From Paludibacteraceae bacterium (lineage in GTDB: Bacteria > Bacteroidota > Bacteroidia > Bacteroidales > Paludibacteraceae): a DNA stretch of 43,513 bases. Below, one piece after another: positions 1 to 43,513 of the stretch. The translations under genes were made by a program, and so were the position numbers. Numbering within the stretch: position 1 is the stretch's first letter; each line of letters begins with the position of its first letter. The stretch spans positions 1-43,513 of the forward strand of contig JAGBZD010000084.1 in assembly GCA_017628395.1 (NCBI GenBank), written 5' to 3'. A model generated the notes under the pieces. That model worked only from the letters and a program-made list of their open reading frames with translations, ran no database searches and had not been told where the DNA came from.

Positions 1-1
1 G

Positions 2-280
2 TTTCACCCTACATACCGTGGTGAAGTAATGGAGGCCACTTATCGTTTGGATTTTTTGTGTTTTTGTAGCGTAATAGTTGAATGTAAGGCAGTTAAGAAG
101 ATAACTTCGGAACATAGAGCTCAATTATTCAATTATTTGCGCTTGACACGTTCAAGAGTAGGAGTCTTAGTTAATTTTGCCAAGAGATATGTAGAAATAG
201 AACGATATTTTTATGATCCATCTACAAGCGAATTGATAACATATGATGGAAAACCATTTATTATAGAGGATGATATATAA
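2..280 (+). CDS. GxxExxY-family protein, C-terminal part (cut by window start)
   Basis: The reading frame is open from base 2, so the real start lies outside the window; the ATG at 29 is internal. The first residues read FHPTYRGEVMEATYRLDF, which carries the GEVMEATY form of the GxxExxY signature, followed by VECKAV and a C-terminal stretch with LVNFAK. This is the usual order of the GxxExxY/PDDEXK_3 family, whose members are small proteins predicted to have a restriction-endonuclease-like fold. The ECK may be the active-site E-x-K, which is inference. The cellular role of the family is unknown. Only about 92 residues are present. It is followed directly by a repeat composite, with no visible terminator. 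Confidence 0.75.
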   Translation, partial: FHPTYRGEVMEATYRLDFLCFCSVIVECKAVKKITSEHRAQLFNYLRLTRSRVGVLVNFAKRYVEIERYFYDPSTSELITYDGKPFIIEDDI

Positions 281-528
281 TCTCTAGCCGTTGGGATGTG
301 TTGTTTCCCAACGGAAGAGTTGTTAAAGTTGTAGTTAAAAATAAACAATGAAATAGTTTTACAACAACAATAACAACATAATCCAACAACATTGCGCTCG
401 TAACAACACAACGAGCGCCCAAGCAGAAAAAAGTGTAATTTAATCCCTAGCCGTTGGGATTTGTTGTTTCCCAACGGAAAAGTTGTTAAATAAAGTTGTT
501 TAAGTTGTTGTTTTAATAAAAATCTTGT
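281..528. repeat. Composite of three variable-stem hairpins upstream of fcl
   Basis: Three hairpins lie in this gap. At 288-314 CCGTTGGGA pairs with TCCCAACGG around TGTGTTGTT. At 394-418 GCGCTCGT pairs with ACGAGCGC around AACAACACA. At 451-477 CCGTTGGGA pairs with TCCCAACGG around TTTGTTGTT. Read on the minus strand, the first and third loops are AACAACACA and AACAACAAA. CAACAAC-rich arms (362-390) and GTTGTT-rich arms (482-513) flank the last two and are themselves roughly complementary. No gene is visible in the gap. Confidence 0.85.
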
Positions 529-1470
529 ATGAACAAAGAATCTAAAATATATGTCGCAGGACACCGTGGGATGGTGGGCTCTGCTATTGTGCGCGAATTG
601 CAGCGCCAAGGTTACACCAACCTCATCACTCGCACCCATGCCGAGCTTGACCTCTGCCGCCAAGAGGCGGTCGAACACTTCTTCGCCACCGAGCAACCCG
701 AGTATGTCTTCCTCGCTGCCGCCAAAGTAGGCGGCATCATCGCCAACCAAACGGCTCTCGCCGACTTCATGTACGACAACATGATCATGGAGATGAATGT
801 TATTCACTCGGCTTGGCAGAACGGCTGCAAGAAACTCCTCTTCCTTGGCTCCAGTTGTATCTACCCCCGCCTTGCGCCTCAACCCATGACCGAGAGCTGC
901 CTGCTCACCAGCGAACTGGAGAAGACCAACGAGGCATACGCCCTGGCGAAGATCTCTGGCCTCAAATACTGCGAGTACCTCAATCGCCAGTATGGCACCG
1001 ACTATATCTCCGTGATGCCAACCAACCTCTATGGTCCTAATGATAACTACCACCCTGAGCACTCGCATGTGCTACCTGCACTCATCCGCCGCTTCCACGA
1101 GGCCAAGGAGAGTGGGGCAGAACAGGTCATCTGTTGGGGCGACGGTAGTCCGCTGCGTGAGTTTCTGTATGTGGACGACTTGGCGAATCTCTGCGTGTTC
1201 CTCATGAATAACTACTCGGGCAATGAGACAGTGAACGCTGGTACAGGTAAGGAATTGACTATCAAAGCGCTGACCGAACTGGTGGCGAAAGTGGTGGGAT
1301 ATGAGGGTCGCATCGAATGGGATACGACGCGTCCCAACGGCACCCCTCGCAAGCTATTGGATGTCAGCAAGGCTACCAAACTCGGCTGGACATATACCAC
1401 CGAACTCGAAGACGGCATCCGCATGGCGTATGACGACTTCCTCCACAACCCTATGCGCGCCGAGCGATAA
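529..1470 (+). CDS. fcl: GDP-L-fucose synthase
   Basis: This NADPH-dependent epimerase/reductase converts GDP-4-keto-6-deoxy-D-mannose to GDP-L-fucose in the cytoplasm. At 313 residues it has the usual length for the family. The extended-SDR dinucleotide motif GHRGMVG is at residues 11-17, GSSCIYP begins near residue 107 (S108, C110), the catalytic Y137 and K141 lie in YALAK, and H180 occupies the position of the E. coli GDP-fucose synthase histidine. All expected catalytic residues are present. The partner GDP-mannose 4,6-dehydratase is not in the window and may lie upstream. The gene is visibly richer in G+C than the polysaccharide genes further along. A hairpin composite fills its 5' side and no clear promoter box was found. 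Confidence 0.95.
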   Translation: MNKESKIYVAGHRGMVGSAIVRELQRQGYTNLITRTHAELDLCRQEAVEHFFATEQPEYVFLAAAKVGGIIANQTALADFMYDNMIMEMNVIHSAWQNGCKKLLFLGSSCIYPRLAPQPMTESCLLTSELEKTNEAYALAKISGLKYCEYLNRQYGTDYISVMPTNLYGPNDNYHPEHSHVLPALIRRFHEAKESGAEQVICWGDGSPLREFLYVDDLANLCVFLMNNYSGNETVNAGTGKELTIKALTELVAKVVGYEGRIEWDTTRPNGTPRKLLDVSKATKLGWTYTTELEDGIRMAYDDFLHNPMRAER

Positions 1471-1490
1471 GTGAGTTCGCGGGGATGATA

Positions 1491-1806
1491 CCGCCCACGG
1501 ATCTCACAGATTGACACGGATGCACGGAATATCATCTCCTACTCGCTATGCTCGAGATATCTAAACTATCCAAACTAAAACAGAAATATGGTAACAACAA
1601 CTTAAACAACATAAATCCAACAACTTGTTGCGCGCAAAACAACACATTGCGCGCTCAAGAGAATATACCCCTGAGCCGCTGGGGTGCGTTCTTATCTCAC
1701 ATTCGTTCGAACGATTATTAGTTCCCCAGCGGAAATGTTGTTAATGTTGTTTTTAATAACCTACACTCCGTTAAATTATTGGTTTAGATTGTTTGGATTT
1801 CTGCAC
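1491..1806. repeat. Left arm of a ~315 bp inverted repeat containing two variable-stem hairpins
   Basis: This segment is a near-identical reverse complement of 8769-9085. It contains hairpin 1630-1654 (GCGCGCAA / TTGCGCGC, loop AACAACACA) and hairpin 1676-1732 (CCGCTGGGG / CCCCAGCGG), plus CAACAAC arms and the phrase TTTAGATTGTTTGGATTTC. The two arms differ mainly by a ~30 nt palindromic unit that sits at a different place in each. No coding sequence is visible. Confidence 0.85.
1691..1720. mobile_element. 30-nt palindromic mini-element inserted in a hairpin loop
   Basis: The loop of the hairpin at 1676-1732 should read TGCGTTGTT, judging from the reverse-complement copy at 8843-8869. Here it is split as TGCGTT plus 30 nt plus GTT. 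The extra unit runs from CTTATCTCAC through the palindrome CGTTCGAACG to ATTATTA. Related units are at 8987-9016 and, reversed, at 26053-26080. Confidence 0.7.
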
Positions 1807-2069
1807 AAGCGCTACAAGTAGCGCGAGTCAAAACCTTAGAAGAGTTCGAAGAGCATTACATTTCGACCATGGGGAGATAAGTTCATTAGACCGTTCCGAA
1901 GGACATCGTAAAATAGTGGTAGTGAGTAGCAGCATGCTACGATAGTGGATGGTAGATTGGGAGATGGGGAAGTTTACTTACACCATCGACCAAGATACCA
2001 TACACAGGAGATATGAGCAACATATCTCAACTACCACTAATATCCTTGAATTGACGAAAATTGTCTTAA
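1807..2069. repeat. Structured non-coding segment sharing a right end with the 4550-5146 element
   Basis: The right end reads TTGACGAAAATTGTCTTAA (2051-2069), identical to 5128-5146. Stems visible inside are GCGCTAC/GTAGCGC (1807-1822), GTAGCagcaTGCTAC near 1926-1940, GATATG/CATATC near 2010-2030, and AGTGGTAGT (about 1916-1924) with ACTACCACT (about 2030-2038), which closes over the others. A ladder hairpin (ATGGTA, TTGG, ATGG, AAGT with their complements in reverse order) lies near 1950-2004. No matching TTAAGACAATT left end is visible, so this copy may be truncated. Confidence 0.55.
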
Positions 2070-2092
2070 TATACAATCCTCGTTATTTTTGA

Positions 2093-2195
2093 ATATTTTT
2101 GTAGCGAGCGCATCGCGCAAGGAAAATAGGTATCCTTGGTTCAGTGTAGATCAGTGTAATCAGTGGGAGATTATATGTCCTGCGGAAGGATGTCC
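2093..2195. repeat. Interspersed repeat (GTATCCTTGGTTCAGTG family), reversed copy
   Basis: This is the reverse complement of repeats at 8609-8769 and 9030-9153. It shares a small GCGC-atc-GCGC hairpin (2107-2116), the phrase AAGGAAAATAGGTA and a run containing CAGTGTAATCAGTGGGAGA. No gene overlaps it. Confidence 0.75.
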
Positions 2196-2228
2196 TCAGT
2201 GGGCAATCAATGCACTAAGTTAGATAAA

Positions 2229-2326
2229 ACCCATATCCCCACCATACCTGTTATAGGTAGAGTGGGGATAATTCATAGCCTTATAACCTCATAGCCTTAT
2301 AACCTCATAGCCTTATAACCTCATCG
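2229..2326. repeat. GTGGGG hairpin followed by a 16-nt tandem repeat
   Basis: CCCCAC-cat-ACCT pairs with AGGT-aga-GTGGGG at 2237-2267, giving a bulged stem. It is followed by three copies of CATAGCCTTATAACCT at 2274-2321. The repeats abut, and run into, the 3' end of the DUF5675 gene. On the minus strand the hairpin lies about 45 nt past that gene's stop and could act as a terminator, but no strong T-run follows it. Confidence 0.7.
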
Positions 2327-3074
2327 CCTCGTCGCTCAGTTCTCTTTCTTCTCTGAGTCGCTGGGCTCGCTCAAGGGATTCGGCGATGTGTGCTTGCTGT
2401 TCATAACTGCACGCAAGATCAGCAAAAGGATACGGATCAGGGCTTTCCAATTGAATGTAAATTTCTTCATACGGATTCTGTTTAATATAGTTTAACAAAT
2501 AAGTGCGGAGTTCTTCCAGTCGCTTGCGGGAGGATAGTAACCTATCAGGCGAAGAGGCGATGAGGCTAGTTGAGGCAGCATCGCTGCCGTCCTCTAAACA
2601 AGACAGATCGCCGACCAAAATACAACCTGTGGTGTGCTCGATGGTATTGCCCGCGTGGATGCGAATACCTGTGCGAAAGCCACCACAAACAGGAGTATTA
2701 TTTTGTTCAACAACATTCCGCTCGCCAACGCCGCGAGCGGCAAGGGAGGTGTTGTCTTCTATGAGCGCGGCAGGAAGTTGATTGCCGCGCAATGGTTGTT
2801 GATGTGTGTTGTTGATGTTGTTGGAGGTACAAATGCCTGTTTGTTTTTGATAGCCAATGACATGATCAAGAATGGGCAGCACCTCCTGAAAGCGAGGGGA
2901 GAAGGTCATACGCAGGCGGTAAAAACCATCGGGGATGGCGTAGTCCATGTGTTCCAAAGTGTGCATGGAGAGTTGGTACTGGTGGAGGCCTTCCTCGGTG
3001 ATGAGGCTGTCCACATAAAGGGTGCCCGTGAGGGCGGAGCCTTGAGGTTGATTGCGGATTAAACGGATTAGCAT
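2313..3074 (-). CDS. DUF5675-family (lysin-like) protein with repeat-derived inserts
   Basis: The 253-residue product has the DUF5675 layout: an N-terminal LIRLIRNQPQG strand, a central AIPDGFY segment, then GIRIHAGN (136-143) and GCILVGD (150-156). H140 and C151 are the obvious candidate catalytic pair. The family is common in phages and integrated elements and is suspected to act on peptidoglycan, which remains inference here. The core is interrupted at about residues 83-128 by a stretch encoded by two variable-stem hairpins, and again near 157-178 by GGCGACGAGGCGA-type repeat sequence (LIASSPDRLLSS). The start is taken at the ATG at 3074; the longer frame needs a TTG. With the holin-like gene upstream it resembles a lysis cassette. 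Confidence 0.75.
   Translation of the reverse strand: MLIRLIRNQPQGSALTGTLYVDSLITEEGLHQYQLSMHTLEHMDYAIPDGFYRLRMTFSPRFQEVLPILDHVIGYQKQTGICTSNNINNTHQQPLRGNQLPAALIEDNTSLAARGVGERNVVEQNNTPVCGGFRTGIRIHAGNTIEHTTGCILVGDLSCLEDGSDAASTSLIASSPDRLLSSRKRLEELRTYLLNYIKQNPYEEIYIQLESPDPYPFADLACSYEQQAHIAESLERAQRLREERELSDEAMRL
2696..2830. repeat. Hairpin pair inside the DUF5675 coding region
   Basis: CCGCTCGC pairs with GCGAGCGG at 2718-2740 around CAACGCC. GCGCGGCA pairs with TGCCGCGC at 2765-2790 around GGAAGTTGAT. CAACAAC and GTTGTTGATGTTGTTG arms flank them. The second loop is identical to that at 5206-5231, where the stem is completely different. The reading frame stays open through the whole composite. Confidence 0.85.
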
Positions 3075-3164
3075 AAATGAAGGGTTTTTTAATAACAAAA
3101 ATTATAAACAATTAAACCAAAAATTATCCAAAATTTAACGGGGATGTGCTCTACCAAAATCATA

Positions 3165-3454
3165 AAATACATGTTGATACTTGCTATCTCCTTGCCCTAC
3201 GGGCAGAAATCTAAATAAATCTTTTTGCCACACTATAGCCACGCTTTTCTCGGTTCTCCGAAATCAATTGCAGCCGCTCCTTCGTCGAAATGGGCTTGCA
3301 AGATGAAACTCGCATGCGAGTTTGGCTTGCCGCCATTTCTCCTCTCCCCAAAAATTAGAAATTTTCGGGGACCCCGATAGGCTTCATGCGAAACTCGTGC
3401 GCTTAATCTTAAGTAAATGCGGAGAAGACAATAGGAAGTGTCAACTGATATATA
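3165..3454. mobile_element. MITE-like element, copy 1
   Basis: The left end AAATACATGTTGATACTT and right end AAGTGTCAACTGATATATA are inverted repeats of one another with some mismatches. The internal text, from CTTGCCCTACGGGCAGAAATC to the CTATAGCC region, matches 6935-7137 closely. This copy carries about 115 extra bases (3283-3396) with two hairpins, AACTCGCATGCGAGTT and CCCCAAAAATTAG/AAATTTTCGGGG. No transposase is encoded. The gap up to 3568 is AT-rich and holds nothing else recognised. Confidence 0.6.
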
Positions 3455-3568
3455 AATCCCAAAATTATAAACAATTAAACCAAAAATTATCCAAAATTAT
3501 TTATACTATTTCGCTGATATAAATTTTGAGTAATTTTGTATAATAAATTGTAATTTTTGGAGGAGTTA

Positions 3569-3754
3569 TTATTCCTTGTAGCGATATTTATAATCCATAC
3601 CTAAGAGCGCTCCACAAAAAGTCAGAATTTCTCCAAATGCAGTAAGGATGCTTGGGTGAATTTCGCCCAGTGGTTGTGCGATGAACCCGCATGCGAGCAA
3701 TGCGCACCCGAAAGCGCACATTGCTACAGATACTATGAGTTGGATTTTTCTCAT
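3569..3754 (-). CDS. Small holin-like two-helix membrane protein
   Basis: This 61-residue protein has two hydrophobic helices (about 5-27 and 35-54) and a charged tail ending YKYRYKE. The segment PLGEIHPSILTAFGEILTF is characteristic of small membrane proteins found in Bacteroides phages and integrated elements, commonly next to cell-wall hydrolase genes; I recall that family from general knowledge, not from a search. Its start is 9 nt past the stop of the upstream minus-strand gene, so the two are probably co-transcribed. A role in releasing or regulating the DUF5675 lysin is inferred from position only. Confidence 0.65.
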   Translation of the reverse strand: MRKIQLIVSVAMCAFGCALLACGFIAQPLGEIHPSILTAFGEILTFCGALLGMDYKYRYKE

Positions 3755-3763
3755 TGCGTTTTT

Positions 3764-4090
3764 TTACGCTTTCTTCCACTCTAAATTCCAGAGGAATCGG
3801 TAGAGGGTTTTGTACTCGGTTTGTGCCTTGAAAGCTGCCAAATCTTCGTTGATCTTGCTTGGGTCTTTCATGCGGGCGCGGACGGCTTGTCCTACGGTGG
3901 TGAACTTTGCCTTTTGTGTGGTTTCCTTCTCGGTGTAAGGATGGTTCTTCAGGTCGCGTTGCCCAGTGGCGGTGCAACCGCGTTGGCGTTTGCCCCAACT
4001 GCGGGTGACTGCTGTGAATTTTTCTTTTTTGCCAAAGATTTTGCCTGAGGCGTTATCCACAGGCGCAAGGTAAGTGATTGATCCAGCCAT
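3764..4090 (-). CDS. Small SIxGKL-type paralogue, copy 4
   Basis: This 108-residue protein begins MAGSITYLAPVDNASGKIFG and is basic, with no membrane segment. It shares a pattern with the products at 5385-5702, 6174-6518 and 6566-6895: a short hydrophobic start, a G-K motif, an F-x-x-R/K strand with a following GK, a proline-containing loop, a helical middle ending in DP (MKDPSKINEDLAAF), and a C-terminal L-x-x-F(L/I) helix. It is the most diverged of the four. The start at 4090 fits that pattern; the in-frame ATGs further upstream read through repeat sequence. The pattern recalls DUF6266-like Bacteroidetes proteins, but function is unknown. Confidence 0.6.
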   Translation of the reverse strand: MAGSITYLAPVDNASGKIFGKKEKFTAVTRSWGKRQRGCTATGQRDLKNHPYTEKETTQKAKFTTVGQAVRARMKDPSKINEDLAAFKAQTEYKTLYRFLWNLEWKKA

Positions 4091-4330
4091 ATCGTCGGAA
4101 TTGGCTTGTCGCAAAGAAATCGCTTGGCGATTTAAGGCGACCGCCATTCCTCCTCTTAACTCGTGCTCACAAAGCACCCCCAAAATCAGAGATTTTTCGG
4201 GGGCCCCGCTTGAAGCCCTCGTTAGTTAGCGGCTTTCGCCGCCATAGGACGGTTTCCCGCCTGTCAGGGACTTCATGGGTTTTAGAGCGAGGAGGTCCTC
4301 CATTCCGTGGAGGGGGTTAATGGTTAATAA
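4091..4330. repeat. Hairpin-bearing repeat upstream of copy 4
   Basis: This region resembles 3283-3396. Both have GGCTTG...GCCGCCATTYCTCCTC followed by a C-run/G-run hairpin: CCCCCAAAATC/GATTTTTCGGGGG at about 4177-4203 here, CCCCAAAAATT/AATTTTCGGGG there. The shared frame encloses different inner stems. No gene was found from here to 5384. The stretch 4331-4484 is AT-rich and contains only a reversed copy of a TATTTTTGTAG-type repeat (about 4378-4432). Confidence 0.55.
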
Positions 4331-4484
4331 TTTTGATTGTTTGATGAGTGAGAAGACAATGCAAAGGATATGTTTTGTTTATACAACAATACGCTGCGCT
4401 TCGCTTGCTACAAAAATATTCAAAAATAACAGGTCATTGATTAAGACTATATAAACAATGCAAGGGTTATTATTTACAACAACA

Positions 4485-4549
4485 CAAACAACATAAATCA
4501 ACAACATTCCGCTGGGGAACAACACACCCCAGCGGCAAGGGGTAGTGTT
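4485..4549. repeat. Variable-stem hairpin (left half of a split composite)
   Basis: CCGCTGGGG (4509-4517) and CCCCAGCGG (4527-4535) enclose AACAACACA. CAACAAC arms lie on the left, and CAAGGGGTAGTGTT follows on the right. The element at 4550-5146 starts directly after. Confidence 0.85.
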
Positions 4550-5146
4550 TTAAGACAATTTATGTCAATTTATCGTCAATTATTGTCAATCCATGGATAT
4601 ATTTGGTGCTGATGCCAAACTTCGTTTAGGCATCGCCAGATAAATGGCTAATCCATAAGCCGTTCAAATAGGATTTGACGGCTCCTGTCTTATCCATTTC
4701 TCTTGCTCTCATCCTTCGTCTGAGAGCCGCACCAAATAGATTTCAATGTTCGTCCCGAACTATTTTAGATGTTCTTCGAACCTTTCAATGGATTTATCTC
4801 CCTTTGGTCGAATTTACTATGTTCTCCGAACTGACTATCGGTTTTGACTCGCGATACATGTATCGCTCCTGCATCTGCCTTCGGCATCTGCGTCAAAACA
4901 CTGCCTCTGGCAGTAATGTACAAGGGATTGTTCCATGAATGATAATTCTGTGAGAGTCACTCCGTGAAAAATGATTCTGTTGAAAAACTATTTTGGTGAA
5001 GCCTATCATAGATAGGCGAGATAAAGTGGATGTTCGTGCGAATCGATGCTTGCATCAGTGAGCAACCAAACAGTCACTTTATCAGATGATGTCGCATACG
5101 ACAGCATCACCAAAATATACCCTTGCATTGACGAAAATTGTCTTAA
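4550..5146. mobile_element. 597-bp non-coding element with inverted ends and multi-branched stems
   Basis: It begins TTAAGACAATT (4550-4560) and ends AATTGTCTTAA (5136-5146). Just inside the left end are spaced TGTCAATT/CGTCAATT copies (4563-4590). The body is a dense run of short stems. One domain is closed by ATTTGGTGC/GCACCAAAT (about 4600 and 4730) and contains GATGCC...GGCATC, GCCA...TGGC, a CAAAT/ATTTG hairpin and GCTCTCA/TGAGAGC. Another is closed by ATTTTGGTGA/TCACCAAAAT (about 4990 and 5107) and contains GCCTATC/GATAGGC, GATAAAGTG/CACTTTATC and TGTCG/CGACA. The only long frame (4675-4938) reads through hairpins and is not convincing. Confidence 0.6.
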
Positions 5147-5179
5147 AAATATATCACTTTATTTTGGGATTGATATACT

Positions 5180-5285
5180 ACTTGACACTATGTGTTTCTT
5201 CTTGAGCGCCCCAGGAAGTTGATTGGGGCGCAAGTTGTTGACAAAGAAATGTTGTTATTGTTGTTGATTAACATAATTCTTGTCG
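5180..5285. repeat. Variable-stem hairpin (right half of a split composite)
   Basis: GCGCCCCA (5206-5213) and TGGGGCGC (5224-5231) enclose GGAAGTTGAT, followed by GTTGTT-rich arms to about 5270. The same loop occurs at 2773-2782 between unrelated stem sequences. At 5336-5368 a second small hairpin, GGGCTcaaaAGCCC, lies between TATTTTTGTA and GTATTTTTGT. Confidence 0.8.
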
Positions 5286-5384
5286 TTTGTGTTTGCAGTG
5301 TCAATATGTATATAGTTCCCTTATTTTTAATTATTTTTGTAGGGCTCAAAAGCCCGTATTTTTGTATCGAAACATCATCCGTTA

Positions 5385-5702
5385 TTACGCACCAGGTTTT
5401 TGATAGATCTGCGCGATGATGTACCCGCGGAGGGTGATGTACTTCTTTTGTGCTTTGAATTTCGCCTCGTAGGTGGCGCGTTGCTCTGGATCAGCGAGGA
5501 TCGTGGTTGCTTGCGCTTGGGCTGCTTTTAAGGCGTTACGCACTGCCTGTTGCGCCTCGGAGTTACCGCCATCATAAGGGTTTTTCACGCGCACACCAAT
5601 GGTGGCATTGTCTTTCTTGCGGTTGCGGAAATGAATCTCATCCGAACCAGAGAACTTCTTCTGAACAGAGTCGAAGGGAGTGGAATTCTTGATAATAGCC
5701 AT
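5385..5702 (-). CDS. Small SIxGKL-type paralogue, copy 3
   Basis: This 105-residue, basic, soluble protein begins MAIIKNSTPFDSVQKKF. It contains an FRNRKKDN strand, then a helix with ILADPEQRATYEAKFKAQ and a C-terminal ITLRGYIIAQIYQK. DPEQRATYE and the LR-x-x-I-x-AQIY ending align with the copies at 6174-6518 (NPEQ, LRDFIYAQIY) and 6566-6895 (DPTQRAAYE, LRKFLFQK), so these are diverged paralogues. Function is not known. The ATG at 5702 is preceded by an AT-rich tract with AGTTTAAAG repeats. Confidence 0.65.
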   Translation of the reverse strand: MAIIKNSTPFDSVQKKFSGSDEIHFRNRKKDNATIGVRVKNPYDGGNSEAQQAVRNALKAAQAQATTILADPEQRATYEAKFKAQKKYITLRGYIIAQIYQKPGA

Positions 5703-5991
5703 ACTGTTTTAGTTTAAAGTAGAAAGATTAAAGTTTAAAGGCTGGGATTATTGTGCACGGATAATCACAGCGATACATTTGCGTAGTGGTTACCGAAATC
5801 GAGTACAAAGGTACTACATTTTCAGGGGCTCTTGCGGGGAAATGCCACACAAGTCCGCACAACGCTGCACTAAGCCAGACTAAACCAGATAAATAGCTGT
5901 GTTTTTTTGGGAAGACAACATCAACAACTTGCGCGCAAATCAACATCCTTGCGCGCTCAAGCGAGTATCACGAATCATCTGCTGCATGGAA
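5703..5991. repeat. Intergenic stretch with one variable-stem hairpin
   Basis: The hairpin GCGCGCAA / TTGCGCGC spans 5931-5956 with loop ATCAACATCC, is preceded by CAACATCAACAAC and followed by CTCAAGCGAG. This loop is close to the reverse complement of GGAAGTTGAT seen at 2773 and 5214. The 72-codon minus-strand frame here reads through the hairpin and has no family features. Confidence 0.75.
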
Positions 5992-6171
5992 TCACATATC
6001 AATGCAGTATTTCTCGCAGAGGTACTTCACTACCACGGGGGGCAGGTACTTTGTTTTCGGTTGTACATTGTTGGCACGCAGGAACTCTCGGTCGGTCTTC
6101 AACCATCGACGGAAGGTGTCCACACTCACGCCCGCTGCACGGGCTAATTCGGATTTGGTATATGATTTCAT
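5992..6171 (-). CDS. DUF4248-family protein
   Basis: This 59-residue product begins MKSYTKSELARAAGVSVDTF and continues RRWLK, an AlpA/excisionase-like helix-turn-helix, then LPPVVVKYLCEKYCIDM. This is the standard layout and length of DUF4248 proteins, which in Bacteroidales lie beside VirE-type genes and close to capsule loci. It probably binds DNA (inferred from the helix-turn-helix). The start codon lies 2 nt past the stop of the upstream minus-strand gene, so the two are translated from one message. The context (VirE-type gene upstream, polysaccharide cluster beyond) is the usual one for the family. Confidence 0.9.
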   Translation of the reverse strand: MKSYTKSELARAAGVSVDTFRRWLKTDREFLRANNVQPKTKYLPPVVVKYLCEKYCIDM

Positions 6172-6173
6172 AG

Positions 6174-6518
6174 TTACGATTCAAAAGTAACGGATGCATA
6201 AATTTGCGCATAAATAAAATCACGAAGACGGCGATAGGATTTCTGCCACGGGTTATGCACCTGTTGTGATTCGTATGCCTGCCAAAGCAGAAAATAATGC
6301 TGTTTTTGCTCTGGGTTGCGGAGAATGGTTTGTACCATTTGATTGCATTTGCGTACGCGTTGGTAATGACGGGATTGATTGGGGGTAGGCGCATGCATCC
6401 ATGGACGCATGCGTATGCCTAATTGTTTGCCATAGCGGACGGTAAAATAAACATTATCTAACTTGTGTAACTTGCCCCGAATGGAGGCAATGGGAGGAAG
6501 GGGTTTTATAAGTGCCAT
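6174..6518 (-). CDS. Small SIxGKL-type paralogue, copy 2
   Basis: This 114-residue, strongly basic protein begins MALIKPLPPIASIRGKLHKL. The IASIRGKL motif matches IASISGKL in the copy at 6566-6895. It continues VYFTVRYGKQLGIRMRP, a helical middle with ILRNPEQKQHY, and LRDFIYAQIY near the end. It lies 47 nt downstream of copy 1 and 2 nt before DUF4248, so it sits in the middle of one minus-strand operon. No membrane or secretion signal is visible. Function is unknown. Confidence 0.7.
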   Translation of the reverse strand: MALIKPLPPIASIRGKLHKLDNVYFTVRYGKQLGIRMRPWMHAPTPNQSRHYQRVRKCNQMVQTILRNPEQKQHYFLLWQAYESQQVHNPWQKSYRRLRDFIYAQIYASVTFES

Positions 6519-6565
6519 AGATGTCTTTTTTAGGGTATGATGAGGGTATGATGGATATTGCAGAT

Positions 6566-6895
6566 TTATTGTATATTGGATGGTTTGAGTGGGAAAATTT
6601 CTGCCATTTTTTGAAAAAGAAACTTACGCAAGGTCATTTTTTGCGCACCCATCGTATTGCGTTGTAATTGCTCGTAAGCAGCACGCTGCGTAGGATCGGA
6701 CATGATGGCATTGACCAATTTGCAGATTGTGCCAAATTGCTGCTGATGATGGATTTCTTGTTTTGAGGGTTGACGAATTGTTCGTTGAGGTGCTTTCGCC
6801 ATGTAGGTTTTGCCAGATGCCGATTTGCGAAAAACGACATCACCGAGTTTACCACTGATGGAGGCAATGCCAGCCATAAAAATAACTTTTGCCAT
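6566..6895 (-). CDS. Small SIxGKL-type paralogue, copy 1
   Basis: This 109-residue basic protein begins MAKVIFMAGIASISGKLGDV and continues VFRKSASGKTYMAKAPQ, then a helix with IMSDPTQRAAYEQL and LRKFLFQKM. The SISGKLGDVVFRK-x-GKTY pattern is the clearest version of the four-member family here and recalls the start of DUF6266-like Bacteroidetes proteins; I cannot confirm that family. It is probably the first gene of the run 6895 to 5992. The VirE-type gene lies upstream across a MITE-like element and a long inverted repeat. Confidence 0.7.
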   Translation of the reverse strand: MAKVIFMAGIASISGKLGDVVFRKSASGKTYMAKAPQRTIRQPSKQEIHHQQQFGTICKLVNAIMSDPTQRAAYEQLQRNTMGAQKMTLRKFLFQKMAEIFPLKPSNIQ

Positions 6896-6934
6896 AGGAA
6901 TGATAGTTTTGATAGTTGTTTATTTTTTTGGAAC

Positions 6935-7137
6935 TATATACATGCTGACACTTCATATCTCCTTGCCCTAACGGGCAGAAATCTAAATAAATCTTTTTTG
7001 CCACGCTATAGCCGCGCTTTTAAAAGGTACTCCGTAATAAATTGCAGCCGTCTCCTCACATCGCCTTGAGCGATGCTCGTGCGACTAAATCTTCAGTAAA
7101 TGTGGCGGGAATAACACAAAGTGTCAACTGGTATATA
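6935..7137. mobile_element. MITE-like element, copy 2 (203 bp)
   Basis: The ends are 19-nt inverted repeats: TATATACATGCTGACACTT (6935-6953), and AAGTGTCAACTGGTATATA (7119-7137), which pair at 16 of 19 positions. The interior matches 3165-3454, including CCTTGCCCTAACGGGCAG, ATCTAAATAAATC and ATTGCAGCC. This copy lacks the ~115 extra bases found in copy 1. No coding potential is seen. Confidence 0.65.
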
Positions 7138-7161
7138 AATCCCTAATTTTTTTTCTTTGCG

Positions 7162-7257
7162 GGCCATCGGGCCATCGGGACATCACTTTTATAAAACTCA
7201 CACCCGTACGCGCGTCCGTGAGTTTTATTATTTCGTTGTCCCGTTGGTCCGTTGGCC
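7162..7257. repeat. Long imperfect inverted repeat beside the VirE-type stop codon
   Basis: The outer arms at 7162-7182 and 7237-7257 (GGCCATCGGGCC... and ...GGTCCGTTGGCC) pair with a few mismatches, mostly tolerable as G-U. The inner arms are ATAAAACTCAC (7191-7201) and GTGAGTTTTAT (7218-7228). It abuts the stop codon of the minus-strand VirE-type gene, so it may end or stabilise that message. Confidence 0.7.
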
Positions 7258-8586
7258 TTATTCTTTTAGCCTATTTTTGAGCGATTGCAGTTCATCCACC
7301 GTTCGTTCATAGACCACCCATCCGCGTCGTTTAACACCGTCTATAGCAGCTCGGTGTGATGTGTATCCTTTGTTGGATAATATATTGCCCAATTGCCGCA
7401 AACCGATAGGTTTCTTGATATTGCCGTAGGTCACCAGTTTCTCGCTGATTTCTGCTGTCGTCATAAACTTGCCTTTGCCTATCGCAGGAATATCAAATAG
7501 CAGCGTGAGCAATTGCTCCTCGCCCTCTTGCACACGAAACTCCTCGTTATGTTGCTCCAGAACCTCTATCTCGTCGGGTTCGAACCAATAGGTGAAGTAT
7601 CCGCTTTCTACCAATTGTTTGGCTTGTGCGTATAGCACTTGGTAGGGGAGGGTAGTGTAGAATGGATTCTGTATGGATTCCACTTCAAAAGGTAGCCAAC
7701 GGCGATTGCCCGTGATATCGGTGAGAAATTCTCGGTTGTTGGTACTTGCACAGAAACTTGCCAATCGTACGCGGCGTTCTTTGAGGCGACCGTATGCGGC
7801 GCGCTCGTTGATGTCGGTAGAGGTGAGTAGCGACTTGACGATATTCATCTCACGGCCGCAGATAGCATCGAGTTCGTCGATATTGAGCATTATGTTCTCG
7901 CATAGGCGCAGACGGTCGTCTTTGCTGATTTGTCCAGATAGAGGTAACTTGCTGCTATAGTCGCGCAGTTCGGGAGGGATAAGGTGGTCGAGCCAAGTGG
8001 TCTTGTATATACCTTGGCGTCCCACGAGTACCAGTACGGTATGATTGACTACCTCGTCCTTCATCCAACTCGCCACCATCGCTACAAACCATTTCTTGAA
8101 GCACTGGCGCCAGTATTGATTGGCTTCTTCGCCGCCGATGACGGTGACTTGTTTGGCTATGAGGTCTATCCAGTCGATTTCATTAGAGGTGGAGGGAAGC
8201 GATTGTAGATAGGCGCGTGGTGGGTGTATGTCAGGGACTAAGTATGAGCGCAGCGCGGTGATAATTTCGCTTACGCCTATGCAACAACCCGTCTCTTGTA
8301 CGCACTGGCAGACCATGGTGTTGATGTCTTTGTCGGTCATGTTGCGCCAACAGTCTGGTGTAGGGTTGTGTAGTGGTGGTATAGGATTGTGTAGCATTGT
8401 TTTTTCTGCGGAAGACAATTCTGCACCATTCGGAACCAATCTACACGATTCTAAACTATCCAAATTTTTGATTTGGAGGCGATCGGTCACAATATCGTGA
8501 CGAATGTGATCGAATTGCAGGTAGTTTTCTTTCAGCCACTCACAAGCCTGTACTTGCCGTAAGTCTTTATTCTTTTTCTTACTCAT
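7258..8586 (-). CDS. VirE-type (virulence-associated E) P-loop ATPase
   Basis: This 442-residue product has the VirE/PF05272 ATPase core of the primase-helicase type. Walker A GRQGIYKTT is at about 189-197, the Walker B region NIMLNIDELD at 231-240, a sensor-like STN at 281-283 and the arginine pair GNRRW near 293-297. Many Bacteroidales relatives also carry a longer N-terminal VirE_N or primase-like domain; here only about 180 residues precede the ATPase, including a tandem LHNPIPPLHNPTP (65-77). The start is taken at 8586 (MSKKK); an in-frame extension to 8736 is translated repeat sequence. The gene probably replicates or mobilises DNA, which is inference. DUF4248 and a nearby capsule locus are its usual company. 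Confidence 0.85.
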   Translation of the reverse strand: MSKKKNKDLRQVQACEWLKENYLQFDHIRHDIVTDRLQIKNLDSLESCRLVPNGAELSSAEKTMLHNPIPPLHNPTPDCWRNMTDKDINTMVCQCVQETGCCIGVSEIITALRSYLVPDIHPPRAYLQSLPSTSNEIDWIDLIAKQVTVIGGEEANQYWRQCFKKWFVAMVASWMKDEVVNHTVLVLVGRQGIYKTTWLDHLIPPELRDYSSKLPLSGQISKDDRLRLCENIMLNIDELDAICGREMNIVKSLLTSTDINERAAYGRLKERRVRLASFCASTNNREFLTDITGNRRWLPFEVESIQNPFYTTLPYQVLYAQAKQLVESGYFTYWFEPDEIEVLEQHNEEFRVQEGEEQLLTLLFDIPAIGKGKFMTTAEISEKLVTYGNIKKPIGLRQLGNILSNKGYTSHRAAIDGVKRRGWVVYERTVDELQSLKNRLKE

Positions 8587-8608
8587 GATTAGAGATTTTT
8601 GTTCATTT

Positions 8609-8769
8609 GTGCTCGTCCGTGGGAGATTATATTCCCACTGATTTACACTGAACCAAGGATATGTATTCCGTGCATCCGTGTCCATCCGTGCTCGTCCGTG
8701 GGAGATTATATTCCCACTAATTACACTGATTAACACTGAACCAAGGGTACCTATTTTCCTTGCGCGATG
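8609..8769. repeat. Two tandem copies of the CATCCGTG...ACTGAACCAAGG repeat
   Basis: Two ~80-nt units each contain CTCGTCCGTGGGAGATTATA, TTCCCACT and ACACTGAACCAAGG, ending near the small hairpin TTGCGCgatGCGCAG. The same text recurs at 9030-9153 and reversed at 2093-2195. It lies between the VirE-type start and the right arm of the long inverted repeat. Confidence 0.75.
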
Positions 8770-9085
8770 CGCAGAAATCCAAACAATCTAAACCAATAAT
8801 TTAACGGCGTATGGGTTATTAAAAACAACATTAACAACATTTCCGTTGGGGAACAACGCACCCCAGCGGCTCAGGGGTATATTCTCTTGAGCGCGCAATG
8901 TGTTGTTTTGCGCGCAACAAGTTGTTGGATTTATGTTGTTTAAGTTGTTGTTACCATATTTCCGTTTTAGTTTGGATAGTTTAGATTTCTTATCTCCCTT
9001 TGGTCGAACGATTTTTTCTCAAGCGCAGCGAGTAGGAGATGATATTCCGCGTATCCGTGTCACTCCGTGTTCATCCGTGGGACAT
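8769..9085. repeat. Right arm of a ~315 bp inverted repeat, two variable-stem hairpins
   Basis: This is the reverse complement of 1491-1806. Hairpin 8843-8869 has stem CCGTTGGGG/CCCCAGCGG, with one position that would be U-G, around AACAACGCA. Hairpin 8891-8915 has GCGCGCAA/TTGCGCGC around TGTGTTGTT. The ~30-nt palindromic unit missing from the hairpin loop here is instead at 8987-9016. Confidence 0.85.
8987..9016. mobile_element. 30-nt palindromic mini-element, second insertion
   Basis: The left arm of the inverted repeat reads, in this orientation, TTTAGATATCTCGAGC. Here about 30 nt (TTCTTATCTCC through TTGGTCGAACGATTTTT) intervene between TTTAGAT and TCTCAAGC. The unit is related to 1691-1720. 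Confidence 0.65.
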
Positions 9086-9153
9086 ATCTTCTCCCACTGA
9101 TTACACTGATCTGCACTGAACCAAGGGTACCTATTTTCCTTGCGCGATGCGCC
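9030..9153. repeat. Third copy of the CATCCGTG...ACTGAACCAAGG repeat
   Basis: It contains ATCCGTGTCACTCCGTG, CATCCGTGGGACATATC, TCCCACTGATTACACTGATC and GCACTGAACCAAGGGTACC, ending at TTGCGCgatGCGC. It runs up to the stop codon of the small gene at 9155. Confidence 0.75.
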
Positions 9154-9154
9154 G

Positions 9155-9481
9155 TCAGTGGAAGGTAATCATACAAGCCGCTTTATTTTTGTAATCCACA
9201 TAGATTTCTTTGTATTCATCTATCATATCGTACTGATGGTGAGTGGGGTTATGGTATTGCTGGTGAAACTTTTTGTAGCATACATTCTCGCCCAGTATTT
9301 CGGTCAGTAGTCTTGCAAATTCGCTTAGGTTACTCATCACATCTGCTCTGGAAATGATTTTGCTTTCTTCCATGGCGTGGATATGTGCCGACAGTAGTAC
9401 ATATCTTCCATATCGGTTCTTTTGGTAGTCGTTGAGTACCATTTCCTGAATCAACTGCTCGAATAAATGTTTGTTTTGCAT
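9155..9481 (-). CDS. Small protein of unknown function
   Basis: The 108-residue product (MQNKHLFEQLIQEMVLNDYQ...) is mostly helical and acidic to neutral, with YGRYVLLSAHIHAM in the middle and no membrane segment or known motif. The stop codon sits at the junction with a dispersed repeat, so the last residues (ACMITFH) may be repeat-shaped. It is transcribed away from the polysaccharide cluster. I do not recognise the family. The ATG at 9481 is the only good start; a TAATTTTG-like box reads on the minus strand at 9577-9584 without a clear -33. Confidence 0.5.
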   Translation of the reverse strand: MQNKHLFEQLIQEMVLNDYQKNRYGRYVLLSAHIHAMEESKIISRADVMSNLSEFARLLTEILGENVCYKKFHQQYHNPTHHQYDMIDEYKEIYVDYKNKAACMITFH

Positions 9482-9718
9482 GATGGATTGTTATTAGTTG
9501 GTTGTTAATTAATGATTTATGGATTCCTGTGCTTGTACAGTAGGTGTGGATTATCGTGTACATGCGAATCACGCGACAAAATTACTACAATTGCGTGAGA
9601 CGGAGGGGGGAGAAAAAGGGGAGATTTTTGCGTTGTTTAGCAAAAATGTGCAAATTTTCGTGATTTTTGCTAAAAATAGGGCTATTTTTGGTGAAAATTT
9701 AGAAAAATCCCACAAAAA

Positions 9719-9750
9719 TTTGTGTATCTAAAAAAAAATCCGTACCTTTG
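9719..9750 (+). promoter_or_regulatory. Bacteroidetes-type promoter of the polysaccharide cluster
   Basis: TTTG at 9719-9722 and TACCTTTG at 9743-9750 are separated by 20 nt, the Bacteroidetes -33/-7 arrangement. They lie 27 nt before the first cluster gene. The rest of the gap from 9482 is AT-rich with nothing else recognised. Confidence 0.8.
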
Positions 9751-9777
9751 CGCAATTAGAACAATAGGTTGTGAATA

Positions 9778-10764
9778 ATGACTCTCTCAATCATCACCAT
9801 AAACTACAACAACGCCGAAGGCTTGCGCAAAACGCTTGCCTCTGTGGCTTCGCAAACTTATCCGCATATAGAGCATATCATTGTGGATGGGGGCTCCAAG
9901 GATGGTTCCGTCGAGATATTGAGAGCCTACCCCCAACCCCTTCCTAAAAGAAGGGGAGAGATTACTGAGGATAAATTTCCAACACAAAATCCAGCGCATA
10001 AGGTGCTATGGATTTCGGAAAAGGATAATGGCATCTATAATGCCATGAACAAGGGTATCCGCATGGCGACGGGGGATTATATCCAAATATTGAATTCAGG
10101 AGATATATTAGCTGCACCTGATGTTACGGAGCGAATGATGGCTGCGTTGCAAAATAAAATTAAACAACAACATCAACAACATAATATCAACAACCCTTCC
10201 GTGGTGGAACAACACACCACCACGGCAAGTGAAAACAACACCTCATCGCTTTACCAAAATCGCCCTGCAATTTTGTACGGCAATATGATCAAAGAATACC
10301 CCGATGGTCATCGGGTGAAAGATACCTGTGGTGGAGGCGATTACACGCCTGAGTCGTTTTTGTATTTTTACAGAGGAACACTCAATCACGATTGTGCGTA
10401 TATTCGTGGTGATTTGTTTGAGAAATATGGTTTGTACAATGAGCAAATGAAGATTTGCTCCGATTGGGAATGGTATGTGCGAACTATAGTGTTGGGAGGA
10501 GAAAAGGCATGCTATACGGACATTGATGTGACGATATTTGATATGATGGGCGTGTCAGAATCGGGTGGTAAGAACAGAGCATTGATTCAGCAAGAGCGCC
10601 GAGAGTATTTAGAAGCCATATTGCCTGCTTCAGTTCTTCGCGACTATGATAAATATGCTTTTCCAATAGAGCAGTATCAGCGTTTGAAGAAATATCATTT
10701 GTGGGGATTAGTATATCTGGTGGAGAGAATGATTTTTAAATTTGAAAAATGGTTAAAAAAATGA
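9778..10764 (+). CDS. Family 2 glycosyltransferase (WcaE-like) with two repeat-encoded inserts
   Basis: This GT2 enzyme would transfer a sugar from a nucleotide donor at the inner face of the membrane during glycan assembly. The N-terminus SIITINYNNAEGLRKTL and IIVDGGSKDGS (34-44) form the nucleotide-binding part, and GIYNAMNKGI (85-94) followed by YIQILNSGD is typical of the WcaE-like branch. CSDWEWYVR lies further on. Residues about 51-68 (QPLPKRRGE...) come from a CCCCTTC/GAAGGGG hairpin and residues about 128-157 (QQHQQHNINNPSVVEQHTTT...) from a variable-stem hairpin. Both are in frame and both fall between conserved blocks. The gene probably still works, which is inference. It starts the operon. 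Confidence 0.9.
   Translation: MTLSIITINYNNAEGLRKTLASVASQTYPHIEHIIVDGGSKDGSVEILRAYPQPLPKRRGEITEDKFPTQNPAHKVLWISEKDNGIYNAMNKGIRMATGDYIQILNSGDILAAPDVTERMMAALQNKIKQQHQQHNINNPSVVEQHTTTASENNTSSLYQNRPAILYGNMIKEYPDGHRVKDTCGGGDYTPESFLYFYRGTLNHDCAYIRGDLFEKYGLYNEQMKICSDWEWYVRTIVLGGEKACYTDIDVTIFDMMGVSESGGKNRALIQQERREYLEAILPASVLRDYDKYAFPIEQYQRLKKYHLWGLVYLVERMIFKFEKWLKK
9927..9960. repeat. CCCC-hairpin repeat inside the GT2 gene
   Basis: CCTACCCCCAACCCCTTC, a short loop (9944-9949), then GAAGGGG. The same design with a different stem (CCCCTCCC/GGGAGGGG) is at 29719-29738 inside the aldehyde dehydrogenase gene. Confidence 0.75.
10163..10245. repeat. Variable-stem hairpin inside the GT2 gene
   Basis: CCGTGGTGG (10199-10207) and CCACCACGG (10217-10225) enclose AACAACACA. 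CAACAACATCAACAAC lies upstream, and CAAGTG then AACAACACC downstream. The nine-base stem is unlike that of any other family member in the window. Confidence 0.85.
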
Positions 10765-11726
10765 AACTAAGCATAATAGTACCCATATACAATGTAGCAC
10801 CATATCTGCGCAAATGCGTGGACAGTTTGCTTGCGCAAGATATTTTAGATTACGAAATCATTTTGGTAGATGATGGATCGCCTGACGAATGCCCTCGGAT
10901 TTGTGATACATATGCGGAAAAGCATAGTAATATTCATGTCATCCATCAAGAGAATGCTGGTCTCTCTGCAGCTCGCAACACAGGTGTAGCAAAAGCGCAA
11001 GGCGACTATATCTGGTTTGTAGATTCGGATGATTATGTAGAACCCAATGTGTTGGGCGTATTGATGGAACAGATAGAGCGCGATACATTGGATATACTGC
11101 GTTTCCGCTATCAGAATGTGAGAGAGAATGGAGAAGCATTTGTTCCGCATGAAGGTATGAAGGTGGATTATAATGATTATAGTTGTGTACCTACGGATGG
11201 ATTATCTTTTCTAACTAATCGTGTTGGAATACAATGTTATGCATGGCAGTTCATTGTGCGTACATCTTTATGTAAAACAGAATTATTTACTCATGGTATT
11301 TATTTCGAAGATACAGAGTGGACACCGCGGGTATTGTTACGAGCTAAGCGTGTAGCATCTTCGGAATTGGTGGTGTATAATTATCTATGGCGCGAAGGTA
11401 GCATTACGCTAAGTCAAAACGATGTTCAAAAGCAACGTAAGCAACTACACGATAAGATAGATTTGCTACGAAAACTCAATGATTTGGGGAATCAGGTAGC
11501 AGATCGCCGTTGGTTTGATGGTATGATTAGCGGCTTGATGGTGAATATCGTAGGCATTATCGCTTCTACATTCTATGCGGAGCGCAAAAAATATATACGA
11601 CCAATTAAAGCGATGCACTTATTGCCACTTTCTACTTATCATATTGCACCGTGTGCACAACGAAAAGTAAAGTTGATAAATTTTTCAATTGATTTGGTAG
11701 TGATGCTGGTGCATCTAAAGAGATAG
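10761..11726 (+). CDS. Family 2 glycosyltransferase
   Basis: About 321 residues from the ATG at 10761, which overlaps the preceding stop as ATGA; an upstream ATG at 10749 would add four residues. The GT-A fold start MKLSIIVPIYNVAPYLRKC is followed by IILVDDGSPDECP and AGLSAARNTG, and then WFVDSDDYVEPN carries the D-x-D-type metal-binding motif. The C-terminal half is less conserved and has no transmembrane helix. It is probably a peripheral enzyme adding one sugar to the growing repeat unit. There is no repeat-derived insert. It is followed by 80 nt containing TAATGGGCAATAG-like repeats. Confidence 0.9.
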   Translation: MKLSIIVPIYNVAPYLRKCVDSLLAQDILDYEIILVDDGSPDECPRICDTYAEKHSNIHVIHQENAGLSAARNTGVAKAQGDYIWFVDSDDYVEPNVLGVLMEQIERDTLDILRFRYQNVRENGEAFVPHEGMKVDYNDYSCVPTDGLSFLTNRVGIQCYAWQFIVRTSLCKTELFTHGIYFEDTEWTPRVLLRAKRVASSELVVYNYLWREGSITLSQNDVQKQRKQLHDKIDLLRKLNDLGNQVADRRWFDGMISGLMVNIVGIIASTFYAERKKYIRPIKAMHLLPLSTYHIAPCAQRKVKLINFSIDLVVMLVHLKR

Positions 11727-11806
11727 GTTACTGGCTATGAGCTATAGATAATGGGCAATAGAATAGGCAATAAGCAAAACCAATAACTGCCCAACAAGTA
11801 AGGATT

Positions 11807-12964
11807 ATGAATAAAATGAAGAAAATATTACTTGTATTTGGTACTCGCCCTGAGGCGATAAAGATGGCGCCATTGGTGAAAAAACTGCAGGAATATCCAG
11901 AGCAGTTTCAGACGATTGTATGTGTAACTGGTCAGCATCGTGAGATGTTGGATCAGGTGTTGCGACTATTCGATATCACACCTGATTACGATCTGAACAT
12001 AATGAAACCCAATCAGGATCTCTACGACATCACTTCTCGTATCCTTCTTGGTATGCGCGATGTGCTCAAAGAGGTACAGCCTGATATAGTCCTTGTGCAT
12101 GGTGATACGACAACTTCGATGGCAGCAGCATTGGCAGCGTTCTATCAACAGATACCGGTAGGACATGTGGAAGCAGGTCTTCGCACAGGAAATATCTATA
12201 GCCCATGGCCTGAGGAAATGAACCGCCTAATCACAGGGCGTATCACTACCCATCATTTCTCACCTACGCCATTGGCAAAGGAGAACCTTTTGAAAGAAAA
12301 TGTGGATGAGAAGCAAATCATCGTGACTGGTAATACTGTGATTGATGCATTGCAGATGGTGGTAAAGCGATTGGTTGAAGATAAGGTATTGGCTAATGAA
12401 GTGGCTGCAAAGGTCAACCAAATGGGCTATGATGTGCAGCGTTTGGATGGCAATCGTCGTATGGTGCTGATCACGGGGCATCGCCGTGAGAATTTCGGCG
12501 AGGGATTTTTGAATATCTGTCATGCTATCAAGCACTTGGCAGAGCAATACAAGGATGTGGATTATGTATATCCTATGCACTTGAACCCCAATGTGCGCAA
12601 ACCCGTGTTGGAGATCTTGGGCGAGAAGGCGGAGAATGTATTCCTGATAGAGCCATTAGACTACCTGCCATTTGTGTATATGATGCAGCATAGCACCTTG
12701 ATTCTTACCGACTCGGGTGGGGTGCAAGAGGAAGCGCCTGGATTGGGCAAGCCTGTCCTCGTGATGCGCGATACCACAGAGCGCCCAGAGGCTGTGGAGG
12801 CAGGAACGGTACTGCTCGTTGGCACCAACCGCGACAAGATAGAGCACAGTGTAAGTATGCTCCTTGATGATGCTGACATCTATCGCCGCATGAGCGAGGC
12901 CGTGAATCCATATGGAGATGGAAAGGCTTGCGTGAGGATTATAGACTATTTAGCGAATAAATGA
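11807..12964 (+). CDS. wecB: UDP-N-acetylglucosamine 2-epimerase (non-hydrolysing)
   Basis: It interconverts UDP-GlcNAc and UDP-ManNAc, supplying ManNAc-type sugars. The 385 residues match the family length. [13 protein letters not shown] (11-23), TGQH, HGDTTTS (D100), HVEAGLRTG (E122) and PWPEEMNR (E136/E137) hold the expected active-site residues, and GHRREN and SGGVQEEAP lie in the C-terminal domain. There is no insert, in contrast to the second copy at 24110. A second in-frame ATG three codons on is an alternative start. The stop overlaps the next start as ATGA. Confidence 0.95.
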
Positions 12965-13905
12965 AAGCAATAAGTACATCACAAAGTAATGCAATCTCTA
13001 TTGTCAGAATCGTGGCTATGATTTTGATTGTTTCTTGCCATATCACACAAGGATATGGTCATTCGATTGCATTTATCCTGAATGTTGGTGTACAATTATT
13101 CTTTTTGATATCTGGATTTTTGTATGGAAAAGTAGAAATACCCTCTACTATAGATTTCTACAAGAAACGCATTGTGAAAATCTATCTTCCATTTATCATA
13201 GTCGTGTTGCTTTTTGCGGGTATCTATAAGATTTTTGGTGTTGAATCTCTATCATGGCGACATTTGATACCTTATGCCTTTAATCTGCAGGCTTTTGCAA
13301 TGCCAATAGAAGGTTTTAATCATCTGTGGTTTCTTTCTGTAATCATGATATGCTATATAATCACACCAATGGTGAAATATCTATTAAGAAATAAGCCCTA
13401 TTTATTTCTATCTTTGCTTGTACTGGGATGTGTGGTTGAGTTTGTGTTTGTGCAGAAATTGTATAGTATGGCCGCATGGGTTGTATTGTATAGTATAGGT
13501 ATGTGCTTAGGTTGTTATGATACGAAAATTGTGAATACAGCAACAACCATTATTAGCGGGCTTGGCTTAGCGATAATAATGGTATTTTTTCAATTACAAC
13601 ACCTTACAGATTCTGCGTGGGCACATTATAGTGTGTGGCTACATTGTGTGTTAGCGATATTTGTATTTAGTTCGTTATATGCTATTTTAACTAAAGTAGA
13701 GGTCAAATTGCCAAAATGTTTGCAATTTGTGAATAATATATCTTATGAGGTTTATTTAATTCATAATATTTTGATATTAGGACCATTATCTTTACTTTTT
13801 GTTACTTCAAGTAAGACGATAAATATATTGGTGATTTTGATAGTCACTGTTGTATTATCATATATGTTAAGTCTCTTAATAAATTTAATAAAAAGGAGAA
13901 TATGA
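12961..13905 (+). CDS. Acyltransferase 3 family membrane protein
   Basis: This 314-residue polytopic protein has about nine or ten hydrophobic helices. It opens with [20 protein letters not shown], carrying the R-x10-H arrangement of the acyltransferase 3 family, followed by [15 protein letters not shown] and [11 protein letters not shown]. Members acetylate or otherwise acylate sugars across the membrane. The low G+C and AT-rich codons fit the centre of the cluster. It overlaps both neighbours by four bases (ATGA), so it is translationally coupled. The acyl group and target sugar cannot be told from sequence. Confidence 0.9.
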
Positions 13906-14639
13906 TACCCAAGATAATCCACTACAGCTGGTTCGGCGGCAAGCCAATGCCCGAGTTGGCACAAAAATGCATCGCGAGTTGGAAGAAATTCCTCCCTGAA
14001 TACGAACTTCGTCTATGGAACGAAGAGACTTTTGATATCAATAGTGTACCCTATGTGAAAGAGGCATACGAAGCACGTAAGTTTGCCTTCGTGACCGACT
14101 ATATCCGCCTGTGGGCATTAGAGCGTGAAGGTGGCGTGTATATGGATACGGATGTGGAGATTCTGCGCCCTTTGGATGACCTAATGCATCTACCTGCCTT
14201 CACTGGCTATGAGGCGAGCATGGCTAATGCACCTGTCACTGGTCTGATGGCGAGTGCACCACATGGTGTATGGGTTACCGAACAATTGGCTTACTACGAT
14301 GATAATCGTCATTTCCGTTTGGAAGATGGCACATTGGATATGACACCTAATACCATAACTATTGCGGATATCATGGTGAAAGGAGGTTTCGTGATAGATG
14401 GCAAGTATGGGGTATATAAGGACGATTTGCATGTGTTCCCTGTAGATTATTTTTGTCCATTGACAAGTACACGCGTGCTGAAATTGACGAAGAATACTTA
14501 TTGTATTCATCATTTTGCTGGTAGTTGGGTAGAGCGAACTGCATGGCAGAAAGTGAAGTCGTTTATTACGCAAAAGGTCTTAGGAACGAAGTTGACAGAT
14601 AAGTTGGTGCAGCTGAAAAGGCGTCTAATAAGAAATTAA
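13902..14639 (+). CDS. GT32-type glycosyltransferase (OCH1/capsular family)
   Basis: The 245-residue product begins [20 protein letters not shown], the hallmark of the DXD-sugar-binding GT32 family. AFVTDYIRLWALEREGGVYM is followed by DTDVE, the metal-binding D-x-D. A C-terminal HHFAGSWVER is also typical. It is soluble or membrane-associated, adding a hexose or HexNAc to the surface glycan. It overlaps the acyltransferase by ATGA. Confidence 0.92.
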   Translation: MIPKIIHYSWFGGKPMPELAQKCIASWKKFLPEYELRLWNEETFDINSVPYVKEAYEARKFAFVTDYIRLWALEREGGVYMDTDVEILRPLDDLMHLPAFTGYEASMANAPVTGLMASAPHGVWVTEQLAYYDDNRHFRLEDGTLDMTPNTITIADIMVKGGFVIDGKYGVYKDDLHVFPVDYFCPLTSTRVLKLTKNTYCIHHFAGSWVERTAWQKVKSFITQKVLGTKLTDKLVQLKRRLIRN

Positions 14640-14652
14640 ATTATTGTGCATT

Positions 14653-16185
14653 ATGTCACAAGTTTCAAATACAAAAAATATTTTTCGTCGAGAGATGTGG
14701 ACAGAGCGTATGTTGCGGAATTATGGCGGTGGAATGTATATGCCGCATGATACCGTAACAATGCCTAAGTGGATTGTTGGTTCATCCATTACTTTCTTTT
14801 TTATATCCATGATTGTTTGTTGGATATTCTTTGGTCGTGTACCAAATTGGGACTTAGTATTTGTGGCGAGTCTATCAGTCGTGATATTTTTCTCGTTAGG
14901 TAATTCGATGTCAAGGCGACTGAGTAATGTGAGTGAAAAACATTTTTTGAAGAACATATTTTATGTAGGATTTACCGTGCGTATGATATGGGTGCTATAT
15001 TTATATTTTATATTCAATCCAAATTATTATGGAACAACATTTGGTGATGGCGCTGATGTAGACTGGTATATACCATTTGGTCAGGCGCTTGCAGATTTGA
15101 TTACAAATGATACTTATTTGACTCTTTCGCAAATCATAGATAACTACATGTCTGCTATTGATGATGTGGGATATCCGATAATTTTGGCCATTGAGTATGC
15201 CATAACAGGAAAAGAAAGTGATGTATTTGTGCCTTTGCTCGTGAAATCTATCATGGGCGCTTGCTGTGCAATCATGATATATCATGTGGCGAAGCGACAT
15301 TTTGGTGTAGGTACAGCGCGAATAACTGCCTTGTTTATTTGTCTAAATCCTAATATGATTTATTGGTGTGGTAGTATGATGAAGGAGGCAGAAATGGTAT
15401 TCTTTTGTTGCTTAGCAGTGGATAAGTTAGATCACGGTTTATCATCGGGTAACAAATTAACCTTGCGTGCCTTATGGCCTGGTCTATTGGCTGGTTTAAT
15501 ATTATTCTTTATGCGTACAGCACTTGGATTGGCGTTATTCATAGGTGTATTGGCACATATTGTATTGGCATCCAATCAAATTATTAGTGTGGCAAAAAAA
15601 ATCATTGCGGGTGTATTAGTTGCTACTACACTATTTGTCGGTGTGGGCGATCGATTAATTGAGCAATCCAAAGGGTATTTAGATGTTGTTCGTTCGGATT
15701 CGCAGCAAGTAAATATGGAATGGCGAAGTAATCGTGAGGGTGGAAATAGTTTTGCTAAATATGCGAGTGCAACTATATTTGCTCCATTGATTTTTACTAT
15801 TCCATTTCCAACATTAAATATGGCGAATGAAGGACAATTGACGCAAATGCAATTGGCTGGTGGTAGTTATATAAAGAATATTTTGTCTTTTTTTGTGATA
15901 ATGGTATTACTATTATTGCTGCTAAGTGGTGAATGGCGCAAACATGTATTTATATTGGCTTATATGTGTGGTTATTTGGTTGTGTTAGTGTTTAGTGGTT
16001 TTGCACAATCGGGGCGTTTCCATATGCCCATTTGGCCTATGTTGATGCTTTTTGCTGCTTATGGAATTCAGATCGCAAAAGGAAATGTGCACTTAAGACA
16101 TGGATTTAATATAGTATTGATGGCGGAAGTGCTTGTTTGTTTAGTATGGAATTGGTTTAAATTGAAGGGGCGTGGAATGATTTAA
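14653..16185 (+). CDS. Polytopic membrane protein of the polysaccharide cluster
   Basis: About 510 residues from the ATG at 14653; the frame extends three codons upstream to a TTG. An N-terminal cytoplasmic segment (MSQVSNTKNIFRREM, about 45 residues) precedes roughly ten hydrophobic helices. Between early helices is a periplasmic-looking loop with YYGTTFGDGADVDWY, an acidic motif of the kind GT-C glycosyltransferases use for metal and substrate binding. It could be such a lipid-linked sugar transferase or the repeat-unit polymerase. No Wzx flippase or other polymerase is present in the window, so a Wzy-like role is possible. I do not recognise a named family. Confidence 0.7.
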   Translation: MSQVSNTKNIFRREMWTERMLRNYGGGMYMPHDTVTMPKWIVGSSITFFFISMIVCWIFFGRVPNWDLVFVASLSVVIFFSLGNSMSRRLSNVSEKHFLKNIFYVGFTVRMIWVLYLYFIFNPNYYGTTFGDGADVDWYIPFGQALADLITNDTYLTLSQIIDNYMSAIDDVGYPIILAIEYAITGKESDVFVPLLVKSIMGACCAIMIYHVAKRHFGVGTARITALFICLNPNMIYWCGSMMKEAEMVFFCCLAVDKLDHGLSSGNKLTLRALWPGLLAGLILFFMRTALGLALFIGVLAHIVLASNQIISVAKKIIAGVLVATTLFVGVGDRLIEQSKGYLDVVRSDSQQVNMEWRSNREGGNSFAKYASATIFAPLIFTIPFPTLNMANEGQLTQMQLAGGSYIKNILSFFVIMVLLLLLLSGEWRKHVFILAYMCGYLVVLVFSGFAQSGRFHMPIWPMLMLFAAYGIQIAKGNVHLRHGFNIVLMAEVLVCLVWNWFKLKGRGMI

Positions 16186-16218
16186 TTAATATTTACGATA
16201 TTTACGATAATATATAAT

Positions 16219-16743
16219 ATGCGAAAAATTTGGTTGATTCTATACTATGGATTCGCAACGCATTTGCCCAAATCCACAGCGCCTATCATTGGTAAAATAG
16301 CGAAATTACTGCGTCGTGTATGTGCAGAGCATCTGTTGGCAGAATGTGGTTCTCAAATCAATGTGGAGCAGGGGGCTTATTTTGGAAACGGAAGAAACTT
16401 CCGAGTAGGTAAACTTGTTGGACTAGGTAAGAATTTCTGTTGCCACAATCGAATTGTAACAATTCATGACCATTTAATAATGGGTGAAGATGTTCTTTTT
16501 CAAGGAGGAGGACATGTTTTCGATGATGTTACTATTCCAATGGGGCAAAGTGGTAACTTGCCACCTACGCCATTAGAAATAGATGATGATGTGTGGATTG
16601 GCGCTCGTGCAATTATCTTGCCTGGTTGTAAGCGCATAGGTGCGCATAGCATTATCGGTGCAGGTGCAGTAGTTACGAAAGATGTGCCTGACTATGCCAT
16701 TGTTGGAGGTAATCCTGCAAAAGTGATTCGACTGAGAAAATAA
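16219..16743 (+). CDS. Hexapeptide-repeat (left-handed beta-helix) acetyltransferase
   Basis: The 174 residues include a short N-terminal helix region and then hexapeptide turns: [39 protein letters not shown], ending [13 protein letters not shown]. These are the features of trimeric xenobiotic/maltose/serine acetyltransferase-like enzymes. H98 in HDHLIMG or the later GGGHVF histidine may be catalytic, which is inference. It likely uses acetyl-CoA to O-acetylate a sugar of the glycan. It is preceded by a 33-nt AT-rich gap with repeated TATTTACGA. Confidence 0.9.
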
Positions 16744-16756
16744 ATGTTTGCGATAT

Positions 16757-17752
16757 ATGAAAATTCTCATCATTAGTCGATACAAATCTGCCTTTGCAGA
16801 TCATTTAGTTCCTTTTGTTACAGAGCAAGGAGAATCACTTTGCCAATTGGGACATACTATTGAATATTTTGCAGTAAAAGGTAATTACCTTTTTGCAGTG
16901 CGTGGACTTAAACAGAAGATTCGCACTTTCCAACCAGATATCATTCATGCACACTATGGTCTATCCGCCATCACGGCAGAATTGCAATCTATGGTGCCTG
17001 TCGTGACTACCTTCCACAATGGTGAGACACTGAACAAAGGCGTGAATCTATTGACATCGCTCTGCTCATTGCGTGCCAAGCATGTGGTGTATGTGGCGCA
17101 GCATATATATGATCTCGTGTATTTCAAACATACGAAATACTCCATCATACCATGCGGTGTGAATATGGAGGATTGCGTGGTGATGAATCAAAAAGAGGCG
17201 CGTGAGCAATTGGGCTTCGAAAATGGAGTGAAATATATCCTCTTTGGAGGTGGATTTGATAACCTACGCAAGAACTACGCCATCCTGCGTGATGCAGTGG
17301 AGCGCATTGAGCAGCAAACATGGATTCCTGTGGAAGGTGGAGAGCGATGTGGCAATATTGTATGCCTTGAGATGAAGGGATTGAGTAGGGCAGAATGCGT
17401 ATTGCGTATGAACGCTTGTGACCTCTTTGCACTCCCTTCTCATTCCGAGGGCTCACCACAAGCGCTCAAAGAAGCTATGGCATGCAACTGCCCTATCATA
17501 GCTACCAATATGGCTGATGTGAAGCATCTGCTGGGTGATTTGTCTGGACATTATCTGCTGCGCAATCCACGACCCACGCACGAGCGTTGGGATGCTGATG
17601 AGCGTAGCTTGGATGAGATGGTGGAGCTGCTTAAGCAGGCGTTGGCCTTCAACGGTCGCACCAACGGTCGCGAGCGGATCATGGAGATGGGGCTGAGCAA
17701 TGAGCAAGTCGCGGAGCAATTACTCCGTATCTACAAACACTTGATAGGTTAG
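16757..17752 (+). CDS. Family 4 glycosyltransferase
   Basis: 331 residues from the ATG at 16757; nine more bases upstream lead only to a TTG. The GT-B fold is indicated by MKILIISRYK, PDIIHAHYGLSAI, the interdomain IIPCGVN, and the C-terminal E-x7-E motif in SEGSPQALKEAMACNCPIIA. It transfers a sugar from a nucleotide donor. The first third is AT-rich while the rest is distinctly richer in G+C, a shift also seen in the genes at 17781 and 20395. A short run of coding DNA near 17580-17600 (RNPRPTHERWDADE) is normal for the family's variable C-terminus. Confidence 0.92.
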   Translation: MKILIISRYKSAFADHLVPFVTEQGESLCQLGHTIEYFAVKGNYLFAVRGLKQKIRTFQPDIIHAHYGLSAITAELQSMVPVVTTFHNGETLNKGVNLLTSLCSLRAKHVVYVAQHIYDLVYFKHTKYSIIPCGVNMEDCVVMNQKEAREQLGFENGVKYILFGGGFDNLRKNYAILRDAVERIEQQTWIPVEGGERCGNIVCLEMKGLSRAECVLRMNACDLFALPSHSEGSPQALKEAMACNCPIIATNMADVKHLLGDLSGHYLLRNPRPTHERWDADERSLDEMVELLKQALAFNGRTNGRERIMEMGLSNEQVAEQLLRIYKHLIG

Positions 17753-17780
17753 AGTGCTCTTCATTTTAGGTTGATATACA

Positions 17781-18764
17781 ATGATTACTATTCGTACATA
17801 TAGTGAAATAGATAAACAAAATTGGAAATCACTTGCAGAAACTTCCCCACTATCTACTTGGTTCCAGACAGAAGAAGCATATCGTTTTTATCAGTCTGTG
17901 AGCGATATGGATGCTTTTGTGTATGGAGTTGTGGAAGAAGATAGGTTGGTCGGAGTGATTGTGGGATATACCACACAAGAAAAATGCAAATTAAAGCAAT
18001 ATTTTACTGCGCGTACGATTGTTGTAGGTGGACCATTGTTAGATGAAAATATCAGTGAATCCGCGTTAGCCATGTTGTTGCAAATAGTAAAAAAACAACA
18101 GGGAGAGGCAATATATATCGAAACACGCAACCTTCACGACTATAGTCGTTGGAGGACCGTATTTGAGGCTAATGGCTTCGCATACCAGCCGCATCTGAAC
18201 ATACAAGTGGCATGTAATGACCAACACTCCATGAGCGAACAACGCCAACGCCAAGTGAAGAAGGCAATTAAAAATGGTGCAGAAATATGCGAAGCGTCAT
18301 CCGAACAGGAGATACGCGATTGGTACCAAATCCTCCGTCAACTCTATCGCCAGAAAGTACGCACACCGCTCTGGAGCGAAGCGTTCTTCTTGCAGTTCTA
18401 TCGCAATGGAGTAGGGAAGTACCTGCTGGTGAAATACGAAGGCAAGGTAATTGGTGGTATGATGTGTCCCGTATTTGCAGAAAAGGCAATCTACGAATGG
18501 TATGTATGTGGATTGGACGAGGAGTACAAAGAGCAATACCCATCGGTGATGGCTACATATGCAGCCATAGAATATGCTAAGCAGAAAGGCATACCGATGT
18601 TTGATTTTATGGGAGCGGGCGTACCCGATAAACCCTACGGTGTACGCGACTTTAAGATGGAATTTGGTGGCGAAGTCGTAAAGCACGGGCGATATTTATG
18701 TGTTCGTAAATCATTGCTATACCAGATAGGAAAATGGGGCGTACAGTGGATAAAAAATCATTAG
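17781..18764 (+). CDS. FemAB/GNAT-like transferase of the polysaccharide cluster
   Basis: This 327-residue protein has two GNAT-like halves: an N-terminal half with VYGVVEEDRLVGVIVGYTT and a C-terminal half with YEGKVIGGMMCPVFAEKAIYEWY, AYAKQKG-type helices and FDFMGAG. This is the pattern of the FemAB-related/Acetyltransf_6 family, whose members attach amino acids or acyl groups. In exopolysaccharide loci such proteins are thought to modify sugars. Close to the ATP-grasp gene downstream, a role in amino-acid decoration is possible but inferred. Base composition rises sharply in G+C from about 18120. Confidence 0.8.
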   Translation: MITIRTYSEIDKQNWKSLAETSPLSTWFQTEEAYRFYQSVSDMDAFVYGVVEEDRLVGVIVGYTTQEKCKLKQYFTARTIVVGGPLLDENISESALAMLLQIVKKQQGEAIYIETRNLHDYSRWRTVFEANGFAYQPHLNIQVACNDQHSMSEQRQRQVKKAIKNGAEICEASSEQEIRDWYQILRQLYRQKVRTPLWSEAFFLQFYRNGVGKYLLVKYEGKVIGGMMCPVFAEKAIYEWYVCGLDEEYKEQYPSVMATYAAIEYAKQKGIPMFDFMGAGVPDKPYGVRDFKMEFGGEVVKHGRYLCVRKSLLYQIGKWGVQWIKNH

Positions 18765-18826
18765 TAATTTACATGTAGATTAGAACTCTATTATAATTTA
18801 CTATAGATATAAATAATATACAAAAC

Positions 18827-19882
18827 ATGCGAGTATTATTAGGTGAAATATCCAGTTACAAAGCGATAGTGATAGCAAGGTATATACAGCAACGCTATTC
18901 AAGTGTAGAATTATGGGCATACGACAATAAACCTATGATTCAGCACTTACATTCTCGCTATGTGAATAAGTGTGCATATATCCCATATATTACACAAGAT
19001 GATTATATACGTCGGATCGCAAATTATATTCAAAAAAACCATATTGACGTATTTGTTCCTGTACATAGCGATTTCATTGGGCTAATATTGCAACATAAGC
19101 ACCTATTTGGAAGTACCTTGGATTATATGGGAGAGTATGAAAACTACATTCAGTTGCATGAGAAAAATCTGCTTATGCAAATTGCTCGAGAACTACAAGT
19201 AGATACTCCCAAGGAATATGCAACTATAATAGATGCACAAGTACCATTTGTAATAAAACCTACTAATCTTTCCTCTGCTAAAGGTGTGCGTTACTGTCAT
19301 ACATTAGAAGCGAAACAACAATTAGGCAATATGAATCCCGATGGGTTAATCTGCCAAGAATATATACAAGGACAAGGGTGCGGATATGAATTATATTGCA
19401 AGAATGGACAAATAATAGCAGAGTATGGGCATTTGCGTTTAGCAGAATGGCCAACGACAGGTGGTTCGAGTGTGCTTAGAAAGGGATATATTCATCCTAA
19501 CATGCGAAAAATAGCAGAAAAGATACTTGCTCAAGTGCCTTGGACGGGATTCATCATGTTCGAGTTTAAACTTACAGATGATGGTAGATTGGTGTTGATA
19601 GAAGCGAATCCACGTATTTGGGGGTCTATAAACCAAGCACTGCAAAATGACTGCAAATTATTCTCTGCTATTTTGGGAGAACCGAAATCTATTTCATACT
19701 GCAATGAAAAACGCACATGTCTTACTCCACAAGTGTGGTTGGCTATGATGGCATATATGTGTAATGGACAGTGGCATGTAGTGAAAGATTACTTGAAAAA
19801 TAAGCGTATTACCTATAAGGACGTAAGTCTATGGAATGATGCAAGGGGCGTGATAAGTATGATTATTCGTAAATTGTTATGA
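18827..19882 (+). CDS. ATP-grasp family ligase
   Basis: The 351 residues have an N-terminal Rossmann-like domain (MRVLLGEISSYKAIVIARY), a central VPFVIKPTNLSSAKGVRY lysine/glycine loop for ATP, and a C-terminal FIMFEFKL...LIEANPRIWGS, which carries the metal-binding E and N of the ATP-grasp fold. Members join a carboxylate to an amine or other nucleophile through an acyl phosphate. The substrate is unknown. The gene overlaps the HAD gene by ATGA, suggesting the two act in sequence, for example phosphatase then ligase, which is inference. Confidence 0.88.
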   Translation: MRVLLGEISSYKAIVIARYIQQRYSSVELWAYDNKPMIQHLHSRYVNKCAYIPYITQDDYIRRIANYIQKNHIDVFVPVHSDFIGLILQHKHLFGSTLDYMGEYENYIQLHEKNLLMQIARELQVDTPKEYATIIDAQVPFVIKPTNLSSAKGVRYCHTLEAKQQLGNMNPDGLICQEYIQGQGCGYELYCKNGQIIAEYGHLRLAEWPTTGGSSVLRKGYIHPNMRKIAEKILAQVPWTGFIMFEFKLTDDGRLVLIEANPRIWGSINQALQNDCKLFSAILGEPKSISYCNEKRTCLTPQVWLAMMAYMCNGQWHVVKDYLKNKRITYKDVSLWNDARGVISMIIRKLL

Positions 19883-20394
19883 AAAAACTATATGCATACG
19901 ATTTTGATGATACGTTGATTCCGTATGATTCGTTTCGGCGGTACCTATGGCATTTGATGAGCATAAAACCTATATATGTGGGGTGTCTATTGCTATTGAG
20001 AAAAACACGTCTGATGGGCAGTAGAGAGTTCAAAAAGCGCATTACGGATATGGTGTTTTCGTCGTCTAGATTGCAGATGGACGCACTGTTATTTGCTAAA
20101 GACTTGCTTGTTGATATAGAACGCCCAACCTATTTACCTAATAGTGCGATACTCATTATCACTGCATCGCCTATGGTATATATGCGGTATTTAGCAGAAG
20201 AACTACAATGTACTATTGTGGGTTCTGATTATATAAATGGTAAGTATGTAGAGATGTATGGACAAGCAAAGGCGGATTATATACATGAATATTTTCCTAA
20301 AGCTGAATATATATACACTTATGCAATATCCGATAGCAATTCAGATATATGTTGGATGAAAGATTTTGTAAAATTTGAACTAAAACTGAAATAA
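19879..20394 (+). CDS. HAD-superfamily (IB-like) phosphatase
   Basis: 171 residues with all HAD motifs: DFDDTL (D8 nucleophile, D10 acid), ITASP (motif II), a lysine in the GQAKADY region (motif III), and ISDSNSDICWM (motif IV acidic residues). It has a helical cap between motifs I and II, like phosphoserine phosphatase-type members. It likely removes phosphate from a sugar or polyol intermediate. It is coupled to the ATP-grasp gene by a four-base overlap, and its stop touches the ATG of the DUF354 gene. Confidence 0.9.
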   Translation: MKKLYAYDFDDTLIPYDSFRRYLWHLMSIKPIYVGCLLLLRKTRLMGSREFKKRITDMVFSSSRLQMDALLFAKDLLVDIERPTYLPNSAILIITASPMVYMRYLAEELQCTIVGSDYINGKYVEMYGQAKADYIHEYFPKAEYIYTYAISDSNSDICWMKDFVKFELKLK

Positions 20395-21561
20395 ATGAAT
20401 ATACTTGTTCAATTGTCACACCCTGCGCATTTTCATCTATATAAAAATGCGATTCTTAATTACAAACATGATGGTCATCAGGTATTTGTACTGATTAAAT
20501 CTAAAGACATTCTCGAAAACCTGTTGAAAAATGCAGGTATTGAGTACTACAATATATTGCCCTTAGCTCATCGTGGTAGCAAGTTGGGCATATTGTGGGA
20601 TATGATTGTTCGTGATTGGCGAATCATTAGATTTTGTAGAAAACATGCGATTGACATATTGACTGGTTCAACACCAGAAGTTGCACATGCTGCTTGGCTG
20701 TTAAATTTGAAATCGGTGAATACAACGGAGGATGATGCTGCTGTAATAGGGGCAGTAGTTAAGGCTATTCAACCTTTTGTAAAGTGTATGTTAGCACCCG
20801 TTCCTTGTATGATGGGAGGTATAGAAAAACATACTATGCATTATCCTTCCTACCACGAGTTGGCATACCTGCATCCGAATCATTTTACTGCGGACAAAAG
20901 TGTGGTAAAGGGATGTGGCATTGATACTGACACACCCTATTTCGTGTTGCGTTTTGCTTCGCTCAATGCCCATCACGACGATGGAATATGTGGCATCAAT
21001 ACCGAAATAGCGCAACGACTCATTGATATCCTATCGCCTCATGGACAAATATACATTACCTCTGAGCGCGAACTCGAACCACAATTTGAGCCATACCGCA
21101 TTCGCATTAATCCGCTTGATATGCACCACGTAATGGCTTTCGCATCTCTCTACATTGGCGATAGTCAGACCATGGCTGCTGAAGCAGGCGTATTAGGCAC
21201 ACCATTTGTGCGATTCAATGACTTCGTAGGACGAATAGGTTACCTACGCGAACTGGAAGACATCTATCAATTAGGTTATGGTATACATGCCACACCACTC
21301 AGCGAGGATTCGTCTATTCGTCGTAATGATGGTACGGTACAACCGAGTGGGGTAGAGGCACTCTACCAAGCAGTAGAGAAACTTGTGGCCATGCCAGCAG
21401 AAGAACGCCGACAGATTTTCGCCGCACGCCGCGAAAAAATGCTCAGCGAAAAGATTGACTATGCAAAATTCCTTACATGGTTCATCGAGAACTATCCCGA
21501 TAGTCAACAACAGACCCGCGACAACCAAAACAACGATGCCTTTTGGGCACAGTTTAAGTAA
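20395..21561 (+). CDS. DUF354-family protein (GT-B/epimerase-like fold)
   Basis: The 388 residues begin MNILVQLSHPAHFHLYKNAI and continue with ILTGSTPEVAHAAWLL and TEDDAAVIG, then the C-terminal IGDSQTMAAEAGVLGTP. This is the DUF354 family, which shares its fold with UDP-GlcNAc 2-epimerases and GT-B transferases and is common in O-antigen-type clusters. Its reaction is not established. It starts one base after the HAD stop. The first 500 nt are AT-rich and the remainder is clearly richer in G+C. It is the last gene before the DUF4062 interruption. Confidence 0.88.
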   Translation: MNILVQLSHPAHFHLYKNAILNYKHDGHQVFVLIKSKDILENLLKNAGIEYYNILPLAHRGSKLGILWDMIVRDWRIIRFCRKHAIDILTGSTPEVAHAAWLLNLKSVNTTEDDAAVIGAVVKAIQPFVKCMLAPVPCMMGGIEKHTMHYPSYHELAYLHPNHFTADKSVVKGCGIDTDTPYFVLRFASLNAHHDDGICGINTEIAQRLIDILSPHGQIYITSERELEPQFEPYRIRINPLDMHHVMAFASLYIGDSQTMAAEAGVLGTPFVRFNDFVGRIGYLRELEDIYQLGYGIHATPLSEDSSIRRNDGTVQPSGVEALYQAVEKLVAMPAEERRQIFAARREKMLSEKIDYAKFLTWFIENYPDSQQQTRDNQNNDAFWAQFK

Positions 21562-21712
21562 GTTTCTTTTCTGATAAAAATATAATTGTAGTTATATTTA
21601 ACCGCTAAAAACGGCGATAAATATCATTGTAATTATATTTTTGGTTATTGGCTATTGGTTATAGGTTATAGGCACGATTATATATAAAGACAATTAGTGC
21701 TGTTGCGATTAT
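21562..21712. repeat. Short intergenic repeats after DUF354
   Basis: An AT-rich palindromic stretch (ATATAATTGTAGTTATATTT, then ATTGTAATTATATTTT) and TTATTGGCTATTGGTTATAG-type tandem text, the same kind that lies inside the THUMP-like methyltransferase gene. No gene is visible. Confidence 0.6.
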
Positions 21713-22023
21713 TTTTGAAACAAAAATACGGCATTTTCAATGCCTACAAAAATAAATAAAAATCAAAGGATTATGTAGAATGACAATTATTGACAATTAG
21801 GGCGTCAATTCATGTCAATTCGAGAGTGTATTTGTTTTTGCTCAAAAGAATGCAGTACGCTGCATTGGTGAGCAAAACCAAGAGAATGAACATAGAAACA
21901 TAACATCAAGAACATAACTTTGTTTTGTTCATCCAGCAGCGAGCTGCTCTTTATGAGCAAAAGAAAGTATGAAACAAGATTTTTTGATATTTATGTAGCG
22001 AGTGTAACGAAGCGTATTTTTGT
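21713..22023. repeat. 311-bp direct repeat, left copy, beside the DUF4062 gene
   Basis: Nearly identical to 23753-24064. It contains GGCATTttcAATGCC between TAC/GTA and T-rich flanks, an array of GACAATT/GTCAATT units (about 21781-21822), the nested stem GTTTTTGCTCA with TGAGCAAAAC enclosing AATGCAG/CTGCATT, and AGCAGCgaGCTGCT. It is non-coding and resembles the left end of the 4550-5146 element. Confidence 0.85.
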
Positions 22024-22045
22024 ATAAGAAATAAAACGATAAAAA

Positions 22046-22076
22046 TTGCATAATCCAAAACTTTTTTGTAACTTTG
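22046..22076 (+). promoter_or_regulatory. Promoter of the DUF4062 gene
   Basis: TTG at 22046-22048 and TAACTTTG at 22069-22076, separated by 20 nt, match the Bacteroidetes -33/-7 pattern, with the ATG 24 nt on. Confidence 0.75.
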
Positions 22077-22100
22077 CCGCGTGAATAACAAGGAATAGAT

Positions 22101-23618
22101 ATGACTCGAAAAAAGATATTTATCAGTAGCGTTCAAAATGAATTTCAACAAGAACGCAGAATGATTGCCGATTATATTCGGCAAGATGCCTTGTTGTCAA
22201 TATATTTTGAACCATTTCTTTTTGAGGAGTTGCCCGCGCAAGATAAATCGGCACAAGAGGCATACTTGGAGCAAGCGGCGCATTCGGATGTGTATCTGTT
22301 ATTGATGGGCGAACAATACGGCTATCAAGATGCTGCTGGCATTTCACCTACTGAACGTGAATACGACATTGCTACAGCAAATCATGCTTATCGAATAGCT
22401 TTTATCAAGGACGTCTCTCGTCGTGATGATAAAGAAGAGGCGTTCAAGTCGCGGATAGATAAGGCGGTTATCCGCCATACATTTCGTTCGTATGAGGAGT
22501 TGCAGAGTGGGGTTTATGCGTCGTTGGTTGAGTACATGCTATCTCGCCAGTTACTTCGTCAGGGCCCTTTTGATGCGTCTATTCATCCAGAAGCTCGTAT
22601 AGATGATTTAGATAAAGATAAGATTCGTTGGTTTGTGGGTGTGGCACGCGAAGTGCGACAGTTTCCGTTGACTTATTCGGAAGATAATATATCGCAGATA
22701 TTGCATAGTCTGCATCTAATAACTGAGGATGGAAAGGTTAAGAATGCTGCATTGTTGTTGTTTGCGAAGGATGTGCAGAAGTGGTTTGTTTCGGCAACGA
22801 TAAAGTGTGCACATTTCTATGGAACTAAAATGACCAAGCCCATTGCTTCGATGCAGATTTATGGTGGTACGGTGTTCGAGCAAGTAGATATGGCAGTGTC
22901 ATTTGTTATGTCGCGTATTGACCAACGGGTGGGGGAACGAATTCATTCTAACCAAGTGGATGTCACTCCCGAATTGCCTGCGCAGGCGGTGCGTGAGGCG
23001 ATCGTGAATGCGGTTGTTCACCGTGACTATACCAGTACGGGTAGCGTACAAGTGATGTTGTTCAAGGATCGATTAGAGATTTGGAACCCAGGCAAATTGC
23101 CTCAAGGTATGACAATTGATAAATTAAGGAATCTCCATAGTTCTCGTCCTGTAAACCCTACGCTTGCCAATCCAGTGTATTTAACTGGCTATATCGAACA
23201 AATGGGAACAGGTACTACAGATATCATCGAACTGTGTGAAAAGTCGGGATTGCGTACACCTGAATTTCATCAAGATGAGGATTTTTTGATTAGAATATGG
23301 CGACCTGAGAATGCGGGTGCATCTCTTTCAACCGACCATCAAACCGCGCATGAAACCGACCATCAAACCGCGCATGAAATTGACCATATGTCAGAACCGA
23401 TTAAACGGTTAATAATAGCAATCAAAGGTGATACTAAAACTCGTGAGGAAATAATGAACATTATGCAATTAAATCATCGTGAGAATTTTAGATTAACTTA
23501 TTTGATTCCTGCGTTGGAAACAGGTTATATTGCCATGCTTTATCCAGATAATCCTAGACATAAAGGTCAGGCATATTATTTGACTCAAAAAGGATTAGAT
23601 GTTTTGAAAACAGAATAG
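22101..23618 (+). CDS. DUF4062 plus HATPase-type ATP-binding protein
   Basis: This 505-residue protein has an N-terminal DUF4062 domain (KKIFISSVQNEF, 4-15; PTEREYD, 83-89), a domain of the putative DNA-binding/AlbA_2-like type (about 170-250), a histidine-kinase-like ATP-binding region with E-x3-N-x3-HRDY (about 299-310), RLEIWNPG and the glycine-rich QMGTGTTD (367-374), and a C-terminal winged helix. A linker repeats TDHQTAHE twice (411-426), encoded by a 24-nt tandem unit. DUF4062 also occurs as the first domain of some NTPase sensor proteins, so a regulatory or defence role is possible but unproven. It has its own promoter and is bracketed by 311-bp direct repeats inside a polysaccharide cluster, which points to insertion as cargo. 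Confidence 0.85.
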   Translation: MTRKKIFISSVQNEFQQERRMIADYIRQDALLSIYFEPFLFEELPAQDKSAQEAYLEQAAHSDVYLLLMGEQYGYQDAAGISPTEREYDIATANHAYRIAFIKDVSRRDDKEEAFKSRIDKAVIRHTFRSYEELQSGVYASLVEYMLSRQLLRQGPFDASIHPEARIDDLDKDKIRWFVGVAREVRQFPLTYSEDNISQILHSLHLITEDGKVKNAALLLFAKDVQKWFVSATIKCAHFYGTKMTKPIASMQIYGGTVFEQVDMAVSFVMSRIDQRVGERIHSNQVDVTPELPAQAVREAIVNAVVHRDYTSTGSVQVMLFKDRLEIWNPGKLPQGMTIDKLRNLHSSRPVNPTLANPVYLTGYIEQMGTGTTDIIELCEKSGLRTPEFHQDEDFLIRIWRPENAGASLSTDHQTAHETDHQTAHEIDHMSEPIKRLIIAIKGDTKTREEIMNIMQLNHRENFRLTYLIPALETGYIAMLYPDNPRHKGQAYYLTQKGLDVLKTE

Positions 23619-23689
23619 TAGAGCAATAGTACCCACCGACTCATCACCGATCGATGGCTGAGAGAATAGTGGGAAATAACGCGACCATA

Positions 23690-24075
23690 AAATATTTTTG
23701 TATATTTTTGTAGCGAGTGTAACGAAGCGTATTTTTGTTAAAAACAGAATACATTTTGAAACATAAATACGGCATTTTCAATGCCTACAAAAATAAATAA
23801 AAATCAAAGGATTATGTAGAATGACAATTATTGACAATTAGGGCGTCAATTCATGTCAATTCGAGAGTGTATTGGTTTTTGCTCAAAAGAATGCAGCACG
23901 CTGCATTGATGAGCAAAACCAAGAGAATGAACATAGAAACATGACATCAAGAACATAACTTTGTTTTGTTCATCTAGCAGCGAGCTGCTCTTTATGAGCA
24001 AAGGAAAGTATGAAACGAGATTTTTTGATATTTATGTAGCGAATGTAACGAAGCGTATTTTTGTTAAAAAACAGA
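23690..24075. repeat. 311-bp direct repeat, right copy, plus a 40-nt tail repeat
   Basis: The main copy is 23753-24064. A TAGCGAGTGTAACGAAGCG tail (GTATTTTTGTTAAAAACAG) occurs both before it (23711-23748) and at its end (24038-24074). The first copy at 21713-22023 ends with the same tail text but then diverges. No gene is visible in 23619-24109. Confidence 0.8.
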
Positions 24076-24109
24076 ACTCTTTTGTAAAAGAATAAAAAGT
24101 AATATAGAT

Positions 24110-25396
24110 ATGCATATCACCCTTATCGCAGGAGCGCGACCAAACTTCATGAAGATTGCGCCACTTATCAAAGCCATACAACAGGCACACAACGAAGGCA
24201 AAGACATCCACTATCGCCTTGTGCATACTGGTCAGCACTACGACAAGAATATGTCCGATACCTTCTTCGAGGAACTCGGCATACCCATGCCTGATGTCAA
24301 CCTCGGTTGTGGTGGCGGTACACAAGCCGAACAGACCGCTAACATCATGGTGGCCTTCGAGAAGGATCTTATGGCTAACCCTACCGATTTGGTACTTGTT
24401 GTGGGCGATGTTACCAGCACCATGGCATGCTCCATCGTAGCCAAGAAACTCAATACGAAGGTCTGCCATGTTGAGGCAGGTATCCGCAGTTGGGACCTCA
24501 CTATGCCCGAAGAAATCAACCGCATGGTCACCGACTCCCTTGCCGACTATATGTTTACCACCAGCGAAGTGGCAAATAAGAACCTGCTGTTGCAGGGAGC
24601 TTCTTTGGAGTGTAAAGAGGAAAGTGTAAAGTGTAAAGGCACAGAGAACAGCAAAGCTGAAACACTATCCTCTACACCTTACACCTTACACTATACACCA
24701 ATAGCCAATAGCCTACCTGCTCTTCCCGAAGAGCAATATGCGTTCCAACGAACGCCCCAAAGGGTATGGTTCGTCGGCAATGTGATGATTGATACGCTGC
24801 TCGCCAATCGCGCACGATTCCGCAAGCCAGCGGTCTATGACGAATTAGGATTACATGAGAAAAACTATGTGGTGATGACTATGCACCGTCCTGCTAATGT
24901 GGACGAGGAGCAACACCTCAAAGCACTCATGGAGCAAATCATCACCCATGTACATGGTTTGCCTATCATCTTCCCCATCCACCCTCGTACTGCCAAAATC
25001 TTCTACAACCTCTGGGGCAACGCAGAGCAACTCGCAGAGTTATTCCCTAATCTGCATATCGTGGCACCTATGGGCTATTTGGAGTTCAACTACTTGGTAG
25101 AGCATGCCAAAGTGGTGGTTACCGACTCAGGCGGCATTACCGAAGAAACGACCGTGATGGGAGTACCATGCATCACCCTGCGCGACAATACAGAACGCCC
25201 AGAGACATGCACAATAGGTACTAACCGCCTTATCGGCACTAATCCACAAGCCGTGAAACCTGCACTTGATGCCCTATTTGCAGGCGAATGGCAACTGGGA
25301 AACATACCTCCACTATGGGACGGACATACCGCAGAGCGTATTGTGGAAATATTGTACAATGAGTGCGCGGCATCTTCCGCAGATATAAACGGGTAA
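24110..25396 (+). CDS. wecB: UDP-N-acetylglucosamine 2-epimerase, second copy, with a repeat-encoded insert
   Basis: 428 residues against about 380-385 for the family. GARPNFMKIAPLI, TGQHYD, VVGDVTST (D100), HVEAGIRSWD (E122), MPEEINR and MTMHRPANVD hold the expected active-site residues, and SGGITEETTVMGVP lies in the C-terminal domain. The extra length is at about residues 166-205, between NLLLQGAS and VWFVGNVMIDTL, and is encoded by 24606-24728. There the text AGTGTAAAGTGTAAAGG is followed by an inverted CCTTACACCTTACACT and CCAATAGCCAATAGCC. The insert falls in a surface loop region, so the enzyme is probably active. It likely belonged to the same operon as DUF354 before the DUF4062 insertion. 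Confidence 0.9.
   Translation: MHITLIAGARPNFMKIAPLIKAIQQAHNEGKDIHYRLVHTGQHYDKNMSDTFFEELGIPMPDVNLGCGGGTQAEQTANIMVAFEKDLMANPTDLVLVVGDVTSTMACSIVAKKLNTKVCHVEAGIRSWDLTMPEEINRMVTDSLADYMFTTSEVANKNLLLQGASLECKEESVKCKGTENSKAETLSSTPYTLHYTPIANSLPALPEEQYAFQRTPQRVWFVGNVMIDTLLANRARFRKPAVYDELGLHEKNYVVMTMHRPANVDEEQHLKALMEQIITHVHGLPIIFPIHPRTAKIFYNLWGNAEQLAELFPNLHIVAPMGYLEFNYLVEHAKVVVTDSGGITEETTVMGVPCITLRDNTERPETCTIGTNRLIGTNPQAVKPALDALFAGEWQLGNIPPLWDGHTAERIVEILYNECAASSADING
24606..24728. repeat. GTGTAAAG repeat inside the second epimerase gene
   Basis: Tandem AGTGTAAAG units (about 24629-24646) are followed by their reverse complement (about 24680-24700) and by CCAATAGCCAATAGCC. The same GTGTAAAG text forms the 45-nt spacer at 29213-29257. 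The frame stays open throughout. Confidence 0.75.
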
Positions 25397-25397
25397 A

Positions 25398-25937
25398 TTA
25401 GCAGGTTCTTTCTATCCCCATACCTCCCCGCAAAATCGGGCGGCGAGAGTGGGGATGGTGTATCACCTTTTGCTGGAATTGATGATGGTGCGACCGCTCG
25501 CGCCGTTTCGTGGGGATTGGCTGAATAGGAGGGCGTTGGAATAGCGAAGTAATGATGGTAGCGCTGAGAATCGTGCTGCCGATAACAATCACTCCGAAAT
25601 AAGGCAGAATACCCCTCCAATGCAAAAATAGTACCAGATAGCACGCTATGCATCCAGATAGAGCGAAGAGGATGAGTATAATGGTATTGAGTACATCCAA
25701 GTGCATACGCCGTGGCATGCTATGCCAGTCGCCAGCAATAGTGACAACAAGATATGTCACCAAAATCACGCCTAACCCGAAAATGAGAATGAGTGCATAG
25801 GACAAGGCGAGGTCATCCATAAGGATGTCTGAGATGAGCAATGCAAAGCAAGCAAGCGTTTCCATAACCCATAGTACCCGAATCAGCCAAAAAGTACTGG
25901 CATGTCGCAGGCGATTGACGAGAGAAATTAGCATCAT
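25398..25937 (-). CDS. Small four-helix membrane protein of unknown function
   Basis: About 179 residues from tandem ATGs at 25937/25934 (MMLISLVNRLRHASTFW); a longer frame to 26003 translates AT-rich intergenic DNA. Four hydrophobic helices are followed by a basic cytoplasmic tail rich in P, R and H (RPPIQPIPTKRRERSHHHQ). The last residues (RPILRGGMGIERTC) are read from a hairpin-like GGGCGG...GTGGGG repeat, so the C-terminus may be repeat-extended. It converges on the epimerase gene with one base between the stops. I do not recognise a family. Confidence 0.6.
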   Translation of the reverse strand: MMLISLVNRLRHASTFWLIRVLWVMETLACFALLISDILMDDLALSYALILIFGLGVILVTYLVVTIAGDWHSMPRRMHLDVLNTIILILFALSGCIACYLVLFLHWRGILPYFGVIVIGSTILSATIITSLFQRPPIQPIPTKRRERSHHHQFQQKVIHHPHSRRPILRGGMGIERTC

Positions 25938-26360
25938 AGTCGTAATATTTTTTTTAACAAAAATTGTAATATAATTCTCCAAAATTATCTTAATCACTAC
26001 CAAAATTGTAGTATATTATAGTAAATTAACCAAAATTTTCTTGGAACGGCGTAAAAATCGTTCGAACGAAGTGAGATAAGAATCGAACGAATATCTTTCT
26101 ATACAAAAATTATTCAAAATTTGACTCGAAAATTATCGAAAATTTGATTTTTCACTACCAAAATTGTAGTATATTATAGTTGTAAATTTGCCAAATTTTT
26201 TTTAATTGTTAGTGACTTATTAGTTAAATTAGCATAATTAGCCGTTAAAGAAAATAATTGTTAATTTTTGGATTAATTTTGAATAATTTTTGTTCAAACT
26301 ATTGACTTCTTTTGAAATCGGCTGCAAAGGTACTACATCCTTGAAGATCCTCCAAATTTC
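25938..26360. repeat. AT-rich intergenic DNA with a reversed mini-element
   Basis: AT-rich sequence with repeated ACCAAAATTGTAGTATATTATAG text (two copies, about 25999 and 26157; quoted here from overlapping parts). At 26053-26080 is a reverse-orientation relative of the 30-nt palindromic unit (ATCGTTCGAACGAAG...GATAAG). No gene is visible. Confidence 0.55.
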
Positions 26361-26476
26361 AACAATATTGTTACAAAACTAAGGGTATACCCCCCGAGTT
26401 TTTCAACAATATTGTTGGGAATTTGCTCTTTTTGATGCCTATTTTTTTTATATTTGAAAAAAAAATCGTATCTTTG
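26361..26476 (+). promoter_or_regulatory. Palindrome cluster and -7 box upstream of cupin-PMI
   Basis: AACAATATTGTT occurs at 26361-26372 and 26405-26416, each preceded by TTTC, 44 nt apart. Between them is GGGTATACCC (about 26383-26392). TATCTTTG at 26469-26476 is a Bacteroidetes -7 box; no -33 at the ideal distance was found. The palindromes look like operator sites for a dimeric regulator. Confidence 0.55.
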
Positions 26477-26533
26477 CAGCATAATTCATAACAATACAAC
26501 CATGCTAATCACCTATAAGGGATAAGTCATAAT

Positions 26534-27910
26534 ATGAAAAGAAAATTACAAGACATATCACCCGCTACCACCTCCTACGAGATGGGACTCAAGCGTGTGC
26601 TGCTCTCTGCCAACGAGAGCGGATGCAGCATCACACAAGTAGCCGTGATCGAACTAAAAGCAGGTGAACATAGCGCGAAGCATATTCACCCTGACCTACA
26701 AGACCTATTCTTTGTGCTTGACGGCGAAATCAATATCACCATTGACGGCAAACTGCATCACTGCCAGAAAGAGGATTTTGTACTTGTAGAACATCTCAAA
26801 GCATACGAACTGCACGCCATCACCGATGTGCGGATGTTGGCTATGGGCTGCGTGGTGGAAACACAACGCACCAAACTCTATCCCATGCTGCTGGAACCGA
26901 ATCTGCATACCAAAGTGTGGGGCAGTAATCGCCTCACCCAATGGAAGCAACTCCCGCCACAAGACCATATAGGCGAAAGCTGGGAAGTATCGGCGGTGGA
27001 GAATGCACCTTCTATTATCGCCAATGGCACATGGGCTGGCTATACACTGACTGAAGTAATCAGCCAAATGCCAGAAGCCGTGTTAGGAAAAGCGGTAGCT
27101 AAACAACATGCGAATCAGTTACCCATCTTGGTCAAACTCATTGATACCAACGATAATCTCAGCATACAAGTACACCCCGATAATGCAATGGCAGAGCGTG
27201 TGCATAACCAACGAGGCAAATCGGAGATGTGGTATGTGATTGATGCGCAACCCGGAGCATCTATCTATGCAGGATTTCAAGAAGAACTCACCCCTGAACA
27301 ATACACGCAGAAAGTGGAGGACGGAACGATACTTGATGCGCTCGCCAAACATGAAGTGCATGCAGGAGATGTGTTCTATCTCCCCGCAGGACGCATACAT
27401 GCCATCGGCAAAGGGGTGCTGCTGGCAGAAGTGCAACAGACATCTGACCTCACTTATCGCATCTACGACTATCATCGTCTGGACCTCAATGGGCAACCAC
27501 GCGAACTGCACACCCAATTGGCTACGGAGGCGTTGGATTATACCGTGTACAAAGAGTATCGAAACACCTATAAGGATACCATTGACACCGCAAATGCCTG
27601 TCTTGACACAGAGCATTTTAGCGTGCGTGTCGTATCGCTGCAACACCCTATGCACCGAAATATGGTAAGCTATGATTCGTTCGTGATTTCTACATGCATG
27701 CAGGGGAGTTGTACCATACGCATACGCAGCACACAGGATCAAGTGGAACTGCGCGAAGGATTCTCGTGCCTAATTCCTGCTGCTATCGCAGACTATGACA
27801 TTATTCCACAAGGAGAGGGGGCTAAACTGCTGGAGTCCTATATCAACAATAAACCACAAAATTCGTTCCGACGAATGATATCGCAGTTCTTGCACTGGAG
27901 CCATTCTTGA
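26534..27910 (+). CDS. manA: Cupin-fused mannose-6-phosphate isomerase (type I)
   Basis: Residues about 1-110 form a small cupin (KHIHPDLQDLFFVLDGE, with H50 and H52), and residues about 115-458 a type I phosphomannose isomerase. The zinc ligands are visible as QVHPD (212-216), E231 in KSEMWYVI, and H289 in GRIHAIG; TYRIYDYHR follows. It interconverts fructose-6-P and mannose-6-P in the cytoplasm, feeding GDP-mannose and, with Fcl at 529, GDP-fucose. The extra cupin might sense or bind a sugar, which is inference. Length is 458 residues against about 320 for stand-alone short PMI. DUF2851 follows 33 nt downstream. Confidence 0.92.
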   Translation: MKRKLQDISPATTSYEMGLKRVLLSANESGCSITQVAVIELKAGEHSAKHIHPDLQDLFFVLDGEINITIDGKLHHCQKEDFVLVEHLKAYELHAITDVRMLAMGCVVETQRTKLYPMLLEPNLHTKVWGSNRLTQWKQLPPQDHIGESWEVSAVENAPSIIANGTWAGYTLTEVISQMPEAVLGKAVAKQHANQLPILVKLIDTNDNLSIQVHPDNAMAERVHNQRGKSEMWYVIDAQPGASIYAGFQEELTPEQYTQKVEDGTILDALAKHEVHAGDVFYLPAGRIHAIGKGVLLAEVQQTSDLTYRIYDYHRLDLNGQPRELHTQLATEALDYTVYKEYRNTYKDTIDTANACLDTEHFSVRVVSLQHPMHRNMVSYDSFVISTCMQGSCTIRIRSTQDQVELREGFSCLIPAAIADYDIIPQGEGAKLLESYINNKPQNSFRRMISQFLHWSHS

Positions 27911-27943
27911 TGTTAGAGGCGATTATGAGGTCATTAGGAAACA

Positions 27944-29212
27944 ATGCCCGAAATACTTCTACACTACATATGGCAACAACGATTGTGGGCAGAAATGCCG
28001 CAAATGACCACCCTTGGGCAGGCAATAGAAATATTGTCCGTAGGACACCATAATCGCGATGCAGGACCCGATTTCAGTCACGCACATGTGCGCATTGGTG
28101 GACAAGAGTGGGTGGGAAACATAGAGATGCATCTGCGCGCGTCCGACTGGCGCAAGCATCGCCATCATACCAATCCTGCCTACGATAGCGTGATACTCCA
28201 TGTGGTGTGTCAAGATGATGAGGTGGTGTACAATTCTCGCGGCGAACAAATCACACAATGTGTATTGCACTATCCACAAGAAAAAGACTATCTGACATCC
28301 ATGTTGGTGCATGCACAGCATATGGATGATGCTTTTGCTACTATTCCGTGCAGTCATCAATTATTGTCTATGCCTTCCATGCTGACCGATGGATGGCGAA
28401 GAACACTCCTATTGGAGCGATGGCGTTGCAAAACGGAGTCCATAGAACGACTGCTGGCTATCACCAACCAAAACTGGGCGCAAGCTTTTTACATCACATT
28501 GGCACACAATTTTGGGTTTCATACCAATAGTCTGCCCTTCGAATCCTTAGCATTGCAAACACCGTTGTCTTGCATACAAAAGCATCGCAGCAGTGTCTTC
28601 CAAGTGACAGCCATGCTATTAGGGCAATCGGGACTATTGACCGATACCTCTGCGAAAACCGAAGAAGAACGCGCCTTATGGCATGAATACCGTTTCCTGC
28701 AACAGAAGTTCGGACTTACTCCCATTGCACCAGCGTTGTGGAAAAAAGGGCGTATTCGTCCGCAAAACGCACCTGAAGTACGCATCAGACAGTTCGCTCA
28801 GCTGATGTGTCAGTCGGAGTTTTTGTTCTCAGAGTCATTGCAACAGACGGATATTGAAGTCTTGCGTTCTCTCTTGCACCTGCAACCACTCTCGGAGGCA
28901 GACAGCAAGCGCATAACAATGGCACCTGCCATCGGACAAGCATCTATAGATATACTATTGATAAACACCATCTTACCTTATCGCTATGCGTATGCTATTG
29001 CTCACCACGATATAGCAAAAGCGCAACAAGCCATAGAGCTCATTGCGCTTTTACCTGCCGAGAATAATACGGTGATTCGTCAGTGGCGGATGTTGGGTCA
29101 AACGGTGCGTTCTGCTGCCGATACACAAGCCTTGATACACCTTTATCAGCACTATTGTCAGCACGAACGCTGTATCAACTGCGAAGTGGGAATGCAGGTG
29201 TTTGCGCTGTAA
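27944..29212 (+). CDS. DUF2851-family protein
   Basis: 422 residues beginning MPEILLHYIWQQRLW, then the family signature GHHNRDAGPDFSHAHVRI and WVGNIEMHLRASDWRKH, followed by YDSVILHVV. A cysteine-containing C-terminus (QHERCINCEVG) completes the typical Bacteroidetes DUF2851 layout. The H-N-x-D-A-G-P-D-F and E-x-H motifs resemble a nuclease-like active site, but no function is established. It probably shares the PMI transcript. Confidence 0.9.
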   Translation: MPEILLHYIWQQRLWAEMPQMTTLGQAIEILSVGHHNRDAGPDFSHAHVRIGGQEWVGNIEMHLRASDWRKHRHHTNPAYDSVILHVVCQDDEVVYNSRGEQITQCVLHYPQEKDYLTSMLVHAQHMDDAFATIPCSHQLLSMPSMLTDGWRRTLLLERWRCKTESIERLLAITNQNWAQAFYITLAHNFGFHTNSLPFESLALQTPLSCIQKHRSSVFQVTAMLLGQSGLLTDTSAKTEEERALWHEYRFLQQKFGLTPIAPALWKKGRIRPQNAPEVRIRQFAQLMCQSEFLFSESLQQTDIEVLRSLLHLQPLSEADSKRITMAPAIGQASIDILLINTILPYRYAYAIAHHDIAKAQQAIELIALLPAENNTVIRQWRMLGQTVRSAADTQALIHLYQHYCQHERCINCEVGMQVFAL

Positions 29213-29257
29213 GTGTGTAAAGTGTAAAGTGTAAGGTGTAAAGTGTAAAGGATAGGG
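29213..29257. repeat. GTGTAAAG tandem spacer
   Basis: About four copies of GTGTAAA(G) lie between two convergent stop codons. It is the intergenic counterpart of the insert in the second epimerase gene. Confidence 0.7.
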
Positions 29258-30682
29258 TTATACCAACTTTTTAATCAACGCAAACAATTTGTAGGGCATA
29301 TAGCGGAAAGGCATGTCCACCCATGTAGGCGTGTTGACTACCGAACGGCGGTGAGAGAATGCCAAGAAACTATCCTTACCATGGTAACTACCCATACCCG
29401 AATTGCCCACACCGCCAAAAGGCGTCTTGTGGTTCACAATATGCATAATCACATCGTTTACACATGCACCGCCCGACGAAGTATGGCGCAGTACATAATC
29501 GCCATTCGTGCCGAAATAGTAGAGTGCCAGCGGCTTCTCGCGATCCGTGACGAAGGTAATGACCTCGTCTATCTCCTTGAAAGTCAGCACAGGGAAGATA
29601 GGACCGAAGATCTCCTCTTGCATGACAGGGGCATCGGGGCTGACATCGGTGAGAATGGTAGGGGAGAGGTAACGCTCCGCTTTATCGTATTTGCCACCGT
29701 AGTAAAGCCTACCCCCAGCCCCTCCCTCAAGGGAGGGGAGTTGTTGCGACGAGGCGATAGTGCTATTAGGCGACGAGGCGAGAGGCAAGTAACTGATAAG
29801 GCGCTCTAATGCCTTATCGCTGACAATGCGCACGAAGTGTTTCGCCTTTTGTGGGTCCTTGGTTAGCAGGTGTTTCCACTCTTTGACAAGCAGTTTGAGG
29901 AATTGGTCCTTCACTTCCTCGTGAATCATCAGGTAGTCGGGCGCGATGCAGGTTTGTCCTGCGTTGAGGGCTTTGCCCCAAGCCACGCGTTTGGCTGCCA
30001 CCTTGAGGTCGGCTGACTTGTCGATGATACAAGGGCTTTTTCCACCCAACTCCAACACCACTGGTGTGAGGTGCTTGGAGGCTGCCTCCATGACCATTTT
30101 TCCCAGCGAAGGGCTACCTGTGAAGAAAATCAAGTCCCATCGCTCTGCTAAAAGCATCTGATTGACTTGGCGATTGCCTTCTACAATAGCGATATACTCC
30201 TCTGGGAAAGTGGCGCGAATCATCTCGGTGAGTACGCGCGACACATTGGGTACATAGGGCGAAGGCTTCAGCATCGCCGTACAGCCAGCGGAGATAGCGC
30301 CTACGAGGGGATTGAGCAGCAGTTGGACGGGGTAGTTCCATGGCGCAATAATGAGTGTATTGCCCAAAGGCTCCTTGATGATACGGCTGCTGGCAGGCAT
30401 GATAGCCAGAGGCGATGACTTGCGCTCTGGTTTTGCCCAATGGCGGAGATGGCGGAGATGGTTGCGTATCTCGCTATAGACGATACTGAGTTCGGTGAGG
30501 TATGCCTCCTCGTAAGACTTGTGGAGGTCATTCCACAGCGCCTCAGCGAGTGGTTTCTCGTATTGGTGCATAGCATCCGAGAGCTTGCACAGCATCTGAC
30601 GACGGAAACAGAGGGGCAGGGTAGCACCCGAACGGAAATAAGTACGCTGTGACAGCAGCGTAGATGTTATTAGTTGTTGCAT
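29258..30682 (-). CDS. Aldehyde dehydrogenase (class 3-like) with a repeat-encoded insert
   Basis: 474 residues, slightly long for a class 3-type ALDH (about 450). PWNYP (N116), FFTGS, LELGGKSP (E211) and NAGQTCIAPDY (C245) give the complete catalytic set, and EEIFGPIFPV is conserved. A C-terminal hydrophobic stretch (RYMPYKLFALIKKLV) suggests membrane association, as in fatty aldehyde dehydrogenases. Residues about 298-325 (LASSPNSTIASSQQLPSLEG) are read from 29708-29791, a CCCCTCCC/GGGAGGGG hairpin plus GGCGACGAGGCGA repeats, inserted in frame before LYYGGKYD. With the SDR and acyl-CoA ligase it likely oxidises long-chain aldehydes to fatty acids. Confidence 0.92.
   Translation of the reverse strand: MQQLITSTLLSQRTYFRSGATLPLCFRRQMLCKLSDAMHQYEKPLAEALWNDLHKSYEEAYLTELSIVYSEIRNHLRHLRHWAKPERKSSPLAIMPASSRIIKEPLGNTLIIAPWNYPVQLLLNPLVGAISAGCTAMLKPSPYVPNVSRVLTEMIRATFPEEYIAIVEGNRQVNQMLLAERWDLIFFTGSPSLGKMVMEAASKHLTPVVLELGGKSPCIIDKSADLKVAAKRVAWGKALNAGQTCIAPDYLMIHEEVKDQFLKLLVKEWKHLLTKDPQKAKHFVRIVSDKALERLISYLPLASSPNSTIASSQQLPSLEGGAGGRLYYGGKYDKAERYLSPTILTDVSPDAPVMQEEIFGPIFPVLTFKEIDEVITFVTDREKPLALYYFGTNGDYVLRHTSSGGACVNDVIMHIVNHKTPFGGVGNSGMGSYHGKDSFLAFSHRRSVVNTPTWVDMPFRYMPYKLFALIKKLV
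29708..29791. repeat. CCCC-hairpin and GGCGACGAGG repeats inside the ALDH gene
   Basis: CCCCTCCC-tcaa-GGGAGGGG spans 29719-29738, preceded by CTACCCCCAG; two GGCGACGAGGCGA-like units (about 29745 and 29770) follow. The same GGCGA units occur in and beside the DUF5675 gene (2545-2570 and 2322-2336). Confidence 0.75.
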
Positions 30683-30684
30683 AA

Positions 30685-31491
30685 TTATTTTCTTCCTGTG
30701 AAATTATCCATTGCATGATAGATACCAAAAACTGTGCCAAAAACGAAGTCAAAGACACGGAAGGGCAGTATGGCTTGCCAGAAACGAATGAAATGGAAGC
30801 CGAAAGGTATGCCACGGAAGATTTGGTTGCGTTCGATAGCACGCAGGATCTTCTTGGCCGTTGGTTCGGGTTTGAGGATAGGGAAGATGCTGGAGTGCAC
30901 GCCGTTGAACATACCCGTGTTGATATAGTAGGGAGCGATGGTGGTGAAATGCACATTGGACTTCATTTGCTGGAGTTCGATACGCACGGAGTCGCTCCAA
31001 CCAATCATCGCCCACTTGCTGGCACCATAGACGGACATCTTAGGATTGCTGAGCATACCGCCCGCCGAAGCGATATTGCAGATATGACCGCGGTTGCGAG
31101 CAATCATATCGGGAAGGATTTGTTGCGCAATGACCATAGGTGCAATAGTGTTCACCTCAAAGGTGAGGCGGATGTCCTGCACAGTCTGTTGGTCGAAGGT
31201 CTTGTTGCCACGCACGATACCTGCACAGTTGATGAGGATGTCAATAGCACCCACTTCTTGCTTGATTTGTTGGTAAGTTTGGGCTACAAGGTCGCTGTTG
31301 GTGATGTCCACCTTATAGATATACACGCGCCCGCGCGAGGAGAGTTCAGCCATAGTAGTTTCCAATGCCTCTTGATTCACATCCCAAATAATCAACGCCT
31401 TCGCCCCTTTCTCCAACGCCATTCGCCCCATGATTTTGCCAATACCAGATGCTCCACCTGTGATTAGCACATTTGCTGATTTGATTAGCAT
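30685..31491 (-). CDS. Short-chain dehydrogenase/reductase
   Basis: 268 residues with every classical SDR feature: TGGASGIG (11-18), a DVN acidic residue after strand 2 favouring NAD, NCAG (88-91), N114, S142 and Y155-x3-K159 in YGASK. The C-terminus ends in a hydrophobic tail with aromatic residues (FHFIRFWQAILPFRVFDFVF), as in membrane-bound lipid-active SDRs. It lies upstream of the ALDH with two bases between stop and start, so one transcript gives alcohol or hydroxyl oxidation followed by aldehyde oxidation. Its promoter region carries a GAAC-N4-GTTC operator. Confidence 0.92.
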   Translation of the reverse strand: MLIKSANVLITGGASGIGKIMGRMALEKGAKALIIWDVNQEALETTMAELSSRGRVYIYKVDITNSDLVAQTYQQIKQEVGAIDILINCAGIVRGNKTFDQQTVQDIRLTFEVNTIAPMVIAQQILPDMIARNRGHICNIASAGGMLSNPKMSVYGASKWAMIGWSDSVRIELQQMKSNVHFTTIAPYYINTGMFNGVHSSIFPILKPEPTAKKILRAIERNQIFRGIPFGFHFIRFWQAILPFRVFDFVFGTVFGIYHAMDNFTGRK

Positions 31492-31559
31492 AGTTTTAAT
31501 AGTTTTAAAAGTTTTAAGGGTTTTAATGATATTTATACAAATTATATACCAAACGGCGG

Positions 31560-31681
31560 CAAAGGTAGTGCATTATTTTCGAACAATCGTTCAAAATGTA
31601 TAAAAAAGTGCGATATTTTCGAACAGATGTTCGATTTTTATAAAAAAATGTTGTGTATATAAAATATTTTGCATACCTTTG
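31560..31681. promoter_or_regulatory. Divergent SDR/TetR promoter region with two operators
   Basis: Palindromes TTTTCGAACAATCGTTCAAAA (core GAAC-N4-GTTC, 31576-31596) and TTTTCGAACAGATGTTCGAT (31616-31635) are 40 nt apart. On the minus strand TACCTTTG (31560-31567) is the -7 box for the SDR gene; on the plus strand TTG (31651-31653) and TACCTTTG (31674-31681), 20 nt apart, serve the TetR gene. The first palindrome lies where the SDR -33 should be. Confidence 0.8.
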
Positions 31682-31744
31682 CAGTCGAAAATGGGATAAT
31701 TTTTGAATTAAGAATTATGAATTTTGAATAAAGAATGTAGGATT

Positions 31745-32347
31745 ATGGTAGAAGATCGTAGGGATAAAATACTGCTGAAGGCATTGGAGTTGTATATGGT
31801 GGAGGGCTATGCCAATGTGTCTATCACGGACTTGCAATCGGCGTTGGATATGGGGCGTGGTACATTGTATTACTATTTCAAGGACAAAGATGAGTTGTTT
31901 CAAGAAGTGGTGGATATGTTTTTGATAAAACCCAAGCATAGAGCATTGGATAGGGTAAGAGAAACAGCAACTATACCAGATATGATAGATGCCATGTTGT
32001 ATTACTTGAATCAGTTGCAAGAGTTTTATAATCAGGTGGAGAATAAGAATATCAACACATCGAATGTGGTGACGGTGATGTACACTGCCTATAGCCGTTT
32101 TCCTGAACTATTCAAGAAAGCTCGCCGATTGTATGAACATGAATTGAGTCTTTGGATGCAAGCCATTAAAAATAGTATGCGTGCAGGTGAAGTGCGTGGC
32201 GATGTGTCAATTGAAACGACGGCACACATGTTTGTGCATATCAAAGATGGATGGGATCCTGGTCGTACAGGTGCACCAATGAATTTTGACATCTTCCCCG
32301 AGCAGTATAATTATCTGTATAATTTGATAAAAAAACACCAAGATTAA
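31745..32347 (+). CDS. TetR/AcrR-family transcriptional regulator
   Basis: 200 residues from the ATG at 31745; a longer frame needs a TTG at 31724. The N-terminal helix-turn-helix spans about 27-46 (SITDLQSALDMGRGTLYYYF), followed by KDKDELF, the usual TetR continuation, and a helical ligand domain. It sits between the divergent SDR-ALDH genes and the acyl-CoA ligase gene, and three identical-core palindromes lie at the promoters of all three units. It most likely represses them and is released by a fatty acid, acyl-CoA or aldehyde; ligand identity is inference. Confidence 0.92.
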   Translation: MVEDRRDKILLKALELYMVEGYANVSITDLQSALDMGRGTLYYYFKDKDELFQEVVDMFLIKPKHRALDRVRETATIPDMIDAMLYYLNQLQEFYNQVENKNINTSNVVTVMYTAYSRFPELFKKARRLYEHELSLWMQAIKNSMRAGEVRGDVSIETTAHMFVHIKDGWDPGRTGAPMNFDIFPEQYNYLYNLIKKHQD

Positions 32348-32370
32348 GGGGAAAATAAAAAAAAGTTTAG

Positions 32371-32408
32371 TTTTTGAACGCTCGTTCGAAAAAAATATTG
32401 TAATTTTG
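32371..32408 (+). promoter_or_regulatory. Promoter and operator of the acyl-CoA ligase gene
   Basis: TTTTTGAACGCTCGTTCGAA (32371-32390) has the same GAAC-N4-GTTC core as the two sites at 31576 and 31616. TAATTTTG (32401-32408) is a -7 box with the ATG 28 nt on. The palindrome covers the expected -33 position. Confidence 0.8.
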
Positions 32409-32435
32409 CAGAAATTTGATAAAAACAATATCATT

Positions 32436-34088
32436 ATGGAATTAAAACATTACTTAAGTTATCTCCAAAATACGATCACAAATAAGTGGTCAGATTTGGC
32501 GATGAAAGATTTGGATGGCGCAACCCAATATACCTATGGCGAATTGGCAGCGCAAATAGCTCGTTTGCACACGACTTTCCGTTTGTTGGGTATCAAAGAG
32601 GGCGATAAGATTGCATTGTGTGGACGCAACTGTAGTAACTGGGGTGTGACTTTCTTGGCAGTGGAGACATACAAGGCAGTGGCTGTGAGTATCTTGCCTG
32701 ATTTCACGGGTGAAGGCGTAGAGGCACTGGTGAATCACTCTGAGGCAAAAATGCTTTACACGGGTCCTAATGTGTTGAAGAAGATCGATGCTAAGAATAT
32801 GCCATGCTTGAAGGCGTTGGTGTATATGGACGACTTCAGTTTGCAGTTTGCTGCTGATGAAGCTACAGAGAAAGCATACGCAGGCGTGGACGCTGCTTTT
32901 GCTGCTGAATATCCACAAGGATATAGCGCAAAGGATATGAATTATCCTACTGATAATCACGATGAATTGGCATTGCTCAACTATACTTCTGGTTCGACTG
33001 GCAATCCTAAGGGTGTGATGTTGACCCACAAGAACTTGAGCGGAAACATTGACTTTGCCGTGAAGAAGATTCCTCACAAGCCAGGTGATAAGGTGATGTC
33101 GATGTTGCCAATCGCGCATATGTTCGGACTGATGTTTGAGTTCTTGTATCAAGTATGCGACGGCGCGGAGGTGTATTTCCTCACCAAAGCTCCAACTCCA
33201 AGCACCTTGATGAAGGCATTTGCTCAGGTACATCCATTTATGATTCTGACTGTGCCATTGGTGATTGAGAAGATTATCAAGGGCAAAGTGTTGCCAGTAA
33301 TCAAGAAACCTGTGATGAAGGTACTTTGGAATACTCCGCTGATCAAGAAACTGATTCACAAGAAGGTGCGCAATACACTCTTAACAGCGTTTGGCGGTAA
33401 TCTGCGCTATTTGATTATTGGTGGTGCAGCGCTCAACGAGGAGGTAGAGACATGTATGAAGCAAATGAACTTCCCATATTGCGTGGGGTATGGTATGACC
33501 GAGTGCGCTCCGCTTATCAGTTACGAGGATTGGGATAAATATGCATATCGCTCTTGCGGTAGGATTATCCCTGGTATGCAAATCCGTATTGACTCTGAAG
33601 ACCCAACCAAAAAAGAAGGTGAGGTACAAGTATATGGCGTGAATGTGATGAAGGGCTATTACAAGAACGAGCAAGCTACCAAGGAGACCTTTACCAAGGA
33701 TGGTTGGATGCGTACAGGCGACTTGGGTATCTTGGATAAGGACGGCAACCTCTTCCTCCGTGGACGCAGCAAGAATATGTTGCTCAGCCCTAACGGACAA
33801 AACATCTACCCAGAGGAGATAGAAGATAAACTCAATAGTCTGCCTCTCGTTACAGAGTCTGTCGTAGTGGATCGCGAACATAAGTTGGTAGCATTGGTCT
33901 ATAGCGACCCATCATTGGCGAAACCAGAAGTGCTACAAGGCAAGACCGTAGAGGAGGTGATGAAAGAGAATGTGGTGAAGCTCAACAAGATGTTGCCTAA
34001 CTACAGCCAAGTCATCGCTATCGAACTGGTAGAGAAAGAGTTTGAGAAAACGCCTAAGCGCAGTATCAAGCGATTTATGTATAAGTAA
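32436..34088 (+). CDS. Long-chain fatty acid-CoA ligase (AMP-forming)
   Basis: About 550 residues from the ATG at 32436. It activates fatty acids to acyl-CoA through an acyl-adenylate. The AMP-binding signature NYTSGSTGNPKGVMLTHKN lies at about 183-201, followed by GYGMTECAPL, DGWMRTGDLG and the C-terminal KTPKRSIKRF with the catalytic lysine region. It is near full length for the FadD/AMP-binding family. It is under the TetR operator and ends in a clear terminator. Together with ALDH and SDR it would convert alcohols or aldehydes to acyl-CoA. Confidence 0.93.
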   Translation: MELKHYLSYLQNTITNKWSDLAMKDLDGATQYTYGELAAQIARLHTTFRLLGIKEGDKIALCGRNCSNWGVTFLAVETYKAVAVSILPDFTGEGVEALVNHSEAKMLYTGPNVLKKIDAKNMPCLKALVYMDDFSLQFAADEATEKAYAGVDAAFAAEYPQGYSAKDMNYPTDNHDELALLNYTSGSTGNPKGVMLTHKNLSGNIDFAVKKIPHKPGDKVMSMLPIAHMFGLMFEFLYQVCDGAEVYFLTKAPTPSTLMKAFAQVHPFMILTVPLVIEKIIKGKVLPVIKKPVMKVLWNTPLIKKLIHKKVRNTLLTAFGGNLRYLIIGGAALNEEVETCMKQMNFPYCVGYGMTECAPLISYEDWDKYAYRSCGRIIPGMQIRIDSEDPTKKEGEVQVYGVNVMKGYYKNEQATKETFTKDGWMRTGDLGILDKDGNLFLRGRSKNMLLSPNGQNIYPEEIEDKLNSLPLVTESVVVDREHKLVALVYSDPSLAKPEVLQGKTVEEVMKENVVKLNKMLPNYSQVIAIELVEKEFEKTPKRSIKRFMYK

Positions 34089-34090
34089 GA

Positions 34091-34114
34091 AAAAGAGGCG
34101 CAAGCCTCTTTTTT
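34091..34114. terminator. Rho-independent terminator, probably bidirectional
   Basis: AAAAGAGGC-gcaa-GCCTCTTTTTT. A T-run follows on the plus strand, and another (TTTTTCTT) follows on the minus strand, so it can serve the acyl-CoA ligase gene and the convergent methyltransferase gene. Confidence 0.88.
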
Positions 34115-34118
34115 CTTT

Positions 34119-34203
34119 TGGGGGTATCTGGCTTCCGGCTGCTGGCTGCTGGTTTCCGGCTTTCGGCTGCTGGCTCCCGGCTTCCGGCTGCTGGCTTCTG
34201 GAA
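34119..34203. repeat. CTGGCTTCCGGCTG tandem repeat
   Basis: About five degenerate copies of GGCTTCCGGCTGCT lie between the terminator and the methyltransferase stop. It is much richer in G+C than its surroundings. Confidence 0.75.
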
Positions 34204-34210
34204 TAAATGT

Positions 34211-35407
34211 TTATCGGCTTTCGCTTGATAGGCGGCGAGCCAGGATTAGTCTGGCTTTGCCTTGATGGCGGGCACCGATGATATATCGGTCGTCACCGTC
34301 TTTGAGTTTGTACTTCTTGCGCACTTGGTCGGGGGAAAGCGGATAGTTGCGCGTCAGAATAGCGTACTTGTGCCTCGTATCCAATTGACTATGTTTGCTG
34401 ATAATCTCCTCTAACTCCCATACGCGACCTGGGAAATCGGGTAGGAGCGTATCGGAGGTATAGAGATGGGTATGCGTATCCAATTTGCGAAGTTGATAAC
34501 GCTCACCCACCAATCGAAATGCACCTGCCTTGATAATAGCGGCATTGGGTTCGTATATATACTGCTGCATATCAAATGCCATCTGAATGGGTGCATTTTT
34601 CTCATCCTCATCGTTGAAGACAAAGCGGTCGGTATGCGTAGCGCGTATATTCACCGCATGCATAGCTCCTACGCCCGTAAAGAAAAGCACCTCTTTCACT
34701 TCGTTATTCACAGCCACCACATGCGTATCCCAATCCTTTCCCAATACACGCAACGCAGCGGTGATGTCCAGCATGGGGCTGAATTTGATTAAGATGCTGG
34801 AGGCGTGCTTGCGAAGAGCGGGGAGTATATCAATTACATTTGGTTCGCAATCCTCAATGCGAAAAACCTTATTTCCTGATTGGCTTCGGCGTGCAGGGTC
34901 TAAATAGATGAGGGTATTGGATATGGGATATGGGCTATTGGATATTGGTAAGGAGGCGAGGAACTCTTCGGCGGTGGTGTTGTGCACCTGTATCTTTGGA
35001 CGATAGAGCGAGAAATTATGCTCTGCAACGGCGCACAAATCGGCATTGCGCTCCACATAATGCGCCTGCTGCATATGTTCTGCCATGAAGAATGTATCAA
35101 CTCCATATCCTGCCGTGAGGTCGATAAGTATATCGTTCTTGTGCCCTATCAACTCGGCTTTATACCGTGCGGTAGCTTCGCTGCTGCATTGCTCGCAGGA
35201 CAAGCGAACGGGGTACCACCAATCTGCTTTTTGTGCAAAAGTGGGCAGTTTGTCGTGGGTACGCTGCCTCCCTTCTATCTGCTGCAAAAAGAAGCGGAAA
35301 TCGGTATCCGACAACTGCTCAAACCGATTCCGCTGCAATGCCAACTGCTGCACATCATCGTGCAGGTGCTGGCTGAGTAGGGTAGATAAATCCGATATGA
35401 CGGACAT
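34211..35407 (-). CDS. THUMP-like class I SAM-dependent methyltransferase
   Basis: 398 residues. CEQCSSEATARYKAEL precedes the SAM-binding IDLTAGYGVDTFFMA (95-109), and IYLDPARRSQSG (167-178) is the DPARR motif typical of this family, which ends with a THUMP-like domain (KYAILTRNYPL, VRKKYKLKDG, RYIIGARH). It probably methylates RNA, by family inference. Residues about 153-164 (LPISNSPYPISN), just before the DPARR strand, are read from a TATTGGATATGGG tandem repeat (34916-34951). The gene lies 17 nt after the lipoprotein gene, so both use the promoter near 35936-35967. Confidence 0.9.
   Translation of the reverse strand: MSVISDLSTLLSQHLHDDVQQLALQRNRFEQLSDTDFRFFLQQIEGRQRTHDKLPTFAQKADWWYPVRLSCEQCSSEATARYKAELIGHKNDILIDLTAGYGVDTFFMAEHMQQAHYVERNADLCAVAEHNFSLYRPKIQVHNTTAEEFLASLPISNSPYPISNTLIYLDPARRSQSGNKVFRIEDCEPNVIDILPALRKHASSILIKFSPMLDITAALRVLGKDWDTHVVAVNNEVKEVLFFTGVGAMHAVNIRATHTDRFVFNDEDEKNAPIQMAFDMQQYIYEPNAAIIKAGAFRLVGERYQLRKLDTHTHLYTSDTLLPDFPGRVWELEEIISKHSQLDTRHKYAILTRNYPLSPDQVRKKYKLKDGDDRYIIGARHQGKARLILARRLSSESR
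34916..34951. repeat. ATTGGATATGGG repeat inside the methyltransferase gene
   Basis: Tandem TATTGGATATGGG / CTATTGGATATTGG text codes PISNSPYPISN. The same family occurs in intergenic DNA near 21645-21672 and 11735-11790. Confidence 0.65.
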
Positions 35408-35424
35408 GATAGGCTAATACATGG

Positions 35425-35898
35425 TTAGTCTTTTGTTGTCACTACAATGGTGAAGTCCATGGCGGTAGGATTGATATTCACATTGTCTTCGTATGCGAAA
35501 TCACTGGCGCGGTAGTTGAATTCCACCCAGCCAATACCGTACATACAATCTACGGTCTCTGTGTAGTAGTTCCATTGACCATTGCTGAGCAACTCCTCGT
35601 AGTGGCGCACATATGGTAGAATATGCTTGGCTGCTTTCGATGTGCGCTTGTCATATACGATATATGCTTGCACCTCGCCGTTATGGAAGACAGAGGATGT
35701 AATCTCTGGCATATTGACCGTACAATAAAAGTAGTTATTGGCGTATGGCAGACCATCCGCTGTGTAATCGGTATATTGCCAGTCGCTCGCGTCAATATGC
35801 ACATCGTAAGTCTCTACGCTGAAACCATTATAAGTATATGAGTTGCCGCAACTCATAAGTGCCAACAAGGGCAGGAGGAAAAGATAAATCTTCTTCAT
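35425..35898 (-). CDS. Predicted lipoprotein of unknown function
   Basis: 157 residues with a signal peptide MKKIYLFLLPLLALMSCGNS whose lipobox ALMSC places lipidated Cys17 after cleavage. The mature part is mostly beta-strand-like and rich in aromatic residues (WQYTDY, NNYFYCTVN, NGQWNYYTE), ending FTIVVTTKD. It is likely anchored in the outer membrane. I do not recognise a family. It is transcribed divergently from the glucosaminidase gene from overlapping promoters. Confidence 0.8.
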   Translation of the reverse strand: MKKIYLFLLPLLALMSCGNSYTYNGFSVETYDVHIDASDWQYTDYTADGLPYANNYFYCTVNMPEITSSVFHNGEVQAYIVYDKRTSKAAKHILPYVRHYEELLSNGQWNYYTETVDCMYGIGWVEFNYRASDFAYEDNVNINPTAMDFTIVVTTKD

Positions 35899-35935
35899 AG
35901 CAAAATCTTTTTTTGTTTTTCTTACAAAATTTGTG

Positions 35936-35983
35936 CAAAGGTAGTGTATTTTTTGTATATTTGCAAATTTTTTTGTACCTTTG
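35936..35983. promoter_or_regulatory. Overlapping divergent Bacteroidetes promoters
   Basis: On the minus strand TTTG (35964-35967) and TACCTTTG (35936-35943) are 20 nt apart. On the plus strand TTTG (35952-35955) and TACCTTTG (35976-35983) are 20 nt apart. The two -33 boxes lie within each other's spacers, so RNA polymerase cannot occupy both at once. Confidence 0.85.
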
Positions 35984-36000
35984 CAGCAAAATTGTATGAT

Positions 36001-36981
36001 ATGAGAAAATTAGGAACCATTATTCTGTTATCATGCCTGAGCATTGCGATGTGGGCACAGTCCAAAAATGCTGCTTATGAGGCATATATCGCTGAATACC
36101 GTCAGGTGGCTATCGAACAGCAGCGCAAGCATGGTATTCCCGCTTCCATTACAATGGCGCAAGCTATTTTGGAGTCGGCGGCAGGACAGTCGGAGTTGGC
36201 AACCAAAGCCAATAACCACTTTGGCATTAAATGCACATCCGATTGGCCGGGCAAAACATATAAGTATAACGATAATCGCAGCAATGAGTGCTTTCGCAAG
36301 TATGCCGATGTAGCCGATTCCTACGAAGATCATTCGTTGTTCTTGAAGCGCAAGCGTTACGAGAGCCTATTTGCCTTGTCATTAGGCGATTATAAGAATT
36401 GGGCATATGGATTGAAAGCTTGTGGTTATGCTACCGATCCCAAGTACCCCGAGAAACTGATTCGTTTGATTGAGCTCTATGAGTTGAACAAACTGACTTT
36501 CGACAAGACCATCGTGAAGTCGGACAGCGACCTAAAAAAAAAACTTTTCATCGAAGAAGAAGGCACTGAAATAGCCTTTGCTGAACAAGAGAAAGTGGAA
36601 GATTATGCGATGCCACCGATGGAAGAATTGCGAATTTTCCACAATCATCGGTCGGGGTATCGCAATGGTGTTCGTTATGTGATAGCGGGTCCTAATGAGA
36701 CTTTTGCATCTTTGGCATTGTTTCTGAACATGTACGAGCGAACATTGCGCAAATACAACGATGCGTTGGATACACGCGAACTCAAAGAGGGGGATATTGT
36801 CTATATCTATCCTAAAAAGAACAAAGCCAACCGCCGTTATCCTACTTATTACTTCAAAACGGGAGATGATGCTTGGGAAATAGCCCAAAAATATGGCATC
36901 AAACTCAAAAGTCTCTACAAACTCAATGGCATACCTTATGGTACACCATTGACTACACATCAACGATTGGAGTTACGATAG
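36001..36981 (+). CDS. Exported glucosaminidase with LysM-like repeats
   Basis: 326 residues from the ATG at 36001, with signal peptide MRKLGTIILLSCLSIAMWAQ. The glucosaminidase (GH73-type) domain follows: IPASITMAQAILESAAG with catalytic E58, NNHFGIKC, then YEDHSLFL and YGLKACGYATDP. The C-terminal part has LysM-like segments (VIAGPNETFASLALFL; YFKTGDDAWEIAQKYGI ... LYKLNGI). It cleaves peptidoglycan glycan strands in the periplasm. It lies directly upstream of, and touches, the DUF721 gene. A poly-A tract at 36535-36543 (LKKKL) is normal coding but slippery. Confidence 0.93.
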   Translation: MRKLGTIILLSCLSIAMWAQSKNAAYEAYIAEYRQVAIEQQRKHGIPASITMAQAILESAAGQSELATKANNHFGIKCTSDWPGKTYKYNDNRSNECFRKYADVADSYEDHSLFLKRKRYESLFALSLGDYKNWAYGLKACGYATDPKYPEKLIRLIELYELNKLTFDKTIVKSDSDLKKKLFIEEEGTEIAFAEQEKVEDYAMPPMEELRIFHNHRSGYRNGVRYVIAGPNETFASLALFLNMYERTLRKYNDALDTRELKEGDIVYIYPKKNKANRRYPTYYFKTGDDAWEIAQKYGIKLKSLYKLNGIPYGTPLTTHQRLELR

Positions 36982-37284
36982 ATGGCGGATAGAGAGATAC
37001 ACAAGGCGCGCCCAATAGGCGAATTGTTGGCTGACTTTATACACGGTTCGGAGTTGGAGCAACCGCTCTTGGAGCGCAAAGTGCTTGCGCTCTTGCCTAT
37101 CGTGTTGGGGAAAACCGTGGTGCAGTATATGGGCGAAAGCGAAGTCAAGAATGGAGTACTCTTTGTGCATATCTATTCGGCGGCTCTCCGTTCGCAACTC
37201 TTTGATATTCGCCATGATCTGGTACGCAGACTCAATGAAGCCGCAGGTGCCAAGGTACTCAAAGATATTCGGTTATTAGGTTGA
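36982..37284 (+). CDS. DUF721/DciA-like protein
   Basis: The 100-residue protein has the DUF721 layout: an N-terminal helix (IGELLADFIHGSEL), then VLGKTVVQYM, VKNGVLFVHIYSAALRSQL and IRHDLVRRLNEAAGAKVLKDI. LRSQL followed by a helix and VLKDIRL matches the KH-like fold of the DciA helicase-loader family. It may help load the replicative helicase, which is a family inference. It starts on the base after the glucosaminidase stop and ends 7 nt before mutS2. Confidence 0.85.
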   Translation: MADREIHKARPIGELLADFIHGSELEQPLLERKVLALLPIVLGKTVVQYMGESEVKNGVLFVHIYSAALRSQLFDIRHDLVRRLNEAAGAKVLKDIRLLG

Positions 37285-37291
37285 ATACCCA

Positions 37292-39694
37292 ATGATATAT
37301 CCTCAAAACATAGAGCAGAAGATTGATTTTCAGGTTATTCGTGATGGCTTGAAGGGTTGTTGTGTATCCACTTTGGGCAAGGAGCGTGTGGATGCCATGC
37401 AGTGGCTCACGCATTATCCTACATTGACTAAACTCTTGGCTTATGTGCGCGAGATGATGACACTCCTTAGTGACCCCACATTGGCTTTTCCGAATGGCGA
37501 CATTTATGACCTGCGTGAAGCACTTTCGCGTATTCGTATCGAAGGTCTCTTTATGGATGAAGCCGAACTCTTCTCCTTGAGAAAGATGCTCGACTACTCT
37601 GCGCAATTGGAACGCTTCTTCGCTACATTGGACAAGGTGAAATATCCGCTACTATCTTCGAATCTCATTGATATATCGCCTTATAGCCTCATCACCTTGA
37701 TTGATAAAATCATTGATCGCTATGGCAAGATGCGCGACAATGCTTCTCCTGAGTTGGCGCGTATTCGCAAGGAAATCAGTGCTTCTCAGGGTTCAGTAAG
37801 CCGTGCGTTGAATGCTATTCTGCGCCAAGCGCAAGCCGAAGGAATACTTGATAAGGACGCTACGCCCACCATGCGCGAGGGTAGGTTAGTGCTACCTGTT
37901 CCGCCTGCTTACAAACGAAAGATTGGTGGTATCGTACACGATGAGTCGGCAACGGGCAAGACGGTCTTTATCGAACCGCAACAGGTAGTGGAGGCCAACA
38001 ACCGCATCCGCGAATTGGAGGGTGAAGAGCGCCGCGAACGCATACGCATACTGTTGGAGGTTACCGATCAGTTGCGTCCCGAAGTGCCTAATATATTAGC
38101 CATAGAGACCTATCTCGGCGATGTGGACTTTTTGCGTGCGAAAGCCCTTTTTGCGATAGATATGCACGCCATAGTGCCAGAACTCTCTAAACGCCCAATG
38201 ATAGATTGGCGCGAGGCATATCACCCCGTGCTATTGCTCAATTTCCGTCGTCAAGGCAAGACCGTAGTACCACTCACTATACGCCTTGCCAATGGTGAAT
38301 CGCCAATCGCCAATAACCGCATATTGGTCATCAGTGGTCCTAATGCGGGTGGTAAGTCTGTGTGCTTGAAGACAGTAGCCATGTTGCAATACATGTTGCA
38401 GTGTGGTTTGCCCGTGCCAATGAGTGAGGCGAGTAAAATGGGCTTATTCAAGCATTTGCTCATTGATATTGGTGATGAGCAGTCCATCGAAGACGACCTC
38501 TCTACCTATTCATCTCATCTTCGCAACATGAAGCACTTCGTGCGCTATGCCGATGCACATACGCTTTTGCTCATTGATGAGTTTGGTACAGGTACAGAAC
38601 CTATGATTGGTGGTGCTATAGCGGAAGCTGTGCTTTCGCAGCTCAACGAACAAGGTGCTTTTGGGGTAGTGACTACACACTATGGCAACCTTAAGCACCT
38701 CGCCGAGCGTACCGATGGTATTGTCAATGGTGCAATGCTTTACGATCGTGGACAACTCAAACCATTGTTCCAACTCTCCATAGGGCAGGCTGGTAGTAGT
38801 TTTGCTGTGGAGATTGCTCGGCAGATTGGTTTGCCTGAAACGATTATCCAACGGGCGACCGAAATCGTTGGCGAGGAGCATATAGATTACGACAAGCAAC
38901 TCCAAGATATTGCGCGTGATAAACGCTATTGGGAGAATAAACGCCAGAATATCCGTCAGAAGGAGAAACACTTAGAGGAGAAAATCGCCCACTACGAGGA
39001 GCAATTGGCGGGTATCAAAGCCAAGAAGCGTGCTATTTTAGAGGAAGCCAATGCGGAGGCGGCGAATTTGCTGCGCAAGAGCAATGCCACGATTGAGCGT
39101 ACTATTCGTGAAATCAAAGAGGCGAAAGCCGAGAAGAAAGCCACCCAAGCTGCCCGACAGAAAGTGGAGAACTTGAAGACGAAAGTTAATGCGAATGGTC
39201 TGACAGCCAAGCGTTCTGACAGCCAAGCAATCCAACAGCCAAGCGATTTAACAGCCAAGCGGTCTAATAACAAGGTTCTCCGCGACCTCAGTGAGTTGAA
39301 GGTGCTGACTAAGAATCCTGCTAAGTTGATTCAATCGCAAGAAGCAAATAACAAGGTTTCTGGGAGCAGGAGTTTGGGACCAGTACGCGTCAGCAATGTT
39401 GCGGATGAATTGCGTCGTAAGAAATTGGATTTTAAGCGTGAGTTGGATATTCGTGGACTTCGTGTGGACGAGGCGTTGGAGGTGTTGATTGCGTATGTAG
39501 ATGATGCATTGATGGTGAATGCCGAGCAAGTGACTATTTTACATGGTACGGGTACGGGAGCGCTCAAGCAAGTGGTGCGTGATTATCTTGCCGAGCGTCA
39601 GAAGAGCATGCGTCGTCTTAAATCGGGCGATATTACTTTCCACGATGGTGATCCCGATCGCGGAGGAGCAGGAATAACGATAATAGAACTGTGA
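37292..39694 (+). CDS. mutS2: MutS2 (recombination/ribosome-rescue ATPase) with a tandem-repeat insert
   Basis: 800 residues. Core and lever regions come first, then P-loop ISGPNAGGKS at about 347-356, Walker B LLLIDEFGTG at about 427-436, a long charged coiled coil (about 520-630), and a C-terminal Smr domain with ELDIRG (about 716) and HGTGTGAL (about 751). Two stretches look repeat-derived: NGESPIANN just before the P-loop strand, and residues about 636-660 (LTAKRSDSQAIQQPSD, then LTAKRS), encoded by a 16-nt unit repeated about four times at 39197-39270. Three units make 48 nt, so the protein pattern recurs after 16 residues. It binds branched DNA or collided ribosomes. Confidence 0.92.
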   Translation: MIYPQNIEQKIDFQVIRDGLKGCCVSTLGKERVDAMQWLTHYPTLTKLLAYVREMMTLLSDPTLAFPNGDIYDLREALSRIRIEGLFMDEAELFSLRKMLDYSAQLERFFATLDKVKYPLLSSNLIDISPYSLITLIDKIIDRYGKMRDNASPELARIRKEISASQGSVSRALNAILRQAQAEGILDKDATPTMREGRLVLPVPPAYKRKIGGIVHDESATGKTVFIEPQQVVEANNRIRELEGEERRERIRILLEVTDQLRPEVPNILAIETYLGDVDFLRAKALFAIDMHAIVPELSKRPMIDWREAYHPVLLLNFRRQGKTVVPLTIRLANGESPIANNRILVISGPNAGGKSVCLKTVAMLQYMLQCGLPVPMSEASKMGLFKHLLIDIGDEQSIEDDLSTYSSHLRNMKHFVRYADAHTLLLIDEFGTGTEPMIGGAIAEAVLSQLNEQGAFGVVTTHYGNLKHLAERTDGIVNGAMLYDRGQLKPLFQLSIGQAGSSFAVEIARQIGLPETIIQRATEIVGEEHIDYDKQLQDIARDKRYWENKRQNIRQKEKHLEEKIAHYEEQLAGIKAKKRAILEEANAEAANLLRKSNATIERTIREIKEAKAEKKATQAARQKVENLKTKVNANGLTAKRSDSQAIQQPSDLTAKRSNNKVLRDLSELKVLTKNPAKLIQSQEANNKVSGSRSLGPVRVSNVADELRRKKLDFKRELDIRGLRVDEALEVLIAYVDDALMVNAEQVTILHGTGTGALKQVVRDYLAERQKSMRRLKSGDITFHDGDPDRGGAGITIIEL
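39197..39270. repeat. 16-nt tandem repeat inside mutS2
   Basis: About four copies of (T)CTGACAGCCAAGCG with small changes, in the linker before the Smr domain. The unit is not a multiple of three, so successive copies are read in different frames. Confidence 0.8.
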
Positions 39695-39986
39695 CTCTTC
39701 TCTCATCTTTTACGGGTTCATAACGGGTTTATGACGGGTTCATAAGGGCACATCGTAAGCCTATCGGTATCTCATCTATATCTTATTTATATCACAATCA
39801 ATGCTGCTTTTGCACGGATTTTGAATAGTATTTATTAGAGGTGCTTTTTGATTCGTCTAATTCGTTCTATTAGCCGTTTCAATAATAATTTTGATTAATA
39901 TACTCTAATAAATTGCAATTTTGGTTGTGAATAAATAATTTTCGTCGTTTTTGGCTTAACTTTTGCCTAATTTTTGTTTTAGTAAA
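39695..39986. repeat. 11-nt tandem repeat and AT-rich leader
   Basis: Three copies of ACGGGTTCATA (39710-39746) are followed by AT-rich DNA. A TAACTTTTG and a TAATTTTTG close to 39957 and 39968 resemble -7 boxes but are off by one base. No gene is visible. Confidence 0.6.
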
Positions 39987-41162
39987 ATGGATTCAAATCT
40001 TACCAACATGATTAGCAGTAAAATTCAATACATCGGTTGCGATGATGCGACCTTAGACCTCTTTGAGAGTCAGTACCCACTGCCTAACGGCATGTGCTAC
40101 AATAGTTATCTGCTTCTGGGTGAGCGTGTTGCTGTGATGGATAGCGTGGATAAACGCAAGACTGCCGAGTGGCTTCAGAAAATTGAGCACTCCCAACGCA
40201 CGCCCGATTATCTCATCATTCAGCACACCGAACCCGATCATAGCGGTTCAATAGGTGCATTTTTGAGGAAATATCCCAATACCACTATTGTTGCCAGTCG
40301 CGCTGCACTCCAGTTCTTGGAGCAGTTCGGCTATCAACCTGCGCATACTCTTATGGTTAAGCATGGCGATAGTTTGGACTTGGGCGGACTGAGTTTACAT
40401 TTCATTAGCGCACCCATGGTGCATTGGCCCGATGTGCTGATGACTTATCTGTCCGAGGAGAAGACACTCTTTTCTGCCGATGCGTTTGGCTCGTTTGGGG
40501 TGTATTCGTCGTTTTCGGCGCATTGGATCAATGAGGCACGCAGGTATTATATCAATATCTGCGGTAAGTATGGCGCACAAGTGGCAGCAGCTTTGGCAAA
40601 AATACAAGCACTAGATATTCAGCGCATAGCCCCCTTGCATGGCTGTGTATTGGAGGGCAACGATGTCGCAGAGGCATTGCGTTTGTATGACATTTGGAGT
40701 CGCTACGAGGTAGAGACGGATGGTGTGCTAGTTGCACATGCTTCGATCTATGGCAATACAGCAGCAGTAGCGCATTCTATCGCAGAACAACTGCGCACTA
40801 AGGGCGTGGATGTCAAGGAGATAGACTTATGCCGTTCGGATATTTCGGAGGCGGTGAGTCAGGCCTTTCGGTTTGGAAAGATGGTGTTGTGTGCTGCGAG
40901 TTATGATGGCGGTGTCTTTCCGCCAATGCATGAATTTTTGTATAAGTTGGGCATCAAGGGCTACCAGTCGCGTAGGGTAGGCATAGTGGAGAACGGCACT
41001 TGGGCTCCCACGGCAGGCAAAACGATATGCAGCATGCTGGAGCAGATGAAGAATATTGATATTATTTCTCCTATCCTCACCATCCGTAGCGTCTGGAAAG
41101 AGGACTATCAGCAGGATTTGGAGAAGTTGGTGGAAGGTATGATTGGGGAGGAATGTCTGTAG
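39987..41162 (+). CDS. A-type flavoprotein (flavodiiron protein)
   Basis: 391 residues from the ATG at 39987. The N-terminal metallo-beta-lactamase-like domain has H80-x-E82-x-D84-H85 (QHTEPDHSGS), H146 (VHWPDV), D165 (SADAFGSFG) and H218 (APLHGCV), the full di-iron ligand set. The flavodoxin domain starts near 247 with the FMN loop HASIYGNT. It reduces oxygen or nitric oxide in the cytoplasm, protecting an anaerobe. There is no rubredoxin extension, so an external electron donor is needed. It stands alone, with its own leader. Confidence 0.93.
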   Translation: MDSNLTNMISSKIQYIGCDDATLDLFESQYPLPNGMCYNSYLLLGERVAVMDSVDKRKTAEWLQKIEHSQRTPDYLIIQHTEPDHSGSIGAFLRKYPNTTIVASRAALQFLEQFGYQPAHTLMVKHGDSLDLGGLSLHFISAPMVHWPDVLMTYLSEEKTLFSADAFGSFGVYSSFSAHWINEARRYYINICGKYGAQVAAALAKIQALDIQRIAPLHGCVLEGNDVAEALRLYDIWSRYEVETDGVLVAHASIYGNTAAVAHSIAEQLRTKGVDVKEIDLCRSDISEAVSQAFRFGKMVLCAASYDGGVFPPMHEFLYKLGIKGYQSRRVGIVENGTWAPTAGKTICSMLEQMKNIDIISPILTIRSVWKEDYQQDLEKLVEGMIGEECL

Positions 41163-41208
41163 CGATGTTTTTCCATTTTTTGAGCTTATTGAATGTTCTT
41201 TTTTATGG

Positions 41209-41263
41209 AATCGGCTCAAAAATGCGTGTTTTTTGATATTTTTCGGTGCAAAATGAGCCGATT
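41209..41263. terminator. Inverted repeat downstream of the flavodiiron gene
   Basis: AATCGGCTCA and TGAGCCGATT pair perfectly over 10 bp around a 35-nt T-rich loop. This is larger-looped than a standard terminator, so the assignment is weak. TAATTTTG (41280-41287) follows and could be a promoter. Confidence 0.4.
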
Positions 41264-41318
41264 ATTCAAATGTTTTTTGTAATTTTGCACCGATTCACTA
41301 GTATGCCCTATATTTATA

Positions 41319-41516
41319 GTGGTGTTTGCCGACATCTTTAAGACAGGAGAACTCCAACCCGATGCGACTATTGCAAGATTTGCAATAGTCGTAAATAGAG
41401 GTATCCGTGGGGAAGTAACAGAAGCTGAATCTTCGGTGTTTTGGTATTTTTGTGCCGAAGATTGTGCATATATGCTCGCCGAGTTCAGCGGTTTAAGTTG
41501 GTCGTTTAATGTATGA
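41319..41516 (+). pseudogene. Possible RhuM-like gene remnant
   Basis: The frame has no ATG at its head and reads VFADIFKTGELQPDATIARF, then VVNRGIRGEVTEAE. IFKTGELQPDATIARF resembles the I-(F/Y)-x-x-GEL-x-x-x-(S/A)-x-x-x-x-F motif that precedes the YNLD segment in RhuM-type virulence-associated proteins, but no YNLDxIIxxGYRV follows. A decayed fragment is the simplest reading. It could also be chance. Confidence 0.3.
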
Positions 41517-41583
41517 ACAGAATGCTGCTTACTAAATGATACTACTAAATATTATTGTACAAATCAATTGATAATAGAAATTT

Positions 41584-42732
41584 TCAATAGGAATTATTTC
41601 TCTTTACATTTAACCAATATTCAGCTTCTTTGGTATTCCTTTGAACCAACTTACCTTCATCATAAATTTCAATTAATGCTGAGGCAGCAGTAGAACTGCC
41701 ATATGTAGCTGCTTTTTTCCAATACTCAATCGCTTTATTTACATTTGGTGTAACTCCATAGCCGTGTGCATATGTAATAGCCAAATTATGATATGCTCGT
41801 AAAATTGATCTGTAATTTGAGATTATACTTCTATTTTTTTCAGTTTGTTTGACATATTCTATATCAGTGTCTATGACAGCTTCCCAGCATTTTATCGCAA
41901 ATTCCATATCCTTTCCTAATTCGCTCAACCCTTCTCTAGCGATATTTCCTAAACAAAATAGGCAATATAATAATCCTTCCTCGCTACCCATGTCTGCGAA
42001 CTTCACATACATAGTATCATTTCTGAATTTCTTACCTTCTCCATATGAAAACAAACCCTCCCCACCAGCATACAATGCAGTTAAATATATAATCGCCAAG
42101 TGATGACCTTTCAATGCAGCCTGTTCCCACCAATATATTGCACTAATCATATTGTAATCGCGATCATCATCTAAATCAAATAATTTGTAATAATAGTGCC
42201 CAATCTCAAATAGACTATTTTTTTCGCCACCCAGTGCCATTTTGTAATAATGAAGGATATTTTCATTATCTGTTGTTACTTTGGGTAGTGTGCCAGGCTT
42301 GTTAAAAAAATGATATACTTTGTTGCAAACCAGATTTGATTCTTTATCAAAACCTTGAATATCTATCCCTAAAAAATCTATTTCATTACCAACCATGTGA
42401 TAATACATGATATATTGGATTGTGCTATATTCTTCCCGATTAACTATGTCTAAATCTTTTCTAAAAACCTTTTTTTCTGCAGAATGATAGAGAGTTCCGT
42501 CATAGGCTCGTTGAACTCCATCTGGATATGCATAATATGTCATTTCAGATGCAGCTCGGACAGATTTTAAGGTAATTATTTCATCACCATTACTAAAAAT
42601 ATGAATAATCACGATTTCCGTAGAATCTTTAAAGAATTCTATGGCAATAGAAAAATTCTCTTTGTCACATAAATTTGTTTCGGCATTATCTTGATAGTAT
42701 AATACCTTCGAAGGGTTAAATATTTGGTACAT
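41584..42732 (-). CDS. Sel1-repeat (TPR-like) protein
   Basis: 382 residues. The first ~150 residues carry no recognised domain. From about 165 on are Sel1-like repeats of the A-x-x-G-x-x-x-A-x-x-x-L-G type: YYKMALGGEKNSLFEIGHYY, AIYWWEQAALKGHHLAIIYL, MEFAIKCWEAVI, and the best one NVNKAIEYWKKAATYGSSTA. Such repeats bind other proteins. No signal peptide is seen, so it is probably cytoplasmic. The low G+C and lack of operon partners suggest acquisition. Confidence 0.85.
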   Translation of the reverse strand: MYQIFNPSKVLYYQDNAETNLCDKENFSIAIEFFKDSTEIVIIHIFSNGDEIITLKSVRAASEMTYYAYPDGVQRAYDGTLYHSAEKKVFRKDLDIVNREEYSTIQYIMYYHMVGNEIDFLGIDIQGFDKESNLVCNKVYHFFNKPGTLPKVTTDNENILHYYKMALGGEKNSLFEIGHYYYKLFDLDDDRDYNMISAIYWWEQAALKGHHLAIIYLTALYAGGEGLFSYGEGKKFRNDTMYVKFADMGSEEGLLYCLFCLGNIAREGLSELGKDMEFAIKCWEAVIDTDIEYVKQTEKNRSIISNYRSILRAYHNLAITYAHGYGVTPNVNKAIEYWKKAATYGSSTAASALIEIYDEGKLVQRNTKEAEYWLNVKRNNSY

Positions 42733-42840
42733 ATCTTTAGTTTGTAGTATTGCCTACTCTTTGTCGGATTTTCGGCACACTCCGTTGGTTAATTATTTAA
42801 TTTATTGTTTGTTAATGTGAGTTCGTGTATATACATACAA

Positions 42841-43025
42841 AAAGCGTGAACTTTCGTTCGCTTCATTTGAGTTTTTGAGGTCTTCGACTACCTTAGATAT
42901 TCAAATTTGCACCAAAAGCCCACGCCAAAAGCGTGAGCGTTCATTGGCTGTGCTTGAATATCTAATCAGTTTTTAAAAGTGTCGAAGTTTCAAAAACTCA
43001 AGTTTGGCTTATAACGCTATATTAA
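42841..43025. repeat. Ladder-like inverted repeat (about 135 bp)
   Basis: Successive arms pair in order: TTGAGTTTTTGA (42867-42878) with TCAAAAACTCAA (42990-43001), CTTCGAC (42882-42888) with GTCGAAG (42981-42987), and AGATATTCAA (42895-42904) with TTGAATATCT (42954-42963). Near the tip GCAC, AGCC and CACGC pair with GCGTG, GGCT and GTGC. The arms are separated by short unpaired bases. The rest of the gap 42733-43149 is AT-rich with no gene. Confidence 0.8.
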
Positions 43026-43149
43026 ATATGTCGGGCAACGGTATCGTTGCGAATTAACTATAAACTATGAGTGATTAGTTATAAGTAATTTAGGGGGTTA
43101 GTTATTTGGTTTGCTTTCAGTTGACTACAATTTGTAGCCAACTCATGTT

Positions 43150-43356
43150 TTACAATTCCTTTTTCAAATATTCATACACATACGCTGCGCTACGAAGATA
43201 CAGTCCTGTACTCTTATCCTGTAGTTTCTCAAAAATGTGTGAGTTGTATATCTTATCAAACGCTTCGAGCATAGGCATCTTGTAGTCTTCCATCAGAAAA
43301 CTAACTAACTCCTCTACGATAGAGCGTACTACAAAATCATATTCTGCCTTTTTCAT
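43150..43356 (-). CDS. Small partner of the DUF3990-type toxin
   Basis: 68 residues from the ATG at 43356 (MKKAEYDFVVRSIVEELVSF); a longer frame to 43392 overlaps the upstream gene. It contains YKMPMLEAFDKIYNSHIF and KLQDKSTGLYLRSAAYVYEY. The pattern of a helix with an L-x-E-x-Y-x-M start and TGLY-x-x-S-x-x-Y-V-Y is known to me from small proteins next to DUF3990 genes, where they are taken to be antitoxins. The start overlaps the toxin stop as ATGA, so the pair is coupled. The antitoxin role is inferred from context. Confidence 0.7.
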   Translation of the reverse strand: MKKAEYDFVVRSIVEELVSFLMEDYKMPMLEAFDKIYNSHIFEKLQDKSTGLYLRSAAYVYEYLKKEL

Positions 43357-43513
43357 ATCTTTTGTAATAATGCTATTGCTCGTTCTGTACAAAATGCGTA
43401 TTGTATGTTTGGGTGAGCGTACTCTAGTCTTTTAACAAATTCAGCAAGGTCAATAACCTTTGTTTCGTATAGTCGTATGGACGCAATCACTCCATCGTCT
43501 GCTACAGGTCCAA
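43353..43513 (-). CDS. DUF3990-family protein, C-terminal part (cut by window end)
   Basis: The frame is open to the end of the window and gives about 52 residues: GPVADDGVIASIRLYETKV, then IDLAEFVKRLEY and QYAFCTERAIALLQKI. GPVADD-x-V-x-x-S/T-I-x-L-Y followed by QY-x-F-x-TE-A-L is the C-terminal signature of DUF3990 proteins, relatives of ADP-ribosyltransferases that occur as toxins of two-gene modules. The catalytic N-terminal part is outside the window. It overlaps the downstream gene by four bases. Confidence 0.75.
   Translation of the reverse strand, partial: GPVADDGVIASIRLYETKVIDLAEFVKRLEYAHPNIQYAFCTERAIALLQKI

Follow-up and report, generated by a model that had tools for sequence, protein, structure and literature searches.

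A REP-like family of hairpin repeats in Paludibacteraceae and its possible link to GxxExxY nuclease genes

REPs are short palindromic interspersed DNA sequences that occur as singles and as inverted pairs, with several families per genome, and each RAYT is tied to its own repeat family, which flanks its gene; complementary stem changes within REP families are also reported (PMC3733652, PMC6006769). CGTC-tagged palindromic repeats, including the RPE of Rickettsia, "apparently lack a dedicated transposase" according to a paper that states REP-like repeats without a RAYT as a gap (PMC3733652). Like REPs, BIMEs and REPINs, the hairpins reported here are short, palindromic, largely intergenic, present in many copies and found in inverted pairs, and, as in REPtrons, the gene of the putative enzyme lies between inverted copies of the repeat. 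Unlike REPs, they have a CAAG foot (CTTG on the other strand) instead of GTAG or CGTC, long CAAC-bearing loops and CAAC arms, and their candidate enzyme is a PD-(D/E)XK protein of the GxxExxY family in place of the HUH Y1 transposase of REPtrons. G.T pairs, often observed in GTAG REPs, are near absent from them (PMC3733652, PMC6006769). The CGTC repeats are similarly REP-like, with 8-9 bp stems, mostly inverted dimers and some copies in ORFs, but differ in their foot and in their short, 4-5 nt loops (PMC3733652). The RHE and double-hairpin elements of mitochondria are likewise dispersed and possibly mobile hairpins; in the sponge RHEs the stems are conserved and the loops vary, the reverse of the present family (PMC2800124).

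The window, that is, the whole 43,513-nt stretch of DNA analysed, carries 13 hairpins between 283 and 10230 (Table 1). The host bacterium's group is found in ruminant guts. A preliminary description of this DNA had listed at least 13 hairpins with a common loop and flanks, and all 13 were recovered, including the two (2765 and 5206) that carry the loop ATCAACTTCC on different stems (GCGCGGCA and GCGCCCCA); the 7-nt loop CAACGCC of hairpin 2718 was missing from its list. The sequence AACAACACA occurs eight times in the window versus 0.44 times in shuffles. The exact complementarity claimed for the stems holds as to pairing, but hairpin 8843 has a single T.G mismatch. Confinement to the first 10.3 kb is likewise true of the window, in the rest of which the best match of covariance model R1 (at 26237, E 1.7; a model that failed to pick up hairpins 5206 and 5931) is not credible and model R2 gives none at E<=0.05, but not of the genome, which has 40 matches at E<=10, 38 of them with E<1. 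The preliminary description also knew of no named family with stems of this sort, and in a scan with Rfam 15 at gathering score no family matches the hairpins, the only hit being DUF805b at 42751-42785. The window locus has other repeats and duplications as well.

Table 1. Hairpins and the adjoining gene in the window (positions in nt)
Feature	Position	Strand	Stem start	Remark
GxxExxY gene, 3' part (PD-(D/E)XK nuclease family, TIGR04256/PF13366)	2..280	+		cut by contig start
Hairpin, stem CCGTTGGGA, loop AACAACACA	283..328	-	288	directly 3' of GxxExxY gene, inverted
Hairpin, stem GCGCTCGT, loop AACAACACA	381..423	+	394	CAAC arms start at ~362
Hairpin, stem CCGTTGGGA, loop AACAACAAA	446..491	-	451	
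Hairpin, stem GCGCGCAA, loop AACAACACA	1615..1660	+	1630	inverted pair with 1671..1746, CAAG ends face
Hairpin, stem CCGCTGGGG, 39-nt loop (~30 nt insert containing TCGTTCGAACGA)	1671..1746	-	1676	hairpin proper 1676-1732
Hairpin, stem CCGCTCGC, loop CAACGCC	2705..2745	+	2718	inverted pair with 2759..2804; within ORF 2313-3098(-)
Hairpin, stem GCGCGGCA, loop ATCAACTTCC	2759..2804	-	2765	
Hairpin, stem CCGCTGGGG, loop AACAACACA	4496..4540	+	4509	
Hairpin, stem GCGCCCCA, loop ATCAACTTCC	5200..5243	-	5206	
Hairpin, stem GCGCGCAA, loop ATCAACATCC	5919..5961	+	5931	
Hairpin, stem CCGTTGGGG/CCCCAGCGG (one T.G), loop AACAACGCA	8829..8874	+	8843	
Hairpin, stem GCGCGCAA, loop AACAACACA	8885..8930	-	8891	inverted pair with 8829..8874
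Hairpin, stem CCGTGGTGG, loop AACAACACA	10185..10230	+	10199	within glycosyltransferase family 2 ORF 9778-10764

The search of the genome and its relatives with a covariance model, as had been suggested, located the family in 13 of the genus's 178 genomes; model R2 gave 166 matches in the 863 kb fetched around hits. The genus scan was limited to 35 scored candidates per genome, and the counts of at least 35 in G000 and at least 32 in G119 may therefore be too low. With R2, none of 392 genomes from the rest of the order gave a match, on 15 candidates per genome and under strict filters that weak matches may escape; one exact-pattern scan of viral contigs returned none, and a relaxed pattern search of 100 relatives yielded mostly chance matches, the backward-pattern controls being of similar size. 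The 13 hairpin genomes may be related to one another.

The element measures about 45-70 nt and is composed of two or three [A/G]ACAAC motifs (the first two 9 nt apart, the third 13 nt further), TT, a G+C-rich stem of 8-9 bp, a loop mostly of 7-11 nt that contains CAAC, and (Y)CAAG; in the consensus the stem is preceded by TT on its 5' side and followed by (T)CAAGG. Conservation stops ~36 nt upstream and ~7 nt downstream. A copy-finding rule, which overlooks part of the 166 model matches, recovered 142 copies; a greedy filter for flanks less than 75% alike (60 nt before, 40 nt after, ungapped) kept 125 of these. The hairpin is a discrete, REP-like interspersed DNA element of a dispersed family. 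In the alignment 97% of pair cells are paired, all nine pairs vary on both sides, and the covariation score, which is favoured by the fitting of the alignment to the structure, is 0.58 (141 distinct rows) versus 0.15 after shuffling and no more than 0.07 after sliding. The stem thus varies between copies while pairing is kept, as the preliminary description had it, which implies that structure and not stem sequence is what is constrained or copied.

The description of the stems as freely changing, in contrast, did not survive. The 142 parsed copies comprise 42 stems, ten of which cover 95 copies. Where the hairpin type is unchanged between orthologues (ten sites), 175 of the 178 stem bases are identical, whereas identity outside is 89%; these figures come from 11 comparisons, selected because both members had a recognisable hairpin of one type. 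Four orthologous sites, excluded from this figure, carry a different hairpin type: L173 versus L103/L210, an exchange of the hairpin at a fixed site; L231 versus L172; L240 versus L287; and L175 versus window hairpin 288. The count of 20 comparisons scored as empty sites was left unused, as they include degenerate, interrupted or different hairpins (e.g. L240/L287, L231/L172), and two of the six rows scored as differing are copies of a repeated cassette (L241 versus L186 and L199). Stems recur as subtypes, which are swapped whole at some sites and near-fixed where the type is kept; to judge from the aligned sites, they seem to jump between types rather than drift.

Units consisting of a GxxExxY gene between two hairpins are present at three distinct sites. 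At L240, L175, L177 and L287 the gene has hairpins on both sides; in the window it has them downstream, the upstream side being lost to the contig end. L240 and L287 are orthologous sites, as are L175 and the window. L240 and L175 show the gene clearly between inverted copies. The inverted downstream copy beside the gene is weak in L177 (16.1 bits, E 0.22), where a clear copy further on (27.5 bits) shares the gene's orientation; the downstream copy of L287 is weak as well (18.5 bits, E 0.07). Of the 704 other ORFs in hairpin loci, 3 have a hairpin no more than 130 nt away on each side; for all 704 the rule-found copies (142) alone were considered, model matches having been added by hand for the GxxExxY loci. 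At L190, a site without the unit, the neighbouring genes are 2 nt apart where L175 has it. As the distinct sites are only three, all units may descend from one old unit.

The hairpin-flanked genes belong to the TIGR04256/PF13366 GxxExxY family by the curated cut-off (35 bits), all four proteins scored against TIGR04256 reaching 68 to 128.5 bits. The truncated window gene (TIGR04256, 8.7e-19; PF13366, 4.3e-17) encodes a product 86% identical to that of L175 over 92 residues and has the D, E-x-K and Q-x3-Y motif in alignment A5, all 34 rows of which show D70, E80, K82, Q94 and Y98 invariant. These we take to be the catalytic residues of PD-(D/E)XK GxxExxY proteins; the proteins are small, have hits to PF13366 and conform to the PD-(D/E)XK motif, and nuclease activity is predicted. 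Between the L175 and window genes pN is 0.08 versus a pS of 0.75, with synonymous sites saturated, and by this measure the gene is under purifying selection. A single change on the tree accounts for the five hairpin-flanked genes (support 78/86; seen in 80% of bootstraps and 0/500 shuffles), so that on phylogenetic grounds their grouping in one clade is moderately supported.

Genes at least 53% identical to that of L175 occur in six of the 178 genomes, all six among the 13 hairpin genomes (P=4.2e-8, relatedness ignored), the next best match being 45% identical. Their nearest sister genes (in G058, G121 and G148) are flanked by other repeats, so this six-of-six tracking spans a clade wider than the flanked one. 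A gene whose presence tracks the hairpins, which the preliminary description had envisaged, is thus found in a GxxExxY subclade, but it is not the TnpA/Y1-type gene suggested there, nor does it track copy number (p=0.43, n=6 with versus 7 without the gene, some counts being lower bounds). TIGR04256 has no match in G147 (94% complete, 15 hairpin matches), G025 and G149, and G014 (98% complete, 18 hairpin matches) has no L175-like gene.

Association with repeats extends to GxxExxY genes in general, TIGR04256 being matched over its cut-off in 96 of the 178 genomes of the genus and, in a sample of 119 genomes from the order, in 62. Of 44 unique genes, 28 have a repeat common to both flanks, versus 5 of 187 size-matched ORFs (32/53 versus 6/300 control ORFs with duplicates kept), the genes being the fetched subset of all matches (30 loci and the genes of hairpin genomes) and the controls being drawn from the same repeat-rich loci. 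Order-wide, the same was seen in 17 of 26 genes (26 of the 28 found in 30 loci) versus 3 of 33 neighbours. A common flanking repeat family was found in 14 of 28 non-orthologous pairs at >=60% protein identity versus 8 of 826 below it; neither the 44 genes nor the 28 pairs are independent, since near-identical orthologues (e.g. L276, L278, L294 and L298) are included. A second repeat family of the genus, AAATAC-palindrome-TACAAAAATAATTAAAAATCAAG, with six stem types in nine copies, adjoins another GxxExxY clade. Elhai et al. have reportedly worked on cyanobacterial repeats. The portions of the GxxExxY/PF13366 literature searched describe no link to interspersed repeats.

On balance, we favour the proposal that the hairpins and the hairpin clade of GxxExxY genes make up a system resembling a REPtron, with a PD-(D/E)XK nuclease as its enzyme. 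The nuclease of this clade would be the cognate enzyme of the family and would recognise a folded single strand, with CAAC in arms and loop, the CAAG foot and a stem that is paired but can have almost any sequence. It would cut at the hairpin or close to it; repair would then copy the element or the whole hairpin from another copy; by this process elements would spread, the stem type at a fixed site would be replaced and mispaired stems would be removed. The nuclease may in this way spread the repeats. Seven of the 13 hairpin genomes have no such gene, and these would hold relics of an enzyme that was lost or unassembled. More tentatively, and with doubt somewhat outweighing belief, GxxExxY proteins could be a second, HUH-independent repeat-spreading class, each clade maintaining a repeat family of its own across Bacteroidales, just as RAYTs maintain REPs; hairpin families would be read by their fold and unpaired motifs, which would leave the stem sequence free to vary. 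The pairing of hairpin and nuclease may represent a repeat-spreading system of a new type. A widespread nuclease family that lies between repeats specific to its clades is a concrete candidate, open to testing, for RAYT-less repeats, and would give a role to the GxxExxY family, on which the literature searched has almost nothing. The stems are also informative on how a perfect palindrome alters both arms nearly without wobble intermediates.

The hairpins might instead be spread by host processes (template switching, or ectopic recombination between CAAC arms) or by another enzyme, with the GxxExxY genes as passengers. The seven genomes without an L175-like gene, the lack of relation between copy number and gene presence, the small number of distinct unit sites and the other repeats and duplications of the window locus would all fit. 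We nevertheless consider this rather unlikely, as the bracketing of GxxExxY genes is too selective relative to size-matched ORFs, the type of flanking repeat goes with the clade of the gene, and the gene appears to be under purifying selection.

It is improbable that the hairpins act as RNA and are selected as folded transcripts (in mRNA stability, termination or protein binding). Mismatches among the 1174 pair cells of the 142 copies, found by a rule permitting one mismatch of any kind per stem, are 3 G.T, 8 A.C and 5 other, and G.U-type pairs fill 5 of the 1159 cells of alignment A4 (the best 150 of the 166 matches); such near absence argues against an RNA, in spite of the covarying stem, the conserved loop and flanks, and stems that are more conserved than their surroundings at type-kept orthologous sites. 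Between tandem ORFs, 42 copies in gene sense versus 29 antisense would suit a transcript, but both orientations and inverted pairs occur (the 25 adjacent pairs under 200 nt are 11 '+-', 7 '++', 5 '--' and 2 '-+'), and 26 of the 142 copies lie within mechanical ORFs of at least 130 aa, some perhaps spurious. One of these is in frame within the glycosyltransferase gene; its stem is identical in the G119 copy of the gene, and the G054 copy has no hairpin.

Carriage of the hairpins as cargo of a TIR transposon or MITE, with no mobility of their own, is suggested by ~200 nt of L239, with a hairpin and TTGACAC/GTGTCA-like ends, that are missing from L214, and by comparable flanks seen by eye around several other copies. 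This we regard as very improbable: other sites differ by a hairpin without such ends, most copies pass the flank-dissimilarity filter, and conservation stops near the hairpin.

That these are ordinary REPs moved by a RAYT/IS200-type Y1 transposase since lost or unassembled, as their size, inverted pairs and REPtron-like arrangement would allow, is the least probable reading, because the consensus lacks a GTAG or CGTC foot and PF01797 matches 2 of the 13 hairpin genomes (G121, 25.6 bits, cut-off 23; G025, 21.6, below cut-off; none in G000, G119, G014, G147 or G054) versus 66 of 165 others, so that its presence does not track the hairpins and a Y1/RAYT mobiliser was rejected. The VapE/HU-like cassette genes of the window were also set aside as candidates: of the 36 members of the HU-like cluster, which come from 10 genomes, 16 lie no more than 600 nt from a hairpin, a proximity treated as co-occurrence.

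The hairpin elements of the window belong to a dispersed family. The preliminary description had counted at least 13 of them, and a stem-loop scan of the window bears this out, with 12 perfect stems and one, at 8843, with a single T.G mismatch; the loop word AACAACACA occurs eight times in the window versus 0.44 expected. R1, a covariance model built from six copies (alignment A2), recovers 11 of the 13, and R2, a second model built from 60 matches, recovers all. While an R1 search revealed no credible copy in the window outside 283-10230, the family itself is genome-wide, with 40 R1 matches at E≤10 (38 at E<1) on many contigs of an incomplete assembly (2.41 Mb, 129 contigs, 81% complete), of which the window is one entire 43.5-kb contig. 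Within the genus, 13 of 178 genomes have R2 matches at E≤0.01 (up to 35 candidates scored per genome), while R2 found no match in 392 other genomes of the order (15 candidates scored per genome); 166 matches lie within the 862.6 kb fetched around hits. An exact-pattern scan of named genomes yielded nine stretches, in MAGs recorded as Paludibacteraceae (RGIG7219, 7370, 7483 and 125), as Bacteroidales (SIG114, four stretches) and as 'Alistipes' (RGIG9478, four copies within 8 kb), the RGIG records naming buffalo, cattle and yak cecum or colon as source; one such scan of viral sequences gave none. At locus L239 (~3076) one hairpin lies within about 200 nt of sequence that ends in TTGACAC/GTGTCA-like motifs; this segment is missing from another genome (L214, ~2752) and looks like a MITE carrying the hairpin as cargo.

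Parsing by rule gave 142 copies, 125 of which were left after a filter for flanks less than 75% alike. The conserved region extends from about 36 nt upstream of the stem to 7 nt downstream, in the order [A/G]ACAAC, a second motif 9 nt on, TT, stem, loop and (Y)CAAGG; a long form has a third [A/G]ACAAC motif another 13 nt on. Stems start with CCG, GCG or TCG, those with GCG being usually followed by TCAAG and the others by CAAG. The loops are AACAACACA (n=48), ATCAACTCCC/TTCC/ATCC (n=47), CAACATT/CAACACC (n=15) and minor variants. Adjacent copies less than 200 nt apart (25 pairs) have their CAAG ends facing in 11 cases, their arms facing in 2 and the same orientation in 12. Inserts of at least ~30 nt were seen within the loop at one window hairpin (see the table), at L073 1051-1126 and at L172 ~10766-10873.

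The stems are paired by compensation, as had been described. In A4, an alignment of 150 of the 166 R2 matches (141 distinct), 97.2% of cells are paired and both sides vary at all nine pairs; A4 was fitted to the structure, which favours pairing, and a model-free rule found the stems as well. Its covariation score is 0.582 versus 0.151 (sd 0.010) after shuffling and at most 0.069 after sliding; for further pair types, one of five measures, 100 of 500 shuffles reach the value of A4. Since mismatches are rare and without wobble bias (1174 pair cells: 1158 Watson-Crick, 3 G.T, 8 A.C, 5 other), the hairpin is probably read as DNA rather than as a transcript.

The stems are not, however, "freely changing". 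The 142 copies have 42 stems (31 of them seen among fully paired copies), ten of them making up 95 copies, and at orthologous sites 175 of 178 stem bases are identical (11 comparisons at 10 sites, leaving out four sites where the hairpin type differs), compared to 2083 of 2349 aligned bases outside the element. At one of these four, GCGCTGGGG in G119 corresponds to GCGCGTGC in G014 and G054, the arm being identical at 44 of 45 bases; L231 and L172 share neighbouring genes and differ in hairpin subtype; the types differ on both sides of a nuclease gene between L240 and L287, and downstream of one between L175 and the window. Stems near-fixed where the type is kept, together with replacement of the whole type at four sites, suggest that stems come to differ from one copy to another and through exchange at a given site, not through steady drift. 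Hybrid stems at L165, L180 and L175 5486-5512 join arms of two perfect types (CCGCTCGC with GCTCGCGG, or CCGCGAGC with GCGAGCGG) and are unpaired at two inner positions, which looks like the outcome of swapping a single arm.

Clustering of ORFs near hairpins singled out small ORFs adjoining hairpins at four loci, all encoding GxxExxY proteins (TIGR04256; PF13366), predicted PD-(D/E)XK nucleases. L240 and L175 show a clear unit of hairpin(+), gene and hairpin(-). L177 has an upstream hairpin of 39.2 bits, a weak inverted downstream one (16.1 bits) and a clear same-orientation copy beyond, and L287 has hairpins of 36.8 bits upstream and 18.5 bits downstream. L175 and the window represent one locus, and L240 and L287 another, which leaves three distinct unit sites. 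At the L175/window site in G025, the two neighbouring genes lie 2 nt apart with no unit. Of 704 other ORFs of at least 100 aa at hairpin loci, 3 are flanked to left and right by hairpins no more than 130 nt away, a comparison in which the nuclease loci had model matches added by hand. Comparison of L175 with the window shows purifying selection on the gene (pN 0.08, pS 0.75, synonymous sites saturated), residues D70, E80, K82, Q94 and Y98 are kept, and no solved structure matches the nuclease by sequence.

Features of the window, including minor observations
Feature	Position	Strand	Remark
3' part of GxxExxY gene	2-280		PF13366/TIGR04256 family
Inverted hairpin	283-328		directly 3' of the partial gene
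Inverted repeats	1505-1807; 8768-9069		blocks 87-98% alike, inverted hairpin pair in each; bound a 7-kb stretch with small HU-like/HTH ORFs
Hairpin with loop insert	1676-1732		insert contains TCGTTCGAACGA, which resembles 26058-26090
DUF5675 ORF	2313-3098		in 7-kb stretch
VapE-like ORF	7258-8736		in 7-kb stretch
AAATAC-palindrome copies	21724-21744; 23765-23785		second repeat family
DUF805b RNA (RF02914)	42751-42785	-	at gathering score

The VapE-like, DUF5675 and HU-like/HTH ORFs of the 7-kb stretch recur near hairpins of other genomes.

The preliminary description had proposed looking for a gene that tracks the hairpins. Y1_Tnp, the RAYT-type transposase family, does not, with matches in 2 of 13 hairpin genomes (25.6 and 21.6 bits, cut-off 23) versus 66 of 165 others and none in G000, G119, G014, G147 and G054. 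L175-like GxxExxY genes do track them: the L175 protein has matches of at least 53% identity in six genomes (G119, G198, G000, G058, G148, G121; next best 45%), each of which belongs to the set of 13 with hairpins (P=4.2e-8, relatedness ignored). When 45 GxxExxY proteins are placed on a tree, a single change accounts for the five whose genes are flanked by hairpins (clade support 78/86, 80% of bootstraps, 0 of 500 shuffles). The L175-like sister genes of G058, G148 and G121 are flanked by other repeats. TIGR04256 overall matches 10 of 13 hairpin genomes versus 90 of 165 others.

In anatomy the unit of hairpin and GxxExxY gene is like a REPtron, but the enzyme differs. Published reports tie REPs to Y1 transposases (PMC3733652, PMC6006769), one of them also describing CGTC repeats without known transposase (PMC3733652); our literature search gave no link between GxxExxY proteins and repeats. 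We propose that the GxxExxY nuclease may cut the folded hairpin and that repair would then copy the elements and exchange hairpins at sites. The main alternative is that the genes are passengers, bracketed by hairpins that spread otherwise; seven of 13 hairpin genomes have no L175-like gene (three of these have no TIGR04256 match at all), and hairpin copy number does not differ with its presence (p=0.43, up to 35 candidates scored per genome).

Bracketing by repeats is frequent among GxxExxY genes in general. Both flanks share a repeat (35 bits or more) at 4 of 4 hairpin-clade genes and, among the remaining unique ones, at 24 of 40, a number in which near-identical orthologues are counted more than once, versus 5 of 187 size-matched ORFs; across the order the figures are 17 of 26 versus 3 of 33 neighbouring ORFs. 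Of the non-orthologous gene pairs, 14 of 28 that are at least 60% identical have their repeat family in common, versus 8 of 826 below that level; 92 pairs were excluded because their surroundings are orthologous. The repeat adjoining another GxxExxY gene of this genome occurs at 17 places in it. A second family, AAATAC-palindrome-TACAAAAATAATTAAAAATCAAG, has conserved flanks and a varying palindrome (nine copies, six paired stem types); its copies lie in the window and at L267, L274, L275 and L206, some adjoining another GxxExxY clade, at the genes of L267, L274 and L275. Elsewhere in the Bacteroidales, in other families, GxxExxY genes lie between repeats of CACAGAG/CTCTGTG type or similar ones (L308, L313, L317-L321, L325 and others).
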